Shown: one piece after another, positions 1 to 64,000 of the stretch | Position numbering within the stretch: position 1 is the first letter of the stretch | Layout of the letters: each line of letters opens with the position of its first letter | IMG/VR virus record: IMGVR_UViG_3300032331_000813 | Location: 20,466-84,465 of that record | Length of the DNA: 64,000 bases | Strand: one strand, 5' to 3' | Origin: a virus | Notes under the pieces: generated by a model | Told to the model about the DNA's origin: nothing | The model's input: the letters and a program-made list of their open reading frames with translations, nothing else | The model's database searches: none | Translations under genes and position numbers: made by a program

Positions 1-1
1 A

Positions 2-2128
2 AGTGCAAATCAAGGGGCAGATGTTAAAGTAACATCTAGCGCATCTGCAACATTACCAACTCCACCTAGTCCTACTGTACAAGCAACAAATTCAGCAGTT
101 GCTGATTCTACAGAAACCTCAGTTACTGCATCTATTGCAGCAACTGTTCCTCCGGTAACTCCTATTAGTGAATCACTAGATAAAAATGTTACTGCAACTA
201 TGGTTGCAAGTACAGCAGGTCGAGCCGCAGCAAAAACTCCAAATGTAGTGTCAACTGGTACTGGTGTTATCCCTGATAAAACCGGAAATGTAAATGCAGC
301 CGTTGGATCATTTGCAATGACACCTCAACAAATGGAGGCAGCTATGGTTATAAAACCGGGCTCTGCTGCATTAGTGACTGGACTAGTTCAGAAGGGTTCC
401 AATGTGTCGGCTGCTATGACAAATAATTTGTTCACTGGTGTACCGGGGGCACAAAATTTAAATGCATTCAATCAAAATATAGGTTCACAAGTTGGAGCAC
501 AAATTCAAAATTTCCAACAAGCACAAACTGCATTAACAAAAGTTGGTGCAATAACCGGCAATGAAACTCCTCAATCTATTGCAGGTGTAGTAAATGCTGC
601 TTCTCAAGTTGGAGTACCGGCTACTGCTAACTTCATTCAATCTGCTACTGCAAAACTTAATACAGCTGGTATACCAAACCCAACAAATGGGGTAGGTAGT
701 AATGTAGCGTCGGCAATATCAGCGGGAGGATTTGCATCTGCCTTAGCTACTAATGTCAATTCAGGGGTAGGTTCTATCGCTACATCATTAGGAGGACTAA
801 ATCCAGCAGCCGCTACAGGTAAGGTTAATTTACTTGACTCTGCTAAAGGCATAGCTGGATCAGCTTTTGGTGCAATAACAAGTTCGTTTAAATCATTAAA
901 AGCAGGGGTTCCTCAAGACTTAACTGCAATTGCTAAAACAAACGCAGAAGCACAAGCTGCATCGGAAGCAAGCGCGGCAGCACCAGCAGCAACAGCAATT
1001 GCTGCCGCAACGTCAGCCGCAAATCCCACTGTTGGTTCAGCAGCATCATTATCCGCAGACTTAGCAAAAGCGCAAACTGCAATTAGTGGTGGCGCAGCAA
1101 AATTAGGAATTCCGGGATTAACTGCCACTGCTTCTTCTCTAACATCAACTCTTAGTCCAGGACTAACTAGTTTAGTGGGAAATGCCGGATCAATTACATC
1201 GTCATTGACATCTTCTGCAAGTAGTTTAATACCCAGCAGCAGTAGCATTACTGCATTAGCCGGCGGCACATCAATTGCGGGCGCAGCCGCGGCAGCGAGT
1301 AGTTTAATTCCAACTGGAAGTGGTATCAACGCACTACCAGGTGGAGCAGCAGCCGCAGCTTCTTTTGTGAATAATTCCGGAGCAAGCACTTCAATACCTT
1401 CATCAATCGCCGGAGTTTCTAGTATTTTGAAAAACTCATCAACTAGTGCAATGACTGGAATATCCAATAGTGCTGCGTCATTGAGTAGTGGAATATCAAT
1501 GTCCGCTGGAAACTCTGCTATGTCAACTGCGGTAAATTCAGCTAATTTAAATTCAGCATTGTCTAGCTCAATAGATTCGGGTAAACAAAGTTTATCATCA
1601 TTGACCAGTGCAGGTTTACCCGCAGGTGCAGCCGCTGCATTAGCTGCAAGTGTGAATTCTCTTAACTCTTCTGGACCTTCCCCAATTAAAATGCCAACGA
1701 TAGCAGCAAATACTGTAGATAGAAGTGCATTAGCCGAACAAACTACGTCCGTTTTAAGCAATCCTAAAATACCAGCACCAAACTTCTCAGGAGATATTCC
1801 CACAGTCCCTGCTTCTGCGATTGCTGCAAATAAAGCAAGAGATAAGCGTATAGAGTATTTTAAATTAAAACAATCATATGCGGAAGAAAAAGTCAAACGA
1901 ACAGACGCAATAATGGCTGAGAGAGCCAAATATGAAGCACTTAGGGATAGTCTTCCGGAAGGTGATCCAACAAGAGCAGCAGCCAAAACAGAGATTAATG
2001 CAAAGATCGCAGCATATACTGCTTGGTGGAAAGGCGAAGAAGCTAAAATTGAAACATTAAGGCTAGAAGTTAATGAAGCACAAAGGGCTGAAGGACAAGC
2101 AATATGGAAAGAAGTCACTAACGGTTAA
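2..2128 (+). CDS. Ala/Ser-rich phage structural protein, 3' part (5' end outside window)
   Basis: The frame is open from base 2 to the stop at 2126-2128, so the first ATG at 200 is internal and the gene starts outside the window. About 700 residues are visible. Most is low-complexity Ala/Ser/Thr/Gly/Asn sequence with many short hydrophobic stretches. The C-terminal 110 residues differ: they are charged and helical (Lys/Glu/Arg/Ala), likely coiled coil. It sits directly before gp25 and gp6, so a tail or baseplate role is likely from position. Marine T4-like phages often carry an Ala-rich protein here. I do not recognise a catalytic domain; the function is unknown. Confidence 0.75.
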   Translation, partial: SANQGADVKVTSSASATLPTPPSPTVQATNSAVADSTETSVTASIAATVPPVTPISESLDKNVTATMVASTAGRAAAKTPNVVSTGTGVIPDKTGNVNAAVGSFAMTPQQMEAAMVIKPGSAALVTGLVQKGSNVSAAMTNNLFTGVPGAQNLNAFNQNIGSQVGAQIQNFQQAQTALTKVGAITGNETPQSIAGVVNAASQVGVPATANFIQSATAKLNTAGIPNPTNGVGSNVASAISAGGFASALATNVNSGVGSIATSLGGLNPAAATGKVNLLDSAKGIAGSAFGAITSSFKSLKAGVPQDLTAIAKTNAEAQAASEASAAAPAATAIAAATSAANPTVGSAASLSADLAKAQTAISGGAAKLGIPGLTATASSLTSTLSPGLTSLVGNAGSITSSLTSSASSLIPSSSSITALAGGTSIAGAAAAASSLIPTGSGINALPGGAAAAASFVNNSGASTSIPSSIAGVSSILKNSSTSAMTGISNSAASLSSGISMSAGNSAMSTAVNSANLNSALSSSIDSGKQSLSSLTSAGLPAGAAAALAASVNSLNSSGPSPIKMPTIAANTVDRSALAEQTTSVLSNPKIPAPNFSGDIPTVPASAIAANKARDKRIEYFKLKQSYAEEKVKRTDAIMAERAKYEALRDSLPEGDPTRAAAKTEINAKIAAYTAWWKGEEAKIETLRLEVNEAQRAEGQAIWKEVTNG

Positions 2129-2129
2129 C

Positions 2130-2137
2130 TATAAATA
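2130..2137 (+). promoter_or_regulatory. T4-type late promoter octamer TATAAATA before gp25
   Basis: An exact match to the T4 late promoter octamer TATAAATA, 16 nt before the gp25 start codon and just after the stop of the upstream gene. T4-like phages use this -10-like element with a phage sigma factor (gp55) for late genes. Variants recur before many genes here. Confidence 0.7.
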
Positions 2138-2153
2138 CTTTATAGGATAAAAT

Positions 2154-2603
2154 ATGTCATCATACATTGGATTCAGCACATTAAACTCAAACAAACCTAG
2201 GTCTACTAATCTTCCTACAGGTCCTGCAGGTGGCACAGGTGGTATGGTGAATCCAGTTATAACTGGACATAAATATGGATTAGTTGATTCACCCTTAGTC
2301 ATACAAGATTTACTCAACGCATTGAATATACAGCAAGGTCAAAAAGTAGGTCAACCGGGCTATGGGACCACACTGTGGACATTTGTTTTTGAACCCAACA
2401 CGGCTGATGTTCAGTTTCAATTAGAAACTGAAATACGTAGAGTAGCAAGTCAAGACCCTAGAATAATTTTAAATGGGGTACGTGCTTTCCCTCAAGAAAA
2501 TGGTATATTGCTAGAAATTGAAATGGCAGTAGCACCTTTTAATCAAGCAACTTTACTAAGCGTGTTCTTCAATAGTTCAACAAACACTGCTGTATTGCAA
2601 TAA
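2154..2603 (+). CDS. 25: Baseplate wedge protein, T4 gp25-like
   Basis: A 149-residue protein of the gp25/GpW lysozyme-like baseplate wedge family, matching the usual length of about 130-150. The core runs from about residue 45 to the end: a GQxVGQPxYGTxLW segment, the FxP motif, an EIRR helix (residues about 92-96), then DPRI and the closing beta strands. In T4 and other contractile injection systems gp25 joins the wedge to the sheath and tube initiation region. gp6 follows after 52 nt. Start ATG at 2154 lies behind a late promoter octamer. The family call is firm; the T4-style symbol is by homology recognised by eye. Confidence 0.88.
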   Translation: MSSYIGFSTLNSNKPRSTNLPTGPAGGTGGMVNPVITGHKYGLVDSPLVIQDLLNALNIQQGQKVGQPGYGTTLWTFVFEPNTADVQFQLETEIRRVASQDPRIILNGVRAFPQENGILLEIEMAVAPFNQATLLSVFFNSSTNTAVLQ

Positions 2604-2630
2604 CCCTAAAAAAAGCATATTCTTAGGTAT

Positions 2631-2638
2631 GATAAATA
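2631..2638 (+). promoter_or_regulatory. Late promoter-like octamer GATAAATA before gp6
   Basis: GATAAATA differs from the T4 late consensus only at its first base and lies 17 nt before the gp6 ATG, the same spacing as before gp25. Confidence 0.55.
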
Positions 2639-2655
2639 CTTAAAAGAGAATATCT

Positions 2656-5600
2656 ATGGCTACAAGTTCAAGACAATCAGCAATATTTGGGGTTAATGAC
2701 TGGAAAACCATCTACCAAACGTTCCAGCAAGCAGATTTTCGTAGTTACGACTATGAAACCCTACGCAAAAGTTTCATAGATTATCTACGCTTATACTATC
2801 CTGAAACCTTCAATGACTATATTGAAAGTTCAGAATTCATTGCATTGCTTGACGTTATGGCATTTATGGGTCAAGGTCTTGCGTTCCGTAACGACTTAAA
2901 TTCCCGTGAAAACTTTATTGATACTGCTGAACGTAGAGATAGTGTTATCAAATTAGCTAACTTAGTAAGCTATACTCCAAAGAGAAATTTAACTGCACAG
3001 GGTTATTTAAAAGTAACAAGTATACGCACAACTCAGAATTTAGTTGACTTAAATGGATTTAACTTAAGTAATGTTCCTATATTATGGAATGACCCCGCTA
3101 ACCCAAATTGGTTAGAACAGTATAATACAATCATCAATGCTACACTAGCAAACACACAAAAAGTGGGTTTACCTGGGAACACCGCTCAAATTTTAGGTGT
3201 AAAAACTGACGAATATACAATACAAATACCAGCAAATACTACCCCAGTCATTCCATTCTCGTCTACTGTTAACGGTATGAATATGGGATTTGAATTGTGT
3301 AGCGTAACTACAGTAGGTGAAGATTACGTGTATGAGTTGCCACCTGGCCCTACCAATAGATTCAATATGTTATATCGTAATGACAAATTAGGTTACGGTA
3401 GCCCAAACACAGGATTCTTCTTTTACTTTAAGCAAGGTTCATTGCAAAATTTTGACTTTAGTTTGCAAAATCAAATATCTAACCAAGTAATTAATATTGG
3501 CGATATTCAAGGTGTTAATAACACTGACGCATGGCTATATCAAATAAGTCAAACTAATGGTGCGTTTGGATTATGGAAAAAAGTAGATAATATTTACGCT
3601 GACGCTTATTTACAAACTGAATCATCAGTTAGAACTATATTTTCAGTCAACAGCAGATTTAATGACCAAGTAACTTATATATTTGGTGATGGCGTATTCA
3701 GTGAAATACCAATTGGTAATTTTAGATCGTTTGTTCGTGCCGGTAATGCATTGACTTACACAATTCAACCTACCGAAATGCAAGGCATTTCAATTGCTAT
3801 CAGTTATGTTAATCGTGTTGGTCGCACAGAAACATTGACAGTTGGGTTAAGTTTACAAACTCCAGTGACTAATGCTCAAGTTAGAGAATCATTGGCTGAA
3901 ATTAAACAACGTGCTCCAAGTCGTTACTACACACAGAATCGTATGGTTAACGGAGAAGATTATAACAACTTCCCTTATACTTTGTATAGTTCTATTATCA
4001 AATCAAAATCTATTAATCGTAGTAGCGTAGGTGTAAGCAAAAATCTAGACTTACTTGATCCTACAGGTAAATACTCAAGCACTAACAGTTATGCAAACGA
4101 CGGTGGCATTTGGTTAAATGATACTGAAGGATTTTCATTATTAAACATCACTGATACCGCTAACATAATTTCGTTTTTGACAGGCACACTTGCAGCTATA
4201 TTATCTGATAGCGGGTCACAACAATACTATACTCAGAATTATCCTAGGTATGCAGTTACTACAAGTTCAGATGATGGTAGAGTATATTGGAATACTAGTA
4301 CAGTAGATGCAAATAGTTTAACTGGTTATTTTTATAATAAATTAAATGGTTCAAATGTGCCAATTGCTGCAGGTATATATTCTACTATCAATTTAAAATA
4401 TGTAACACAAGGTGCAATATTGAAATTTGTAGCACCACCTAGTTACTATTTTGATAAAAATAATAGGCTAGTGTACGGCATTGCAGGACCGTCTGATGTA
4501 AATCATATATGGATTACTGTATTAAATGTAGTTGGCGACGGGTACAATAATGGATTAGGTCAGTTTGCTAATGGAACTGGTCCAATAACATTGAATGGAT
4601 TTGTACCAACAGGTGCAGTGTTAACAACAGTAATTCCTGCTTTCAGTAACACGTTGCCTAACACGGTTGTACAAGAATGTATTGTTAGACTAGAGTTACA
4701 ACAAAATTTTACTCTAGTGTTTAACAACGCACTAACTATTGTAGAAGATAGATGGAGTGTAGATTTATATTCTAGTTCTAATTATTTTGTAAAATTTACA
4801 AGTGTGGGATACAATCGTTACACCGTTACCTATCGTTCGTTGAAATACTATTTTGGTAGTGTAGCAGATACTAGGTTTACATATGAATCTGGAAAATTAG
4901 TATATGATCCGTTCTCTGGCGTGATTCTACAAGACTTTGTTAAAGTTTTAGAAACTAATACTCAACCAGATTCTAATTACCCTCTAAGCAATTCTATCTC
5001 TGCAAGTATCATTGGTCAAACAGTTGAGACTGATGGTTATATTAATGATTTTGAAGTTGAAGTTGCTAGTATTGACGTAAACAACAGAACCATAATTAAT
5101 AACCCTGACTTCTTTAATGAAATTACTGGATATGTTACTGGTAACTCTAACATTGGGATATACACTTTCTTTGAAGAAGTACAAGATGCCATTAACTTGA
5201 CTCGCACTCAACTAATAGCTAGTAGTACAGTAGCATATCAATATGCTACAACCACTCAGATTGAAGTTGTTAAGTATGATTATCCCGAAGGTCAATTGTT
5301 CTATGCATACAATGAAAATGTATTTTATATAACTGTTCAAGATCCTACTGTCACTACACCTGCTTACAGTTTAGTAACGCAATCAAGATACAGTATGGCA
5401 TATGGTCGTCAAGGGTTGCAATTTCAATATCGTCATAACAGTAATAATACCACACGTATTGATCCTGCAACAACTAATATTATTGACCTATATGTAGTTA
5501 CGCAAGCATACTATACACAATATCAGAATTATATACAAGATATTACAAATACTGTACCAATGCCGGCAAGACCAACTATCAATGATTTGGCAGCAGCATA

Positions 5601-6030
5601 TCCTCAAATACAAGATTACAAAATGTTAACTGATAGCTGTATTTTAAATAGTGTTGTTTTTAAACCTTTGTTTGGACCCAAAGCTGCATCAGCATTAAGA
5701 GCAACTATAAAAGTTATTAAAAATAGTAGTACAAACGCCAGTGATAGTGAAATTCGTAGTGCTGTATTAACTTCAATGAATAGTTATTTTAATATTAATA
5801 ATTGGAATTTTGGTGACACTTTTTACTTTAGTGAATTGAGTGCATACATACATTCTGAAATAGGAGAATATGTAAGTTCTTGCGTATTAGTACCTAATGA
5901 CCCTAACTTAAAATTTGGAGATTTATATGAAATTAAATGTTTACCTTACGAGATTTTTGTAAACGCTGCAACCTCAAATGATGTAATCGTTATTGCTGCT
6001 TTAACACCAGCTGAATTACAAATAGCATAA
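2656..6030 (+). CDS. 6: Baseplate wedge protein, T4 gp6-like
   Basis: The 1124-residue product resembles gp6 of T4-like marine phages. Its N-terminal 110 residues carry the family signature: a region with FDYETLRKSFIDYLR-like spacing, the acidic SSEFIALLDVMAFMGQ helix and the ENFIDTAERRDSVIKLA helix. gp6 dimers form the ring-shaped core of the baseplate wedge and contact gp25 and gp7. At 1124 residues it is longer than T4 gp6 (about 660), as in cyanophages, because of extra beta-rich insertions in the middle. The C-terminal 250 residues return to the gp6-J-like core, with residues near YGPKAASALRATIK and a cysteine near the end. The gene lies 22 nt before the giant structural gene, matching the T4 order 25/6/7. 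Confidence in the family is high; fine domain borders are not visible by eye. Confidence 0.88.
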   Translation: MATSSRQSAIFGVNDWKTIYQTFQQADFRSYDYETLRKSFIDYLRLYYPETFNDYIESSEFIALLDVMAFMGQGLAFRNDLNSRENFIDTAERRDSVIKLANLVSYTPKRNLTAQGYLKVTSIRTTQNLVDLNGFNLSNVPILWNDPANPNWLEQYNTIINATLANTQKVGLPGNTAQILGVKTDEYTIQIPANTTPVIPFSSTVNGMNMGFELCSVTTVGEDYVYELPPGPTNRFNMLYRNDKLGYGSPNTGFFFYFKQGSLQNFDFSLQNQISNQVINIGDIQGVNNTDAWLYQISQTNGAFGLWKKVDNIYADAYLQTESSVRTIFSVNSRFNDQVTYIFGDGVFSEIPIGNFRSFVRAGNALTYTIQPTEMQGISIAISYVNRVGRTETLTVGLSLQTPVTNAQVRESLAEIKQRAPSRYYTQNRMVNGEDYNNFPYTLYSSIIKSKSINRSSVGVSKNLDLLDPTGKYSSTNSYANDGGIWLNDTEGFSLLNITDTANIISFLTGTLAAILSDSGSQQYYTQNYPRYAVTTSSDDGRVYWNTSTVDANSLTGYFYNKLNGSNVPIAAGIYSTINLKYVTQGAILKFVAPPSYYFDKNNRLVYGIAGPSDVNHIWITVLNVVGDGYNNGLGQFANGTGPITLNGFVPTGAVLTTVIPAFSNTLPNTVVQECIVRLELQQNFTLVFNNALTIVEDRWSVDLYSSSNYFVKFTSVGYNRYTVTYRSLKYYFGSVADTRFTYESGKLVYDPFSGVILQDFVKVLETNTQPDSNYPLSNSISASIIGQTVETDGYINDFEVEVASIDVNNRTIINNPDFFNEITGYVTGNSNIGIYTFFEEVQDAINLTRTQLIASSTVAYQYATTTQIEVVKYDYPEGQLFYAYNENVFYITVQDPTVTTPAYSLVTQSRYSMAYGRQGLQFQYRHNSNNTTRIDPATTNIIDLYVVTQAYYTQYQNYIQDITNTVPMPARPTINDLAAAYPQIQDYKMLTDSCILNSVVFKPLFGPKAASALRATIKVIKNSSTNASDSEIRSAVLTSMNSYFNINNWNFGDTFYFSELSAYIHSEIGEYVSSCVLVPNDPNLKFGDLYEIKCLPYEIFVNAATSNDVIVIAALTPAELQIA

Positions 6031-6052
6031 GTAGTAATAGAGATTTTAAAAT

Positions 6053-9000
6053 ATGGCAACAAGAATTAGAACATTAAATTTTCTTCCAGAAATATTTAAA
6101 ACACCAACCAATAATCAATTTTTATCAGCAACATTAGATCAATTAGTTGCTCAACCCAATACGGAAAAGATAGAAGGTTATGTTGGTAGTAAATTTGGAT
6201 ATGGTGTAAATCCAAACGATAATTATGTAACTGAACCAACAAAAATTAGAACAGATTATCAATTAGATCCGGGTGTAGTTTTCTTAAAAGAAAATGATAC
6301 TACTGCAAAAGATTTTATTAGCTATCCGGGCATCATTGATGCATTAAAATTAAAAGGTGGTATAACTGAAGATAACAGTAGACTTTTTAATAATCAATTT
6401 TATTCATGGGATTCTTTTACTGATTTAGATAAAATCATTAACTTTAGTCAGTACTATTGGGTACCTAATGGACCAGAAAGAGTTGTAGTACAATCAAGTG
6501 CAATTTATAGTTCGGTACAGTATAATGTACAATCAGAGACTGCATATTATGTAATTTCATCTAATGAAACTTCACCTGAAATTAATCCGACACTTACACT
6601 GTTAAGGGGCGGTACTTACACATTTAAAGTAAATCAAGATTCTAATTTTTGGATACAAGGCGTTCCTGGATTGACTGGATATAGTCCTGTACAAAGAAAT
6701 TTACAAACACGTAACGTTTATGGTGTTGAGAATAATGGAATAAAAGATGGTACTGTTACCTTTACTGTACCACCCAAAGATGCATTAAGTGAATATTATT
6801 TTGTAAACTCTACTACAGTTGATGTAGTGTCTACTTTACCATTTGCTCAAGTTAATGGTGCAACTGTAGATTCTATTGGTGGTATTGATGGTGTTACTGA
6901 ATTAGACGGATTGACCGTAATGTTCTACAACACTGGAGTAGAAAATGAGATAGCTTATACTAATCAATTTTTTGATCAAACACAGTTTGATGAAGAAGGC
7001 GGTGTACCTTATACTAATTCTTCTCAAAGAATAACAAAAACTATTACTGATAGTAATAGTTTAACCAATGAATTTACTTATATAAACGATACTGGAATTA
7101 GTGACTTTCAAGCGAATGATGCTATAACTTTTGTAGGAACATTAATTGGCGGGGTTGTTAAAAACAAAACATATTATGTAAAAGAAATTACATCTTCAAA
7201 CACGTTTACTATATCATCAACAGTTAATGGAAATGTTGTTGAATTGACAGATGCTACCGGTGGTAGTATGACTGTAAGAATACAAACTAGTTATCCTGGC
7301 ACTGATATTTTTGATAATAACTTTGAAGGTGGATTCTATAATCAAGTAAGTAGAAATTTTTATTCAGTTACGTTATTAGGTGATGTAGATAATCCAGTAA
7401 TTCAATTAACTCGCTTATCTTCTATCCCTGCTAAAACTACTATCACTGCTGAGTTTGGAGCACAATGGGCTTCAATTAATTTCTTTCAAAATTCATTAGG
7501 TGAAATTCAACTTCAACCATATAACAGTGCTATACTAGATACATTGTATTATCAAGATGCGACTACTTTATCTAAGGTAGGTCAACTTAGAATAATTGAC
7601 GATAACTATACTAATTATATTGACGTTGATTTTGATATTTTGGGAAAGAAAAACTATACGGCACCAAATGGTGTAGTATTTACCAATGGATTAAAAATTA
7701 TATTCCAAGGTAATATCTATCCATCTAAGTATGAAAACGTAGAATATTATGTAGAAGGCGTGGGCAGTGCAATTGAATTGATTCCGGTTGCTACTTTAAT
7801 ATCTCCGGGATTGTTTACCTCAGGTGAGTATACTCCTTACGACTCTACCCCTTATGATTTGGGTAACTATGATTCTAATTTATATGTTCCTATCAATCCA
7901 GATTATCTTACTATTGCTAGAAATTCTATCAATAGAAATGCATGGTCAAGAAGTAATCGTTGGTTTCACATTGACGTAATTAATGCAACGGCTGCATATA
8001 ATAACACACCTTCTTTAATAACAGAATACACAAATTTAGAAAATAAAGCAAAACGACCAATTATTGAATTTTATCCTAACATAAAATTATTTGATTCTGG
8101 TGCAGTAGGTAAAGATCCTATAGATTTTATTGATACTAGGACTACAGATGCATTTACATATGTAGCTGGTCAATCCTCATATTTTCCAGATGTTGCCGGT
8201 TATACAGGTTATAATGCTACGATTGCACCAGTTACCTTAGCAGACACCTCAGTGATAGCAACAAACGTATATGGATATACTGATACTATAGCTGTAAGTA
8301 GTGTTACAGGTTTATATGTCAATGACACCATAAGATTCACTGTTCCTATAATTAATGCTGTCTCACTTGTTGTTGGAAAAACATATGTTATAAACACACT
8401 TGGTTCTACTAATTTTACACTAGTTGGAGCATTATCAAATACAGTAGGAACATCTTTTGTTGCTACTGGAGTAGGAACTGGCACCGGTACTGCAACTACG
8501 TTTGGAGGACTTACACCAAACACTACTTACTATATAACTAGTATAGAAACAAATGTTCAAGTAAGTTCTAATGTGTTTAAAGATTTGATTACTGTCTCTT
8601 TAACTAGACAGGGTGTAAATGTAAATCTATCAAACTCAGATACATTGAGTATTGCCACATCAATATATCATTACAGTACTTCTATTACAGTTCCTACTAG
8701 TAGTATATCTGGGCTATTTGAAAAGAATCAATACGTATCAGACTCGACCAATTATCTACCTAGTGTAACATTAATAAGTAATGTAACAACGGTCAATGAT
8801 AACACTATAATAACTGTTACTTGGACAGTTCAAGCAGTTATTCCTGCAACTTCAATTGCTTCAATTGTCTCTGCTGATACTCCATTAGATAATTATGGAT
8901 TATTTGATGGTGCTAGAATTGTGTTTGCAGCAGAGACTACTGATTCAGTTAGGAATAAAATATATATTTCTAGATTTGCTTCAATAACTCCAAATGGAAC

Positions 9001-12000
9001 TCCTTTAATTACTTTGGTTGAAGCAGAAGATGGACTAGTATTACCAAACGAACAAACTGCGGTATATAGAGGTTATAACTACACCGGTAAAGATTTTTAT
9101 TATACTGGTATTGAATGGGTAGAAGGTCAGCAAAAAATAACAACTAATCAAGCACCCAAGTTTGACCTGTTTGATAAAAATGGAGTAAGTTTGGGAGACC
9201 CTGATGTATACAATGGAACATCATTTACAGGTTGTACATTGTTTGCGTATAGCATAGGTACAGGAAATGATGATTCTGTGTTAGGTTTCCCGTTAAGCTA
9301 TAGTTCTGTTGCAAATTTAGGTGATATTAATTTTGATGTAACTTTAAATTCAAACACATTTAACTATGTATATGGAACAACTGCGGTTACTGAAAAAGTA
9401 AACATTGGGTATGTTTATAACTATACCACAACTGAAAATTTTGTAAGACAAATAGGATGGCAGACTGCGGTATCTCCTAGTGTTCAATATCAAATTTTTG
9501 ACATTGCTTGGACATACTTAAGTCCAAACATTGAATTTACATGCGACATTGCACCAATCGCTTCTAACAAAACTAATTGGCCTACTGTTCAAGTATACAT
9601 TAATAATACATATTTAGAACCTTCAAAGTATACAGTAACTACAACCGCAACTACTACAACAGTAACTATACCTGATATTAATTATACTTTATCTACTGAA
9701 TTTACTGTACAAATTTTAATACTAAGTGACCAAGTAAGTCAAACTGCTTACTATCAGACACCTGACAACTTAAACAATAATCCATTCAATGATGAGATTA
9801 CCAAAGTCAATGTAGGGGACATACGCGGTCAATATCAAAGTATTTTCTATAACAATCCGTTTACTACTGGTCAAATATTTGGTTCAAACAACTATCGTGA
9901 TTTGGGTAATTTAGTTCCATGGGGTAATAGAATTATTCAAAATAGTGCTTCATTAGTGTTGCCAGCAACATTCTTACGTAATCAAAGCCATGATTTATTC
10001 AATGCATTATTATACAATAGCAGACAGTATATTACTTTTAAAACATTATTAGTTGATACAGTAGACAAATCAAACTATACAATTGATTGGACTCCGGCAG
10101 CAATGTTAGATGACACATTGCAACAAATGAATTTATCACATTCAAATGAACAACCGTTCTTTTGGAGTGATATGGTTCCGTCGAAATCTCCTCTAGTAGC
10201 AAACTCATACTATTTTGCAAATCCTTTAGATACAAGCCGTTATCCATTGACTAGAATTTATGATTTTTCTGTAGCAAATTATTATAGCGTGTTGGTATAT
10301 TTGATTCGTGACGAGGAAGAAACTCAGTTAATTAAAAACGTTGATTATACGATAAGCACAGATAGCCCTTCATTGGTTGTTACATTAGATTTATTGGCTA
10401 ATGACACAATCATAATCAAAGAATACAATCAAACATATGGAAGCTATGTTCCTAATACTCCAACTAAGTTGGGACTATATCCAGCAACAATTCCTAGCGT
10501 AACATTAGATACTGCGTATACACAACCAACATATTTTATTGTTGGACATGATGGCTCATATAATAGACTATACGGAGATTATAATGCTGAAACAAATACT
10601 TTAGTAGATTTTAGAGACCAAGTATTACTTGAGTATGAAACTCGTGTATATAACAATTTGAAGTTAAGCGAAACTGTACCTGCAGGTTCTTACTCAGGAG
10701 TTTTATTACCTGGATTTTTTAGAGACACGGATTATACCTATGATGAGTTCATGCAAATATACAGTGAATCATTTTTAGATTGGGTAGGTCAAAATAGAGT
10801 AGATTATAAAATACAGTATTACAATAAATCAAATCAGTATACTTACAACTATCGTGATAGTGGTAATAAATTAAATAGTATACCTATACAACAAGGTTAT
10901 TTCAGGGGAATATATTTATATTTTTATGATACCACAACACCAAATGCTACGCCGTGGGAAATGTTAGGTTTTGTAAATATGCCAACTTGGTGGGAAACTA
11001 GATATGGTCCCGCACCATACACAAGTGATAACTTGGTGTTATGGGGAGATTTAGAAAAAGGTTATGTATGGAACGACGGTAATCCTTACATAAAACCACA
11101 ATATGCACGTGCCGGGTTAACAGATGTAATACCGGTCGATAGTAACGGTGCATTAATAACACCAATGATTTCAGTTTTAGGAAATTATAATGAATATACA
11201 TTCCAACGTGATTGGAAAGTAGGCGACGTTGGCCCGGCAGAATTTAGTTATCGTAGAAGTAGTAGTTGGCCATTTGATTTGATGCGTATTCTAGCATTAA
11301 CAAAACCAGCAGATTTCTTTAATTTGGGAGTTGATGTTGACAATTACAAATACAATGCTGAATTTAATCAATACTTAGTTAATGACAGAAGTCATTTGGT
11401 AATTAGTGATGTACCTATTTATGGGTTAGGTACTCCTGCAACTAGCTATATCAATTGGATAGTTGATTATGAGAAACAAGTTGGAGTTGACGCCACTACT
11501 AATATAAGCACATTGTTAGATAATTTAGATGTTCGTTTAGTATATCGTTTAGCAGGATTTAGTGATAAAAACCTTCTTCAATTCTATGTAGAAAAGAGTT
11601 CTGCCAACAGTAATAATAGTTCATTACTAATTCCTGACGAAAGCTATCAAGTATTATTATACGAAAATCAACCATTTGATAGAATCGTATACTCTGGGGT
11701 CGTAGTACAAATAACTGAAAATGGTTATAAAGTTTATGGTAATAGTCAGACTAATGCATATTTCAAAACAGTAGTTCCTAAAGCTACTAATATCACAGAC
11801 AAAATTACAGTAGAAAATTTGTCGGTAGATGTAATTACTGATTTTTATAATATCACGGCAACTATTCCATATGGTATTGAATTTTATAACGTGCAACAAG
11901 TATCACAGTTTTTAATTAGTTATGGACAACATTTAACTAATCAAGGTATGGTATTTGAAAATGTAGAAAATGGAGTACCTGTTACTTGGAGACAGATGGT

Positions 12001-15000
12001 AGCTGAATTCTTATATTGGGCACAAATGGGTTGGGCTCCGGGTAGTATTACTACAATAAATCCGGCAGCATCAACATTGGTCATCAACAAAGAAAGTTCT
12101 ATTGTTCAACCATTAACATTGCGTCAATTTAATTTTGTATTAAATCAAAATCTATATCCTATTCAAGGTAGCGATATGGCAGTGGTTCGTGAAGATACTG
12201 CGTTTTCAGTTACTCCGTTGAATGTTGGTGATGCTATTAGCTATGGACAATTCAATATTAGTAACATTGAACATGGAATTGTATTTGACAATGTAACATT
12301 GTTTAATGATATAATTTACAATCTTTCAACTGGTTTAAGACAAAATCGCATTTTTGTTCGTGGAAGAAAAACTGCTGAATGGAACGGCAATGTAGACGCA
12401 TTTGGTTTTATTTTAAATCAAGATAATATCACTGAATGGACTAAAGAAGTAAAATATACTCAAGGCTCTATTGTAAAATATAAAAACAAATATTGGACAG
12501 CTATAACAATTGTACAAGCAAAAGAAATATTTGACGAACGTGAATGGGTTGTAACAGATTATGACAAAATTCAAAAAGGATTATTGCCTAACAGCCAAAC
12601 ACGTTCATACGAAAGCACATTGTATTATGATACAAACAATGCTAATTTAGAAAATGATGCTGACTTACTTAGTTTTAGCTTGATTGGGTATCGTCCAAGA
12701 GATTACATGGCTTTAGCTGACTTAACTGATGTGACGCAAGTTAATGTTTACAAAAACATGATTAAAGAAAAAGGCACACTAAATGCAGCAAGTGCGTTTA
12801 AAGGTGCAACTTTGCCGCAAGGTGGAATTAAATATGATATTTACGATAATTGGGCTATATTATCAGGGTCATACGGTGGCATATTAAACAATAATTTTGT
12901 TGAGTTCAGATTGAAACAATCAGAACTAACTGGTAATCCTTCTATAGTAGGATTAACTAATGGCATATCAATTAACGGGGTTCAACAAGAAGTACCTATA
13001 TACAGTTTGTTTAATTATGGTAGACCATTAGACTCAGTTAACATATTACCTACTATACCTAATACTCAACCATCAACGTTATATCCTACCTCAGGGTATG
13101 TAAATTATAATGACGTTACAATGGCTAGTTATTTCTATTCAGGGTTAAGTGCAGCACAAAACTATACTGGAAAAACTATACCTATTAATCAATTCTATGT
13201 AAGAGATTATGCTTGGTTAGCAAATTACCTAGCAACTTGGCAAGTATATACCCCTGCTAGCTTAGGTACAGTAATAAATGTAGACAATAACTTAAATGGT
13301 ACTGTGACGGTAACATTTTCTCAAGCGCATAATTTAAAATTATATGATCCATTTGCTATAGTTAACTTTGCAGTTGATATTGACAACTATTATATAGTAG
13401 CAGCCGTCCCAAATCCGCAGACAGTAATAATTAATCTATCACTAAATCCTTCTATCAGAAACATAACTGGTCAAGGTATAGGAATGAGAATGCAAAGTCA
13501 ACGTGTAGCTACTGCACCTGAAATTGATAATCTACCACTATTAGATAATGAATTCAACAAACTTAAAGTTTGGGTAGATACTAACAATGACGGAAGTTGG
13601 GCTGTATATCGCAAGAGTTTGAATTATCAATATGACAATGAAATTATCAAAGCAGCTTCACAAAATTTTGGTAGTGCAGTTGCATACACTGAAAATTTAG
13701 GGTATTTGATAGGTGATAGTGCGTTGGGTACTGTTTATAGATATCTGTATAACGTTGAAGAAAATGTTTATACTTTATCACAAGCTATCAGTCAAGGTGG
13801 TTCATTTGGATCATGCATAACATATGTTGATGATTTGTTTGCAATATCACAACCAACACACCCGTCAGAAGTACCTGCATTATACATATATCAATTAACA
13901 ACTAATGATATAATTAATACGATAGCATTATATCAAACTATTACTGCTCCAAATGGGGTAACTAATTGGGGTAGGTCTACTGCAATGTCAGGTGATCAAA
14001 ATTGGTTATACATTTCAGATACTGATAATGCTAAAGTTTATGTGTATCGTAGGTCTTCAACTACTCAACTATATGTTCAAGTTAAAACTTCAAACGGATT
14101 ACCATTGACATTAAGCGTAGCTGAATTAACATCAGCAGATTTGTTTGGCTATTCAATTGCAACTGATTATTATGGCGATACAGTAGTAATTGGAGCACCG
14201 TTTAAGGATTATACTAATGATGGTACTACGAACAACTATGGATATTCTTACGTCTTTAGTAGAACTGTACAAAATTTTATAGCACAACAAACCGGTCAAC
14301 CTTACAAAGAATTGACTTTTCAATTAGGATTTACTCCTGAAACTGTTGTGCAAATTGCTACTTCAACTGATGCTGCAACTGATAGAATTACAGTAGCTGA
14401 TACCAGTGCATTTAATGTAAATGATCCGGTAGTATTTTCTGGCACCATATTATCTAGTGGTGCACTATCCGCTAACACTGTTTATTATATAAAAACTATA
14501 CCAACATCAACTGCGTTTACTGTTTCAAGAAAAATAGGAGGGAGTACTTTCCAATTAATAGATGATACTGGAATACCAGGTATGACCGTGACTGTTCAAA
14601 CTACTCCATTGTATGTAACAATAAATGGTGAGTTGTTGTCTGATAAAAACTATGCGGTTACTGGTTCAGTGTTAAACATTTATACTGATTCTACTATTTT
14701 AGTAAATGCAGGCGACTTGATTAATGTGAGTGCCCCTTCTTTTGTATTAGCACAAACTTTAACTGATGAAAATCCACCTAGGGTAGGAGTTGAGTTTGGT
14801 TCAAGTATTGATGTTAATGCATTTGCCAATGAGATATTAATTGGCGCACCATATGAGTTAAGCAGTAAAAATAATGAAGGTGCGGTACATCGTTATACAA
14901 ACGGTGGTGAAAAATACGGTATAGTTATTGGTTCATCTAAGTGTGCTATAACCTCAGAACAAACTATTTTTATCAATGGGTTTGCAGTTATTTTACAAGC

Positions 15001-18000
15001 AGGAAATGCTTCTTCAGCAGCTACTAGTATTAATTTAGTTAACATACCAAACGTATATGCTTCAGCATCTGATACCACTGATAATGGTATATTATCTATA
15101 TCATTAGTAGACGTTGAGATTGGTGTAATGGGTAATAAACTATCACTAACTGCTTTATTGTCTACTACCTTTGCTGAAATGGGAATGACTATTTATAAAA
15201 AGACACAAACAATTGTCTGCCCACATTCTGCTACAAGAACTCAATTTGGAGCAGTTGTTAAATTTAACAAGTCTACATATGGATCATTCGTTGCTAGCGC
15301 CCCAGCAGGAGCACGAGTTGCTGCAACTACTTTTGATTTTACAGATGATGAATTAGACAACGATACGGTATTTGATAATAATGCCACTCAGTGGATAGAT
15401 AGTTTTGTCAACGCCGGTGCAGTGTATATGTTTGACTTCTTATCTGCATATAACGAAAATATTGATAATCCGGGTAAATTTGTGTACGCACAAAGTACAA
15501 ACGCTAGAGATATTGAGTACGGAGCACAACCATATTATGGAACTGCATTAGATTTCAACAACAACCGAGTTACAATTGGAACTCCTAACTTTATATCGCC
15601 TACACTGACTTATCAAGGGCAAGTTGTAACTTATATAAGTTCTAGTACTGAACCTGATTGGGCTGTGTATAGGGAATCAGCACCAGTAGTAGATGTTAAT
15701 GGAATATTTAACATTCAGATGTATAGTGCAATGACTAACGATACATTAGAAAATCTAGATTATATTGATCCTCTTCAAGGAAAACTATTAGGTGTAGTAG
15801 CACAAAACATTGATGTTGTTTCTAATCAAGATCCTGCTAGCTATAACTCTCCTGGTATAGCACAACAAGGTATAGTATGGGGACAAGATAAAGTAGGTCA
15901 TATTTGGTTCAATACTTCTAATACAAGATTTATGAATTATCATCAAAATGATGTTAATTATAATAGTCAATGGTGGGGTAGAGTATTTCCGGGCAGTGAT
16001 GTAGCAGTATATTCTTGGATAGAAAGTAATGTTCCACCTGAACTATATTCTGGTCCTGGAACGCCATTTGATACATTTAACTATGCTGTTAGAGGGGTGA
16101 TCAATGCAGAAGGGCTAATTACTCCTGTATATTATTTCTGGGCTAGAAATACAAATATTGTTTTTGAAAGATTAGGAAAAACATTAGCAGATTCTACATT
16201 AGAGTTATACATTACTAGCCCGCAAAATACTGGTATATCATATTTTGCACCACTGCTACCTAGTGTGTTTGGTTTATATAATGGATTTGAATTTATCAAT
16301 GCAAATGACACGGTACTTCATATTGGATATTCTACTGGAACTAATAGTGACGTATCACATAATCAATATAGTTTGATTCGTGCAAATTATGCAAATGACT
16401 TCTTACCGGGAGTACCTGGATCCGGCGCAGCTTATCAAAATCACTTAGCAGTTGGTATCACAGAACCGATTGATTTATACAATCGAATGTTAGATAGTAT
16501 GTGTGGGGTTGACAATGCAGGAGGTGTTGTTCCCGACCCACAATTACCAAAAGCAGTTCAAACTGGCGTACTTGCTAGACCAAGACAGGGTTTCTTTTAT
16601 AGCAGATTTGGAGCACTAAAGAATTATTTACAGTATGCAAATACTGTATTATCACAGTTCCCAATTACAGAAATGAGACCTAACATTCCTTTCTTGAATA
16701 CTACTGGTGAGTTTTATGACACTAGTGCTTATTGGACATTAATCAATTGGTGGGCTCCTGAATACAACGATAATACTAAATCATTAATTCAAGTCCCTGT
16801 GTATGCAGATTTGGCTGCATTGACAGTTGCCGTTGGAACTATAGTTACTGTTTTACAAAACGGTGTTGGTAGTGCAGAGACATACATTTATAGTAGTGAT
16901 GGTGCTTGGATTAGAATAGGATTAGAAAACGGAACCATAGAATTTAAGAGTGTTCTTTGGGATTACCCTAGTGCTAGATTAGGTTTTGGTGATAATTTCT
17001 TTGACACTACTTTATATGATGTTTATCCTTCTGCGGAAACAAGATATATTGTCCGTGCCTTAAATGAAGAAATTTATACTAATGAATTATTAATCTTTAG
17101 AAATAAGAGTCTAATACTATTGTTTGAATACATTCAAAGCGAAACTATTGAAAGTCAAAACTATTTGTCATGGTTAAATAAAACTTCATTTGCAGATGTA
17201 TCACATACAATTCGTGAATTATTACCAATTGAAGTATTTCAATCTGACAATGAATTATTCTTAGAAGGTTACTTAAATGAAGTTAAACCTTATCACGTAG
17301 TTATTAAAGAATTTATTTTCAAATATACTAGAGAAGAAATATATCAAGGTGATGTTACTGACTTTGACGTACCTGCACAATTTACCTCAGGTGTAAATGA
17401 ATTTATAACTCCTGAGTTAGTTTATACTACTCCTACAGAAATTAATCAATTTAATTATCTTGACCCAATCTGGGCAACAGCACCTTATAATCAATGGTAT
17501 AATAATTATGGTGTAAGTTTGAATGGTGAAAAAGGATATTACATTGCTACATTAGCATCTTATATTTCATTGAATGCAACATCTTGCTATGTAGATAATA
17601 TTAACGGTTTTCCGGTTACTGGTAGTATACTAATCGGAACTGAAGAAATTGGATACTCATATAGAGATTTGGCAACTAATCAATTAAGTGGATTGTCTCG
17701 TGGACAAAATAGTACAACTATTGCTATTCATTTCCCAGAAACAAATATATACATGAATCTTCCTGGAGTATTAGTTACTGATACTGGTAGAAATTATTTA
17801 AATCCTCCAAGAATTACTGCTTACATAGACTTAACCAAATATCCTGCTCCTAAGATAACAGCAATATTAGAACCAATATTAGCTTTAGGAAAAGTTATTG
17901 GAGTGACCGTCGTAGACCCTGGTTTGGGTTATGCTGTATTACCTCAAATAATTATTGATCCTGCAATTGTAATAACGATTGATAGTTCTCAAGTAAGTAT

Positions 18001-21000
18001 AGTAGACAATACAATTGACATTGGTAGTACTGAATTACAAACTGGAGATTTAGTAGTATATACTGTTGGCCCTAACTCAACCCCTATAGGTGGATTGAAA
18101 GAAGGTCAAAGATATTATGTAAATCTTCTAGAAACTATACCTGCACCAATCATTGCACTTTATACTGAATATCTATCTGCGATTGAAGATCACGATAGAG
18201 TTATATTAGATAGTACTGGCACAGGGACTCAAAAGTTCAGCATGGGTGCTGCTGCAAATGCAATAACAAATGCAACACCAATAAGAGAAAATATAATATC
18301 ATTAAGATTTGATAGAACAACTTATAATTCTCAAGTAGTAGAGTGGTCACCATTTGGATATTATGGTTCTTTCTATGCTGGAACATTGCGTAATCCCGAC
18401 AAAGTAGCATCATCTGCAATTACTTTATACAGTAACACTCCGCCTATTGAAACTATATTAGCAAGTGCTCAGGGAGCAACATTTGAAATTTTAGATACTA
18501 CTAATCAGCAAACACTTGAGTGGTCATCAAGAACAAGAAATACAATGCAGACGTATGGTAGTCTTTACCCTACTGAAGCATATAGAAATGCAATTCGTAT
18601 CGACCCGTCAGACGGTGGTGTAGCAGTAGAAGGTTTTATTGGATCAACAATTGGTTTCTATATAGGAATGCCAGTTAAGTTCAACGGGTCAACTATTGGT
18701 ACATTGTTAGAAGATGATGTAACTTACTATGTTAAGTCATTAGTTAAGTTACCAAATACAGGAACATCAACTAGTGCAACCAGAACCAATGCTTCAAATA
18801 ATACTATTACAGTAGCTAGTTCTGTTAATTTTAAATTGCAAGATACTGTTGTGTTTACTAGTGCTACGCAGATTATATCTTCCGGATATTTTGTTATAGG
18901 TCAAACGTATGAAATAACAACAGTAGGAACAACTAACTTCACCTTAATAGGTGCTGCTTCAAACGATGTTGGTACTGTGTTCATTGCAACTGGAGTCGGC
19001 ACAGGTACTGGAACTGCGGAACAGAGAAGTTTGGGCAATGTTATATATCTTGAAACATATTATATCTTGAGTAAACCGTCTGCAACTACAGTTACACTCT
19101 CACAAACATTAGGTGGTAGTGTATTCAAGTTATCTAATGCCACTGGTGTAATGACAATGATCAGACCTGATACTGATGTATTAGAAGATACTGGTTTTAC
19201 GATTTCTGATACAGTTGACGAGAATGGTAATCCAGGCGCAGTTTATTCTCCTAACATTGGCATTGGTTCAGTAACTATTGCACCTGCAGGATTAAAATTA
19301 CTAACAGGCAATCAAACTAATCTTGAGATAATAACAATTAATTATTCTGGATTAAGAAATACTGTAGCTACTACAGGTACTACAAACACAGTAACTGTAT
19401 TGTTGACTGCTACAGGCGAAAATGGTACTACTGGATTCTATACTGGACTTCCTATATTCTTTGTAGGTAATACGTTTGGTGGAATTGTTGAAAACATTAG
19501 TTATTATGTAACTACTGTTATTGATGCACAGACATTCACAATGTCTCCTACATCAGATGCACCTTTTGCTATTAGTTTCACTGAAACCACATCAACAGAT
19601 AATTTAGTTGTTTGTGGAACAAGTAGTACTGAAAATATTACTTTAAACTTGTCAGTCAATGAACCTATCATATTTACTGACTTCGTATTAAAAGCAGGTT
19701 ACTTTACAATAGGACAAGTATATTCTATAGTTTCTGTAGCAGATAATAACGGCGGTGCTACTACTGATTTTACTTTGATTGGTTCAAGTTCTAACGCTAT
19801 TGGTACTATATTTACTGCTACTGGTGTAGGCACTGGAACCGGTACTGCTACCCCAACAAGTCCTTCTACTACGTTTGGTGGAATAGTTTTTGGTAAGACA
19901 TACTATGTAAGACAAAAGTTTGCAGACGTTGACCCAATTGATTTAGTTACAACTACATACTCTATTTCTATAGCTGAAAGCGTAAATGGAGATGCAGTAA
20001 CATTAACTAATACGGTTGGTTCATGTTTGTTTACAAGTCAAAAAGATACACTACCATTAACAACAGCGACAGGTTCTATGACTATGAATGTTGCATTACC
20101 AGTAAGTCCTGGACAAGTTGATGGACAACAGTTTACTTTATACAACACTTCTAGTCAGTTAGCGGGCAAACAAGGAACAGTATCTAATCTATTGAATAGA
20201 GAAATAACTTCTACTTTAGATACAGTTAATAGAATTTGTTTATCTTCATTTAGCGGTGGATTAACTGACATATACAATAATTTACAATTTAAAGTTTCTA
20301 CACCAATTGGTGGATTGACTAATGCTACCGTTTATGCTGGTAGTTTCATTGTTGGAAATGTTTATACAATAACTTACATTGGTGATACAACTCAATCTAA
20401 TTGGAATACTATTGCAGGTACTACTGGTGTAGTATACACTATAAACAGTGTGTTTACTTGTGCAGCAACTGGAACTTATATTGGATCACAAACTGGATCT
20501 GCTGTAAGAGTTTATAAAATAACAGGAACTGGAACTACCTCAGTCAAAGTTATTGAAACTCAATCTTCTGGAAATTGGTTAAGGTTAAACGATGACGATA
20601 ATCCAAATACTACTGATGTTTTATATGTGGGTATGCCTTTATATTTCAGCGGTACTTCAGTTGGTTCTGTATCATTAGGTGTAGTGTATTATGTGTTTAG
20701 TATAGATTCAAGTCCACCGTCAGGTACAGGTAGATTCTCAATATCAGAAGTATCTGATTTGTCTAGCCAATTTACAGTAACTGACGATGTTGGAGTAATG
20801 ACCGGATCAGGAGATCCTTATGTAACAATAACTTCTCCTGCGTCATTACTAGATTCTAATCAAATAGCAACTTTCTCAAGTGCTCCTAGCACTGCAACAG
20901 TAACAGTAACTAACGGCTCATCATTTACAAATGGTATGGCAATAAGATTCAATACTACTGACACGTTACCTACTCCGTTGAAAATAAATGTAACTTACTA

Positions 21001-24000
21001 TATTAAGAATCTTAGTGGAAATACATTTAATATAGCATATAGTGCTACTGGTTCACTTATATCATTGTCATTAAATGGTACCGGAGTTCAAAGAGCATAT
21101 GCTCTTCCTGTTATACTAACACAAGTTACAAAATCAGATCCGGTATTTGATGTAAGTTATATTTTAGGTGGTTACAGAACAATAATTACAAATCCAGGTT
21201 CAGGGTATGCAATAAACAATGCTATTACTGTATTGGGAACATCATTAGGTGGAACTACTACTAACAATTTAATACTAACCGTAACTTCAATCAATTCTGA
21301 AGGTGGTATACTATCAACTACTGCAAGTGGAACCCCACCTGGACCAGAAAATCAATACTATTTGAAAGTATTGTCAGTAAATCAAATGGCTGTGTATTCA
21401 AATGCTATATTGACATCACAAGTAAGTGGACAAAATTTCCCTTACAAGGGTATAACAACTATTACAGCAACTGCCACAACAGCAGCTACTGATTTAATTA
21501 CTATAAACAGTACTAGTGATTTCAGCGTTAATGACCCAGTTGTCTTTACTGGAACAGTGTTTGGAAATATAGTTTTAGGAGCTACGTATTATATCACTGG
21601 GTATGGCCCTACAATTAGTGCTGGCAGTTTTGTTGCTACAACACAATATAGAATTAATTCATTAGGCACTACTGATTGGAACATTGCAGCAGGAACATAC
21701 GGTGTTACATATAGTGTAGGAGATGTGTTTACTGCTGTAACAACAAGTTCAGGTACAGGTAATGTTACTTTGTTAACAAGAATAACGATTTCACAAACAA
21801 TTGGTGGTTACACATTTGAATTAGCAGATGCTACTGGTTCCATGACAATGGCTAAATCAGGTGACTATGCATTGTTACCGGAACCATTCTACTTCAGTCC
21901 TAGTATTGTAAAATACGGAACTCGTTTATATGAATGCGTAGTCAGTAATAATGACAATGAGTTTATTTTTGGTAAGTGGGCATTACTAGATACCGGAAAT
22001 AGAAATGTAAATGCACTAGACAGAATTGCAGCATACTATCAACCAACAGTTAACATGCCGGGTGTTGATTTAACCCAACTAGTATCAGGTATAACATATC
22101 CAAATAGCACTTATTTAGGTAATGCATTCGCACCAGCAGATGAATTCACATTAGATACAATTTTAACTGATAGACCATTCTACCCAACTGGTGTAGATTT
22201 AGAAGCCATCATTTGGAATGGTGTAATTTATATGGCTGCTGCTCAAACAAGCGAATATAGTTCAATTAACATGAGTGTAGATACTGATAATTGGACAATA
22301 ACAAAGATAGCAAGAAATCCAATCAATATAACCAGTCTATTATATGTTAACGGTAACTATTTGATGACAGCTAATAATGGAGCAACACCGTTATTGATAA
22401 GTGAAGATGGATATCAATGGATAACTAACGGTTCATTTACCCCTTTCAGTAGTACACCATGGGACGTTGTTTCATATGATATATCTTCAATGTCTATGCC
22501 GGCGTTCTCATTGAATGAGTCAGCATATTACAATGGTATATATGTTGCTGTAGGTGATAATATTGTGTCATCAACTGATTTATATGCATGGGTAGAAAGA
22601 TTTACATTTGGTGGCACTTTGACTACTAGTGAGTTTAAAGGGGTTTGCTATGCAAATACCGCTGGATTCTCTGGTTTTATGGCAGTTGGTTTAGGACAAA
22701 TAATTACGTACAACAATGTTGGCAATGTGACTAATGTTGGTATAGTCTATACTAGCCCTGACGGTATTACTTGGCAACAAGTTCCAATGAATATTACAAC
22801 TGATTTAAGTTTTAATAGCATTGCAGCTAGTGGACAAACAATTGTCGTAGTGGGTGATGATGGATTAATATGGACAAGTTTCAACGGAAGTATTTGGTTT
22901 AATCAAACATCTCCGATAACATCTAACTTGAACAATGTAAGTTGGAATAGTGTTAATAATACATTTATGGCAGTTGGTGATGATGGTGTGATATTATATA
23001 ACTCTACAGGCACTGGTATAACATGGACAAGACAAACTTCAGGTACTACGGAAGATTTACAAAGTTCAGTATGGAACAATTCACGTGGTGAATATGTCGT
23101 AGTAGGATATAATAACACTATATTAACAAGCACTATCGCAGCAACAAGTTGGTCAGCACATGCTAAATTTATAAATCCAATAGCAGTGTATGATGTACAA
23201 GGCGATGATTTCTCTGCAGGATATGGCCCAGAAGAATTAGTTGGTGGTGTTGTAGAAGATACCATAATGATGACTGTAGCAACTCGTCCGGGTACAAACT
23301 GGGATGAAACAATTTATCAACATACTGGTTATAATGTAGTTTCTGAAGAAATATATCCAATCAATGGTACTCAAACTGATTATAGTTTTGCTAATTTAGT
23401 ATCTACCCCTGCACAATTGAGTGTATTTGTTGTGAGTTATTTGACTGGAACAAGTACTACTCTTTATGAAGGAGCCGATTATTATATTGACTGGATTAAT
23501 AAAACAGTATCGATATTTACCCCATTGACTTATGTATCATCTACTTTAAGAGATAGATTGCGTATTGATGTATATGAAGTGGGCAACGGAGACCAATTAG
23601 TTAAAGCAAATACAGAAACTGATCCACTAAGAATAAATCCTGTTACAGGATTTAATGAGATATATGTAAATGCTAACTATAGCGCAACTATATACAAAGG
23701 TTCAGGATTAATACGTCCTAGTACGGCTCCAATTGTTACTACTGCAACACACACTAATAGTTTTGATAATACGATAACATGTACTAGTGTTACTGAGTTT
23801 GTACTTAATGGACCTATATACTTTTCTGGATATGTTTTTGGCAATATAGTTGAAGATACAATTTATTATGTTAAATCAATAGGCGGAGTATCAAATCGAA
23901 TTACTATTTCTGATAGTTATAATTCAAGTACAGGGGCTGCAGGAGATACTTTCATTTTATCTTCTGCGGACGGAAGTATGGAAGCAGTTATACAGTCTAC

Positions 24001-27000
24001 AAACAGTGTAGTATGGACACCACCGGCTATATATCATAATGGATCATTATTGATATCGGGTATTACTGAAACTGTTTTGAGAACAAAATCAAGTACTAAT
24101 ACCATCACAGCTATTACTACTGGAGGATTGATTGTAGGTACACCTATCGTATTCAGCGATACTATATTTGGTGGTATAGAGCCTGGCATAATATATTACG
24201 TAAACTTAATATATGACTCAAACGAATTTACAATATCTGAAACTTTGGGCGGTTCTGATTTAGAATTAACCGATGCAACAGGTAGCGCAATATTCATAAC
24301 AAATGACTATGCTATTGGATTTGCTGATAATGGAATATCTGCGGCAGTAATATTCTCTCAACTGTATGACACAACGGTTGACTATATAAGTTACACATTG
24401 TTTGGTGAAACATTCCCTATTCAATATGGATATACTATCCCGCAAGTAGAAACATTTGTTGGTGACGGGGCGACCTCTACTTTTGCTTTAAGTAATTATA
24501 TATCAGATGACAGCGTTGTTAATGCAATAGTAGAAATAGACGGCATTCGCAGAACATTAGCAGAATATACTATTAGCACTATTACTAATAGTATTACGTT
24601 TAAAAATCCTCCTAGTGCAAACCCTGCGACTACAACAGCTGGTAATTTTGTAGTGGGAACTTCTTATCGTATTGCGTCATTGGGAACAACTGATTTTGTA
24701 TCAATAGGCGCAACTTCTACGGCAAATGTTACTGGTTCTATTAGTGGTACATCTTTAACTATTACTAGTGTTACTTCAGGATTATTAGATTCAGGAATAT
24801 GTATAACAGGTACGGGAATAACAGCTGGCACATATATTACTGATCAAATATTAACGCAGACAGCGGGCAATTTTATTGTAGGGATGCCATATAGAATAGA
24901 GTCTATTGGAACAACTGATTTCGTAGCAATAGGTGCAGCTTCAACAGCGGTTGTAACCGGTACGATTAGTAATGGTTTAGGTAGCGCAGGTAATAAACTT
25001 AATGTTACTGCTTCAACTTCAGGTGCGTTAGCAGTAGGCACTTACATAACAGGTACGGGCGTAACCGCAGGAACATATATTACTGCTTTGGGTACAGGTA
25101 AAGGCGGAATAGGAACTTATACTGTAAGTGTGTCACAAAATGTAACTTCAACTACTGTTACAGGTCAACCGTTAGTAGGTGAAGGATTTATTGCAACTGA
25201 CATAGGATCTGGTACTGGAACTGCAACACAAACTAATCCCGGTGGAATAGGTTTATACACGGTTGATACTTCACAGACAGTGGCAGAAACTGCAATAACA
25301 GGTCAACCAACTGTTGGTACTGTATTTACTGCAACTGGCGCAGGCGCTGGAACTGGAGTTGTAACTGGGCTAGTAAGTGTCGCAGTAACGACATATAACT
25401 TAACCGAACGTCAGTATCTTAGCACTCAATATAATATTACTGGTATCACACAGACTAGCCAAGGTTCTGTAACAGTAACTGGTAGTCATGGGTTAGAAGA
25501 AACATATGATATGCCAGTTAATGCAGGCTATTTTGATGTTGGACAATCTTACACTATACAAACATTGGGTAATACAAATTGGACAAGCATAGGTGCAACT
25601 CAAGTAACTGATGCTACCTTAACAAAAGGCACTCAGTATATTATTAATACTTTGGGAACCGCAGATTGGACTTCAGTTGGTGCAGGTGGAACAGTAACTG
25701 GTAGTATATCTAACAAAACTATCAATGGGGTAAATACTGGAGTACTAACTGTAACTAGCGTATTGACCCCGTCGATTGTAGTGACTGATTTGGTTATTGG
25801 ACAAACTTATACAATTTTATCATTAGGTACAACTACTAATACACAATGGAATACTATTGCAGGCACTACTGGAAAAACATATGCGGTAGGTAATAGAATA
25901 GATGCTCAAGTAGTCGGGACTGGTACTGGCACTGTAGCAATGAATATGGTAGCAGTTAATCAATTCCTTAGCAGTAGTAGTGTTACTGTTACTGCTGGTA
26001 ATTTTAATATAGGAACTTTATATACTGTTGCAACACTCGGTACTACTAATTTCGTAGCCGTAGGTGCAGCTTCAACTGCGGTAGTAACTGGAGTTATTGG
26101 TGTTACTGTTACAGCTGGTAGTTTTGTAATAGGAAATTCATATTTTATTACAACATTAGGGACTACTGATTTCACTTTAATTGGTGCAAGTTCTAATACA
26201 GTTGGTGTTACATTTATTGCTACGGGCGCAGGAACTGGTACTGGAACTGCAACTAGACCGGGTATAGCAGGTACTACCCTTAATGTATATGCAGTTACTT
26301 CAGGTACATTAGCAGTTGGCACTTATATAACAGGATCAAATGTAGCAGGTGGCACTCGTATTACAGCATTGCTTACTGGAACAGGTGGAATAGGTACATA
26401 TACTGTTAGTACTTCACAATATGTAAATTCAACTATAATAACAGGACAGCCGGCGGTTGGAAGCACATTCACTGCTACTGGAATAGGAACTGGAACTGGA
26501 ACTGCATCCTCAAGCATTGCAGCAAGCACAACTATAACAGGTTTCTTAAGTGGTTCAGGTGGCGTAGGTACGTATACATTGAGTAGTCCACAAATTATAA
26601 CAAGTAGAACCATGACTCTTGGTCCTAATGTAGGGGTATTATTTACCGCTACTACTAATAGTGATCCATCAGGTTCAGGCGGATTTGCATATGTAGCTAG
26701 CTTTACTGCAACTGGGGCGGGTACTGGTATTGGTGCCGGAACAATAGCGTATAGCACAACAGATTTTTCTACATTACAGTATTGGTTAAGTACATCAGCA
26801 GGAGGCACCAGTGTATTGGGTGTAAATTATCCAATAGTATTTGGAACAGTTATACCAAACTGCGGTATAACTGCCGGAAGAAGATATTATGTAACAAAAA
26901 TATTAGATTCTTCAAGATTTACGGTGTCTACTCAAGTAGGGGGAGCATCTCCTAAATTAGAAACTACTACCGGTACTATGATTGGCACAATGACTCAATT

Positions 27001-29323
27001 ATCAGTTTCACCGATTGACAACATAACTAATACTATAACACGTCCTGCATTTAGTTTATCTATTGCAGAAATAAAAGGTGGATCTCTTGATATAATAAAC
27101 GTAGCTGCAACTACCGTAGGTAGTCAGTATGTTATTGTAGCTTTAGGAAACACCAATTGGAATACAGTAGGTAACACTACAGGAATCACTTATGCTGCCG
27201 GAGATTTATTGACTGTAGTAAATGTTGCTACTGGAACTACCGGTACTGTACAGCTTGCTGATGTTATAAAAGTACCGGATGTATATGGTTTGGCAGAAGG
27301 TCAAGATGTTATATTTAAAATAAATCAAACTAACGCTGGTTCATTTTTAGTTGGGTATGCGTATGTTATTAATGATTTAGGTAGTACCACACAATCACAA
27401 TGGAACACTATAGCAGGTACCTCAAGTGTAATATATAAAGTAGGAATGGGATTCACTGCTGCAACTGTTGGTACTGGTACTGGAACTGCTGTGTTAGTTG
27501 ACGTAGGTGGATTGAATACATCCGGTGAAACTTATTTTGTTAAAACAGTTATATCTAACCCATCAACATTATACGGAAGCTATTTCATAGTCGAAGATCA
27601 ATATGGCACAGTACCAACATTGTCAACTACTATGTATGAAATTGTAGCATACATTGGTGGTACTCCTACTATCAGAATTAATACAGCTACTGATACAAAC
27701 TTAATACAAAATAATGTAGTACGTATTGACGGTACGATTGGTTCAGTTCAATTGAATAATAATATATACTATGCTAAGATCATACGCAATAATATTATTG
27801 ATATCTACACAGAGCCATACAATCCAGCATTATATGCAGAAAATTACCCAGTAATATCATCTTACACTTATGTGTCTGGTGGTTACATTTGGGTAGATGA
27901 GTTGTTCACAGTCGCTGACACTTACGCAACTGCATCTAGTTCAAATGGTAATAGAATTACAGTTGCTGATACTAGCATGTTAGTACCGGCTACCCCTGTG
28001 TATTTTACACAATCAGGTTCTGAGATAGGTGACGATTTATTAGGCGGAGTAAAAGCTAAAACTGAATACTATATATTACAAGTAAGACCTGAAATCGCAG
28101 CTGGTAATTTTATAGTAGGAAACTATTATGAAATTTCTATTCTTGGCGATACTAATTGGAATACCATGTCTGGTATAACTTCAGTAAATGCAGGTTCATT
28201 TGTAGTAGGATATACATATCAAATTACTTCAGCAGGTAATACTGATTTTACAACTATTGGTGCAACATCAAATACAGTAGGCGTAATTTTTGTTGCTACT
28301 GGAGTTGGTTCTGGTACCGGAACTGCTAATATAATATACGTTGCCGGTGATGTTTTTGAAGCAGCATCTGCTGGTAGTGGTACTGGATTTGCTTTGGGAT
28401 TACAAGAATTTACTATAAGTGAAAAGAGATTCCCAGATGAAGCTGAAGTCACGTTAATCGATGATAGTTCAAGTGCTATTGAAAATACAATACACGTATC
28501 ACAATTCCAACAAGTTAATGTTGATAGATTGTGGGTAACAATTAACGGTTATAGAGTACCGTCATCATCATTAAGATTGAATCCTTATAATAATTTAAGT
28601 ATTTTAGCTACAGTAAATACCGGAGACGATGTAATTATTACTAGCATGATGCCTACAGCTACACCAAATGAAGAAGTGTATCTATTAAACGTGCCAATGG
28701 TAGCAGATTCATCAGTGTATAGGGCAAACACACAAACTAGAACATGGTTGGTTGAACCACTAAGATACGTAGATGACACTATTTATTTAAATGACATTAG
28801 TAGAGTTACGGATACCCTTACACAAGTATCAACGGTTCCTGCTGAGTTAGATGGAAAATACAGCATAGGTGTTGTTGGTACTAAGAACACGATCACTAGC
28901 GTAACTGTTTACAACAACACAACTGACGCATGGATAGATCCAGCTGTATACTCGCTTGTAATAGTTGATTTTGCTCCTATCTTAGAAATCGACAGTGAAG
29001 TTTCTGAGGGAGATTCAGTCACTATCACTATTATTGAAGGAAGATTATTGTACATCAATGGAGAACAGATTGGATTTGGAAAGTGTGACTTAATAAACAA
29101 CACCGTAACTGAATTATCTAGGGGAACAAATGGAACCGGGCAGCAAACTTACATACCGTTGTATGCTGAAGTCTTTGGTATGTTACCATCTAATCAGATG
29201 ACCAGTGTATTATATTCTGACACATGGAACCCAATCCCAGGAATTTACAATACAGTTGACGGAGATCCATTGCAGATTGCATATACCCAAGGTGCAAACT
29301 TCTTGCGAGGCGACATTAATTAA
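6053..29323 (+). CDS. Giant modular virion structural protein (7756 residues) in gp7 position
   Basis: One uninterrupted 23.3-kb frame. Residues 1-110 resemble the start of large baseplate/tail proteins of T4-like marine phages ([13 protein letters not shown] opening). Residues about 1250-2530 and 3230-3850 are complex sequence with many Trp and Tyr, likely the true wedge-like core. Residues about 2530-3200 hold FG-GAP-type repeats (GSAVAY, GYSIATD, GSSIDV, GTALDF followed by IGAP or IGTP), as in beta-propellers. Residues about 5380-5700 hold a second propeller-like region ([24 protein letters not shown]). Residues about 4240-7450 carry repeat modules: a C module ending in LTDATGSMT, an A module around GTTDFTxIGASS and GTGTGTA, and a B module around GTYTVSxSQ. 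They are nested in one another. The position after gp6 suggests the gp7 role, but sequence identity with gp7 was not established. The protein ends RGDIN. Confidence 0.85.
24638..26760 (+). repeat. Recursively nested A and B protein modules in the giant structural gene
   Basis: Coding repeats of about 45 residues (A: AGNF.VG..Y.I..LGTTDF..IGA.S then VG..F.ATG.GTGTGTA) are split by about 75-residue B modules (VTGSISG ... GTYITGTG ... [11 protein letters not shown] ... TGQP). The outer A opens at 24638 and closes near 25365. Inside it an outer B (24722-25308) is itself split by an inner A (24863-25232), which is split by an inner B (about 24946-25170). A second nest runs 25994-26512 with an intact A at about 26114-26257 inside B. 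Every split keeps the frame and the two halves of the outer module remain complete. Confidence 0.75.
28100..28391 (+). repeat. A module inserted inside another A-type module
   Basis: An A-type variant (opening [13 protein letters not shown], then [11 protein letters not shown]) is interrupted at about 28187 by a complete second A module ([13 protein letters not shown] to GTGTANI, ending about 28329). It resumes with [10 protein letters not shown] and SGTG. The uninterrupted variant occurs at about 27110-27250, which shows where the halves join. Confidence 0.7.
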
Positions 29324-29325
29324 AA

Positions 29326-29333
29326 GATAAATA
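29326..29333 (+). promoter_or_regulatory. Late promoter-like octamer GATAAATA
   Basis: GATAAATA directly after the giant gene stop and 5 nt before the ATG of the 50-residue gene. The spacing is short, so transcripts from it may have little leader for that gene and may mainly serve the gene at 29491. Confidence 0.45.
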
Positions 29334-29338
29334 AATAT

Positions 29339-29491
29339 ATGAACGAAAAAGTGGAAGAAAACAAACAAAAACAGCCCGAAAATCCTGGCCCTAAGCCAAA
29401 CGAAACGGGCGGATTTTACTTTTCTTCCAGTATTAAAATAACAGACCCGAATACAAAAGAAGTATTAGTCCAGATGCGAGGCGATAATTAA
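29339..29491 (+). CDS. 50-residue phage protein sharing a motif with the next gene product
   Basis: ATG at 29339, stop TAA at 29489-29491 overlapping the next ATG (TAATG). The N-terminal half is charged and Pro-rich (NEKVEENKQKQPENPGPKP). The C-terminal half has GGFYFSSSIKITDPNTKEV and ends in MRGDN. The IKITDPNTKEVLV stretch matches LKIYDPNNGEVFV at the start of the next gene product, so the two share an N-terminal strand pair. The ending RGDN also resembles the RGDIN end of the giant protein. Translational coupling and location point to a small virion or assembly part. Function unknown; it is a real gene because of coupling, composition and shared motif. Confidence 0.7.
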   Translation: MNEKVEENKQKQPENPGPKPNETGGFYFSSSIKITDPNTKEVLVQMRGDN

Positions 29492-30111
29492 TGTCAGTAA
29501 TAACACTATCATATAAAATAGAAGGATTTTTAAAAATCTACGACCCCAACAACGGGGAAGTATTTGTAGATAAGAAAAATGCTATCAACTACGAAAATAT
29601 GTCAGAAGCTATGGCTGACACGTTAAGCAGTCGCGGGTATGGGGAAATATATCAAATGGCGTTTGGTAATGGGGGCGCAAGCGTTTCAAATACCGGCGTT
29701 ATTACTTATTTGCCACCAAATGTAACTGGAGTCAATGCTGCTCTTTACAATCAAACTTACGCTAAAATCGTAGACGATACTAGCGTTTTTAATCTTGACC
29801 CTACACGTAACAAAATGACTGTAGCACATACTACGGGCAAAGTATATAGCGACATTTTGGTCCAATGTTTGTTAGATTACGGCGAACCCGCAGGGCAAGC
29901 TGCGTTTGATAATAGTACACAGACGGATTCAGCTTACGTTTTTGACGAATTGGGATTACTTGCTAGATACGGGACAAGTGAAACCGGTGCAGTAATTACT
30001 AGATTGCTTACCCATGTTATATTTCACCCGGTCCAAAAGAGTCTGAACAGACAAATCCAGATTGATTACACAGTCAGGATCCAAAGTTTGACGAATTTAA
30101 TAACAATATAA
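29491..30111 (+). CDS. Putative baseplate/tail structural protein
   Basis: A 206-residue protein with start ATG overlapping the stop of the 50-residue gene. The N-terminus has the LKIYDPNNGEVFVDKKNAI strand motif, followed by a helix (YENMSEAMADTLSSRG) and a beta-rich body with TGVITYLPPN and a C-terminal HVIFHPVQKSLNRQIQIDY segment. No catalytic motif is visible. Proteins like this sit between the large wedge gene and the tail fibres in T4-like marine phages, near where T4 has genes 8-11. I infer a baseplate or short-fibre connection role from position only. Confidence 0.7.
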   Translation: MSVITLSYKIEGFLKIYDPNNGEVFVDKKNAINYENMSEAMADTLSSRGYGEIYQMAFGNGGASVSNTGVITYLPPNVTGVNAALYNQTYAKIVDDTSVFNLDPTRNKMTVAHTTGKVYSDILVQCLLDYGEPAGQAAFDNSTQTDSAYVFDELGLLARYGTSETGAVITRLLTHVIFHPVQKSLNRQIQIDYTVRIQSLTNLITI

Positions 30112-30119
30112 GATAAATA
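30112..30119 (+). promoter_or_regulatory. Late promoter-like octamer GATAAATA before tail-fibre gene
   Basis: GATAAATA spans the stop region of the preceding gene and lies 22 nt before the ATG at 30142. A GGAG ribosome binding site (about 30128-30131) falls between them. Confidence 0.5.
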
Positions 30120-30141
30120 ATAGATACGGAGTAATTTCAAA

Positions 30142-31389
30142 ATGGCATATACAATTGTAAAGAGTAATGGTCAAGTACTGACAACCATTGCTGACGGTAC
30201 TATCAATACTAACAGTAGTTCACTATCCTTACCGGGAAGGAACTACGCTGGATATGGTCAATACGTTGACACTAACTTTGTCTGGCTGACTGAAAATTTT
30301 GCTAATTCTAGCCCACCTAGCAATCCTCTAGCAGGTCAATTGTGGTTCAATACTAACAACAGCACAATGTACGTATGCCCAACAGACGGTACTACTACAG
30401 CATCTAGTTGGTTAGCATTAACTTCTACTGCCAGTGGCGGAACTACTACGTTTGGTGCCATTACTGTTACTGGAAATATTATAGGTAACAATCTTAGTAT
30501 CGCTAACAATATAACAAGTGCTAACATAACCGTATTCAATGCTAACGTAACTACTAGGGCTAACGTAGTTTTGGCTAACGTTACTACTGGTAACATTGGA
30601 ACATTGTATACTACTATTATATCAACTGGGGCAACTACCACACTCGGATCAATAACAGGTACATGGACATTAAATGGTACTGGAACAGCTAATAGTGTAG
30701 CTGGTACTGGTATGTATGTTCAAGCTGGTAATATTGTAGTTAATAATTCTGGTAACACATACGGTATTAAGACTGACCGTTACATGTACGCAAATGGAGC
30801 TGCTATAAGTTTTAGTGGCACATATACAAACGGAAATGTTTATGATTACTTGACAGGTTCTAATTCAGCTTCTAGATTTGCTGGAGCATTAGCTCCTTCT
30901 AGTCTTACAACTACTAGTCTTACTACTGGAAGTTCTTCAATAGCAGGACAGATTACAGGTAACTGGACATTGGGTGCTAGCAGTAGATTGAATGCAACAT
31001 ACGCTGATTTGGCAGAAAGATTTGAAGCAGATGCATACTATGATGCAGGTACTGTAGTTGAATTGGGCGGTGAAAAAGAAATTACTAGCGTAAGATACGA
31101 ATTGAGTGAAGATATCTTTGGTGTTATTTCTGACACTGCTGCTTATTTGATGAATTCGGGGGCAGGAGATAATTCAACGCATCCTCCGGTTGCAATGACA
31201 GGTCGTGTTCAAGTTAAAGTTAAAGGCATAGTTAAAAAGAATGATCGTTTGGTTAGTGCAGGAGAAGGCATAGCACGAGCAGCTAAACCAGGTGAAGCTA
31301 CAGCATTCAATGTTATTGGTCGTGCTTTAGCAAACAAAACTGATAATAGTATTGGGACAGTATTAGCAATTGTTACTGTATCTAGATAA
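30142..31389 (+). CDS. Tail fibre-like protein with C-terminal intramolecular-chaperone-type domain
   Basis: The product has 415 residues. The N-terminal 85 residues (NYAGYGQYVDTNFVWLTENF, then PLAGQLWFNT) form the widespread phage head-of-fibre pattern. The middle (about 90-290) is a Thr/Asn/Gly repeat region typical of a beta-helical fibre shaft (GNIIGNNLSIANNITSANI). From about residue 290 a conserved end begins with the motif YADLAERFEAD, followed by YDAGTVVELGG and GVISDTAAYLMN. This end is common in phage fibres and resembles the Peptidase_G2-like chaperone domains, which may trimerise and sometimes cleave themselves off. The catalytic state was not judged. Likely a host-contact fibre. 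Confidence 0.8.
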   Translation: MAYTIVKSNGQVLTTIADGTINTNSSSLSLPGRNYAGYGQYVDTNFVWLTENFANSSPPSNPLAGQLWFNTNNSTMYVCPTDGTTTASSWLALTSTASGGTTTFGAITVTGNIIGNNLSIANNITSANITVFNANVTTRANVVLANVTTGNIGTLYTTIISTGATTTLGSITGTWTLNGTGTANSVAGTGMYVQAGNIVVNNSGNTYGIKTDRYMYANGAAISFSGTYTNGNVYDYLTGSNSASRFAGALAPSSLTTTSLTTGSSSIAGQITGNWTLGASSRLNATYADLAERFEADAYYDAGTVVELGGEKEITSVRYELSEDIFGVISDTAAYLMNSGAGDNSTHPPVAMTGRVQVKVKGIVKKNDRLVSAGEGIARAAKPGEATAFNVIGRALANKTDNSIGTVLAIVTVSR

Positions 31390-31398
31390 GGATTTTAA

Positions 31399-32358
31399 AT
31401 GTCATATGCTGTTAATGGAGCAATTCAATCCTTAGACTTTAATAATTTAGTAGGAACTAACCCAAATACTACTAGTGGTACATTAAATACAGTATGGTCT
31501 ACGGGTAGGTCAAATGCTGGATATGGACAAACTGCCTTAGCACAAATCAGTGGTACTAGTGCAATTGCAGCTACAGGTCAATGGGCAAATTTAGTAACTT
31601 ATACTAATAACTGTGCATCACATCAAGGTACATCAATAACAGCAATGTCTACTCCTGCAGTAGGTAGTGCAGTTTCTTCTGTGTCTGCGCTTCCAACTAA
31701 TCTCACAACAATATACGCACCTAGGTTAAATGCAGCCACACAAGGGACAACGACAGCAAATACTGCTACTACGGTAGCTACATGGAGTGCTAGTGCAACT
31801 TTTACGCATACTGTTACCTTTGCAAATGGAGATGCGGCTAGATATTTCTTTAATTCAGGTGGGCAACTAAAAGTTACATGCGCCCACTCTAACTCTACTG
31901 CTGGTATTAATTTATTGTTTAACAATTTAGCTAGTAATGTAGGAACCGTAGTTATTAGTGCGCCAAACTCTGGAACTGCAACTATTGCTGCTACTTCATA
32001 TTCCGGAGTACAAAAAGTAGGAGGAGGTGGAACTACACCGACGATTTTGACAAACAATGGTTATTATGCATTAACTGCTAGTAACGCTAATATTTTTACT
32101 CAATTAGCATCTACCGGTCCGTCTACTTATTTGTCAACTTTTATACGTATAATTGCAAAATCAAACGGAGCAAACGTAAGTGGAAATCTTGATGCCGGTA
32201 GTGTAATTACACTATATACAATCTGGGATGAAGTGCCTGATGGATTAGTAGTAGGGTCTGGTTCTACTACCACAGTTACTGCACAAATACCCGAAACAAC
32301 ATATTTAAGTAATAGTTGGGGAACAATTACTATAGCGGGAAGTGTTGTAGTAGCATAA
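31399..32358 (+). CDS. Virion structural protein, paralogue 1 of a tandem pair
   Basis: The 319-residue protein is rich in Thr, Ala, Ser and Asn. Conserved blocks include a GYGQTALAQ segment near residue 40, LTTIYAPRLNAATQG near 105, FANGDAARYFFNSGGQLK near 145-160, VGGGG near 212 and a WDEVPDGLVVGSGSTTTV stretch near 280. It ends in NSWGTITIAGSV. All blocks recur in the next gene. The FNSGG(Q/E)L pattern is widespread in T4-like tail or head-decoration proteins. Start ATG at 31399 follows an AAGGA site. No enzyme motif is visible; a fibre, decoration or adhesin role is inferred. Confidence 0.75.
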   Translation: MSYAVNGAIQSLDFNNLVGTNPNTTSGTLNTVWSTGRSNAGYGQTALAQISGTSAIAATGQWANLVTYTNNCASHQGTSITAMSTPAVGSAVSSVSALPTNLTTIYAPRLNAATQGTTTANTATTVATWSASATFTHTVTFANGDAARYFFNSGGQLKVTCAHSNSTAGINLLFNNLASNVGTVVISAPNSGTATIAATSYSGVQKVGGGGTTPTILTNNGYYALTASNANIFTQLASTGPSTYLSTFIRIIAKSNGANVSGNLDAGSVITLYTIWDEVPDGLVVGSGSTTTVTAQIPETTYLSNSWGTITIAGSVVVA

Positions 32359-32361
32359 ATA
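32354..32361 (+). promoter_or_regulatory. Late promoter-like octamer CATAAATA between tandem structural genes
   Basis: CATAAATA overlaps the stop codon of the first paralogue and lies 19 nt before the ATG of the second, matching the placement of the other octamers. Confidence 0.5.
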
Positions 32362-32380
32362 TATGAACAGGAATTTTTAA

Positions 32381-33337
32381 ATGACTTACGCACAATATGG
32401 TAATATACAAGCATCAGACTATAACGGTTTCTTGGGTGGGAACCCTGTTACAACTTCTGGTAAATTAAATACAGTTTGGGCAACTGGTGGAACCAATGCT
32501 GGTTATGGTCAAACAGCTTTAGCAAATGTAGCAGCTGGAAATGTAGTTTATGCTACCGATTGGGCTAATTTAGTAAACAAAACTGCTAATTCTGCAACTC
32601 ACCAAGGCGCATCAATCACTAGCGTATCTGCTCCGGTGACCGGTGGAAATGTCACTTATGTGTCTGCAATTCCAACAAATCTTACTACAATATATACTAG
32701 CAGATTAAACGCCGCAACACAAGGTAGTACACTTTCAAACGCAGCTACATATAATAGTACATGGTCCGATGCTTTAACTTTTACACATACTATATCTTTT
32801 GCAAATGGCGATGCAGCTAGATATTTCTTTAATTCAGGTGGTCAATTAAAAATAACATGTTCTCATGCTAATAACACATCAGGTATCAATTTGTTATTCA
32901 ATATGCTAGCGAGTAACATAGGAACTGTTGTTATGAGTTCCCCAACTTCAGGGACTATAACTATAGCAGCTAGTCAATATTATGGAATCACAAAAGTTGG
33001 TGGAGGTGGATTAACCCCTACACTTAGTGTAAATTCAGGTTATTATGGATTAACTACCGCTAATACACAAATTATCAGACAGCAATCATCGACGGGTCCT
33101 GCAACATACTATTTAGGAACCTTTATATCTATGAACGCCAAAACAAACGGAACACAAGGTGCAAACGGTGACAACGGAAGTGTAATTACTATATACACCT
33201 TGTGGGATGAAGTACCAAACGGATTAACAGCAGGTTCTGGTTCTACTACTACGGTTACTGTGCAAGCCCCAGAAACAACATATTTAAGTAATAGTTGGGG
33301 AACAATCTCTGTTGTTGGAACGGTATCCGGTTCATAA
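32381..33337 (+). CDS. Virion structural protein, paralogue 2 of a tandem pair
   Basis: The 318-residue product aligns end to end with its upstream neighbour: same length, same block order (GYGQTALAN, TNLTTIYTSRLNAATQG, FANGDAARYFFNSGGQLK, VGGGG, WDEVPNGLTAGSGSTTTVT, NSWGTISVVG). The central surface-like stretches have diverged more than these blocks. It arose by tandem duplication and may allow two versions of a decoration or receptor-contact protein, or a hetero-oligomer. It has its own octamer promoter. Function is unknown beyond virion structure. Confidence 0.75.
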   Translation: MTYAQYGNIQASDYNGFLGGNPVTTSGKLNTVWATGGTNAGYGQTALANVAAGNVVYATDWANLVNKTANSATHQGASITSVSAPVTGGNVTYVSAIPTNLTTIYTSRLNAATQGSTLSNAATYNSTWSDALTFTHTISFANGDAARYFFNSGGQLKITCSHANNTSGINLLFNMLASNIGTVVMSSPTSGTITIAASQYYGITKVGGGGLTPTLSVNSGYYGLTTANTQIIRQQSSTGPATYYLGTFISMNAKTNGTQGANGDNGSVITIYTLWDEVPNGLTAGSGSTTTVTVQAPETTYLSNSWGTISVVGTVSGS

Positions 33338-33362
33338 TTTTTTAACAACGTATCTATATCCA

Positions 33363-33370
33363 TCTAAATA
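33363..33370 (+). promoter_or_regulatory. Late promoter-like octamer TCTAAATA
   Basis: TCTAAATA, two differences from TATAAATA-like neighbours, lies 15 nt before the ATG at 33386, with a TAGGAG ribosome binding site between. It may start the transcript of the long glycan operon that follows. Confidence 0.4.
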
Positions 33371-33385
33371 CTCATAGGAGTACAC

Positions 33386-33691
33386 ATGGATACAATTACA
33401 CTAATCACCGAAGCTAAAGCCCGCTTTAGTCACAATGCAGCCAAAGCATATTTAAAAGACAAATACGATAGTAAGTTTATTATTGCTGAACAATCTGGAC
33501 TTTGGCGTGCTAACTTAGAGACTATAAATTTTTTAAATTCATCTAGTGATGAATGGGTAATTTTAATTGACAAATTTGAAAACCCAGTAAAGGTTCTTAG
33601 AGCACCTCTATTAGATAAACTTGCCATAACTTATAAAACAGTTATGGAAGAATGGCATGCAGAATGGTCTGAACTAGAGAACAAGAGATGA
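33386..33691 (+). CDS. Small conserved T4-like phage protein of unknown function
   Basis: A 101-residue, mostly helical, charged protein. An ITEAKARFSHNAAKAYLKDKY helix opens it, followed by WVILIDKFENPVKV and a final VMEEWHAEWSELENK helix. Proteins of this shape recur after the tail fibre genes of marine T4-like phages, which suggests an assembly helper, but I cannot name a function. Its last codons overlap the next start as ATGA, tying it to the operon downstream. Confidence 0.7.
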   Translation: MDTITLITEAKARFSHNAAKAYLKDKYDSKFIIAEQSGLWRANLETINFLNSSSDEWVILIDKFENPVKVLRAPLLDKLAITYKTVMEEWHAEWSELENKR

Positions 33692-34497
33692 GTAAGGGCG
33701 TATTACTGTTTGCTTTCAATAGCCCAAAGTATAACTACTATGAAATGGCAGTAGCAACTGCCAAAAGAGTTAATCATTTTTTGGGTCTACCTGTAACAAT
33801 GGTCACTGATAGTGAATCATTGCCAGTCAAACAAACATATCAGTTTGATAATATTGTTATGGCACCCGCTGATAAAACTAATTTCAGAGATTGGGGTTTA
33901 TGGATTAACAAAGGTAGATACCGCGCATATCAGTTTAGTCCTTATGATGAAACTATCTTATTAGATACAGATTACATGATTAATTCAGATAAACTATTAA
34001 AGACTTTTGAATTACCTACTGATTTTTGCTGTCACGATACAACTAGTTTTTTGATGCATCCAGAATCTGCACAAGAAGCATTGAGTGCATATAGTTTTAA
34101 CACGTTATGGGCTACGGTAGTTATGTTTAGAAAAACTGGTCGTGCTAAACAAATATTTGAATGTTTAGAAATGATTCAAAATAATTTTGAACATTATGCA
34201 ACCATGCATGGATTCATATCGGCAACTTTTAGGAATGACTATGGATTATCTTTAGCCACTAGAATTGTAAATGGACATACGGTGTCTAAAAGGGATGTTA
34301 TACCGTGGAATCTATTACATGTAGGAAAAAATACAACTATGTATAGGAATAACGACAGTGAACTTAATACTGAGTATACTGTGTTATTTGACAATTGGAG
34401 TCGCGGGAAAGTTCGCAAAGAATATCTCACTATAAAAGATACTGATTTTCATGTGATGACTAAAGAAAACTTTATGGAGTTAATCACGTATGAATAA
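33688..34497 (+). CDS. GT-A-type glycosyltransferase-like protein
   Basis: This 269-residue protein starts with a short beta strand (KGVLLFAFNSPKYNYYEMA) like the nucleotide-sugar binding start of GT-A enzymes. At about residues 90-96 it has ILLDTDYMI, a DxD metal/nucleotide-sugar site. A CCHDTTSF segment and a later HVMTKENF end follow. The pattern resembles GT8-like enzymes with low identity. It overlaps the upstream gene by ATGA and the downstream gene by 8 nt. Its role is probably sugar transfer to a phage or host surface acceptor; donor and acceptor are unknown. Confidence 0.65.
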   Translation: MSKGVLLFAFNSPKYNYYEMAVATAKRVNHFLGLPVTMVTDSESLPVKQTYQFDNIVMAPADKTNFRDWGLWINKGRYRAYQFSPYDETILLDTDYMINSDKLLKTFELPTDFCCHDTTSFLMHPESAQEALSAYSFNTLWATVVMFRKTGRAKQIFECLEMIQNNFEHYATMHGFISATFRNDYGLSLATRIVNGHTVSKRDVIPWNLLHVGKNTTMYRNNDSELNTEYTVLFDNWSRGKVRKEYLTIKDTDFHVMTKENFMELITYE

Positions 34498-35245
34498 AGG
34501 TTTTGTAATAATGGCACAAGATACTAATAAAGTAAGCTATACAAAATGTGCCGAAAAACTAAGTAAGAGTATTAAGCGAGTGATGCCTGATGCTAATGTA
34601 ACGATTATTACTACTGAAATGTTACCACATGGTGATTTAGCTCCTTACAACGATTGGAAATTAATCAATGACTGGCAAGTGTATGAAGCAAGTCCTTATG
34701 ATTACACTATTAAGCTAGAAGCTGATATGTATGTTCCTAGAAATATAGACCATTGGTGGGATGTATTAAAAGATAGGGACGTTGTAGTTTCATCTGCAAT
34801 ACGAGATTATAAGCAAGAAATATCAACTGTAAGATTGTATCGTAGATTTATTGATGATAACAAGTTACCTGATGTGTATAATGCTATAACCTATTTTAAG
34901 AAGTCACCTATCGCTGAAGAATTTTATAAATTAGTTAGAGAAATCTTTACAAATTGGGAGGAATATAAGAAAGTTTTACAATGTAACTATCGTGAATATG
35001 CTACCACTGATTGGGTATACGCTATTGCATGTCATATTATGGGCAAAGAGAAAACAACACTGCCCACATTTAATGAAATGACAATGATACATATGAAACA
35101 ATATATTGCCGGTACACCCACTGATGATTGGACAGACACACTATTATATGAATTCTTACCTGATCAAATTAGAATACAGACTATACCTCAGCAATATCCA
35201 TTTCACTATCATGTGAAAACTTTTTGTGATAAAATAACATTATGA
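34490..35245 (+). CDS. GT-A-type glycosyltransferase-like protein
   Basis: The 251-residue product is a distant relative of its upstream neighbour: strand start NKGFVIMAQDTNKVSYTKCAEKL, and an acidic triplet site in IKLEADMYVPRNID at about residues 76-89 in place of DTDY. The C-terminal half holds an AYxFK-like strand (NAITYFKKSPIAEEF) and HMKQYI, compatible with the acceptor side of a GT-A fold. It overlaps both neighbours. A glycosyltransferase role is inferred from fold pattern and context; metal binding through EAD rather than DxD is uncertain. Confidence 0.6.
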   Translation: MNKGFVIMAQDTNKVSYTKCAEKLSKSIKRVMPDANVTIITTEMLPHGDLAPYNDWKLINDWQVYEASPYDYTIKLEADMYVPRNIDHWWDVLKDRDVVVSSAIRDYKQEISTVRLYRRFIDDNKLPDVYNAITYFKKSPIAEEFYKLVREIFTNWEEYKKVLQCNYREYATTDWVYAIACHIMGKEKTTLPTFNEMTMIHMKQYIAGTPTDDWTDTLLYEFLPDQIRIQTIPQQYPFHYHVKTFCDKITL

Positions 35246-35586
35246 AACATGAAGATGATTATGTTCTAATATGGGAAGCTCCTAAGTTAGAAGCACCTGA
35301 ATTTAGATTATACTATGATGACCATGGTGCAGTAATTTGCTATACTGGAGATAAATCAGTAGAAGGAAACTATATTGTAATTGATGCTCAAACTTTTGCT
35401 GAAGCTAGACCTGATGTGCGAGTAATAGATGGCAGAGTTTCAAGAGTGCAACCAAACGCAGTAGTCTATAAATTAATGCCTGATGTAGAAGAAGGTATAA
35501 CATGTCATCCAGACGATGTTAGTGTAATCGTTGACAGTAAAGAAAAACATACTAAATGGAAATTAAACATATATGAACTCCAATGA
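35242..35586 (+). CDS. Conserved phage hypothetical protein
   Basis: A 114-residue acidic protein without recognised catalytic motif. It begins with an aromatic strand (DDYVLIWEAPKLEAPEFRLYYDD), then GAVICYTGDKSVEGNYIVID, and ends WKLNIYEL, giving an all-beta impression. The start ATG overlaps the previous stop (ATGA) and the end overlaps the next gene by 14 nt, so it is translated with the two GT-like genes and the next GT-like protein. It may be a partner of these enzymes. Function unknown. Confidence 0.65.
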   Translation: MKHEDDYVLIWEAPKLEAPEFRLYYDDHGAVICYTGDKSVEGNYIVIDAQTFAEARPDVRVIDGRVSRVQPNAVVYKLMPDVEEGITCHPDDVSVIVDSKEKHTKWKLNIYELQ

Positions 35587-36529
35587 TATTATTGATGTTG
35601 CAGATTTAGATTGCATCTATCTAAGCTATGATGAGCCACAGAAGGAAGAGTTTTGGCTTAAGATTAAAAATATGATACCGTGGGCTAAACGTGTAGATGG
35701 AGTTAAAGGCTCTGACGCTGCACATAAAGCAGCAGGCAAAGCTAGCGACACGGAACGATTCATTCTAATTGATGGTGATAATATGCCCGAAGAAAGTTTC
35801 TTCAATATGCAATTAGATTTTAGCAATAAGGATTCTAAATTTAAATTGGCTCAGTTTCGTTGGAAAGCAGTTAACAGCATCAATGGATTACGTTATGGTA
35901 ATGGTGGTATGAGTAGTTGGACAAAGACTTATGTTAGTGAAATGAAAACCCACGAAAATCAAACTGAAGGGGATATAACACGTATAGCTGATTTCTGCAT
36001 GGATAGTAAAGATAATCTATATTGGGCTATGTATGATTGCTATTCAACTACGTACCCAAACTATACTCCGTTTCAAGCATGGCGTGCTGGATTCCGTGAA
36101 GGTGTAAAGATGTGTTTAGACCGCGGCGCCAAACCTACAGTAGACCAATTCAAAGAAACTGTTGCTAGCCGTAACTTAAACAACTTAACTATCTGGCATA
36201 ATGTGGGTGCAGATGTTGAAAATGGATTGTGGGCTATATACGGAGCGAGACTCGGTACATACATGACCATGCTAACTGATTGGGAACACACAGATGTTCA
36301 GTGGTTTGATAACTATATAATAATGTGGGAAGAACAAGAATATAATAGAGATCCAGAGCGTGAAGCAACATTATTAGGTGCAGCATTACATGATAAACTT
36401 GGATTGCCAATGTGTACTTTGGGAAAAGAACAAAGTAAGTTTTTTAAACGTCATTACAATGCCGACAAACACAACCTAGGTCCACTAGTAACAGAGATGG
36501 ATGTAATTCGCAAGATAGAAGGTTGGTAA
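35573..36529 (+). CDS. GT-like protein related to the C-terminus of the 1457-residue repeat protein
   Basis: The 318-residue product has a RVDGVKGSDAAHKAAGKAS segment (about 40-60) followed by RFILIDGDNMPEESF, where DGDN sits like the DxD site of GT-A enzymes. The pair R-DG-V-G...AAH also occurs in GT25-like and procollagen-type transferases. The C-terminal domain of the repeat protein at 53484 has the same arrangement (RVDGVQGRVNSQHAAANAS, then NPVNGLKYGHQ, compare NSINGLRYGNGG), so the two are homologous. Here the acidic motif is intact, so this copy is the better candidate for activity. The acceptor is unknown. Confidence 0.6.
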   Translation: MNSNDIIDVADLDCIYLSYDEPQKEEFWLKIKNMIPWAKRVDGVKGSDAAHKAAGKASDTERFILIDGDNMPEESFFNMQLDFSNKDSKFKLAQFRWKAVNSINGLRYGNGGMSSWTKTYVSEMKTHENQTEGDITRIADFCMDSKDNLYWAMYDCYSTTYPNYTPFQAWRAGFREGVKMCLDRGAKPTVDQFKETVASRNLNNLTIWHNVGADVENGLWAIYGARLGTYMTMLTDWEHTDVQWFDNYIIMWEEQEYNRDPEREATLLGAALHDKLGLPMCTLGKEQSKFFKRHYNADKHNLGPLVTEMDVIRKIEGW

Positions 36530-37923
36530 TGAGCAATGAACAACAACGAATAAAAGACATTAAGATCAAGATTGAAAATGAAGTAGGTTCTACTTTCTGT
36601 CTTGCCAAATGGCATCATGTCACGATGTATTTGCAATCAGGTGAAACACATAGTTGTTATCATCCCAAACCGCATAAAATCCCTTTAAGGGAACTTAAAG
36701 ACAATCCGTCTGCATTACATAATACTTTAGAAAAAAAGACTGAACGTAAGTTAATGCTTGAAGGGGAGAAACCTTCGGGATGCCAGTACTGCTGGAACAT
36801 TGAAGCAATGGGCCCAGACTATATTAGTGACCGTCATATTCGTAATGCATCTATCTTTACAGAAGAACGATATGAGCAAACTGTTAAGGGACCTTGGGAT
36901 CAGAATATTAACCCAGAATACTTAGAGATTAATTTTGGTAACGAATGTAACTTCAAATGCGGTTACTGTCACCCAAAGTATAGTACAAGTTTCTACAATG
37001 AAATAAAAACTAACGGTCCTGTTAATACAGTAAAGAATCATCGTTGCGACATTGATTGGATGAGACTATATCAGCGTGAAGAAGAAAATCCGTACGTTGA
37101 TGCATTTTGGCAATGGTGGCCTGAATTACGCAAGACATTGAACATCATGCGGGTTACAGGTGGCGAGCCTACTATGCACACTAGCACTTGGAAATTATTG
37201 AAAGAGATTGACCAAGACCCTATGCCTTGGTTAGAGTTGAACATCAATAGCAATTTAGGCACTAAAACTAGTCTAGTTGAAAAACTAAGTGATAGTGTAA
37301 AGACGCTATGTGATGATAAAAAGATTCGTGCTTTCAAGTTATTCACTAGCATGGATACATGGGGTCAACGTGCTGAATATATTCGCACTGGTTTAGATTT
37401 AGAATTATGGGAAAAAAATTTCCACACCTACTTAACTAGAACTGATAGCCCAATCACGTTTATGATTACCTTCAACATTTTTAGTGTGACTACCTTTAAG
37501 TCATTGCTAGAGAAAATGTTAGAATGGAGAAATCAATATGGATGGTATGATGATATAAAAAGCCATCGTGTTCGTTTTGATACACCTTATTTGCGTGATC
37601 CAATTCAATACGATATGAATATTCTTCCTAAAGAAGAATTCATGCCTTACATGCACGAATCATTAAAATTTATGGAAGACAACTTAGACGATAATGCTAG
37701 CAATAAGTTTACTACGGTAGAATATGAAAAGTTCAAGCGTGTAGTAGATTACATGGCAGAGACAGTTTATCCAGAAAACAAACTGGTTGAAGGTCGCAGA
37801 GATTTTTATAATTGGTTCAACGAATTAGATGAGCGTAGGGATACAGATATGTTATCTATTTTTCCAGAGTATATAAAGTTCTATAGATTATGTCAAGAAG
37901 CTAATCAGTTAAATCCATTATGA
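36529..37923 (+). CDS. Radical SAM enzyme with N-terminal twitch domain (copy 1)
   Basis: The protein has 464 residues from the ATG at 36529, which overlaps the preceding stop as TAATG; an in-frame TTG six bases upstream is less likely. Radical SAM signature CNFKCGYC at C140, C144 and C147, followed by VTGGEPTMH, the GGE SAM-binding motif. The N-terminal 90 residues hold C24, C43 and the pair C85/C88 (GCQYC), fitting an auxiliary Fe-S twitch domain placed before the core, as in N-terminal-twitch radical SAM proteins. The substrate is unknown. It is the first and most divergent of four such genes in a row and may act on a sugar or peptide. Confidence 0.8.
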   Translation: MSNEQQRIKDIKIKIENEVGSTFCLAKWHHVTMYLQSGETHSCYHPKPHKIPLRELKDNPSALHNTLEKKTERKLMLEGEKPSGCQYCWNIEAMGPDYISDRHIRNASIFTEERYEQTVKGPWDQNINPEYLEINFGNECNFKCGYCHPKYSTSFYNEIKTNGPVNTVKNHRCDIDWMRLYQREEENPYVDAFWQWWPELRKTLNIMRVTGGEPTMHTSTWKLLKEIDQDPMPWLELNINSNLGTKTSLVEKLSDSVKTLCDDKKIRAFKLFTSMDTWGQRAEYIRTGLDLELWEKNFHTYLTRTDSPITFMITFNIFSVTTFKSLLEKMLEWRNQYGWYDDIKSHRVRFDTPYLRDPIQYDMNILPKEEFMPYMHESLKFMEDNLDDNASNKFTTVEYEKFKRVVDYMAETVYPENKLVEGRRDFYNWFNELDERRDTDMLSIFPEYIKFYRLCQEANQLNPL

Positions 37924-39152
37924 ATAAAAACTATAGATTAAATGAAAGTAAAACTTTTTGTATGGCACCTTGGGTGCATTTGCATACTAATCCCAGTGGA
38001 GTTGCTGCCCCGTGCTGCATAGCACAATCATGCTCAACCTTCGACGGTGTAGGAAATGCAAAATCTCAATCATTAATGGAGTTAGTAAATTCTCCTAAAA
38101 TGAAACAATTGCGTTTAGACATGCTAAACGATGTTAAAAATCCTGAATGTGCAACTTGTCACAATATAGAAGAATATGAAATACAAAGTAGTAGAGAGCA
38201 TTTAAATATAGATTGGGGAAAAACATACTATGATGAATGTATTGAAGATACACTATCAGATGGTTCTTTAACTGAATTTAAAATGCGATACTTTGATATC
38301 AGATTTAGTAATATTTGTAATTTCAAATGTAGGTCTTGTGGTTCCTCATTCAGTAGTCAATGGGAACAAGAAGATTTAAAAAATAACTTAGTATATGCTA
38401 GAACGATACCAAAAAATGATAATAAAAATTTCTTAAATGATGTAGTTGATCAAATTCAATATATGGATCAAGCATACTTTGCAGGCGGTGAGCCATTGAT
38501 AACAGAAGAACATTATATCTTGTTGGAAGAAATGATCAAACAAGATAAAACAAATATAAAATTACGGTATAATACTAACTTGAGTAATTTAAAGTTTAAA
38601 GACAAAGATTTACTTGGGTTGTGGAAGCATTTTAAAAATGAAATAATGATCTCAGCTAGTATAGACCACTATGGTGAACGTGCAGAATATATACGGCACG
38701 GAACTGATTGGGCAACAGTTGAAAATAATTTCAAAATAATACGTAAATTGCCATATCTGAAGTTACAAATGCATTCTGTATTGAGTGTGTTTAACATGTT
38801 AACTATGCATGAATTTTATCAATATTTGGTTGACAACCAGTTATATGATAAGAAAAATTACCCTAACACAATATATAATTTAGATATTCCCGAAATATTA
38901 TCATGTAATATATTGCCACCGGAATACAAAGAAAAAGGAAAGTATAGTTTAGAAATGGTTGTATCAATGCTATCAAAGCAAAAATTTAGAAAATATCATA
39001 TTGATATGATAAAAAACGTAATTCCAAAAGCGTTAGCTAATGACACATGGGAAGATAAGAAAGAAGAATTTAGAAACGAGATACATAGATTAGATAAAAT
39101 ACGAGGGGAAGATTTTAGTAAAACTTTTCCAGAACTAGCAGGATTACTATGA
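37920..39152 (+). CDS. Radical SAM enzyme with N-terminal twitch domain (copy 2)
   Basis: A 410-residue protein. The twitch segment opens KTFCMAPWVHLHTNPSG (C14), then PCC (C32, C33) and ECATC (C77, C80). The radical SAM triad is C133, C137 and C140 (NICNFKCRSC), followed by FAGGEPLITEEHY. A later YNTNLSNLKFKD strand and SIDHYGERAEYIRHG stretch are shared with copies 3 and 4. It overlaps both neighbours by ATGA. These enzymes use SAM and [4Fe-4S] clusters to make a 5'-deoxyadenosyl radical; the auxiliary cluster may bind substrate. The substrate is not evident from sequence. Confidence 0.82.
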   Translation: MNKNYRLNESKTFCMAPWVHLHTNPSGVAAPCCIAQSCSTFDGVGNAKSQSLMELVNSPKMKQLRLDMLNDVKNPECATCHNIEEYEIQSSREHLNIDWGKTYYDECIEDTLSDGSLTEFKMRYFDIRFSNICNFKCRSCGSSFSSQWEQEDLKNNLVYARTIPKNDNKNFLNDVVDQIQYMDQAYFAGGEPLITEEHYILLEEMIKQDKTNIKLRYNTNLSNLKFKDKDLLGLWKHFKNEIMISASIDHYGERAEYIRHGTDWATVENNFKIIRKLPYLKLQMHSVLSVFNMLTMHEFYQYLVDNQLYDKKNYPNTIYNLDIPEILSCNILPPEYKEKGKYSLEMVVSMLSKQKFRKYHIDMIKNVIPKALANDTWEDKKEEFRNEIHRLDKIRGEDFSKTFPELAGLL

Positions 39153-40375
39153 ACAAAGAATATCTATTAAACGAAAGTAAAACTTTCTGTATGTTTCCCT
39201 GGGTGCATTTAAATGTTACTCCTAAAGGAGATATCTACCCCTGCTGTAGTAATGACTATACAGTACCATTTGGTAACACTAAACAAACTAGCCTTAAAGA
39301 AGCATTTAACAACGAACAGATGAAGCAATTGCGTTTGGATATGTTGAATGACAAACCAAACAAGATATGTAACTTCTGCTACAAGCACGAAGAAGCAGGG
39401 CCTCATAGTTTTAGAAACTATAGCAAAGAACACTTTGCTAAACACTTTGATACAACTGTTCCTACTACACAAGCTGACGGAACTGTTCCTGACTTTAAGA
39501 TGCATTACTTTGACATACGTTTTAGTAACATATGCAATTTCAAATGCAGAACATGTGGAAGTGAATTCAGTAGTCAATGGGGAGCAGAGATGCGAGCCAA
39601 TCATGATCCAAAGCATCCTATCGTTATCCATGCTGATGAAAAGGGTAATCTATTACGTGAAGTATTAGAACAAGTAGAACATATTGACCTAGCATACTTT
39701 GCAGGCGGTGAACCAACGCTAACAGAAGAACATTATCTGATGTTAGAAGAAATGATTCGCAAAGGTCGCACAGACATTACACTACGTTACAATACAAACG
39801 CTAGTAATATCAAGTTTAAAGACTATGACTTGCTAGACATGTGGAAACACTTTAAAAAGATTGAGTTAAGTTGTAGTATTGACCATTATGGAGAACGTGC
39901 AGAATGGTTGCGTCATGGAACTGACTGGGGATTGGTTGAAAGTAATCTACTAAAGTTTCGTGATTTAGATTATGTTTCGTTTCAATTGAATACAGTATTC
40001 TCAATATTCAATTACTCAACTATTGGTGAATTTTATTCTTATCTAAAAAGTAAGGGTATTATTCGCAGAGATGATTGGTATCATAGTCTCTACTTAGCAG
40101 TTCATCCTAGCTATTATAGTGGTAAGAGTTTACCCAAAGAACTAAAAGTCGAAGCAGCAAGTAAAGCATTAGCCTGGGCACAGAATAACGAGGGCGACGG
40201 TACATCATTGTCCCGCTTAGTAACCGATGCGGTTAATTTTGCCAAAGAAGATGATTCTTGGGGAGCAAATAAACAAACTTTTATGTTACACACAGGGTCA
40301 AGTGATAGGATACGCGGGGAAAGTTTATGGAAAACATTCCCTGAATTAAATAAATTACAAGAGTTGATGGAGTAA
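39149..40375 (+). CDS. Radical SAM enzyme with N-terminal twitch domain (copy 3)
   Basis: The 408-residue product is the closest paralogue of the preceding gene, with identical layout: twitch cysteines C14, C32, C33, C74 and C77 (KTFCMFPWVHLN, YPCC, ICNFC); radical SAM triad C129, C133 and C136; then FAGGEPTLTEEHY and IDHYGERAEWLRHGTDWG. Conserved order with diverged ends suggests duplication followed by change in substrate or step. It starts with ATGA overlap. Confidence 0.82.
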   Translation: MNKEYLLNESKTFCMFPWVHLNVTPKGDIYPCCSNDYTVPFGNTKQTSLKEAFNNEQMKQLRLDMLNDKPNKICNFCYKHEEAGPHSFRNYSKEHFAKHFDTTVPTTQADGTVPDFKMHYFDIRFSNICNFKCRTCGSEFSSQWGAEMRANHDPKHPIVIHADEKGNLLREVLEQVEHIDLAYFAGGEPTLTEEHYLMLEEMIRKGRTDITLRYNTNASNIKFKDYDLLDMWKHFKKIELSCSIDHYGERAEWLRHGTDWGLVESNLLKFRDLDYVSFQLNTVFSIFNYSTIGEFYSYLKSKGIIRRDDWYHSLYLAVHPSYYSGKSLPKELKVEAASKALAWAQNNEGDGTSLSRLVTDAVNFAKEDDSWGANKQTFMLHTGSSDRIRGESLWKTFPELNKLQELME

Positions 40376-40377
40376 AA

Positions 40378-41655
40378 ATGCAAGACCCAATCGTAGTAGA
40401 AAATTTAGTTAAACATGGTAAACACTTTTGTGTATTACCTTGGGTACATTTTCATTCATGGCCCGATGGTAAGGTAATGCCTTGTTGCGTTGCGGATAGC
40501 AATATGCCCGTAGCATCAATAAAAAACAATGAATCTATTATTCAGATGATGAATAGTGAAGATTACAAGAAGATGCGTACTAAAATGCTGAACGATGAAC
40601 CAGTCGAAGCCTGCAAGCGTTGTTATGATTTAGAAATTATGGGCACATGGACAATGCGTCAAAGTCATAACAAGCGCAGGGGACTTGAGTATGTAGATAT
40701 GATTTCAAAAAACACAACCAAAGATGGTAGTCTAACTGAATTCAAAATGAAGTATATGGACTTGCGTTTTAGTAACATGTGTAATATGAAATGTCGTAGT
40801 TGTGGTCCTGGATGCAGTAGCCTTTGGGCACAAGAGTTTGTGGACGAGAGGGGTGTTGACGTTTACGAGGAATATTTCAAAACTAGAAAAGTTGTAATCA
40901 ACGCTTCTGAAGAAATGGGTTTTATGGACAAACTAAAGCCTTATCTTAAAGACGTACTAGAAGTTTATTTTGCAGGCGGGGAGATTATTATCACTCCTGA
41001 ACACTATGAATGTTTAGATTATTGGATTGAAAATGGCTTAACTAAACAAGTTGAGTTGACTTATACTACTAACTTTAGTTCATTGAAATACAAAGATAAA
41101 GACTTGATTGGGTATTGGAAGAAGTTTCCGCAATTAAAAATATGGGCTAGTTTAGATGCTGAAGGTAAAGTAGCAGAGTCTATCCGCAAGGGAACAGACT
41201 GGGAGCGCATCGTTAAAAATATGAAAACTCTTAAAGAACAAGTTCCTCATGCACAGTTTCAAATTACTCCAACTATAAGTATATGGAATGTTTTTGATTT
41301 CCCTGACTTCTTTGATTACATGGTAGATGAAGGGTTTATCGATGTTCGTAGCAGCAGTCCTAGATTTAACCTAGCAACTAATCCATGGTATGCAAATATT
41401 ATGATATTACCAGTATCGGTTAAGCGTAGACTGATTGAATTATATCGGGTATATGCTGAAAGATATGAAAATGTAAATCAAGACATTGCCAATGGATTTA
41501 GAATGATTATATATAACTTAAATGTAGGTGATGAGAACAAAGGCGGTATATTAGAGTTTAAAAAATTCAATGATGAATTAGATGAATTTAGAAATGAAAA
41601 ACTAGAAGATATTGTTACGGGACTTAAAGAGGTATATGCATGGGCAGAAAGCTAA
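40378..41655 (+). CDS. Radical SAM enzyme with N-terminal twitch domain (copy 4)
   Basis: A 425-residue protein. Twitch cysteines C18 (KHFCVLPWVHFHSW), C36/C37 (MPCC) and C79/C82 (ACKRC). Radical SAM triad C135, C139 and C142 (NMCNMKCRSC), then YFAGGEIIITPEHYE; the usual GGEP reads GGEI here, a small departure from the motif. SLDAEGKVAESIRKGTDWE replaces the HYGERAEYIRHG stretch of copies 2 and 3. It is 2 nt downstream of copy 3 and overlaps the next gene by 16 nt. Function as for the other copies: unknown radical chemistry, likely in the same pathway. Confidence 0.8.
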   Translation: MQDPIVVENLVKHGKHFCVLPWVHFHSWPDGKVMPCCVADSNMPVASIKNNESIIQMMNSEDYKKMRTKMLNDEPVEACKRCYDLEIMGTWTMRQSHNKRRGLEYVDMISKNTTKDGSLTEFKMKYMDLRFSNMCNMKCRSCGPGCSSLWAQEFVDERGVDVYEEYFKTRKVVINASEEMGFMDKLKPYLKDVLEVYFAGGEIIITPEHYECLDYWIENGLTKQVELTYTTNFSSLKYKDKDLIGYWKKFPQLKIWASLDAEGKVAESIRKGTDWERIVKNMKTLKEQVPHAQFQITPTISIWNVFDFPDFFDYMVDEGFIDVRSSSPRFNLATNPWYANIMILPVSVKRRLIELYRVYAERYENVNQDIANGFRMIIYNLNVGDENKGGILEFKKFNDELDEFRNEKLEDIVTGLKEVYAWAES

Positions 41656-42611
41656 TAGCTATTGAAGCCCCAGAACCATATTTGGCAATTACGTGGCAAG
41701 TTAACAATTACTGTAATTTTAAATGCAGTTATTGTAATCCGGGCAATTGGGGCGGGACTGATGTAAATGATGGCAACACCGATTTATACATCAAAAATTT
41801 AGAAACGATAATCAATCGTTACAAAGATGTAGGCTATAAAAACTTTAAGTTTTTCTTTAGTGGTGGAGAACCTACTGCATGGCGCAACTTCATACCAATT
41901 TGTGAATGGTTATACAATGAGTTACCACACGCTACATTAGCAGTTAATACAAACTTAAGTCGTCCATTGAAATGGTGGGAAAAGAATCATCACTTGTTTG
42001 ACGATGTGGTTGCTAGTTTTCACGTAGAGTTTGCAGATAAACAACGTTATGAAGAAAATAGTATATTCTTATGTGACAAGGTAAACTACCTAGCTACTAA
42101 AATGCTATTGCATGAAGAAAAGTTTTGGGAAGTAGTTGAGTTCGGTAAGCATTTGAAAACAGTAATGCCAAACTACTTCTTAGAGTGGACTCCGTTGTTT
42201 GATGAGATGAGTGTAAATGCAGGTCCATGGTCATATAAAGATTCAACTAAAACTCAATTTATAAATGACTGTACCTCTGAACATCATCAGTCTAAACCAA
42301 AACCAAACAAAAGAACAAATTTCACCGTCAGCTATAATAAATATGATGACAATCATACTGAAGTATGTAATAGTAATGAAGTAATTGTTGCTGGTAATAA
42401 TTTCTTTAAGGGTTGGCAATGTAATGTAGGTGATGCAATTTTTATTAATCCAACGGGAGAAATGAGTTTAGCAAGTTGCGGAATGGGCGGTAACGTAGGG
42501 CATATATTGAAAGATATAAAACGTGTTGGTCCCAAACAAATAATGTGTGCCAAAGAACATTGTCATTGTGGCACCGATATTATTATACCTAAGTATTTAA
42601 AAAATGAATAA
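41640..42611 (+). CDS. Radical SAM enzyme without N-terminal twitch domain
   Basis: The product has 323 residues. The SAM-cluster motif comes early at C25, C29 and C32 (NYCNFKCSYC), with FFFSGGEPTAW as the SAM-binding motif. The C-terminal part has several cysteines (WQCNVGD, LASCGMGG, IMCAKEHCHCG), consistent with a C-terminal auxiliary cluster of SPASM/twitch type. This is the opposite domain order to the four genes upstream, so it is a separate subfamily. It overlaps the upstream gene by 16 nt and the downstream gene by 8. The substrate is unknown. Confidence 0.8.
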   Translation: MGRKLIAIEAPEPYLAITWQVNNYCNFKCSYCNPGNWGGTDVNDGNTDLYIKNLETIINRYKDVGYKNFKFFFSGGEPTAWRNFIPICEWLYNELPHATLAVNTNLSRPLKWWEKNHHLFDDVVASFHVEFADKQRYEENSIFLCDKVNYLATKMLLHEEKFWEVVEFGKHLKTVMPNYFLEWTPLFDEMSVNAGPWSYKDSTKTQFINDCTSEHHQSKPKPNKRTNFTVSYNKYDDNHTEVCNSNEVIVAGNNFFKGWQCNVGDAIFINPTGEMSLASCGMGGNVGHILKDIKRVGPKQIMCAKEHCHCGTDIIIPKYLKNE

Positions 42612-43908
42612 TATTAAAATAGTTTACAGTTGGATTGGACCAAAAGGTCCAATCATGAATACAGAATTACCTAACATATTGTGTTTTGCTAATGTGACAA
42701 CAGATGTGACTGTCAATTCACAAAAATTTTGGGCAGATGGTTTATATCATAGCGTATTTTTAAATACTGAACCATATCAATTAGCATCTACTATAGATAT
42801 AAACGAGAATGATACTTTCATATATCCGTTTACGTTAGCATGGAGGCATTCTATGACAACGTATTTTACTCCATTCAATGGTATATTAGAATACTCACAC
42901 ACCCCTGATAATATAATACATCAAGTTCGTACACATAAGGGCTATTTTTTATTAGAATATGCAGTTGAGGCTTTCATTAGGCCGGACCATTTGAGTTTGA
43001 TTCATACTTATTTCAAAAATTATGATATTCCCTTATGTAAAGTAATATATATTACTGGATGCATGAATGCATTAGAGAGATATGAGGTTTGGTGCCAGCA
43101 AAACGGTATACCTGATACTCCAAAAGATAGAATTAAATTAGTATCTTACCCTACTAGTAGGTACAATTTAGCAAGCCATATGTTAAATAACACTGAACCA
43201 AATTACAATACAGAGTTTGTTCCTGATAAATTATTTCTATCTTGGAATAGAAGATTTAGACCTCACCGTACAATACTGACTCTAGCATTAGATAAATTAG
43301 AAATAGTAGATAGAAGTTACTTTAGTATGGGTAGAAATGATCCTGAATTTGGCGATCAATTATTTGAAAACAACCTGTGGGTAAATGTATATAGTCATAA
43401 TATGTTCAATCTAACCGTTGAAGACCTTAATAAGTTGTTAGTCAAATTACCTTTAATAGTAGATGGCAAAACTGAAATACATGACATGTGCATAGATAGT
43501 TTAAGTGAGGCTAGAACATTTTATCAGAACAGTTTGATAAGCATAGTTACAGAAACCAATTTTGATTTAGAAGAAGTAACCTTAACTGAAAAAGCATTTA
43601 AGCCCGCAAAAGAAAAACACCCCTTCATATTAGTGGGAGGTCAAGGATCATTAAAAGCTATGCGTGATGAAGGCTTTATGACATTTGGTCAATTTTGGGA
43701 TGAGTCCTATGACAATATAACTGATTGGCAACAACGCTTACATAAAATTATAGAAATAGCAGAACAAATTAGTAAATGGAACGATGAACAGATAATTGAC
43801 TTTAAAAGAAAAGTACAACCAATATTAGACTATAATTATAATGTATTGAAAACTAGTAGTACCAAACATGTAGCAGAAAAAATTAAAAATTTAATAGGAA
43901 ATACATAA
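42604..43908 (+). CDS. Putative glycosyltransferase-like protein
   Basis: The 434-residue protein has LFLSWNRRFRPHR in the middle (about 210-222) and, near residues 310-370, a conserved end: ISIVTETNF, LTEKAFKPAKEKHPFILVG, then GFMTFGQFWDESYD. The TEK.F...HPFI.VG arrangement is like the nucleotide-binding C-terminal lobe of GT-B enzymes such as fucosyltransferase-like families. The same end occurs in the oxygenase fusion at 49373 (SEKALQPIFYKKPFIMVG, GFKTFGDFWDESYD), so this phage carries two. Sugar donor and acceptor are not known. Overlap with the neighbours keeps it in the operon. Confidence 0.6.
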   Translation: MNNIKIVYSWIGPKGPIMNTELPNILCFANVTTDVTVNSQKFWADGLYHSVFLNTEPYQLASTIDINENDTFIYPFTLAWRHSMTTYFTPFNGILEYSHTPDNIIHQVRTHKGYFLLEYAVEAFIRPDHLSLIHTYFKNYDIPLCKVIYITGCMNALERYEVWCQQNGIPDTPKDRIKLVSYPTSRYNLASHMLNNTEPNYNTEFVPDKLFLSWNRRFRPHRTILTLALDKLEIVDRSYFSMGRNDPEFGDQLFENNLWVNVYSHNMFNLTVEDLNKLLVKLPLIVDGKTEIHDMCIDSLSEARTFYQNSLISIVTETNFDLEEVTLTEKAFKPAKEKHPFILVGGQGSLKAMRDEGFMTFGQFWDESYDNITDWQQRLHKIIEIAEQISKWNDEQIIDFKRKVQPILDYNYNVLKTSSTKHVAEKIKNLIGNT

Positions 43909-43909
43909 A

Positions 43910-44887
43910 ATGAAAAAAATATTAGTGTGTGGTGCCGGAGGATTTATAGGTTCTCATTTGGTAGAGAGTTTAAAGCAACAAAGACATTATGTCATTGGAG
44001 CTGATTTGAAATATCCTTTATATTCAGAATCACCGGCAGATGAATTTCGTATAATGGATTTGCGTAATCAAAGAATTGTAGAACAATTGATTACAAGTGA
44101 TATTGATGAAATATATCAACTTGCTGCTGATATGGGTGGCGCAGGATATATCTTTACAGGTGAACATGATGCTGACATTATGCATAATTCTGCTATGATT
44201 AATCTGAATATATTAGATGAAATGCAGAAGAAAGGTGTAAAGAATGTTTTCTATTCAAGTAGTGCATGTATGTATCCTGAGCATAATCAAACAGACCCTA
44301 ACAATCCATTACTAAGTGAAGATAGTGCATATCCAGCAGCACCTGATAGTGAGTATGGTTGGGAGAAGTTGTTTAGTGAAAGACTGTATATGTCTTACGC
44401 ACGTAACTATGGCATGCGTGTACGCATTGCACGTTTTCATAACATCTTTGGTCCCAAAGGTAGCTGGAACAATGGCAAAGAAAAAGCACCTGCTGCATTA
44501 TGTCGTAAGATAGCGATGTGCAATGAAAAAGGTTTGGTTAATGTTTGGGGTCCAGGTAATCAAACACGTAGCTTCTTGTACATTGATGAATGTATAGAAG
44601 GTATGCAACGTATTATGGCTAGTGATTGTGAATTTCCTTTAAATTTAGGTAGTGAAAGAATGATTAGTATTAATCATCTTGTATTCTTGATTGCTAAATT
44701 AGTCAATAAAAACATAGCGATAACTAACATAGATGGTCCTATGGGAGTAAGAGGTAGAAATAGTCATAACAAATTGATTAAAGAAACTATTGATTGGGCT
44801 CCTAATGAAAATCTAGAATATGGATTGATACAAACATACAATTGGATAGAAAATCAAATAAAGAACAATAAAGTAGACCATGAGTGA
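43910..44887 (+). CDS. GDP-mannose 3,5-epimerase-like NAD-dependent epimerase
   Basis: This 325-residue short-chain dehydrogenase-type epimerase has the dinucleotide motif GAGGFIGSH (8-16), then AADMGGAGYIF, SSSACMYPE with the cysteine near 119, and YGWEK with Tyr/Lys near 149-153. The cysteine after SSSA and the ADMGG element are hallmarks of GDP-mannose 3,5-epimerase, which makes GDP-L-galactose and GDP-L-gulose from GDP-D-mannose. The GRNSHNKLI stretch near the end fits the substrate site. Its length is somewhat below the plant enzyme but normal for bacteria. It gives the operon a nucleotide-sugar supply step; the GME call is good, the exact product less certain. Confidence 0.82.
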   Translation: MKKILVCGAGGFIGSHLVESLKQQRHYVIGADLKYPLYSESPADEFRIMDLRNQRIVEQLITSDIDEIYQLAADMGGAGYIFTGEHDADIMHNSAMINLNILDEMQKKGVKNVFYSSSACMYPEHNQTDPNNPLLSEDSAYPAAPDSEYGWEKLFSERLYMSYARNYGMRVRIARFHNIFGPKGSWNNGKEKAPAALCRKIAMCNEKGLVNVWGPGNQTRSFLYIDECIEGMQRIMASDCEFPLNLGSERMISINHLVFLIAKLVNKNIAITNIDGPMGVRGRNSHNKLIKETIDWAPNENLEYGLIQTYNWIENQIKNNKVDHE

Positions 44888-45536
44888 TTTAAATACCAAA
44901 TGGGTATTGGAGAATTTTAGTGACAAACCTATTAATTTTTTTGATATAGGTGCAGCACAAGTTAGCGGTGATGCAATAGTTTTTAAGACTATGTTACCTA
45001 ACGCAACTATATATGCTTTTGAATGTGCAGAAATATATAGAGAACATAATTTTCAATTTGCACAATGGTATGATATAAAATATTTTCATTGTGCTATGTC
45101 AGATAAAAACGGAACAGCTACGTTTTATCCATCAGACACATATAATGGAAATCATCATCCTTATTCAGGTAGTATATGTAAACCTACTACTACTATTACT
45201 TCTTTCGGCGAGTTTGTTTGGGGAGAACCTTATGCAGTTGAAACTATTAGATTAGATACCTTTTGTGATAAACATAATGTATCCCCTGACATAATACACA
45301 TTGATGTACAAGGAGCAGAGTACAAAGTTCTTAGCAGTATGGGTAATTATAGACCGTTGTGTATCTGGGCAGAGGTTAATGAATTTGAAAATTGCTATGA
45401 GACTAATATAAAATACAAAGATTTTAATGAATTGATGATTAGTTTAGGATATATCAAGCACCATTCAACCGGATTAGATGAGTTATACGTTTTGAGCAAT
45501 CTAGTAGTTACGCCATACTACGAAAAACATAAATAA
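44880..45536 (+). CDS. FkbM-family SAM-dependent methyltransferase
   Basis: A 218-residue methyltransferase. Motif I is FFDIGAAQVSGDAIVF (about 19-34) with the acidic end of strand 2 in YAFECAE. The FkbM-type motif IIHIDVQGAEYKVL lies near residues 138-151. The usual function is O-methylation of sugars or polyketides. It overlaps the epimerase gene by 8 nt, consistent with methylation of the sugar made there. A 49-nt gap and a late-type octamer follow it, so it ends one part of the operon. Confidence 0.78.
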   Translation: MSDLNTKWVLENFSDKPINFFDIGAAQVSGDAIVFKTMLPNATIYAFECAEIYREHNFQFAQWYDIKYFHCAMSDKNGTATFYPSDTYNGNHHPYSGSICKPTTTITSFGEFVWGEPYAVETIRLDTFCDKHNVSPDIIHIDVQGAEYKVLSSMGNYRPLCIWAEVNEFENCYETNIKYKDFNELMISLGYIKHHSTGLDELYVLSNLVVTPYYEKHK

Positions 45537-45556
45537 AACGGGTACTTTGTAAAGAT

Positions 45557-45564
45557 ATTAAATA
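45557..45564 (+). promoter_or_regulatory. Late promoter-like octamer ATTAAATA before B12-type radical SAM gene
   Basis: ATTAAATA sits in the only clear gap of the operon, 21 nt before the TTG start at 45586, and is followed by the strong AGAGGAGA ribosome binding site at 45571-45578. A new transcript for the second half of the operon may begin here. Confidence 0.4.
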
Positions 45565-45585
45565 GTCTATAGAGGAGACTATTTT

Positions 45586-47835
45586 TTGGATTTCAATTTA
45601 AAATCACTTGCTACAGAGAAGTTAGTACCAAAAGAAAGACCAACTGAAGATATAGCAGATGCACGCCATCGTAGTATGATGGAAGCAATTGCACCTTATG
45701 CAAAACCCACAGTACAAAAGAATTTAACCCCGGTCTATGTAGATTACAAAACCCGTAATACTAAATTAGTACTAGTATTGTGCCCAGAATGGAGTCCATA
45801 TATGCCGCCGTTTAGTCTAGCCAGACTGAGTGGTATTGCTAAAAGTTCAGGATATGAAACTCATATAATGGATTTAAATGTACGTGCATATAATGCAAAC
45901 ATAAAAGATTGGGAACCAAACAACAAATTACCATTTAGATTATGGGACCCTAGTAGCAGTTGGCACTGGTTGGGTGAGACTTACATGAAAGATATTCATC
46001 CGTTATTAGAACCTATACTTACTAAAGCAATAGATGATATTGTTGCTATTAACCCAGAAGTAGTGGGTTTTAGTGTATACTACATTAGTGAAGAACCCAC
46101 TAAGTGGATGTGCCAAGAACTTAAGCGTAGATTACCTAACGTAAAGATTGCAGTTGGAGGTCCTAACGTACACAAGAGTTGGTTCAAAACAGAACCCTAT
46201 TATGATTATGTTGTTGTAGGAGAAGGTGAAGCAAACTTATTAGTGTTATTAGATGAAATTGAAAATGGAATAACGCACGACGGTCCCAAAATTCTAGACC
46301 AACCTGAAGACCAGCGTATCAATATTAACGGCTTACCGATGCCAGACTATGAAAGTATTGACTTTAGTCAATATGAATTGCCCAATGGCGTTAACACAGA
46401 AATTAGCAGAGGATGTACAGCTAAATGTACATTCTGTGAAGAAACACACTTTTGGAAATATCGTCAACGTCAAGCAGTTGATTTGATTTCTGAGATTGAA
46501 TGGCTTTACTATAATAAAGGAACTGATGTTATTTGGTTCATTGATAGCTTAGTGAACGGTAACTTGAAAGAACTCAGAGCATTTGTTAAAGCAGTTGCAG
46601 CTAAAGACTTGAAAATTAAATGGACAGGATATGCCCGTTGCGATGGTCGCATGGACTTAGAATACATGAAAGATTTAGCTGCCGGTGGTTGTATTATGTT
46701 TAATTACGGAATAGAATCTGGTAGTCAAAAAGTTTTAGACGATATGGACAAAGGTGTTACTATTGCTGAGATGGAACAGAACTTTATCGACGGCAAGAAA
46801 GTTGGTATATGGGCAGCCACTAATTGGATCGTTGGATTCCCTACAGAAGATTTTCAAGACTATGCTGATAGTATGACATTGTTATGGCGTATGCGTAACA
46901 ACAATATCAACAATGCAGGATTAGGGGTAGGCTACGGATTAGGGCCAGAAACTATCGTAGGACAGAATCCCCACAAGTTTAATATCAGTTGGCAGAAGTA
47001 TCAAGGTCATTGGATTACTAATGACTTTAAAATGGGCGGCACACATGTTATGACCCGCGTAAAAACTTTTCATATGTTTGCTGACTTTTTGAAAGGGTGT
47101 ACTGAAGTACCAATTGGATATCCAGTTAGATTTAGTTTAGCTAAAGAACATTACGTTATTGAACTGAATGATCCTAACTGTATAAAAGAAATTGAATACG
47201 AAAAATTTGACTATAATATAATCAAAGCAGATATCAATCCTTTTGCTGATACATTAGTAAATGAGATGTGGCCATTCTTTAGAATGCTGTGGAAGACACG
47301 GGGAGGATACAAAGCTGAAGTACGTTTCAATCCTAATATAGACTTAAAAGAATTTGGTAGTCAATTTGGACCCGGTATGTATTATGCAGTATACAAGTTT
47401 AATATCACTGATGATGGTAAATGGGATGCTGACTTTGATATTATCTTTAATCAAGTAGACAATAATTTTGATGATCGTAAACCTCCCCCAATGGGACGCA
47501 AGGGTCCATTCTACGCACAAGATTATAGTAGATTACAAAGCAATACTAGTAAACGTGCTAGAAAATTAGCTAGACCATCATGGGATGTCAACGAAGGTCG
47601 TAGTGGGCAAGATTTTACTGACTTACTAGAAGAAGAAAAAATATTAAACGAAACAATTGATTTCTCATTCAAATTGCATTGGGTAAATTCAGGTGATTGG
47701 GGGAATTATACTGACTATGAAGTAAAAGTAAGTGATACTACATCGGTAGTTATTCCTGAAAAAGAAGCAATGACTGCAAAAGAGTTTGTGTCAATAAATA
47801 TATCATCCATTAAGAAACATGAACAACGTAGTTGA
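45586..47835 (+). CDS. B12-binding-type radical SAM enzyme
   Basis: The 749-residue protein starts with TTG at 45586, chosen because an AGGAG site lies 8 nt upstream and no better ATG lies near. Residues about 60-230 form the Rossmann-like domain of B12-binding radical SAM proteins (VLCPEWSPYMPPFSLARLSG, then VVGFSVYY, VAVGGPNVH and VVVGEGE), but a clear DxHxxG cobalamin-ligand motif is not visible, so it may bind B12 base-off or not at all. The radical SAM triad is C277, C281 and C284 (GCTAKCTFC), with WFIDSLVNG and GIESGSQKVLDDM following. A C-terminal extension of about 250 residues is unassigned. Methyl transfer or ring chemistry are both possible. Confidence 0.82.
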   Translation: MDFNLKSLATEKLVPKERPTEDIADARHRSMMEAIAPYAKPTVQKNLTPVYVDYKTRNTKLVLVLCPEWSPYMPPFSLARLSGIAKSSGYETHIMDLNVRAYNANIKDWEPNNKLPFRLWDPSSSWHWLGETYMKDIHPLLEPILTKAIDDIVAINPEVVGFSVYYISEEPTKWMCQELKRRLPNVKIAVGGPNVHKSWFKTEPYYDYVVVGEGEANLLVLLDEIENGITHDGPKILDQPEDQRININGLPMPDYESIDFSQYELPNGVNTEISRGCTAKCTFCEETHFWKYRQRQAVDLISEIEWLYYNKGTDVIWFIDSLVNGNLKELRAFVKAVAAKDLKIKWTGYARCDGRMDLEYMKDLAAGGCIMFNYGIESGSQKVLDDMDKGVTIAEMEQNFIDGKKVGIWAATNWIVGFPTEDFQDYADSMTLLWRMRNNNINNAGLGVGYGLGPETIVGQNPHKFNISWQKYQGHWITNDFKMGGTHVMTRVKTFHMFADFLKGCTEVPIGYPVRFSLAKEHYVIELNDPNCIKEIEYEKFDYNIIKADINPFADTLVNEMWPFFRMLWKTRGGYKAEVRFNPNIDLKEFGSQFGPGMYYAVYKFNITDDGKWDADFDIIFNQVDNNFDDRKPPPMGRKGPFYAQDYSRLQSNTSKRARKLARPSWDVNEGRSGQDFTDLLEEEKILNETIDFSFKLHWVNSGDWGNYTDYEVKVSDTTSVVIPEKEAMTAKEFVSINISSIKKHEQRS

Positions 47836-48409
47836 ATTTGAATCCGTTATAAAAACATTTTACAATGCACCATATGCTGTAGCAGTTGATTGCTGTACTC
47901 ATGCAATTGAATTGTGTTTAAGACTATTACGACCTGAATGGGTTTCGTGCCCAAAACACACGTATTTGAGTGTACCTATGACATTTAAGAAACTAAACAT
48001 AGTTTGGACATTCAATGATGAAAAATGGAATGATTATTATCACATAGCCAACACAAATATTATTGACGCAGCGGTATATTGGAAAAAAGATGGATATATT
48101 CAAAATTCAATGATGTGTTTAAGTTTTCAATATAAGAAACATTTGAACATTGGACGAGGTGGAATGATATTGTTAGACAACGAAGAACAATATAAACAAC
48201 TTAAAAAAATGAGATATGATGGAAGAACAGATGACAAACCTTGGGCACAACAAGATGTAGACACAATAGGTTATCATTATTATATGACACCCGAAAATGC
48301 AGATATTGGATTACAAAGATTTGATGAAGTTTTTTTTAAGCAGCCTAAAAATTGGTCATATATAGATTATCCGAATTTAAAGAAAATGAGTGTATTTAAT
48401 GTTAAGTAA
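47819..48409 (+). CDS. Minimal DegT/DnrJ/EryC1-like sugar aminotransferase
   Basis: Only 196 residues, against 370-400 in the usual DegT family. The N-terminal part has VAVDCCTHAIELCLRLL and the H-x-Y-L stretch CPKHTYLSVPMTF, as in the PLP-binding half (S/G-TxA...LAL; PxxT). SFQYKKHLNIGRGGMI near residues 102-116 matches the lysine motif, with K107 as the likely PLP lysine. The C-terminal small domain is mostly missing. DegT enzymes place an amino group on a keto-sugar nucleotide. It is either a compact working version, as seen in other phages, or an enzyme fragment. It overlaps the B12-type gene by 17 nt. Confidence 0.7.
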   Translation: MNNVVEFESVIKTFYNAPYAVAVDCCTHAIELCLRLLRPEWVSCPKHTYLSVPMTFKKLNIVWTFNDEKWNDYYHIANTNIIDAAVYWKKDGYIQNSMMCLSFQYKKHLNIGRGGMILLDNEEQYKQLKKMRYDGRTDDKPWAQQDVDTIGYHYYMTPENADIGLQRFDEVFFKQPKNWSYIDYPNLKKMSVFNVK

Positions 48410-49376
48410 GAATGAATGGGACCCGTTAAAAGCAGTTATTTTGGGCATTGCAGATGATGCTCAGATTCCTCTCATGGATACTAGTTTGCGTTGTGTAAAC
48501 TATGCTGATCGTGAAAAATCATATACGATACCTCACGGAAAATACCCCAAACAAGTTATAGATGAGGCAAACGAAGATTTACACACGTTTGAATCATTTT
48601 TGATTAAAGCAGGGGTTAAAGTATATCGCCCTGATTTTAAATGTATTCCAAATTACTATAACTATTGTCCTAGAGACACTGTGTTAGTACATGATAATTT
48701 GATTCTTGCTACTCCAAATCCATTGAGAGCAAGAGAGTTTGAATATAAAGCAATGGAAGATATATTAACACTATACAGTGAAGTAACTACAATTGATATT
48801 AAACGGGGTAATGATTTATACAACACAAATTGCATAGGTGACCCTGACATACTTGCATTGAATGAAAACGAACCTGCGTTTGACGCAGCAAACATATTAC
48901 GTGACAATGAAAACCTTTACTATTTAGTAAGTAATAGTGGTAATAAGAAGGGTGCAGAACGACTACAAGAGTTACATCCCAATAAGAAAGTATGGACTAT
49001 TGAAGGTGTATACAGTTATATGCATTTAGATAGCACAATTGCGTTACTGCGTGAAGGATTGATGTTGTTGAACCCTGCACGTATTAAGAGTATAGATCAA
49101 TTGCCTAAACCATTACAAAATTGGGATGTTATTTGGTGTCCCGAACCAGTTGATATTGGGCATTACCCCGGCTACTGTAATTCTAGCACATGGGTTAATA
49201 TGAATTTGCTAAGTATTAACCCCGGGCTAGTGGTGTTAGAAATGCATCAAACTAATTTACGCAAAGAGTTAGAGAAACATAAAATAGAAGCTGCCATGTT
49301 ACCAATGCGTCATGCTAGAACATTAGGAGGTTGTTTTCATTGCGTAACATTAGATATATTGAGGGATCACACATGA
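48399..49376 (+). CDS. Amidinotransferase (glycine/inosamine amidinotransferase family)
   Basis: The 325-residue product from the ATG at 48399; an in-frame GTG at 48390 would add three residues. Family features: NEWDPLKAVILG at the start, CPRDTVLV and EPAFDAANILRD in the first half, the YMHLDSTIALLREGLML stretch with the catalytic histidine, and GGCFHCVTLD at the end holding the catalytic cysteine region. These enzymes move an amidino group from arginine to an amine, as in StrB1 of streptomycin synthesis or creatine synthesis. Next to a DegT-like aminotransferase, the logical acceptor is an amino sugar. Assignment is good; the acceptor is inference. Confidence 0.85.
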   Translation: MLSKNEWDPLKAVILGIADDAQIPLMDTSLRCVNYADREKSYTIPHGKYPKQVIDEANEDLHTFESFLIKAGVKVYRPDFKCIPNYYNYCPRDTVLVHDNLILATPNPLRAREFEYKAMEDILTLYSEVTTIDIKRGNDLYNTNCIGDPDILALNENEPAFDAANILRDNENLYYLVSNSGNKKGAERLQELHPNKKVWTIEGVYSYMHLDSTIALLREGLMLLNPARIKSIDQLPKPLQNWDVIWCPEPVDIGHYPGYCNSSTWVNMNLLSINPGLVVLEMHQTNLRKELEKHKIEAAMLPMRHARTLGGCFHCVTLDILRDHT

Positions 49377-51154
49377 GACAAAAATGGGCTAGAGGACATA
49401 TTGGTCCTTTCTGGGATAAAACAATGTTTAATAACTTGCCTTTTGTTAGGCAACCTGTGTTACAATCTGAAATAGACAAGTGGACCGAACTTGGATATAA
49501 TAATGTAAAAAATTTCACAGGTACATTATACGATAACAAAAATCCAATGCCCGAATGGGTAATTAATTTAGGTAACTTGTTTGATTTATCTAATCAAACA
49601 TATACGATTTACAAAATGGAAACATTAGAAATAATGCCCACGCATGTAGATCATTTCAGTACTTACATGAGATTGTTTGGAGCTGAATACAAAGATATCC
49701 GTAGAGTGTTGGTTATGTTAGAAGATTGGAAACCTGGGCATTATTTAGAGATTGACGGAGTTGGAATTACTAGTTGGATAGCAGGAGATTGGTTCATATG
49801 GGACAGTGATGTTCCGCATGCGGCTAGTAATATAGGTATAGAAGATAGATATACACTACAAATAACTGGAACATTAATTAGTGCGAAAAAAAGCATGTCG
49901 GACCTTCATTGGTTCAATATACCCAACATGCCAGAGAAGTTTGAAACATCTAGATTCCCCCACACCAAAGTAATAAAAGATAAATTTGTTGACGATACTC
50001 CTACTTACTTGTATATGTTAAATGGTAGAATCACTGAACTAGAAGAAATTCAACACGATGATGAAACTATCAATAAGTTAAACGAAACTGGTATTCATAT
50101 TTATTTAAATGAGCCATTGTGTAGTTACCACGTTGATGCAGAGGATTTGGTCTATGAAGGTCGAGTAGGTTCAAAACATAATATGATGTTTTACAGTGAG
50201 TTTGGTGAGCATATTAATCCATTCGAACTGAGAGCAGATGAGTTAGATAGTATTTTGATATATGCTAACAACAATAGATTAACTAATATTAAAGTTCACA
50301 CCGGGGATTATACGGTCGAACCTTACTATCCTGAATACACTTCTAGAATAAAATTATTAACTGACGATATATTCATAAAGTCGCAGTTTAACTTACGCCG
50401 TGTAGAAAAAGTTCATCTAACTCCTAATTTTAATAAAAAGTTCATCTGTTTAAATTGGCGTTATACTAGACATAGATTTATGACAGCAGCATTTTTAGCT
50501 CAAAAAAGTACATACATGACTTGGTATTTTAAAGCTGGTTGCACTATAATGAATCATGGCCCGTGGTTAAACTTTTTTTCTAAATGGGCTGAAGACTATC
50601 CAGAATATCAAACTGCTATAATGAAAGGTGTTATTCACTTGAATAATAACACACCTTTGAATTTAGATTTGAATATAAAAAATCCTACTATAATAACGCA
50701 TCATTATTTTGGAAAATTTTATCCAGACAACACGTTATTAAATGACATCATAAAACCTGGTAAAACTAACTATGATAATCTAAAAAAGTTTTATTCTGAT
50801 GTGTTTGTTGATATTGTTACTGAATCAAGATTTGCACAGCCGACTGCTAACTATAGTGAAAAAGCACTACAACCTATATTTTATAAGAAACCTTTCATTA
50901 TGGTAGGTCCTCCTAAAACACTAGAGTATATGAGAAGCATGGGATTTAAAACGTTTGGTGATTTTTGGGATGAGTCATATGATGATTGTCATAATCATGA
51001 AGATAGGTTAGCCATGATATTTAAGATTATACAACAGATAGACGAAAAATCAATAGACGAACTAAGAGCAATGTATAATGAAATGGCGTATATATTAGAA
51101 CACAACTTTGATATTGCTAATTCTATTATACCTACTGTGAGTGAATACGCATAA
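49373..51154 (+). CDS. 2OG-Fe(II) oxygenase fused to a GT-like domain
   Basis: The start is placed at the ATG at 49373, which overlaps the preceding stop as ATGA and follows a GAGGGA site; an upstream ATG at 49331 is less likely. The product has 593 residues. Residues 75-170 hold a double-stranded beta-helix pattern with the metal triad H91, D93 and H149 and a 2OG-binding Arg159 (HVDH, then SDVPHAASN, then RYTLQITG), as in aspartyl/asparaginyl hydroxylase-like oxygenases. Residues about 400-590 match the TEK/SEK...PFIMVG...GFKTFGDFWDESYD end of the protein at 42604, a GT-B-like lobe. Fusion of hydroxylase and transferase is unusual. Substrates are unknown. Confidence 0.72.
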   Translation: MRQKWARGHIGPFWDKTMFNNLPFVRQPVLQSEIDKWTELGYNNVKNFTGTLYDNKNPMPEWVINLGNLFDLSNQTYTIYKMETLEIMPTHVDHFSTYMRLFGAEYKDIRRVLVMLEDWKPGHYLEIDGVGITSWIAGDWFIWDSDVPHAASNIGIEDRYTLQITGTLISAKKSMSDLHWFNIPNMPEKFETSRFPHTKVIKDKFVDDTPTYLYMLNGRITELEEIQHDDETINKLNETGIHIYLNEPLCSYHVDAEDLVYEGRVGSKHNMMFYSEFGEHINPFELRADELDSILIYANNNRLTNIKVHTGDYTVEPYYPEYTSRIKLLTDDIFIKSQFNLRRVEKVHLTPNFNKKFICLNWRYTRHRFMTAAFLAQKSTYMTWYFKAGCTIMNHGPWLNFFSKWAEDYPEYQTAIMKGVIHLNNNTPLNLDLNIKNPTIITHHYFGKFYPDNTLLNDIIKPGKTNYDNLKKFYSDVFVDIVTESRFAQPTANYSEKALQPIFYKKPFIMVGPPKTLEYMRSMGFKTFGDFWDESYDDCHNHEDRLAMIFKIIQQIDEKSIDELRAMYNEMAYILEHNFDIANSIIPTVSEYA

Positions 51155-51903
51155 TGAAAAAATTAATGCTAATTGCAGGATGTAGTCATACATCCGGATC
51201 TGAAATAAACGGTGAAGAAGATTCTCCTTATAACAGACAGAAATCATACGGTAATCAACTTGCTGAAATAATGGGATACACTCCTATAAATATCGCAGAA
51301 CCAGGATCAACAAACACCACTATAGCACGTAGTATATTGCAATGGTTTAGTGAAAAATATAATCCAAACGAAATGGAAGTGTTTGTTTCAGTGGGTTGGA
51401 CTGAAAGCACTAGAATGGAAATTCCATGGCATAGACCTACTTGGTACGCTGCACATTGTCCATACGGCGATTATGCAGCTACAACCAGTACTGATTATTT
51501 AAGAATTAATTCAGGATGGCCTGGCGCAGACCCTGAAGAAAAAGTGATAGTACCTGAATTTCAACGTTTTATGGCAAGTAATGAAAAATATTTAGAAATA
51601 CTAAGTGCTAACACTGTACTACAAATTCAATATTTTCTAAAATCTAAAAATGTTGATTATGTGATGTGTAACACAATGCATGTATTTTATCCAAGAGACA
51701 GGCATACTAGTTTTTATATGGAACAAATGGATTTGTCAAAGTATTATAACATGGAAAATTCAAGTCAATCATTTTATAGTAAGTATAAACAATTAGGTTT
51801 TGTAAATACAAAAGCAAAGTATTGGCATCACGATGAAGGTCCACATCGTTTATATGCAGAAGAACTTTCCGATTTCATAAAGGCTAATCATGTTCATAAT
51901 TGA
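51154..51903 (+). CDS. SGNH/GDSL-like hydrolase
   Basis: A 249-residue protein. Block I GCSHTSG (9-15) supplies the nucleophile-type Ser11 (the first Ser after Gly-Cys), block II-like NIAEPGSTNTTIARSI supplies Gly/Asn oxyanion positions, VSVGWTESTRME follows, and DEGPHRLYAEEL near 226-237 gives the Asp-x-x-x-His pair. The usual role is hydrolysis or transfer of acyl groups on sugars and lipids. There is no signal peptide, so it acts in the cytoplasm. The start overlaps the upstream stop as TAATG. Acyl modification of the glycan is a reasonable inference. Confidence 0.68.
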   Translation: MKKLMLIAGCSHTSGSEINGEEDSPYNRQKSYGNQLAEIMGYTPINIAEPGSTNTTIARSILQWFSEKYNPNEMEVFVSVGWTESTRMEIPWHRPTWYAAHCPYGDYAATTSTDYLRINSGWPGADPEEKVIVPEFQRFMASNEKYLEILSANTVLQIQYFLKSKNVDYVMCNTMHVFYPRDRHTSFYMEQMDLSKYYNMENSSQSFYSKYKQLGFVNTKAKYWHHDEGPHRLYAEELSDFIKANHVHN

Positions 51904-52000
51904 TTTTTTCAAAACTATCTATTATAAAATTTCTCGTGAATACAAGTATCGTAAACGTTTGAAAGAATTGCGTAAGCGTGATCCATTTATCTACAAATGA
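51890..52000 (+). CDS. 36-residue basic phage micro-protein
   Basis: ATG at 51890 inside the end of the SGNH gene; stop TGA at 51998-52000 overlaps the next ATG (ATGA). The product is aromatic at the start (FIIDFFKTIYY) and strongly basic after it (YKYRKRLKELRKRDPFIYK), so it is an amphipathic helix with a positive patch. It fills the only gap between two coupled genes, so ribosomes pass through it. No homologue with known function is recalled; nucleic-acid or membrane contact is possible. Confidence 0.6.
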   Translation: MFIIDFFKTIYYKISREYKYRKRLKELRKRDPFIYK

Positions 52001-53475
52001 ATTACATAGGCATATCTGCTGGATTCCATGACGCTGCTGTTAGTGTAGTTGATGACCTTGGTAACATTTTGTTTGCTGGTCATAGCGAACGCTATAGTAA
52101 GATTAAGCACGACAAGAATATATGTGAAGAATTATTAATTGATGCCCTAAAACATATCAATTCAGAATACTTACAATATCATTATTATGAACGCCCTTGG
52201 CTAAAATCATTGCGTCAATTACGTAGTGGTGAAGGATTTAATTGGCCGTCATGGGAAAAGATTTTAGGTTCCGCTTACGACCAAATGGGCACACCCAAAA
52301 TACATACTCATAGTCACCATCAATGTCATGCCGCAGCAGGCTTTCAAACAAGTCCTTATCAAGATGCTACTGTTGTAGTAATTGATGCCATAGGAGAGTT
52401 TGATACTATTACTATATGGGATGCATGGTATGACAATGAAGGTAACGCAAAATATAAAAAATTATGGAGTTTAAAGTACCCGGATAGCATTGGACTATTC
52501 TATTCAGCAATGACTAAACGAGTTGGATTGCGTCCACTCGATGAAGAATACATTCTAATGGGTATGGCAGCATACGGAGAACCCAATCATATTGCTGATA
52601 TGATCAATGATTTAGTAGATAGAAAAGATATATTAACCTTTAAGCAGAATCTACACACTGGTGTTAGTGAAGATTTCTTAAAAGATGCTGATATAATGGA
52701 CATTGCTAGTAGCAGCCAACATTTGGTTGAATACATGATTACTAGAGTAATAAATAAAGCTAGAACAATGGGTCGCAGTAGAAATTTAGTATACGGCGGT
52801 GGGGTAGCATTGAACTGTTTAGCAAACAGATTGCTAGGGAACTTTTATGAAAATATTTGGATCATGCCTAACCCAGGTGATGCTGGCAATAGCCTCGGTG
52901 CGGCGTGTCTTGGGTACAATAGTAGAGTTAATTGGACTGATGCTTATCTTGGTCATAACATTCCTAGCAAGTATCCTGTTAACGGTTTACTTGATGTGTT
53001 ACTTACTGATAGCATTGTGGGTGTCGCATCAGGACGAGCAGAGTTCGGCCCGAGAGCATTGGGAAACCGTAGTCTCCTTGCAGACCCAAGAGGCAATGAG
53101 ATAAAAGATAAAGTAAATGAAATCAAACGCAGACAAAAATTTCGACCTTTTGCTCCGGTCATTCTTGAGGAGTATGCTCATCAGTATTTTGATATGCCTA
53201 AGCACTGGGATAATAGTAGGTATATGCAAGTCATCAGCCGTTGTAGGTCTCCTGAGTTATTTCCTGCTATTGTTCACTATGACTGGACTAGCCGTGTTCA
53301 GACTGTGCCGAAAGATGGATCAGGAATTAGAGAACTGTTAGAGAAATGGTATGTAATGACTGAATGTCCAATGTTATTGAATACTAGTTTAAACATACGC
53401 GGCGAGCCAATGGTGAACAATCGTGATGATGCTGACAGATTCGAAAAACTGTACGGGGTAAAAGTTTTGTCATAA
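51997..53475 (+). CDS. Carbamoyltransferase, NodU/CmcH/TobZ type
   Basis: The 492-residue product has the N-terminal ASKHA-like domain of TobZ-type O-carbamoyltransferases: GISAGFHDAAVSVV at the start, HSHHQCHAAAGF near residues 105-116 (the Kae1-like metal/nucleotide histidines), VVVIDAIGEFDT, and YGGGVALNCLANR. The C-terminal YrdC-like carbamoyl domain follows with GRAEFGPRALGNRS and KFRPFAPVI. It transfers a carbamoyl group from carbamoyl phosphate, through a carbamoyl-adenylate, to a hydroxyl of a sugar or antibiotic. The start overlaps the micro-gene stop. The family call is secure; the acceptor is inferred to be the operon's glycan. Confidence 0.88.
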   Translation: MNYIGISAGFHDAAVSVVDDLGNILFAGHSERYSKIKHDKNICEELLIDALKHINSEYLQYHYYERPWLKSLRQLRSGEGFNWPSWEKILGSAYDQMGTPKIHTHSHHQCHAAAGFQTSPYQDATVVVIDAIGEFDTITIWDAWYDNEGNAKYKKLWSLKYPDSIGLFYSAMTKRVGLRPLDEEYILMGMAAYGEPNHIADMINDLVDRKDILTFKQNLHTGVSEDFLKDADIMDIASSSQHLVEYMITRVINKARTMGRSRNLVYGGGVALNCLANRLLGNFYENIWIMPNPGDAGNSLGAACLGYNSRVNWTDAYLGHNIPSKYPVNGLLDVLLTDSIVGVASGRAEFGPRALGNRSLLADPRGNEIKDKVNEIKRRQKFRPFAPVILEEYAHQYFDMPKHWDNSRYMQVISRCRSPELFPAIVHYDWTSRVQTVPKDGSGIRELLEKWYVMTECPMLLNTSLNIRGEPMVNNRDDADRFEKLYGVKVLS

Positions 53476-53483
53476 GTAGATAC

Positions 53484-56400
53484 ATGCGAGATGTATTTTA
53501 TTACGGTAATAAACCCAACGTTCACCCAAGAGAAAAATTTGCAACTTCAATAGAAGATGCTAGACAACAATGCACCACTGAACATTTTTGGATAATCAAC
53601 GAATTTTGTGATTATCGAAATTTTGATTGGGAATGGGAATTTGATTTCTTACCTGACCATGAAGTTTGGGCAGAAGAACACAATAATGTATGGCCTAGTG
53701 TTCATCAAAAAGATAGTGGTACATGGTTGTGTCCACAAACAAAAAGTGAAATAATAATATATCGTGCTGATGTTGAACCATTACCTAGAAAAAAAATAAT
53801 TTCTAATGAATGGAAATTTATAGATAAAGTAGATACAACTAAATTTGACTTTAGCTGGCACCCTGACCCTTCATCACCTCCATACGTATATGTATGGGGA
53901 AATAAATGGAATCCAGTAGAATTGCAACCGGCACTAGAGTATCATACTCCTAATGCTACTACTAGAAAATATATAGATCAAGTAGTTGAATTGTTACCTA
54001 ATGAGTATTTTGTAGAAATACAACCAATTGACAAGTCTAAGTTTGACATGACTTGGAGACCCAATCCACTCGATCCTCCCTTCATTTACAAGTGGGGAAA
54101 TAAATTTAATCCAGTTGAAATGGAAACTGCATTAGAATATCATGCGCCCGGCGCAACTGAAGTAAAATACATGAAAACTCCTATTGAGATTATCACGCAA
54201 TGGGACAGTTGGGAAAACGTTGAAAATATAGATAAAGAAAGTTTTGATTGGACATGGAGACCTGACCCAAGAGAACCTCCCTTCATATATCATTTTGGTA
54301 CTCAATGGCAAAAGACAAATGGTCCTAAATACACAGTTAAAGGCGCCACTAAAATTAAGTATATAAGCGAAATAAAAGCTAAAATAATGCCTAATAGAGA
54401 AAATTGGACCGTTCCTGATAATATAGATGTTACTGGATTTGACTTTAGCTGGCATCCCGATGCAACGAGTCCTCCTTACACATATAGATTTCCTACTCAA
54501 TGGGCGATGAGTGGTGGACCTACTTACACAGTACCAGGCGCTACTGAAGTAAAATATGTTGACGTAATAAAAGCAAAAGCATTACCCGATAAAACCAATT
54601 GGGATGTACCATCTTATATTGATAGTGACAGTTTTGACTTTAGCTGGCATCCATATATAGAAGATGAACCATTCATATATCAGTTTGGTACTCAATGGCA
54701 AAAGACAGGTGGTCCTCAGTATGTGCATCCTAACATACCTAGAATGGCATCAGGTAAGCCTATTGGTCAAGTAAAATACATTGATACACGTATTATAAAA
54801 GCAAAACGCTTACCTAGTAAAAAAGGATTCATGCCACCTGAAAACTTTAAAGAAATAGTAGACTTTGATTATTCATGGCACCCAGACGATACAGAACCAC
54901 CATACATATATCATTTTGGTACACAGCATCAAAAGACAGGTGGACCAAGATACTTTGTTGAAGGTGCGACTGAAATAAAATATGTAGATAAACCAAGAGC
55001 CGCAGTTCTTCCAAAAGATAATACTATCAATTGGGAAATACCAAATAACATAGATGTTAGTGAGTTTGATTTTAGTTGGCACCCTGATGAGAGAGATGAA
55101 CCATATATCTATCAATTTGGCACACAACATCAAAAGACAGGTGGACCAAAGTACATTGTCCCTAAAGCTACTGAAATAAAATATGTAGAAAATTCAAAAG
55201 CAAAAAGTTTATCTAATAAAGAAAATTGGGTTATGCCAGATGATTTAGATATTGCAGACTTTGATTTTAGTTGGCACCCTGACGATACAGAAGAACCTTT
55301 CTTGTATCATTTTGGTACACAATGGTCAGAACATGGAGGACCTACGTATGTAAGACCGGGTGCAATTGTCGGTGTAACTGCCACTAAGTATATTAATCCT
55401 AGAGTACTCAAGGCGACTGTAGCGCCTGATAAAAAGTATTGGATAATACCAGATGATATAGACAGCGATAGTTTTGACTTTAGCTGGCATCCTCATCCAA
55501 ATAGTCCACCGTTCATATATCAATTTGGTACACAGTGGCAAAAGACAGGTGGACCTCAGTATATACATCCTGATATAACTAAAACGGCAACAGGAAAACC
55601 CAATGGTCAAATTAGTTATGTTGATACACGAGTTCTCTCATCTACTAAACTGCCATTAAAAACATATTGGGTGATTCCTGATAATATTGATGTTAGTGAA
55701 TTTGATTTTAGTTGGCATCCTGATGACACAAGTCCACCTACTACCTATCAGTTTGGTACATTATTAGATAAAGAAGATGGTCCTAAATATGTTCATCCTA
55801 ACACTATGGATGATGTAGTTGTATATCTAGAAAGAATCGCACCTAAGCAAGTTATAGTAGAGACAGTAGTTCATACTGATTTTCCTAAATATATCGTAAC
55901 TACCACACTTGAAGATTTGATTGAAGAACATTCTAACGAATTGTTTTGGGCATTAAATCCTGATTTAGACTATAGTGAGTTTGATTTTAATTGGAGACCT
56001 AGTATTGAACAGTCGCAATATCTACATGCGTTTGGCTCACCTGAGAATATCAATACTCAAACATACTTTGTTAATGCAGCAGCATGGTTAAAAGGATTTA
56101 AAGATATCAATTATGTTGAAGATAAAACACTCAATGTAAAAGTTAATATTGATATGTTCTTTGTTGACAGAAGCAATAATGAATCACAGTCACGGTTTGA
56201 AAAACTAAAGAATAAATTCCCTAACATACAAAAAACTCGCTACTTAAATAGTTGGGTAGAAACTATCAATCGTTGTATTAATCGTGCTAGTAGTAATTTG
56301 TGTTGGATATTGAATAGTGAGTTAGACTATAGTGATTTTGATTTCAACTATTATCCTAATCCATGGCAGATGAAAATGGTACATGTGTTTGGTACTCAAT

Positions 56401-57857
56401 GGAGTCACTGGGGCACTACCTATATGGTTAACCGAGATACGTTTGCTGATGATACAAAATTCATAAAGATAATTGAACATCTTTCTAATCTTAACTTTGT
56501 TAAGGATAGGAGAGCAAAGGCAACTAATATTCTATATGATACTATCTACATAGACCATGGCAATAAAGATATGTCTAGATTACAAAAAGAAGGAAAATTA
56601 GTAATAAAATATCAGAACAGTTATATCACTACATTCCAAAAGATGTTAGATATGCTACCTATTAAAAAAGAACATTATGTATGGGTAGTTAGTTCTATAT
56701 GTGATTATGCCGAATTTGATTTTACTTATATATGCGATCCTTTTGCAAAAGATCAATTGCATGTTTTCCCTAGTGATAGACAAAAATTTGGTGATACGTT
56801 CTTAGTTGATGTTAACAAATTACGTGAACTAATTGAAGATATGAACTCATTAGAAGATTACGTAAAAATTAACTATAATCAAAATCAACGTGTAACTAGA
56901 CTTACTCCACCTGTTATAGTTACTGAAGGGGATACACATTTATCTAGCATAAACACAGAGTTTAATTTTCCTTATGCAGTATTTGTTACAGAAGATAATA
57001 GAAATATAAATGTAGTTGACAGTGAACCAATGAGTTTATGGAGTCCTGAATCTAAAAACATTCAAGTAACCAGTATAGGTGGAACACGAATTGTGGTACC
57101 CAAAGAAGCTAAAGATTTCATAGAGACACAGTTATATGATTATCCTTACATTAAATCTAATAATAGATTATCGCAATCAATTCCATTGGACATTGTATTC
57201 TTTAGTAACGGTGAAGGTGCAGCAGATAAAAATTATGCACATTTATTAGAGATAACAAAAGGATTACCAAACAGACTAACAAGAGTAGATGGGGTGCAAG
57301 GTAGAGTAAACAGTCAACATGCGGCTGCTAATGCTAGTAAAACATCATGGTACTTCTTAGTTAATGGGAAACTGAAAGTAAGTCAAAAATTTGACTTCAA
57401 TTGGCAACCCGATAGATTACAATTACCTAAGCATTATATATTTCAAGCTACTAATCCAGTCAATGGATTAAAGTATGGACATCAAGCTATTGTTGCTAAT
57501 AACAAACGATTGACTTTAGAAAATTATGGTAGCGGATTAGATTTTACTATGGATAGTGACCATGAGATTGTCAAAATAAACAGTGGTATGGCAATATTCA
57601 ATACTAGTGAATGGGACACATGGCGTACTGCGTTCCGTGAATGCATTAAACTTAAAGCATCGGGCACTGAAGAAAATAAAGAACGATTAGAATTTTGGTT
57701 AACAGTTGCTATGGGTGACTTTGCCCAATATAGTATCGAAGGTGCTCAAGATGCTGTAGAATACTATGAAGAAGTTAATGGTGACTTTAATAAACTAAGA
57801 TTAAGCTATGACTGGGCTTGGTTAAAAACTTACTATGAGACTAAATATACGTTATGA
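53484..57857 (+). CDS. 1457-residue repeat protein with C-terminal GT-like domain
   Basis: Residues about 120-780 hold ten units of roughly 65 residues. Each has an FDFSWHPD core, then PPYIYxFGTQWQKTGGPxY and GATEVKYVD. A degenerate unit lies before them and three more after (FDFNWRP, FDFNYYP, FDFTYIC), together with LNPDLDYSEF-like linkers. Residues about 1230-1430 form a domain homologous to the protein at 35573 (RVDGVQGRVNSQHAAANAS; NPVNGLKYGHQ), but with VNGK where that protein has the acidic DGDN, so catalysis by this copy is doubtful. It may be a scaffold or glycan-binding repeat array. Start ATG at 53484 is 8 nt after the carbamoyltransferase stop. Confidence 0.75.
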   Translation: MRDVFYYGNKPNVHPREKFATSIEDARQQCTTEHFWIINEFCDYRNFDWEWEFDFLPDHEVWAEEHNNVWPSVHQKDSGTWLCPQTKSEIIIYRADVEPLPRKKIISNEWKFIDKVDTTKFDFSWHPDPSSPPYVYVWGNKWNPVELQPALEYHTPNATTRKYIDQVVELLPNEYFVEIQPIDKSKFDMTWRPNPLDPPFIYKWGNKFNPVEMETALEYHAPGATEVKYMKTPIEIITQWDSWENVENIDKESFDWTWRPDPREPPFIYHFGTQWQKTNGPKYTVKGATKIKYISEIKAKIMPNRENWTVPDNIDVTGFDFSWHPDATSPPYTYRFPTQWAMSGGPTYTVPGATEVKYVDVIKAKALPDKTNWDVPSYIDSDSFDFSWHPYIEDEPFIYQFGTQWQKTGGPQYVHPNIPRMASGKPIGQVKYIDTRIIKAKRLPSKKGFMPPENFKEIVDFDYSWHPDDTEPPYIYHFGTQHQKTGGPRYFVEGATEIKYVDKPRAAVLPKDNTINWEIPNNIDVSEFDFSWHPDERDEPYIYQFGTQHQKTGGPKYIVPKATEIKYVENSKAKSLSNKENWVMPDDLDIADFDFSWHPDDTEEPFLYHFGTQWSEHGGPTYVRPGAIVGVTATKYINPRVLKATVAPDKKYWIIPDDIDSDSFDFSWHPHPNSPPFIYQFGTQWQKTGGPQYIHPDITKTATGKPNGQISYVDTRVLSSTKLPLKTYWVIPDNIDVSEFDFSWHPDDTSPPTTYQFGTLLDKEDGPKYVHPNTMDDVVVYLERIAPKQVIVETVVHTDFPKYIVTTTLEDLIEEHSNELFWALNPDLDYSEFDFNWRPSIEQSQYLHAFGSPENINTQTYFVNAAAWLKGFKDINYVEDKTLNVKVNIDMFFVDRSNNESQSRFEKLKNKFPNIQKTRYLNSWVETINRCINRASSNLCWILNSELDYSDFDFNYYPNPWQMKMVHVFGTQWSHWGTTYMVNRDTFADDTKFIKIIEHLSNLNFVKDRRAKATNILYDTIYIDHGNKDMSRLQKEGKLVIKYQNSYITTFQKMLDMLPIKKEHYVWVVSSICDYAEFDFTYICDPFAKDQLHVFPSDRQKFGDTFLVDVNKLRELIEDMNSLEDYVKINYNQNQRVTRLTPPVIVTEGDTHLSSINTEFNFPYAVFVTEDNRNINVVDSEPMSLWSPESKNIQVTSIGGTRIVVPKEAKDFIETQLYDYPYIKSNNRLSQSIPLDIVFFSNGEGAADKNYAHLLEITKGLPNRLTRVDGVQGRVNSQHAAANASKTSWYFLVNGKLKVSQKFDFNWQPDRLQLPKHYIFQATNPVNGLKYGHQAIVANNKRLTLENYGSGLDFTMDSDHEIVKINSGMAIFNTSEWDTWRTAFRECIKLKASGTEENKERLEFWLTVAMGDFAQYSIEGAQDAVEYYEEVNGDFNKLRLSYDWAWLKTYYETKYTL
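53840..55820 (+). repeat. Ten-unit protein repeat with FDFSWHPD core
   Basis: Ten units, each about 190-240 nt, encode the FD(F/W/M/Y)xWxP core with PP(Y/F)xYxFGTQWQKTGGP. Neighbouring units differ by substitutions and by an insertion of a TGKPxGQxxYxDTR segment in two units (near 54750 and 55590), so they arose by unequal duplication and then diverged. Confidence 0.75.
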
Positions 57858-58045
57858 TAGTTAAACTTGCAAACAAAATTGGACAAGCACATGGAAAGTT
57901 TTTCATGTGGTTAGGACACAAAGCCGAAACTAATCCATGGTGGGCGGTCGCATTGACTGTCTGGGCATTGTATGAAATTGGTGAACATATTGCAGGGCCA
58001 GTAATGGCAATCATGTATGCTACGGGTCATCTAGTTATTCAATAA
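57854..58045 (+). CDS. Small membrane protein
   Basis: A 63-residue protein. Residues about 29-62 form a hydrophobic stretch (WWAVALTVWALYEIGEH, then VMAIMYATGHLVI), probably one or two membrane segments broken by a Glu-His turn. The N-terminal part is amphipathic with Lys and His. It overlaps the repeat-protein stop as ATGA and the next start as TAATG. Similar single-segment proteins are common in T4-like phages; function unknown. Confidence 0.65.
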   Translation: MIVKLANKIGQAHGKFFMWLGHKAETNPWWAVALTVWALYEIGEHIAGPVMAIMYATGHLVIQ

Positions 58046-58191
58046 TGTATCGCTATAAAGTTTGGGTTAGGTTAAATCAAACACAGACCGCCGATGTAAC
58101 TATCAATGCGGATAATGATTTACAGGCTAAGATGTTAGCAGAAGCTATATATGGTGTAGGTATGGTATTAAACTATACTCGCATTGACTAA
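58045..58191 (+). CDS. 48-residue phage protein of unknown function
   Basis: ATG at 58045 overlaps the stop of the membrane-protein gene; stop TAA at 58189-58191 overlaps the next ATG. A strand-helix-strand pattern is visible (YRYKVWVRLN, DNDLQAKMLAEAIYG, MVLNYTRI). Proteins of this shape recur in T4-like phages. Unknown role; coupling on both sides supports that it is translated. Confidence 0.65.
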   Translation: MYRYKVWVRLNQTQTADVTINADNDLQAKMLAEAIYGVGMVLNYTRID

Positions 58192-58343
58192 TGAATGTAG
58201 AAAAAGAAACCATTTATCATTTCACTTGTACTGAGTGTAAAGGGTGGTTTAGTATCGCTACTATGGAAGCGTGGAAACCAAAAAAGTTATACTGTCCACA
58301 TTGCGGCAAATTATCTGAGGAGATTGTATGTTTATTGGGTTAA
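58191..58343 (+). CDS. Zinc-ribbon micro-protein
   Basis: The 50-residue product carries CTEC near residues 13-16 and CPHC near 35-38, a two-knuckle zinc ribbon. It begins with YHFTC, as in many nucleic-acid-binding ribbons. Its start overlaps the upstream stop as TAATG and its end overlaps the next gene by 16 nt. It may bind RNA polymerase, DNA or RNA, but only zinc binding can be read from the sequence. Confidence 0.68.
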   Translation: MNVEKETIYHFTCTECKGWFSIATMEAWKPKKLYCPHCGKLSEEIVCLLG

Positions 58344-58474
58344 TGGGTGTTGACAATGATGGTAAGACCATGTATACTCCTGATGGTACAAAGATATTTT
58401 TCACATTGCCATGGGGACTAGCGTGGAAAGTACAAGAGATACAACATTGGATCGCTAAGAAGACCTGGAGGTAA
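58328..58474 (+). CDS. 48-residue phage protein of unknown function
   Basis: ATG at 58328 lies inside the zinc-ribbon gene; stop TAA at 58472-58474. The product is MFIGLMGVDNDGKTMYTPDG at the start and then aromatic and basic (LPWGLAWKVQEIQHWIAKKTW), resembling small phage proteins with a Trp-rich end. The GGAGG before the next gene lies inside its last codons. Function unknown. Confidence 0.55.
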   Translation: MFIGLMGVDNDGKTMYTPDGTKIFFTLPWGLAWKVQEIQHWIAKKTWR

Positions 58475-58477
58475 TAT

Positions 58478-58708
58478 ATGAGACAAGTAGTAATAGATGA
58501 ATTAACAGAAAGAATAAAAAACTTTGAAAAAGTGGCAAAACCGCGTGATGTGGGAACCGGTATGACTGGTTCTTTTAACATGTTTAATTATACCATTCAA
58601 AGTGGAACTGCCATGACACAGGAAGAATTTGATTCATGTACATATGACGATTGGTTACGAGAAGAACATATTCGTGTGTATAAAAAAGTCAATAACCTTC
58701 TTGGATGA
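58478..58708 (+). CDS. Conserved phage hypothetical protein
   Basis: A 76-residue protein with a strong GGAGG site 7 nt before its ATG. It starts with a helix (VVIDELTERIKNFEKVA) and ends with EEFDSCTYDDWLREEHIRVYKKVNNLL, giving an all-helical acidic/basic protein. It is the last gene of the long operon and ends about 20 nt before the tmRNA. Function unknown. Confidence 0.65.
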   Translation: MRQVVIDELTERIKNFEKVAKPRDVGTGMTGSFNMFNYTIQSGTAMTQEEFDSCTYDDWLREEHIRVYKKVNNLLG

Positions 58709-58711
58709 TAG

Positions 58712-58719
58712 ACTAAATA
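58712..58719 (+). promoter_or_regulatory. Octamer ACTAAATA just before the permuted tmRNA gene
   Basis: ACTAAATA begins 4 nt after the upstream stop. The acceptor piece begins shortly after, so the octamer could start its transcript. The same octamer precedes the porin and pstS. Confidence 0.35.
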
Positions 58720-58721
58720 TA

Positions 58722-58789
58722 AGTTATTGCTGTATGAAGCAAAGAGAAAAGTGTTCTGGACGCGGGTTCGACTCCCGCCAGGTCCACCA
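58722..58789 (+). ncRNA. ssrA: tmRNA acceptor piece (3' half of ssrA, encoded first)
   Basis: T-arm GCGGG, loop TTCGACT and CCCGC at 58762-58778, then CAGGTCC (58779-58785) and an encoded ACCA end at 58786-58789. CAGGTCC pairs over 7 bp with GGGCCTG at 58886-58892, the start of the coding piece. TGTTCT (58752-58757) pairs with AGAGCA (58906-58911) and TGCTGT (58728-58733) with ACAGCA (58928-58933), two parts of helix P2. The segment GGACGCGGGTTC before the T-loop matches bacterial tmRNA 3' ends. This is the 3' half placed before the 5' half, as in two-piece tmRNA. The exact 5' end is not certain. Confidence 0.85.
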
Positions 58790-58881
58790 TAAAGTATTTT
58801 ATTAGCTCAGTTGTGTAGAGCGTCCGCAGAATTCTAGATAAGCGGTTGGTCGTTGGTTCGAGGCCAACATAGAATACTTTA
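58790..58881 (+). other. tmRNA intervening segment forming one 13-bp-capped tRNA-like fold
   Basis: TAAAGTATTTTAT (58790-58802) pairs with ATAGAATACTTTA (58869-58881) over 13 bp with one U-G pair, enclosing the D arm and T arm of a tRNA. The helix begins at the base right after the tmRNA CCA, and four bases separate its end from the start of the coding piece. In known two-piece tmRNAs this intervening part is removed. Confidence 0.7.
58796..58876 (+). tRNA. tRNA-like gene with enlarged anticodon loop inside the tmRNA intervening segment
   Basis: Acceptor stem ATTTTAT/ATAGAAT (58796-58802 with 58869-58875), D arm GCTC...GAGC (58805-58821), T arm GTTGG, loop TTCGAGG, CCAAC (58852-58868), discriminator A and no encoded CCA. 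The anticodon stem reduces to CCGC/GCGG around a 14-base loop instead of 7, so an anticodon cannot be read safely; GAT (Ile) or TCT (Arg) are possible triplets. It could be a tRNA with an inserted loop, or a tRNA turned into a processing signal. It lies wholly between the two tmRNA pieces. Confidence 0.5.
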
Positions 58882-58885
58882 TAAT

Positions 58886-59048
58886 GGGCCTGCCCTGGTT
58901 TCGACAGAGCAAAGAGTAACAGAGTGGACAGCACGGTAGGCGATGACCGTTAATCAAGCAAATTTCATAACTGCAAACGATGAGTTATATTCTTTAGCCG
59001 CTTGAGGCTAAGGTGCAGTAGGACTTACTGTATAAAAGAAACAACCAG
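58886..59048 (+). ncRNA. ssrA: tmRNA coding piece (5' half of ssrA) with tag ANDELYSLAA
   Basis: It begins GGGCCTG and holds the tmRNA hallmark TGGTTTCGACAG (58896-58907). The tag frame starts at GCA 58973 and ends at TGA 59003-59005, giving ANDELYSLAA, an LAA-type degradation tag. TTAGCC/GGCTAA (58994-58999 with 59006-59011) encloses the stop codon like pseudoknot 2, CAGTA/TACTG (59016-59020 with 59026-59030) is a further hairpin, and CGGT/ACCG (58934-58949) fits pseudoknot 1. The RNA frees stalled ribosomes and tags the nascent protein. The 3' end is estimated at the terminator. Confidence 0.88.
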
Positions 59049-59070
59049 AACCCGCTTCGGCGGGTTTCTT
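59049..59070 (+). terminator. Rho-independent terminator after tmRNA
   Basis: AACCCGC, TTCG loop, GCGGGTT (59049-59066), then TTCTT. It closes the tmRNA transcript. Confidence 0.8.
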
Positions 59071-59177
59071 ATTAGTAGTAACACTAATAAAGATTCATAC
59101 TTTTCACTATGTTATTTAGGTAATGGCAACATATATAAACGATATATACAATGTCAATTTGATATAGGAGAACAATT

Positions 59178-59252
59178 ATGAAATGGACTACACCTCAAGC
59201 AAATGATATGCGTTTTGGTTTTGAAATTACCATGTATATTGCTAATCGTTAA
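59178..59252 (+). CDS. pqqA: PqqA-like coenzyme PQQ precursor peptide
   Basis: A 24-residue peptide starting MKWTTP and ending MRFGFEITMYIANR. PqqA peptides are 22-29 residues and hold the pair Glu and Tyr spaced E-x-x-x-Y, here Glu16 and Tyr20 in FGFEITMY. The radical SAM enzyme PqqE crosslinks these two and the rest is trimmed off to give PQQ. TAGGAG (59165-59170) serves as ribosome binding site; a strong terminator follows, so it is a single-gene unit, as is common for pqqA. No pqqB-E gene lies in this window, so the peptide would rely on host PqqB-E. A phage-borne copy suggests support of PQQ-dependent alcohol oxidation. Confidence 0.82.
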   Translation: MKWTTPQANDMRFGFEITMYIANR

Positions 59253-59266
59253 TTCACATATTAACC

Positions 59267-59293
59267 AAAAAGGTTGCTTCGGCAACCTTTTTT
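59267..59293 (+). terminator. Strong rho-independent terminator after pqqA
   Basis: An 11-bp stem AAAAAGGTTGC/GCAACCTTTTT around a TTCG loop, ending in a T run. It isolates pqqA from the cytochrome gene. Confidence 0.88.
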
Positions 59294-59325
59294 AATATAT
59301 ACTTAATACAACTAAGGAGTATTTT

Positions 59326-59634
59326 ATGAAAAAGTTAATAACATCGGCAATACTAATCATGTCTTTGACTACTGCATATGCAGTTGACCCCAAAGCACTA
59401 GCACAAAGTAAAAGTTGTTTAGCTTGTCACGCAATTGATTCTAAGCTAGTTGGACCAGCATATAAAGATGTTGCTGCAAAATATAAAAACGATCCGCTTG
59501 CTGAAGATAGATTGAGTAAAAAAATTATGTCAGGTGGTGGTGGAGTTTGGGGAACAATGCCCATGCCAGCTAATAGTCAAGTTAATCCAAATGAAGCAAA
59601 AATTCTAGCAAAATGGATTTTAAGCATAAAATAA
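59326..59634 (+). CDS. Periplasmic cytochrome c, c551/c552 type
   Basis: The 102-residue protein has a Sec signal peptide (KKLITSAILIMSLTTAYA, cleaved about residue 19). The haem site is CLACH at residues 31-35, with His35 as proximal ligand and a Met in MPMPAN (Met80 most likely) as distal ligand. Mature length of about 83 fits class I cytochromes of the c551/c552 group, which carry electrons between dehydrogenases and oxidases or peroxidases. AAGGAG precedes the ATG. Beside pqqA, it may accept electrons from PQQ-dependent alcohol oxidation, though not necessarily directly. Haem attachment needs host Ccm machinery. Host origin is likely. Confidence 0.88.
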   Translation: MKKLITSAILIMSLTTAYAVDPKALAQSKSCLACHAIDSKLVGPAYKDVAAKYKNDPLAEDRLSKKIMSGGGGVWGTMPMPANSQVNPNEAKILAKWILSIK

Positions 59635-59642
59635 CTATCAAG

Positions 59643-59675
59643 TAGTATACATTGCGTATATACTAAGTAGTTTTT
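59643..59675 (+). terminator. Weak hairpin terminator after the cytochrome gene
   Basis: TAGTATA/TATACTA (59643-59649 with 59659-59665) with a 9-nt loop, then AGTAG and a T run at 59671-59675. AT-rich and short, so efficiency may be low. Confidence 0.45.
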
Positions 59676-59694
59676 ACTTGAATAGATAATTTAT

Positions 59695-59723
59695 TTGACA
59701 CTATTCAACAGACTAAATATTAA
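59695..59723 (+). promoter_or_regulatory. Sigma-70-type promoter for the porin
   Basis: TTGACA at 59695-59700, 17-nt spacer, TATTAA at 59718-59723. The -35 is a perfect match, the -10 four of six. A late-type octamer ACTAAATA (59712-59719) overlaps the spacer end, so host and phage polymerase forms could both act here. Confidence 0.6.
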
Positions 59724-59726
59724 TCT

Positions 59727-59741
59727 AACCCCAAAAGGGTT
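59727..59741 (+). promoter_or_regulatory. Short 5' UTR hairpin before the porin
   Basis: AACCC, loop CAAAA, GGGTT (59727-59741) sits between promoter and AAGGA site. It may protect the transcript start; no known motif. Confidence 0.35.
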
Positions 59742-59762
59742 TATAACTAAAGGAAATATAAT

Positions 59763-60650
59763 ATGAAGAAAATTGCAATATCTGCATTACTAGTTGGTCT
59801 TATGGGAATGGCTCAGGCTGACGTTAGTATTTACGGAAAAGTCCGTGAATATCAAGAATCTTACACGCTTGGAACTGCATCTGCATTAACTCGCCTGACT
59901 AATGATTCAAGTCGGTTTGGTATCAAGGCTAACCAAGATGTTGGTAGCGGCATGACTGTTAGTGGTGTTATTGAAACTGGCGTAGCAATGGATGCTCCTA
60001 GTGCTACTACATTAGGTGACCGTACTGCTATCGTTAGTTTAAGCAATAGCTTTGGTACATTAAGTGCTGGTCGTGATAAACACGCAGTTACAAAAGCATT
60101 GGATAACTTTGATGTACTAGAAAATACATACGGTACAATCGTAGGTTCTATCCACTCTGCACAAGGTTCTCGTGTACAGAACGCAGTATTTTTAACTACT
60201 GCACCAATGGCAGGATTTACTGGTACTTATCACATGGCTAACAGTGAAACAGCAGGTACTACTAATGTACAAGCCGGTAGTATTAACTATTCGCTTGGTG
60301 CATTAAGTGCTACTGTAGCAAAGTATGATGACAGCGTTTCTAGTACAAGTACTACTGCTGGTGTTAAGTACACTATAGCAAGCACAGGCACAACATTGTT
60401 TGGTTTGTACTCTGATGACAAAGTTTCAAATGTAAGCACGACAGGCAAGAGCATTGGTGTTCGTCAAGCTGTTTCTCCTCAATTAGCACTATTAGCTAAC
60501 TATGGTGAAAACAGCAACGGCACTACTGGTAAAGCAGTTGGGGTAGCATATGCTATGAATAAGGCTTTGACATTCCATGCACGTTATAGCTACATTGATA
60601 CAACAACCGATGTTACTCAATATGGCGTTGGTGTAGAATTCAATTTCTAA
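59763..60650 (+). CDS. Outer membrane porin, beta-proteobacterial type
   Basis: The 295-residue protein starts with a Sec signal (MKKIAISALLVGLMGMAQA), then VSIYGKV, the usual first strand of Gram-negative porin_4 proteins. It continues with SSRFGIKANQDVG, SLSNSFGTLSAGRDKHA in loop 3 position, and ends VGVEFNF with the terminal Phe needed for Bam recognition. It is shorter than typical host porins (340-380), so some loops are trimmed. A phage-coded porin could boost uptake of small solutes or swap the cell's receptor surface. It has its own sigma-70-type promoter and terminator. Confidence 0.85.
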   Translation: MKKIAISALLVGLMGMAQADVSIYGKVREYQESYTLGTASALTRLTNDSSRFGIKANQDVGSGMTVSGVIETGVAMDAPSATTLGDRTAIVSLSNSFGTLSAGRDKHAVTKALDNFDVLENTYGTIVGSIHSAQGSRVQNAVFLTTAPMAGFTGTYHMANSETAGTTNVQAGSINYSLGALSATVAKYDDSVSSTSTTAGVKYTIASTGTTLFGLYSDDKVSNVSTTGKSIGVRQAVSPQLALLANYGENSNGTTGKAVGVAYAMNKALTFHARYSYIDTTTDVTQYGVGVEFNF

Positions 60651-60665
60651 TCTAATATTAGATTA
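60648..60665 (+). repeat. 18-bp perfect palindrome at the porin stop codon
   Basis: TAATCTAATATTAGATTA reads the same on both strands; its first three bases are the porin stop. It may be a protein binding site or a weak hairpin. It precedes the terminator at 60668. Confidence 0.55.
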
Positions 60666-60667
60666 AC

Positions 60668-60692
60668 AAAAGGGCACTAGTTGCCCTTTTCT
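60668..60692 (+). terminator. Rho-independent terminator after porin
   Basis: AAAAGGGCA/TGCCCTTTT with a CTAGT loop (60668-60690), then CTTA. Nine-bp stem with T run. Confidence 0.82.
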
Positions 60693-60708
60693 TATGGATG
60701 TAATATTT

Positions 60709-60726
60709 CTGTCATAATAATGTCAC
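60709..60726 (+). promoter_or_regulatory. Pho box before pstS
   Basis: CTGTCAT (60709-60715), four-base AATA, ATGTCAC (60720-60726): two direct heptamers 11 bp apart as in the PhoB consensus (CTGTCAT, 4 bp, CTGTCAT), with one mismatch in the first base of the second heptamer and a C at its end. It lies 31 nt before the pstS ATG. A -10 is not clear: TAAATA at 60727 directly follows, or TGTAAC at 60737. Host PhoB could thus activate the phage pstS. Confidence 0.72.
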
Positions 60727-60757
60727 TAAATATTTGTGTAACACACAAGGAGATTAC

Positions 60758-61753
60758 ATGAAAAAACTGTTTACAACATTATTGGCAGTGATAGCATTCG
60801 CTGCATCAGCACAAGAAATTACGGGAGCCGGAGCAACATTTCCGGCTCCGTTGTATGCAAAGTGGGCAAGTGAATATAACAAGGCCACTAACATCAAGGT
60901 CAACTATCAATCAGTTGGTTCCGGCGCAGGTATCAAGCAAATTGAAGCAAAGACTGTAACATTTGGTGCAAGTGATATGCCACTTACAGATGATAAATTA
61001 AAAGAAATTGGACTATTTCAGTTCCCTACAGCAATCGGTGGAGTTGTTCCGGTGATCAATGTCAAAGGTATTGAGCCAGGTCAACTACGTTTGACTGGTG
61101 CAGTCATAGCTGAAATCTTTTTAGGCAAGATTGTTCGTTGGGATGATGCTGCTATCAAAGCATTAAACCCGTCACTAGCTTTACCTGATCAAGCCATCAC
61201 AGTGGTTCGCCGTGCAGATGGAAGTGGTACAACATTCATCTGGACCAACTACTTGAGCAAAGTAAGCAAAGAGTTCAAAGACACCATTGGTGAAGGTACT
61301 GCGGTCAGTTGGAAAGTAGGCGCAGGCGGCAAAGGTAATGAAGGCGTTTCTGCTATGGTAAGACAACTTCCAGGAGCATTGGGCTATGTTGAATATGCTT
61401 ATGTAAAACAAGCCAAGATGAACTGGGTCAATGTGCAAAACAGTGCAGGTAATTGGGTAGCACCTACAGAAGATGCATTCAAAGCAGCCGCTGCTAATGC
61501 TGATTGGAACAAGAGTTACTATCAGATATTGACTAATCAAGCAGGCAAAGAAGCATGGCCAATATCAGGTGCTACATTCATTCTTGTTTATATCAAACCA
61601 GGTGATGTAGTTGCATCTAAAACTGCTATGACATTCTTTGATTGGGCATTTAGCAATGGTGACAAATCAGCAGATGATTTAGACTATGTGGCACTTCCGC
61701 CAGCAGTCAAAGCTAAGATTCGTGCAGATTGGAAACAATTAGGCTTGTTTTAA
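60758..61753 (+). CDS. pstS: Phosphate-binding periplasmic protein PstS
   Basis: Start ATG at 60758 behind AAGGAG; an upstream in-frame TTG at 60734 is rejected because the signal peptide begins at MKKLFTTLLAVIAFAASAQ. The 331-residue protein has GAGATFPAPLY near residue 23, GSGAGIKQI, GASDMPL near 70, RADGSGTTFIWTNYL near 150, and GGKGNEGVS near 195. These are the phosphate-contact loops of PstS. Residues align over the whole family length. It binds inorganic phosphate for the host PstCAB transporter. Phage pstS is known from cyanophages; a Pho box lies directly upstream. Confidence 0.93.
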   Translation: MKKLFTTLLAVIAFAASAQEITGAGATFPAPLYAKWASEYNKATNIKVNYQSVGSGAGIKQIEAKTVTFGASDMPLTDDKLKEIGLFQFPTAIGGVVPVINVKGIEPGQLRLTGAVIAEIFLGKIVRWDDAAIKALNPSLALPDQAITVVRRADGSGTTFIWTNYLSKVSKEFKDTIGEGTAVSWKVGAGGKGNEGVSAMVRQLPGALGYVEYAYVKQAKMNWVNVQNSAGNWVAPTEDAFKAAAANADWNKSYYQILTNQAGKEAWPISGATFILVYIKPGDVVASKTAMTFFDWAFSNGDKSADDLDYVALPPAVKAKIRADWKQLGLF

Positions 61754-61820
61754 ACCGACCTCAAAATAGAGAGGAGGCTGGAACTCGTAACCAGCACTAA
61801 GGGCCGAAAGGCTCTTTTTT
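61754..61820 (+). terminator. Structured 3' region and rho-independent terminator after pstS
   Basis: The terminator proper is AGGGCC, GAAA loop, GGCTCT followed by TTTTT (61799-61820), with one G-U pair. Before it, CTGG/CCAG (about 61779-61793) and CCTC/GAGG (about 61760-61776) could form two further stems. No known riboswitch motif was recognised. Confidence 0.7.
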
Positions 61821-61828
61821 ATTAAATA
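61821..61828 (+). promoter_or_regulatory. Octamer ATTAAATA before the phosphoesterase gene
   Basis: ATTAAATA follows the pstS terminator and lies 24 nt before the ATG at 61853. GAGTGAGAAC between them gives a weak ribosome binding site. Confidence 0.4.
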
Positions 61829-61852
61829 TAATAAGAGTGAGAACAAAAATGT

Positions 61853-62614
61853 ATGAAAACTTACCGATCAATATTCGTATCAGATGTACATCTTGGTACG
61901 AAAGATAGTCAAGCTGAAAAATTAAATAACTTTTTAAAACACAATTCATGTGACACATTATACTTAGTAGGAGATATAATTGATGCTTGGAAAATACAAC
62001 AAAACAAATGGCGATGGAAACAAAGCCACACTAATGTGGTCCGTCGTGTTCTCGGTCATGCTAAACGCGGCACTCGTGTTGTTTATATTGCAGGTAATCA
62101 CGATGAATTTTTAAGACCTATGTTACCTTATGGGTTCAGTTTTGGACTTGTTGAGATACATAATCAAATAGAGCATATAGGTGCAGATGGCAAACATTAT
62201 CTTGTAGTACACGGAGACTTGTTTGACGGTATAACCAGATTAGCACCCTGGATAAGTTTTTTAGGAGACAGAGCATATGATTTCATTTTATCGCTTAATA
62301 GCAGATTTAATTGGGTGCGCCATCGCTTTGGTTTTGGGTACTTTAGTCTTAGTCAATATCTCAAAGCAAGAGTAAAGAAAGCTGTAGACTTTATATTCCA
62401 CTTTGAAAAGAACCTTGCTGACTATTGCAAGAAGCGTGGGTTTGATGGTGTAATCTGTGGACACATTCACCATGCTGAGATTAAAAATATAGACGGTATA
62501 GCTTATATGAATGACGGTGATTGGGTCGAAAGTTGCACAGCACTAGTAGAACACCATGATGGTCGTTGGGAAATTATAATTTGGACAAAGGAGAAAGACA
62601 ATGCTATTCAGTGA
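61853..62614 (+). CDS. PlcP/LpxH-like metallophosphoesterase (COG2908-type)
   Basis: The 253-residue protein carries the full calcineurin-like metal set: D11-H13 (SDVHLG), D41/D44 (GDIID), N82-H83-D84 (GNHDEFL), H120-D122 (HGDLFD) and H204-H206 (GHIHHAE). The NDGDWVESCTALVEH ending near 230 is typical of the PlcP-like branch, which cleaves phospholipids to diacylglycerol in phosphate-starved bacteria, and also of UDP-diacylglucosamine phosphatases. I prefer the PlcP branch because the sequence resembles rhizobial PlcP and because pstS and a glycosyltransferase flank it. No signal peptide is seen. Activity is inference. Confidence 0.75.
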   Translation: MKTYRSIFVSDVHLGTKDSQAEKLNNFLKHNSCDTLYLVGDIIDAWKIQQNKWRWKQSHTNVVRRVLGHAKRGTRVVYIAGNHDEFLRPMLPYGFSFGLVEIHNQIEHIGADGKHYLVVHGDLFDGITRLAPWISFLGDRAYDFILSLNSRFNWVRHRFGFGYFSLSQYLKARVKKAVDFIFHFEKNLADYCKKRGFDGVICGHIHHAEIKNIDGIAYMNDGDWVESCTALVEHHDGRWEIIIWTKEKDNAIQ

Positions 62615-63311
62615 TAAAATCACTATCGTAATTCCTTGTAAGAATGAGGAAAACTATATTCCTTACCTGTTGACACATTTACAAAATCAAATGATAGGTA
62701 GTACTAGAATCATCATTGCAGATTGTTCAACAGATAACACCCGAGAAGTTATACATGCTACTAAAGGCAATTTGAATATAGAAATCATAGATGGTGGCCC
62801 TGTATCAGTTGCCAAGAATAATGGAGCACGATTAGCTACTACTCCATACATATTATTCATTGACGCTGATGTACGCTTCTTCAAGGATACTGTTATCCGT
62901 GATGCAGTTAATGATATTGAATCTAAAAACTTAGATTTAATTGGGTTAAACATCAAATGTTATGATAATGACAAGAGAGCAATGCTTGGATTTATGATTT
63001 TCAATGGGATCAATCATATATTAAAATTTATCTCTCCATTTGCAGTAGGTGCATTCATGCTAACTCGCAGAGATAAGTTTATAGAGTATGGTGGATTTCC
63101 TGAACAATTTTCAACATCAGAGGACTATTTTTTATCTAGGAAATATAACCCTAAGAAGTTTAAAATCGTAAAACACTATTTTGGACAAGATAGTCGTAGA
63201 TTTAAAAAGATGGGATATTTAGGTATGACCAAATATCTTGTTAAGAACTTTATTAACCGTAACAATAAACAATATTGGGACAGTTTAGACTCAAGCAAAT
63301 ATTGGAATTAG
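62601..63311 (+). CDS. Family 2 glycosyltransferase
   Basis: The product has 236 residues with the GT2 start ITIVIPCKNEENYIPYLL (7-24), ADCSTDNT near 38-46 (nucleotide binding), and FIDADVRFF near 87-95 as DxD-like site (DAD). A hydrophobic stretch (MLGFMIFNGINHILKFISPFAVGAFML, about 132-158) could touch the membrane. The final part is basic (FKIVKHYFGQDSRRFKK). The gene overlaps the phosphoesterase by 14 nt, so they act together. If the partner is PlcP-like, the role would be glycosylation of diacylglycerol; other lipids or sugars remain possible. Confidence 0.8.
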   Translation: MLFSDKITIVIPCKNEENYIPYLLTHLQNQMIGSTRIIIADCSTDNTREVIHATKGNLNIEIIDGGPVSVAKNNGARLATTPYILFIDADVRFFKDTVIRDAVNDIESKNLDLIGLNIKCYDNDKRAMLGFMIFNGINHILKFISPFAVGAFMLTRRDKFIEYGGFPEQFSTSEDYFLSRKYNPKKFKIVKHYFGQDSRRFKKMGYLGMTKYLVKNFINRNNKQYWDSLDSSKYWN

Positions 63312-63952
63312 CGTTTCATTAAATCGTTAGTAAAGTCTAACAATAATTCATGCTGGGCACCGCCGTGCCACTTGCCCTTCATGTAACTATAGCTATCATA
63401 CCAGAACTGTTCACTTTCAGGATGGCAACCAATCAGTCCTATGCGCTTTTGATAGATGGCCATTGCATCACCATTTGCGTATGTAGCAACTGTTTTGAAT
63501 TTATGTCTGTTACCAACTAGTGAGCATCCGTCATAGAAGAACATGTTCATGGGTTCATCTTTCCATGTTATAGCTAAATTTTTAGCATGTGGTCTGCGTG
63601 TATCAGTATTAGGCTGCTTGATATACTGTACCGCATCAACTTCATCCAGTACATTCAAGTAATGACTGCCTGCCCAATATGCGCCCATACAGATACCTAA
63701 GTATCTACCGCCACCATGGATGAAATCTTTTACTCGTTTTCCGTTGTTTTTAAAAAGTTGCTTGAATGTGTCACTATCACCTATCCCTCCTGGAATAGCA
63801 ATCATATCTACCCCATCAAAAAAATCGTATTCTAATCTGTTTTTACTAAAGATTTTGAAGTTATAATATTCACTTAAAGCCTTCATCATCCCGTTTCCTG
63901 ATTGGACGGAGCATTTTGGGTCGTACAAGAATAATGCGATTGTGGGTTTCAC
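63308..63952 (-). CDS. Class I glutamine amidotransferase-like protein (BPL_N type)
   Basis: A 214-residue protein with GTG start at 63950-63952. MIAIPGGIGD near 50-59 and GRYLGICMGAYWAG near 83-96 supply the nucleophile Cys in the elbow G-x-C-M-G. GCHPESEQFW near 176-185 gives the His-Pro-Glu part. This fits the biotin-protein-ligase N-terminal-domain family of class I GATase-like proteins, whose substrate is unclear. It runs opposite to its neighbour; the stop codons interlock in TTAG at 63308-63311. An exact minus-strand octamer TATAAATA sits 5 nt before the start, leaving almost no leader. Confidence 0.78.
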   Translation of the reverse strand: MKPTIALFLYDPKCSVQSGNGMMKALSEYYNFKIFSKNRLEYDFFDGVDMIAIPGGIGDSDTFKQLFKNNGKRVKDFIHGGGRYLGICMGAYWAGSHYLNVLDEVDAVQYIKQPNTDTRRPHAKNLAITWKDEPMNMFFYDGCSLVGNRHKFKTVATYANGDAMAIYQKRIGLIGCHPESEQFWYDSYSYMKGKWHGGAQHELLLDFTNDLMKR

Positions 63953-63957
63953 AATCT

Positions 63958-63965
63958 TATTTATA
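63958..63965 (-). promoter_or_regulatory. Minus-strand TATAAATA late promoter, nearly leaderless
   Basis: TATTTATA on the plus strand, so TATAAATA reading toward the amidotransferase gene, ending 5 nt before its GTG. If transcription starts 6-7 nt after the octamer, the mRNA would begin at or next to the start codon. Confidence 0.5.
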
Positions 63966-63983
63966 GTTGGGAAAAACTATTGA

Positions 63984-63991
63984 CATAAATA
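63984..63991 (+). promoter_or_regulatory. Plus-strand octamer CATAAATA at the right edge
   Basis: CATAAATA followed by CCTATAGGG at the window end. With the minus-strand element at 63958 it suggests a divergent promoter region; the next gene lies outside the window. Confidence 0.35.
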
Positions 63992-64000
63992 CCTATAGGG

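Follow-up and report, generated by a model that had tools for sequence, protein, structure and literature searches.

The window analysed here is a stretch of 64,000 nt, covering positions 20,466 to 84,465 of the 84,465-base virus record IMGVR_UViG_3300032331_000813, and all coordinates below are those of the window. Its forward strand carries a giant open reading frame (6053-29323) of 7756 aa that matches PHROG 10938, a virion structural protein, and giant frames are also present in three relative records (7347, 6798 and 6718 aa). The nested modules described here lie near the C-terminal end of this frame, in a part for which Pfam has no model. Elsewhere in the window, 36523-47835 holds a run of radical SAM/SPASM-type proteins (two SAM proteins were checked) together with an epimerase and a B12-binding radical SAM protein. 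A carbamoyltransferase with both N and C domains, an unusual phage cargo, occupies 51997-53472, and the 1457-aa protein encoded at 53484-57857 has, by eye, many diverged repeats around 'FDFSWHPD..PP'. A Gram-negative porin (Porin_4, 59763-60647) is followed by a phosphate-binding-like protein (PBP_like_2, 60734-61750).

The nests are built from two small beta modules, A (~46 aa) and B (~67 aa), and from a long-loop form of A, designated A'; an opened module is written with its insert in brackets, as in A(B). Profile models constructed from phage contigs span 46 columns for A, 65 for B and 52 for A'. Neither A nor B has a matching model in Pfam or NCBIfam, and A(B) meets only three weak and unrelated Pfam families, with a best E of 0.0026 and with each family found in between 1 and 5 of the 27 members. 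The Ig family gave no Pfam match to A(B), a kinship that fold comparison cannot exclude. Among 50,697 cultured phage records searched by tblastn with the low-complexity filter on, the nest had no match and A had three. We know of no paper on these modules, and a literature search for them found none among the matches listed.

The first nest (24638-25363, forward strand) has the order A(B(A(B))) in one open frame, as determined with the profile models of A and B. The N-half of the outer A (24638-24727, aa 6196-6225) is followed by the N-part of the outer B (24728-24847, aa 6226-6265) and the N-half of the inner A (24863-24952, aa 6271-6300), which is opened by a complete inner B (24953-25171, aa 6301-6373) identified by its profile (75 bits) and its predicted fold. 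The opened modules then close in reverse order, with the C-half of the inner A (25172-25225, aa 6374-6391), the C-part of the outer B (25235-25309, aa 6395-6419) and the C-half of the outer A (25310-25363, aa 6420-6437). The A N-halves score clearly (E 8e-7 and 3e-7) and the short A C-halves are weak taken alone (8.6 and 12.5 bits); nesting is called because of the order of the halves, the recurrence of closed A(B) in other phages, the lack of any insert at this site in relatives and the predicted folds. An earlier note on this DNA had described nesting here from the letters alone, with the frame kept and each opened module closing correctly, and both the profiles and the module order bear this out. 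That note had treated 24638-26760 as one continuous nest; the nesting stands, but 25523-26740 is a separate second nest. The nest is real, and it is deeper than first reported.

The second nest, also on the forward strand, is best read as six levels, A(A(B(A', A(B(A))))). The N-half of the outermost A (25523-25603, profile) closes at 26696-26740, and within it the N-half of a second A (25604-25690, profile) closes at 26624-26695. This level 2 A is the weakest member of the nest (7.2 bits alone), and the six-level reading accepts it because of the parallel structure in two relatives, L169 and L273 (loci sampled from other contigs are given L numbers). The level 3 B begins with its N-part at 25691-25765 and ends with its C-part at 26507-26623 (profile), and holds two inserts, a complete A' (25787-25933, profile) and a further A, whose N-half (25994-26083) and C-half (26453-26506) were both recognised by profile. 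Inside the latter lies the level 5 B, split into a short N-part (26084-26101, profile) and its remainder (26252-26452, 72 bits) by the complete A of level 6 (26114-26251, 71.9 bits). Two smaller forward-strand sites complete the set: A' opened by a complete A (28190-28327) at 28100-28393, based on profile and relatives, and a single A in a loop of a host module, C, at 19694-19849, based on comparison with relatives.

Interruption of a domain by its own family, with both halves closing, is found in A'(A) at 28100-28393, in A(B(A(B))) at 24638-25363 and in B(B(B)) of L167 (frame 3227-4654, residues 187-410), where three B closing halves stand in a row; the same arrangement occurs in L166 and L211-L213, and all these loci, L167 included, come from three different contigs. 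In the giant protein, six of 16 units sit within an A or a B; by estimate, these modules make up ~10.5% of the protein's length (binomial P 0.004, from a hand count made after the fact). The earlier note had each module opened at one fixed point. This is the case for A and A', which in a hand-picked sample are broken in a single loop in all 18 nested cases (columns 24-32 of 46 for A, column 33 of 52 for A'), between the IGA and VG..F segments. It is not the case for B, of which the six nested modules in the same sample are opened at no fewer than four places, near columns 3, 15, 27-30 and 38.

The split modules may each fold as one unit, for which all structural evidence is prediction. AlphaFold2 gave the inner A(B) a pLDDT of 94.7 from 27 sequences, with two of the five models near 65, and the whole of nest 1 a pLDDT of 86.7, with the outer blocks mostly at 78-90 and no alignment rows covering them. 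Solved barrels align over the outer B of the model and skip its insert (1xe1, Z 6.7, 81 residues aligned, model residues 25..233; 9n71, Z 6.2, 34..231; also 5fg3), and solved barrels align with the inner B as well; 9n71 also matches B in the A(B) model. The best solved match of B is 8eci_1, a chain of 124 aa in an entry from Arthrobacter phage Bridgette, with Z 6.8, an rmsd of 2.1 across 66 residues and 32% identity. Barrels of IF2/eIF5B and EF-Tu reach Z of about 5.4-6.8, below the level that shows kinship; any Z <8 in these comparisons can reflect a common arrangement. No HABAS or Ig chain appeared among the matches listed in the fold comparisons, which excludes nothing. Among the best predicted viral matches of A(B) are tail fibre proteins, a capsid protein and a P22 gp10-like protein, along with two predicted collagen-repeat proteins of the giant virus Indivirus ILV1, and the latter suggest that a B-like barrel may reach beyond phages.

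The earlier note had proposed comparing close relatives for different insertion states, and such states (empty, single and nested at matching sites) were found. Scanning with the sequence on either side of site 1 gave 19 loci, among which L288 is a fragment, several are contigs already sampled and L275 equals L276. The 241 aa of nest 1 have no residue in any of the 16 aligned relative rows (15 distinct proteins), all of which cross the site unbroken. Among the relatives examined there was no half-built nest 1, so its order of growth is inferred. The site at 28100-28393 is empty in L277 and L282, holds a single A in L279, L280, L281, L169 and L170, and holds A'(A) in the window; across the spanning relatives, residues of the outer A are present in 7/14 and those of the inner A in 0/14. 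The loop at 19694-19849 is empty in most relatives, including L169 and L170, and carries a nest in L282, with the residues of the window common to one of 15. At the site of nest 2, the outer A is common to 4/15 relatives and the innermost A(B(A)) to none of the 15. Here A and A' are intact and adjoining in L280 and L281, whereas A' lies deep inside in L169 and L273, and simple growth of one arrangement into the other does not account for them.

Beyond the window, the flanks of 142 complete copies of A were compared. Of the 218 pairs obtained, 160 have A in both members, 33 are projected to be empty in one and 25 are of other kinds. Eight of the 33 projected-empty pairs were examined in full. 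In five, one relative simply lacks a single A (flank identity 82-89% for four of them and 79-85% for the fifth), and a small number of residues in the host loop are replaced where the module joins. The remaining three, from more distant relatives (68-80%), are less clear-cut. Pairs differing by one in-frame A at 79-89% flank identity include L065 versus L060/L025, L058 versus L017, and L025/L060 versus L065.

A is widespread among viral sequences. The viral scans confirmed 294 stretches for B (80 used), 204 for A(B) (79 distinct loci used) and at least 561 for A (best 80 of 561 used). Duplicate contigs occur among the loci (e.g., L090/L187, L117/L199, L161/L188, L166/L211 and L167/L212), and the module totals are therefore not independent. 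Nests in other phages include A in A (L068 and L269) and an A(A(B))-type (L196). Compared by their non-module sequence, the 154 host frames of A fall into 49 dissimilar clusters. Representatives of 30 clusters were compared with PHROG, and 20 of them match at 1e-5, most to tail, head, connector or structural families and one to an amidase, although the match of L184 is partly to the module itself (PHROG 21413). Host family names include tail sheath, tail fibre, tail spike, baseplate wedge, distal tail protein and major head protein. Together, the flank pairs and the host clusters place A in frame inside unrelated proteins. Among individual hosts, L013:1375-2946 has A modules within a protein matching the major head protein family PHROG 1357, and L076 and L083 are tail sheaths with A. 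A is also present in L252-L269, prophage or phage contigs assigned to bins of Spirochaetota, Flavobacterium, Limnohabitans, Verrucomicrobia and others.

A(B) recurs as a closed unit in other phages and has a signature of its own. Valine occupies column 21 of A in 24/27 A(B) units and in 11/136 empty A modules, and it is found in the inner as well as the outer A(B) of nest 1. The A-halves of A(B) also cluster on a tree, with 8 label changes compared to 24.6 when shuffled, and 13 compared to 24.5 when columns 21-27 are removed; part of this clustering comes from the many rows of one host family, and the tree left out the A(B) rows of L187, L210 and L196 and the long composite row of the window. 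The column 21 exceptions, with T or P (L092, L150, L090/L187 and L282), suggest from their sequence that A(B) could have had more than one origin or that halves could have been exchanged. Given the valine signature and the clustering of A-halves, the shortest history of nest 1 is one event that placed a ready-made A(B) in the B of a second A(B), and nest 1 may have been formed in this way. Repeated insertion, as originally put forward, is supported, but a separate event for each level is not needed when A(B) behaves as a ready-made unit.

The giant protein seems to grow by small folded units slipped into the loops of earlier ones. A and B would act as plug-in modules, with ends that fit into a loop on the surface of a host domain, and with loops of their own that can accept another unit, A at one loop and B at several. 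DNA encoding A or ready-made A(B) would be acquired in frame, including in the loops of modules already resident, and this recursion would enlarge the protein while each split module still folds. We consider it probable that the modules were acquired in this manner and that the protein grows by recursion. The DNA would presumably arrive through ordinary phage recombination, either illegitimate or homologous from module to module, and be filtered by the tolerance of the loops, and the product may provide the virion or its fibres with exposed decoration. The route we favour and infer combines ordinary recombination, selection for insert-tolerant loops and the spread of A(B) as a unit.

Several other histories could produce a similar order of halves. 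A misassembly of repeats in the metagenome could be imagined for a nest known from one metagenome record and with no exact match to its junctions elsewhere in IMG/VR, but it is exceedingly improbable because exact direct repeats within the 23-kb frame reach 19 nt at most; moreover, the nest copies are 60-80% alike in DNA, the frame is kept and other nests recur in separate contigs. Tandem duplication had been declared incapable of giving this order. Simple head-to-tail arrays are indeed absent, as Tandem Repeats Finder reports none inside the frame, but the logical exclusion does not hold, since two matched partial duplications, of the N-halves of A(B) and then of the C-halves, would give the same bracket order with no insertion. 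The N-halves A1B1 and A2B2 agree with this in being 69.1% identical in protein and 72.1% in DNA, compared to 69.1% and at most 69.1%, respectively, for the best outside match. The C-halves of nest 1 disfavour it, as they are 58.5% identical in protein, with 18 and 19 of the 27 A(B) units from other phages scoring higher; a duplication intermediate would also bear unpaired halves, and whole modules are inserted at other sites. Matched duplications are on this evidence a distinctly improbable origin.

Nesting could alternatively spread mainly by homologous replacement, in which an A within B is swapped for A(B) through the arms of A and no new loop insertion takes place. The valine signature and clustering of A(B) fit such an exchange, as does the fact that the A copies of the window match outside copies best, but homologous replacement does not explain how A(B), B(A) or A'(A) first arose, and the average DNA identity between copies of ~58-61% is low for homologous exchange. 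We regard replacement as the main route as a serious possibility, with the balance against it. A dedicated mobile DNA element transposing in frame, in the manner of the Rickettsia palindromic elements, would agree with the sporadic occurrence of A across 49 clusters of dissimilar host proteins, with its presence or absence between relatives and its landing inside both A and B, and with a slightly closer relationship between copies of the same record (0.61 versus 0.58 across 24 multi-copy records, 44/56 copies). The junctions examined for repeats and target sites, as the earlier note had advised, lack the marks of such an element. Flanking direct repeats of at least 6 nt accompany 22/178 elements compared to 16.2 expected, with no clear enrichment and no clear target-site duplication; the 15-nt ends match at about chance (27.6%), leaving no terminal inverted repeat; and positions 24000-27000 have no inverted repeat of at least 18 nt and no palindrome. 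In the host loops, residues are in many cases replaced and not duplicated, and for all four full-length 138-nt copies of A in the window the best match lies elsewhere. A slightly raised match of terminal codons (4.79 of 6 versus 4.58 shuffled) was set aside, because shuffling between records that differ in codon use can cause such an excess. Transposition by a dedicated element is improbable on these grounds. Insertion into tolerant loops by ordinary recombination remains the favoured reading. In a more speculative one, which we consider rather unlikely, A and A(B) would be a unit that is mobile at the level of the protein and has a grammar of its own, spreading in frame through unrelated virion genes and preferring loops of its own kind, with nesting depth recording the order of events. 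The hand count of nested units in the giant protein, given above, bears on this reading.

Internal domain insertion is an established phenomenon, but its steps are seldom seen. In this phage protein family, matching loops are found empty, with one module or with a nest, which makes it possible to measure how fast and in what order insertions occur, what each junction costs in sequence and how well split domains tolerate them in folding. The analysis also provides two loop-tolerant modules that natural phages have placed in heads, sheaths, baseplates and fibres.

Ig-like domains are promiscuous accessory beta domains common to unrelated phage virion proteins, and are mostly added at ends or between domains and not known to be nested in themselves. 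A and B are likewise accessory beta domains in unrelated virion proteins, but they are nested in themselves. Six-level self-nesting is described for the recursive HABAS insertions (Si3) of the cyanobacterial RNA polymerase beta' in the relevant passages of PMC13114784 and PMC11515920. Si3 belongs to one housekeeping enzyme and follows a lineage pattern, unlike the two alternating module types found here, which occur in many unrelated phage virion proteins and are present or absent among relatives. Rickettsia palindromic elements and PARCELs, as characterised in sections of PMC2996958, are in-frame coding pieces in otherwise unrelated proteins; A is similarly in frame in unrelated proteins, without the palindrome or terminal inverted repeat. 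Smug et al. 2023 (PMC10684548) report fragments common to unrelated phage proteins and ongoing shuffling, and the word 'nested' is absent from the main text of that account of domain mosaicism. Deep self-nesting, phage mosaicism and in-frame elements are each known, and what is new is a recursion of two modules, across many virion proteins, with intermediate states in relatives and still turning over.

Follow-up and report, generated by a model that had tools for sequence, protein, structure and literature searches.

A tRNA-derived, probably non-decoding insert behind a clamp helix in the spacer of a permuted tmRNA gene from a phage

The window, by which we mean the whole 64,000-nucleotide stretch of DNA that was analyzed, belongs to an IMG/VR virus record of 84,465 bases. 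ARAGORN called a permuted tmRNA gene (tmRNA*) at window positions 58697-59096, with a tag frame that ends in a stop (ANDELYSLAA*), and two Rfam models matched above their gathering scores: RF04321 (tmRNA_permuted) with 138.4 bits against 47, over 58728-59005, and the beta_tmRNA clade model with 128.2 bits against 84. The gene being permuted, its acceptor piece is encoded first (58728..58789; RF04321, beta_tmRNA and ARAGORN), with CCA at its end, and the start of the mRNA-like piece follows (58886..59005; ARAGORN and Rfam), carrying the tag ANDELYSLAA at 58973-59005. A hairpin resembling an intrinsic terminator, recognized by a consensus match only, lies at the end of the gene (59048..59067). 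These features and the spacer elements described below are on the + strand. A spacer of 96 bases (58790-58885) separates the two pieces, of which the first ends, with its CCA, at 58789 and the second begins, with GGG, at 58886. Elsewhere in this phage record, genes of bacterial type lie 3' of the tmRNA (59326-61753); their products are a c-type cytochrome, a porin of the Gram-negative kind and a protein resembling phosphate-binding proteins. A 1457-aa protein (53484-57857) is rich in repeats of the form FDFSWHPD..PPYIYxFGTQ; it matched no Pfam family and has 73 relatives in viral contigs. One open reading frame of 7756 aa occupies 6053-29323.

The gene shares with the known permuted two-piece tmRNAs (RF04321, RF01850), ribosome-rescue RNAs that start as a single transcript and are later cleaved into two pieces, the order of acceptor piece, spacer and mRNA piece, the pairing of the acceptor stem across the spacer, the tag and the encoded CCA. 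However, the spacer of the Rfam consensus is short and AU-rich, whereas that of the window is a 96-nt tRNA-derived fold. Two-piece tmRNAs are described in the accessible text of PMC9004378 as commoner in marine and aquatic phages, with 53 of 133 unique phage tmRNA structures being two-piece by ARAGORN. The same text places permuted ssrA genes in marine myophages such as Melnitz, which share with the present case a permuted ssrA in phages of small aquatic bacteria, but for such Melnitz-type tmRNAs it describes no tRNA-like spacer.

An earlier note, made from the sequence of the window, had read the spacer as a full tRNA cloverleaf with D arm and T arm, closed by a 13-bp helix starting right after the tmRNA CCA and bearing a 14-base anticodon loop, and we confirmed each of these elements, with their coordinates, on the sequence. 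The closing helix, or clamp, is formed by UAAAGUAUUUUAU (58790-58802) and AUAGAAUACUUUA (58869-58881) and occupies the acceptor-stem position of the tRNA-like fold; it begins on the base right after the CCA, and all 13 pairs are standard, one of them being G-U. The sequence and its alignment to the Rfam tRNA model RF00005 then place a UA linker at tRNA positions 8-9 (58803..58804), and the same model supports a D arm (58805..58821) with stem GCUC / GAGC and loop AGUUGUGUA, which lacks the GG doublet, and an anticodon arm (58823..58846), UCCGC...GCGGU, with four base pairs and a U.U mismatch. The 14-nt anticodon loop, AGAAUUCUAGAUAA (58828-58841), retains the UUCUA of a tRNA-Arg(UCU) loop, as judged by comparison with the tRNA-Arg(TCT) of phage S-PM2. 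The T arm, GUUGG-UUCGAGG-CCAAC (58852..58868), directly abuts the clamp helix with 0 nt between them, as in a tRNA, and UAAU (58882..58885) precedes the tmRNA 5' end and supplies the A(-2)U(-1) leader end that RNase P favors.

RF00005 matched the spacer at 58796-58876 with 40.9 bits (E 5.4e-8; gathering score 29), as a cloverleaf. The fold had a z-score of -3.1, and one of 200 shuffled sequences was equally stable. In the lowest-energy fold of the window sequence the T-arm strand lies in another register (-25.5 vs -23.4 kcal/mol for the cloverleaf); in L091, a homologous spacer described below, the T-arm register is the preferred one. ARAGORN found no tRNA in the spacer. The absence of a tRNA match from the whole-window Rfam scan arose because a tmRNA model of the same clan covers the spacer, and a genome-level RF00005 search lost both spacers, that of the window and that of L091, in its first-look stage and so cannot serve as a negative. 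The ARAGORN blank and the genome-level miss together mean that ordinary annotation would not show the tRNA fold. Inserts of this kind escape ordinary tRNA calling, being covered by the tmRNA call. At a low threshold ARAGORN reported 'Pyl(cta)'; we rejected this amber-suppressor reading as an artefact of forcing a 7-nt loop on UUCUAGA. No Rfam ribozyme family was found in the window spacer, where tRNA was the sole match, or at gathering level in 20 further loci, and a search of those 20 loci for known small RNAs and ribozymes returned no family other than tmRNA and tRNA. The earlier note had named a blank tRNA scan and unrelated spacers in relatives as signs of a chance fold, and both were seen, most relatives' spacers being unrelated, but the Rfam match and the pairing-preserving changes in L091 point the other way. 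On these grounds we regard the spacer as a tRNA-derived cloverleaf and its fold as not due to chance.

Several features of a decoding tRNA are altered or absent. The spacer lacks a CCA, has GUG in place of the D-loop GG, and carries G at T-loop position 60. In place of a 7-bp acceptor stem with single-stranded ends there is a continuous 13-bp helix, and no CCA or discriminator ends a 7-bp stem, as the stem runs on. The anticodon loop, which in a decoding tRNA would be 7 nt with U33 and a readable anticodon, is 14 nt in the window and 16 nt in L091, and the spacer is not a high-scoring intact tRNA between the tmRNA pieces. Because of the 13-bp stem, the enlarged loop and the missing CCA, the insert probably no longer decodes, as the earlier note had suggested.

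Viral contigs were scanned with degenerate D-arm, loop and T-arm patterns, and L091 (10758-10853) was the only full match and the only clear homologous spacer in those scans. Its contig is from an otherwise unrelated phage, sharing only the tmRNA with the window contig, and its spacer scored 44.8 bits against RF00005. The D stem (with the whole D arm) and the T stem are identical in the two spacers, whereas all five positions of the anticodon stem have changed on both strands, from UCCGC/GCGGU in the window to GUUCG/CGAAC in L091, so that four standard pairs are replaced by four others and the U.U mismatch by G-C, giving five of five pairs in L091. Two clamp pairs also differ on both sides (G-C to A-U and U-A to C-G), and both spacers retain the loop core (AAUUCUAGAUA; AATTCTAGATA). 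A further spacer, L096, has a near-identical acceptor piece and carries ATTCTAGATAA but has no D arm; 11 of 1000 interior shuffles aligned as well as its spacer did, and it is no more than a possible relative.

As to the source of the insert, the best single match by bit score in a phage collection was the tRNA-Arg(TCT) of Synechococcus phage S-PM2 (E 1e-4), which has CCGC...TTCTA...GCGGT and GGTCGTTGGTTCGAG.CCAAC in common with the spacer. Aligned, S-PM2 reads CCGC-CTTCTAA-GCGGTCGGTCGTTGGTTCGAGTCCAAC where the window reads CCGC-AGAATTCTAGATAA-GCGGTTGGTCGTTGGTTCGAGGCCAAC, with the UUCUA of the anticodon loop surviving within its enlarged version. The two are nearly identical in anticodon stem, anticodon bases and T arm, but the S-PM2 tRNA is a stand-alone gene with a 7-bp acceptor stem and a 7-nt loop. 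This similarity makes it likely that the window insert was derived from a tRNA-Arg(UCU). However, the anticodon stem of L091 resembles that of a phage tRNA-Gly, which leaves a tRNA-Arg origin uncertain for both spacers.

In order to place the spacer among others, we assembled a census of at least 136 distinct phage permuted-tmRNA spacers, falling into at least 84 clusters at 70% identity; it is a sample, and its later scans selected for T arms, D arms or the loop motif, for which reason the enrichment of T arms is quoted on the content-blind set. The closing helix had a median of 11 uninterrupted base pairs in the 84 listed clusters, and was at least 8 bp long in 86% of them, compared with 0.7% of shuffles. 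It was present whatever the spacer contained, and most listed spacers are not tRNA-like. Among cultured phages, Alcaligenes phage vB_Af_QDWS595 and Stenotrophomonas phage Yut2 also carry permuted tmRNAs, with spacers that include a clamp but do not resemble a tRNA. This result gives no support to the idea that the extended helix is a special adaptation of the spacer tRNA; the 13-bp 'acceptor' of the window is a generic clamp fused to a tRNA, in which it replaces the 7-bp acceptor stem. The spacer end before GGG was TGAT or TAAT in 78 of the 84 listed clusters, and nearly all had A(-2)U(-1), which RNase P prefers at the end of a leader; pairing of the leader with RCCA hinders the enzyme (both from PMC9433436). 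Since the RNase P-type AU end occurs in nearly all spacers, the spacer tRNA would not be needed for the 5' cut of the mRNA piece, and since the clamp works in spacers without any tRNA, the tRNA part would not be required for processing in general.

T arms occurred in 6 of 75 listed content-blind clusters, compared with 0.49 in shuffles and a maximum of 3 in any of 300. A T arm lying 0 nt from the closing helix, as in a tRNA, was seen in six clusters of the full listed set, including the window and L121. The L121 locus (6867-7099) has an intact tRNA-Asn(GTT), at 6920-6992 and 68.7 bits, between the two tmRNA pieces, and is thus a case of an intact tRNA in an intervening sequence. This tRNA begins 2 bases after the tmRNA CCA and has its own 7-bp acceptor stem as the closing helix; it directly follows genes for tRNA-Asp, Tyr and Thr in an array, and the tmRNA is of cyanobacterial type. 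A degenerate tRNA (25.7 bits) fills the spacer of L124, and that of L152 retains a T arm only. Small reading frames are the filling in about a quarter of the listed clusters. Nearly identical mature pieces can flank unrelated spacers, for example those of L090 (small ORF) and L124 (T arm); the closest to the window in the mature pieces, L201-L203 (0.92 over aligned positions, counted over aligned columns with gaps ignored), nevertheless have a different 72-nt spacer. Phage relatives found through the neighboring 1457-aa protein had ORF or other spacers, at variable distances from that gene. It is the filling that gets exchanged, and the clamp persists. Scans of genome contigs for a tRNA in the spacer, and for permuted tmRNA with a 90-120 nt gap, each returned 0; they had no positive control and are not read as absence in bacteria.

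We therefore considered a model, which we hold at about even confidence, in which the window spacer is a swappable cassette held between the tmRNA ends by the clamp, and its filling a tRNA, probably tRNA-Arg(UCU), converted to a non-decoding structural insert. The insert would fold by itself during transcription and close the clamp, which would keep the CCA strand of the tmRNA acceptor stem beside its GGG strand and thereby allow formation of the tRNA-like domain. A cut by RNase P at AU|GGG would generate the 5' end of the mRNA piece, leaving on the acceptor piece a 3' trailer in the form of a stable tRNA-like hairpin that 3' exonucleases should find hard to pass. An endonuclease might then open this trailer in the enlarged, AU-rich anticodon loop, with trimming to the CCA to follow. 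Our guess is that RNase E would most likely do so, because GA|AUU in the loop fits its in vivo motif RN|WUU, recognized in single strands (PMC5222698), and the normal CUUCUAA loop lacks such a site; sites of this type are GAAUU in the window, AAAUU in L091 and AGAUU in L096, RNWUU being a loose motif that is common in AU-rich loops. At the normal tRNA cut positions, the 13-bp paired stem would presumably be a poor substrate for RNase P and RNase Z. The proposal of the earlier note that one tRNA-processing substrate could free both tmRNA ends finds only partial support in the window and fits L121 better, with its intact tRNA-Asn beginning 2 bases beyond the tmRNA CCA.

The insert might instead be decaying cargo, an intact phage tRNA that once occupied the slot and is now a pseudogene, with selection acting on the clamp and not on the tRNA part. 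We think this rather unlikely, although it has a plausible starting state in the intact tRNA-Asn of L121 and later-looking stages in L124 and L152, and in the window itself the CCA, the GG of the D loop and the 7-nt anticodon loop are gone. Simple decay does not readily account for the anticodon-stem pairing changed on both sides in L091 alongside perfect D and T stems, for the same enlarged loop core in both spacers, or for the T arms kept right at the junction with the clamp in six listed clusters. Maintenance is preferred mainly because both strands of the stem changed around a loop that stayed, a pattern that a single recombination event would hardly produce, and, in an argument that rests on the two sequences of the window and L091, we conclude that the window insert is probably not plain decay. 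The exact tRNA spacing between T arm and clamp in those six clusters, together with the complementary stems that have been kept, likewise argues against a recombination scar or attachment-site remnant, in which tRNA sequence entered through T-loop recombination or integration and had no later role. Such an origin would agree with the frequent use of tRNA and tmRNA genes as sites of integration (PMC4383910) and with the T-loop heptamer GGTTCGA being the most enriched in spacers (8 of 58 listed clusters vs 0.25 expected, a count partly chosen by the T-arm scans), but we judge it improbable.

If the phage spacer is a general clamp-bounded cargo slot, the tRNA-like form of the window might be released from it as a stable non-decoding mimic, acting in trans through its exposed loop UUCUAGAUA as a decoy or regulator during infection, for example as bait for a tRNA-cutting defense nuclease or as an antisense or protein-binding site, a reading that we also regard as quite unlikely. 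In its favor, the loop is conserved between the window and L091 while the stem beneath it changes, and TTCTAGATA occurs in three listed spacer clusters compared with 0.015 expected in shuffles, of which two are unbiased, as L122 was found by scanning for the motif. However, the copy in L096 may reflect common descent, and in L122 the motif is not a hairpin loop in the lowest-energy fold. Two other motifs were discarded: UCUAGA was found in 6 listed clusters vs 1.2 expected, but in up to 7 in shuffles and thus not significantly, and CTAG in 17 vs 15 expected. That the spacer releases a working tRNA still used in decoding is very hard to credit, given a stem of 13 bp and not 7, a 14-nt anticodon loop, the missing CCA, the lost D-loop GG and a loop enlargement common to L091, even though the cloverleaf score exceeds the Rfam gathering cut-off and intact spacer tRNAs exist elsewhere (L121; PMC11915505).

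One close precedent for the arrangement is published: a single permuted tmRNA, that of GCA-2688965 sp002688965.2, has an intact tRNA-Ala within its intervening sequence, which was termed a unique feature (PMC11915505, 2025). The two cases are alike in having tRNA sequence inside the tmRNA intervening sequence, but that of the window appears to be a converted tRNA with a clamp stem and an enlarged loop, is in a phage and has a homologue. Our literature search, mostly of open-access papers, found no report of a converted tRNA, or of reading frames, in a tmRNA spacer. Circularly permuted tRNA genes (PMC3978253) differ in that their halves are ligated via a circular intermediate, and their listed spacers are 1-74 bp long. 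The spacer of a two-piece tmRNA is usually treated as waste, whereas here it is a structured insert that derives from a tRNA. At the same position, related phages have small protein genes that show a synonymous-substitution signature, fragments of a tRNA or an intact one, and in nearly every case the same clamp encloses the filling. The discarded spacer thus has the look of a cargo slot that can be used again, and not of filler. If so, the permuted tmRNA gene would be a ready-made expression cassette in which the release of the two tmRNA ends could be studied directly, and the insert would show how a tRNA can turn into a non-decoding scaffold.

Other fillings were observed in the census. Long, apparently structured spacers without a reading frame occur in L136/L137 (142 nt), L143/L150/L172/L197 (115-129 nt), L154, L160 and L164; those of L137, L150, L160, L164 and L172 had no Rfam match besides the tmRNA models, and such spacers are possibly undescribed RNA elements. 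Unrelated small frames fill the spacers of L004, L019, L135, L138, L140, L146, L153, L161, L163, L234 (68 aa) and L243, with only weak PHROG matches where these were tested. Spacer cluster 0 (L005, L016, L058, L060, L193 and others; 13 distinct sequences) encodes a peptide of 22-24 aa resembling a single membrane helix, with a strong ribosome-binding site and a TGA stop one base before the tmRNA GGG. Codons differing by a single change were synonymous in 68% of cases, compared with 27% expected, and the frame therefore looks selected at the protein level. In cluster 4 (L001, L008, L012 and L013) the frame MKYTALCPSCF...HKCFSD encodes a mini zinc-finger-like peptide, has no stop within the spacer and continues into the tmRNA; if the precursor is cut at GGG, this message becomes non-stop, and the passenger might be tagged or controlled by the very tmRNA that carries it.

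Follow-up and report, generated by a model that had tools for sequence, protein, structure and literature searches.

Background

Cyanophages carry single auxiliary genes of host origin, such as pstS and psbA, with which a host process stays supplied while infection proceeds. For the cofactor PQQ, the closest described case is the Lake Baikal phage population VP_266, a Methylophilaceae phage reported in 2020 with PqqA and a methanol dehydrogenase (PMC7678222); viral pqqA, pqqD and pqqE are also listed in a 2026 sediment study (PMC13188868). The Methylophilales phages considered below belong to several distinct viral groups (PMC10580990). Methylophilaceae themselves have 3-12 copies of pqqA, but the other pqq genes typically occur as one set (PMC4109929). 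According to work cited in PMC9851590, PqqE, together with PqqD, crosslinks the Glu and Tyr of known PqqA, and PqqB and PqqC take part in later steps; the same source reports a cell-free extract that turns added PqqA into PQQ at 70-80%. An earlier note on the DNA analyzed here knew of no phage with pqqA, which overlooked the 2020 publication; the phenomenon is nevertheless wider than that report, and its main interest lies in a breadth that has gone unnoticed.

The pqqA gene of the window

The window is the whole stretch of DNA that was analyzed, 64,000 nucleotides corresponding to bases 20466-84465 of an 84,465-base IMG/VR record. The features at and around pqqA are these (window coordinates):

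58677..59071, + strand: permuted two-piece tmRNA with the tag ANDELYSLAA (Rfam RF01850/RF04321, ARAGORN); upstream border of the slot that holds pqqA
59123..59152, + strand: candidate weak sigma-70-like promoter for pqqA (ATGGCA-18-TACAAT, score 9/12)
59165..59170, + strand: ribosome-binding site TAGGAG, 7 nt before the pqqA ATG; unchanged in the related contig L427
59178..59252, + strand: pqqA, 24 codons, ATG..TAA, peptide MKWTTPQANDMRFGFEITMYIANR (PF08042, TIGR02107, selection)
59267..59292, + strand: intrinsic terminator hairpin, 11-bp stem, TTCG loop, T-tract inside the 3' arm
59326..59634, + strand: predicted periplasmic class I cytochrome c, c551 type (PF00034; PDB 1dvv, E = 4.8e-27; phrog_36206)
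59763..60650, + strand: Gram-negative porin (PF13609, 3.9e-19); downstream border of the slot
60734..61753, + strand: PstS phosphate-binding protein (NF008171, 422 bits); likely start at an internal ATG (MKKLFTT)

The peptide, which the earlier note had taken to be PqqA, matches Pfam PF08042 (E = 2.1e-10, 40.8 bits, curated cut-off 21.1) and the NCBIfam equivalog TIGR02107 (E = 7.4e-10, 38.4 bits, cut-off 20), exceeding both curated cut-offs over the full short model, and window 59178-59252 is a genuine PqqA gene. PHROGs contains no family matching the 24-mer. Glu16 and Tyr20 lie within GFEITMY, and the Glu-x-x-x-Tyr pair of the GFE..MY core is present. These two residues, the 24-codon frame, the TAGGAG site and the 11-bp terminator had all been described in the earlier note, and all are borne out by the sequence of the window and by its folding: the terminator is AAAAAGGTTGC-TTCG-GCAACCTTTTT, with 11 complementary pairs, in a region that folds at -15.7 kcal/mol (z = -5.3). 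The stem of the L427 terminator differs in sequence (AAAAAGACAC-TTAG-GTGTCTTTTT), and this retention of the hairpin despite turnover of the stem is the mark of a selected terminator. Because the tmRNA ends in a terminator-like hairpin of its own (59048-59067), pqqA lies between two terminators and forms its own unit, in agreement with the one-gene unit proposed earlier. No pqqB-E adjoin it, and the complete pqqABCDE set is absent; the locus is PqqA and not a PQQ biosynthesis locus.

The putative promoter at 59123..59152 is only suggested by its sequence. It is nearly unchanged in L427, and the count of such sites in the region does not exceed that in shuffles. The T4-type late promoter TATAAATA is rarer than chance. 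The sequence CTAAATAT occurs at window 58713, 59713 and 60726: the first site is close to where the tmRNA gene begins, and the other two immediately precede porin and pstS. It is aligned upstream of porin in relatives and absent upstream of pqqA, and is a possible promoter element with a total count at chance level.

Viral location and the cargo slot

The record encodes a portal protein, a late sigma factor, SbcCD-like proteins and baseplate wedge proteins, and by the baseplate wedge protein (32-34% identity) it is closest, among named phages, to jumbo phages of 350-490 kb. The baseplate wedge genes are followed immediately by a single ORF of 7,756 aa (window 6053-29323). The window has in common with three viral contigs, L427, L428 and L429, the gene order 1457-aa repeat protein, small ORF, tmRNA, pqqA, porin, PstS and metallophosphoesterase. 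In these contigs (231, 212 and 303 kb) pqqA is located mid-contig, and their identity over 13 kb implies that they represent one phage population. The earlier note's claim that the gene is phage-borne is upheld by this tmRNA-pqqA-porin-PstS block in the middle of contigs of up to 303 kb, and the pqqA of the window is truly viral. Compared with the window, pqqA has three changes in 75 nt, two of them synonymous, in an independently assembled 303-kb contig, and against L427 it differs at three codons, two of them synonymous and the third Asn9Ser; the tmRNA tag and gene order of L427 are those of the window. This near-identity, together with the codon statistics given below, rules out a chance frame. 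In a sister phage (L443, 264 kb) the tmRNA and porin flanks are retained, but a 2OG-Fe(II) oxygenase lies between them (L443 4214-4885) and pqqA is missing. As the slot is filled by pqqA plus c551 in the window, by pqqA alone in L427 and by the oxygenase in L443, the tmRNA-porin interval is a cargo slot. Copies of PstS in sister jumbo phages are 83-94% identical. Two marks of an auxiliary metabolic gene are found: phage flanks mid-contig (212-303 kb), and homology to a host gene together with purifying selection. Most close jumbo relatives have no pqqA, an absence that may reflect fragmentation of the records; the gene would thus be dispensable there.

The repeat protein upstream of the slot (window 53484-57857, 1,457 aa) contains repeated FDFSWHPD...PP..Y.FGTQWQKTGGP units, and L427 and L443 have a relative of it ahead of the tmRNA. 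A permuted tmRNA is also found close upstream of, or at, pqqA in viral contigs L085 (68 nt), L077 and L055; pqqA adjoins large tRNA arrays in L004, L041 and L057, and tRNA-Leu in Melnitz.

The gene that follows pqqA in the window (59326-59634) encodes a signal peptide and a CLACH haem site (CxxCH), solved PDB c551 chains match it down to 4.8e-27, and judged by these sequence features it is a class I cytochrome c551. Its absence from the slot of L427, which bears pqqA, indicates that pqqA and the cytochrome are not an obligate pair. No match to it was found in annotated phage records; relatives of it are present in 21 viral contigs (one at 92% identity), and the c551-bearing contigs include L406. 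A search for it in the records of pqqA phages, run without a positive control, returned none, and a later search that began from the cytochrome found both genes in four of the 21, the T4-like contigs L420, L421, L423 and L424, in which c551 and pqqA lie within about 2 kb. The link between c551 and pqqA is suggestive only, because in 17 further viral records the cytochrome occurs and pqqA does not.

Host of the window phage

A Methylophilaceae host, put forward in the earlier note, fits the phage isolates described below but is not supported by sequence comparison for the window phage, of which PqqA and PstS are nearer to Comamonadaceae-type Burkholderiales. The window PqqA has the 24-residue MK..DMRFGFEITMYIANR form found in Comamonadaceae and other Burkholderiales, the Methylophilaceae form being MW..EMRFGFEVTMYVMNK, and the window PstS is 65-70% identical to that of Comamonadaceae-type genomes, with matches in Methylophilaceae, if any, at E ~ 1e-4 or worse. 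The tmRNA tag is ambiguous: ANDELYSLAA resembles ANDETYSLAA of Methylophilaceae more than ANDERFALAA of Comamonadaceae. With PqqA and PstS Comamonadaceae-like but the tag nearer to Methylophilaceae, the host can be placed no closer than Burkholderiales sensu lato. In the Comamonadaceae relatives pqqA adjoins pqqB-E, so that they could use a peptide supplied by a phage.

pqqA in phage isolates and viral contigs

The earlier note proposed that pqqA be sought in other phages and viromes, and it was found in nine Methylophilales phage records and at least 120 viral contigs. By tblastn against annotated phage genomes, matches were obtained in Melnitz (four records), P19250A, MEP301, MEP401, MEP402, Venkman and one spring podovirus. 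Of the ten matched records that are genuinely from phages, nine belong to Methylophilales phages, and all nine recovered carry pqqA; the taxonomy also lists MEP431-434, HIM624-A and Venkman EXVC038S outside the recovered set, and universality is not claimed. Among annotated phage records, pqqA tracks methylotroph hosts. Two records of 'Acinetobacter phage MD-2021a' also matched; the one inspected, L128 (CAKLQF020000010.1), is bacterial chromosome with pqqABCDE, ppk and fur, and this match was dropped. In the isolate genomes the gene is unannotated, labelled 'hypothetical protein' or overlain by an antisense ORF, and the open papers on these isolates, that on P19250A aside, do not mention PqqA. 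When a 5.7-kb region of MEP402 was compared at the DNA level with P19250A and with Melnitz, sharing was confined, among the listed matches, to pqqA.

A degenerate scan of viral contigs with the pattern W-x10-GFE[VI]TMY yielded at least 120 stretches, each in a short frame with an in-frame start 1-3 codons before the Trp and nearly all with a recognizable Shine-Dalgarno sequence ahead of them. At least 120 IMG/VR contigs have a stand-alone pqqA with no detectable pqqB-E: none of pqqB, C, D and E was found near pqqA at any of 126 viral loci by a test that was positive at 38 of 119 bacterial loci, and in the viral records searched in full no protein scored above the PqqE cut-off. This absence of pqqB-E rules out contamination of the viral contigs by host operons. 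Grouping the contigs with pqqA by the proteins they share, at 35% identity, was uninformative, as almost all of them were chained together. A third type of PqqA, MW.KP.YE.[IV]RLGFE[VI]TMYF, occurs in viral contigs L005, L013, L015, L021, L028, L040, L048 and L055. A PQQ methanol/alcohol dehydrogenase (608 bits, cut-off 480) accompanies pqqA in one 72-kb viral record (L053 / G061:34049-35731), and none was found in the other pqqA phage records tested, including the 84-kb record of the window; pqqA alone is the usual phage form.

At the codons left free by the search pattern, pN/pS among 117 distinct viral pqqA genes is 0.38 for all pairs and 0.13 for close pairs, ratios that are descriptive because gene pairs are not independent. 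Pro6 and Arg12 are invariant in 117/117 viral PqqA though the pattern left them free. Replacement of Glu16 or Tyr20 in relatives, which the earlier note said would speak against its reading, was sought in two whole-collection scans, and no viral relative with a first-base-changed codon at Glu16 (H-first) or Tyr20 (V-first) was found; the scans covered first-base changes, the other GNN (16) and TNN (20) codons lying outside them. These codon comparisons point to strong purifying selection on viral pqqA.

Predicted role of phage pqqA

The window is likely to derive from a jumbo myovirus of freshwater Burkholderiales whose functional stand-alone pqqA feeds the PQQ enzymes of the host and sustains PQQ-dependent dehydrogenases. 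We infer expression of pqqA, processing of its product by host enzymes and a metabolic effect, as follows. During infection, the 24-residue peptide would be made from a short transcript of its own, bound by host PqqD and crosslinked between Glu16 and Tyr20 by host PqqE, with host proteases, PqqB and PqqC completing the conversion. Each PQQ would use up one peptide, which makes pqqA the only substrate gene of the pathway, and a higher dose or a protected supply of the peptide would keep PQQ being made, so that PQQ-dependent periplasmic dehydrogenases of methanol or other alcohols would stay active. The adjacent cytochrome c551, a periplasmic electron carrier, could take electrons from the PQQ dehydrogenase chain. 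The absence of PqqB-E beside pqqA makes feeding of the host pathway the best explanation. Given that the substrate is consumed, that hosts multiply pqqA only (1-5 copies per genome were counted here in six Methylophilaceae genomes) and that extracts convert added PqqA, phage pqqA alone is best read as substrate supply, which also fits the link of the gene with methylotroph phages. PqqA may be limiting during infection. The earlier note went further and had the phage rescue methanol oxidation as host transcription fails, which is conjecture. PqqB and PqqC are treated as possible rate-limiting steps (PMC9851590), and overexpression of pqqABCDE gave only limited gains in work cited there, so that more PqqA need not mean more PQQ; a lytic infection may also be over before newly made PQQ could make a difference, which counts against substrate supply.

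Four other explanations of the gene were considered. That it is host DNA at a contig end, at an assembly chimera or prophage border, is suggested by its closeness to the contig end (about 5 kb), by the adjoining tmRNA, a common integration site, and by the host-like genes around it (cytochrome c, porin, PstS). The probability of this is negligible, because the same gene order is found mid-contig in records of 212, 231 and 303 kb, the 264-kb sister phage has a different gene between its tmRNA and porin, homologues are present in nine sequenced phage isolate records, and composition is phage-like, the GC3 of pqqA being 0.20 compared to 0.18-0.39 for phage genes, with neighbours likewise phage-like; the mid-contig synteny refutes a chimera, a prophage border and a host flank alike. 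A neutral, recently captured and unselected passenger would account for the patchy distribution of pqqA among close jumbo relatives, but is unlikely in view of the strong purifying selection on 117 distinct viral genes, the conserved Shine-Dalgarno sequences, the terminator hairpin kept despite sequence turnover and the repeated occurrence of the gene in unrelated phages.

The peptide might instead interfere with the host, either by imitating PqqA and titrating out PqqD/PqqE or the processing protease, or as a regulatory peptide; a peptide of 24 residues could serve as a competitor, and none of the phages tested has the remaining pathway genes. A decoy, however, would not need Glu16 and Tyr20, and both PQQ-forming residues are conserved with the remaining core, while the addition of a PQQ dehydrogenase by some phages argues for production of the cofactor; interference is accordingly a somewhat poorer prospect even than a neutral passenger. 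Processing of PqqA by the phage itself is brought to mind by several consecutive radical-SAM/SPASM genes at 36.5-43 kb of the same record. It is very improbable, since four of these encode NF033640 'twitch' radical-SAM proteins (309-373 bits, compared to 170), the sole match to PqqE scores 15.9 bits against a cut-off of 381, which rules out a phage-encoded PqqE, and the genes adjoin sugar-nucleotide and FkbM-type genes. The radical-SAM run (window 36523-42608), beside a sugar epimerase and an FkbM methyltransferase, is probably a glycan-modifying cluster of the phage.

Supply of the consumed peptide to the host pathway is therefore preferred, and pqqA is probably a common phage means of keeping the PQQ-dependent (e.g., methanol) oxidation of hosts running. 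A broader proposition has about an even chance of being correct: that stand-alone pqqA is near-universal and repeatedly acquired in phages of PQQ-dependent methylotrophs, unannotated because it has only 23-24 codons, and that phages control host PQQ by donating the consumed peptide alone, some pairing it with c551 for a periplasmic electron path. Methanol-oxidizing bacteria are abundant in lakes and coastal seas, and should it prove routine for their phages to supply the one consumable gene of the PQQ pathway, methanol turnover would be under the direct influence of viral infection. The idea lends itself to immediate testing, as Venkman and Melnitz, which are cultured with OM43 strain H5P1 as host, have pqqA. 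Phage metabolic genes below the length accepted by gene callers get missed.

Comparison with known systems

Like the window phage, VP_266 encodes a phage PqqA that was proposed to raise PQQ for methanol oxidation. VP_266 carries a methanol dehydrogenase and is assigned to Methylophilaceae, whereas the 84-kb record of the window has c551 adjoining pqqA and no PQQ dehydrogenase, and the window phage is a jumbo myovirus with Comamonadaceae-like PqqA and PstS. The extra chromosomal pqqA copies of Methylophilaceae (3-12 per genome, PMC4109929) resemble the window gene in being one-gene units apart from pqqBCDE, but the latter has phage composition and a conserved phage neighbourhood. Melnitz, Venkman, P19250A, MEP301, MEP401 and MEP402 share with the window a stand-alone pqqA, 23-24 codons long and preceded by a Shine-Dalgarno sequence of its own; they differ in that most encode the 23-residue Methylophilaceae-type peptide and in being smaller phages of other families. 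Cyanophage pstS and psbA (cyanophage PstS was among the database matches) and the pqqA of the window are alike host-derived single genes, but pqqA encodes the peptide substrate of a cofactor rather than an enzyme or binding protein.
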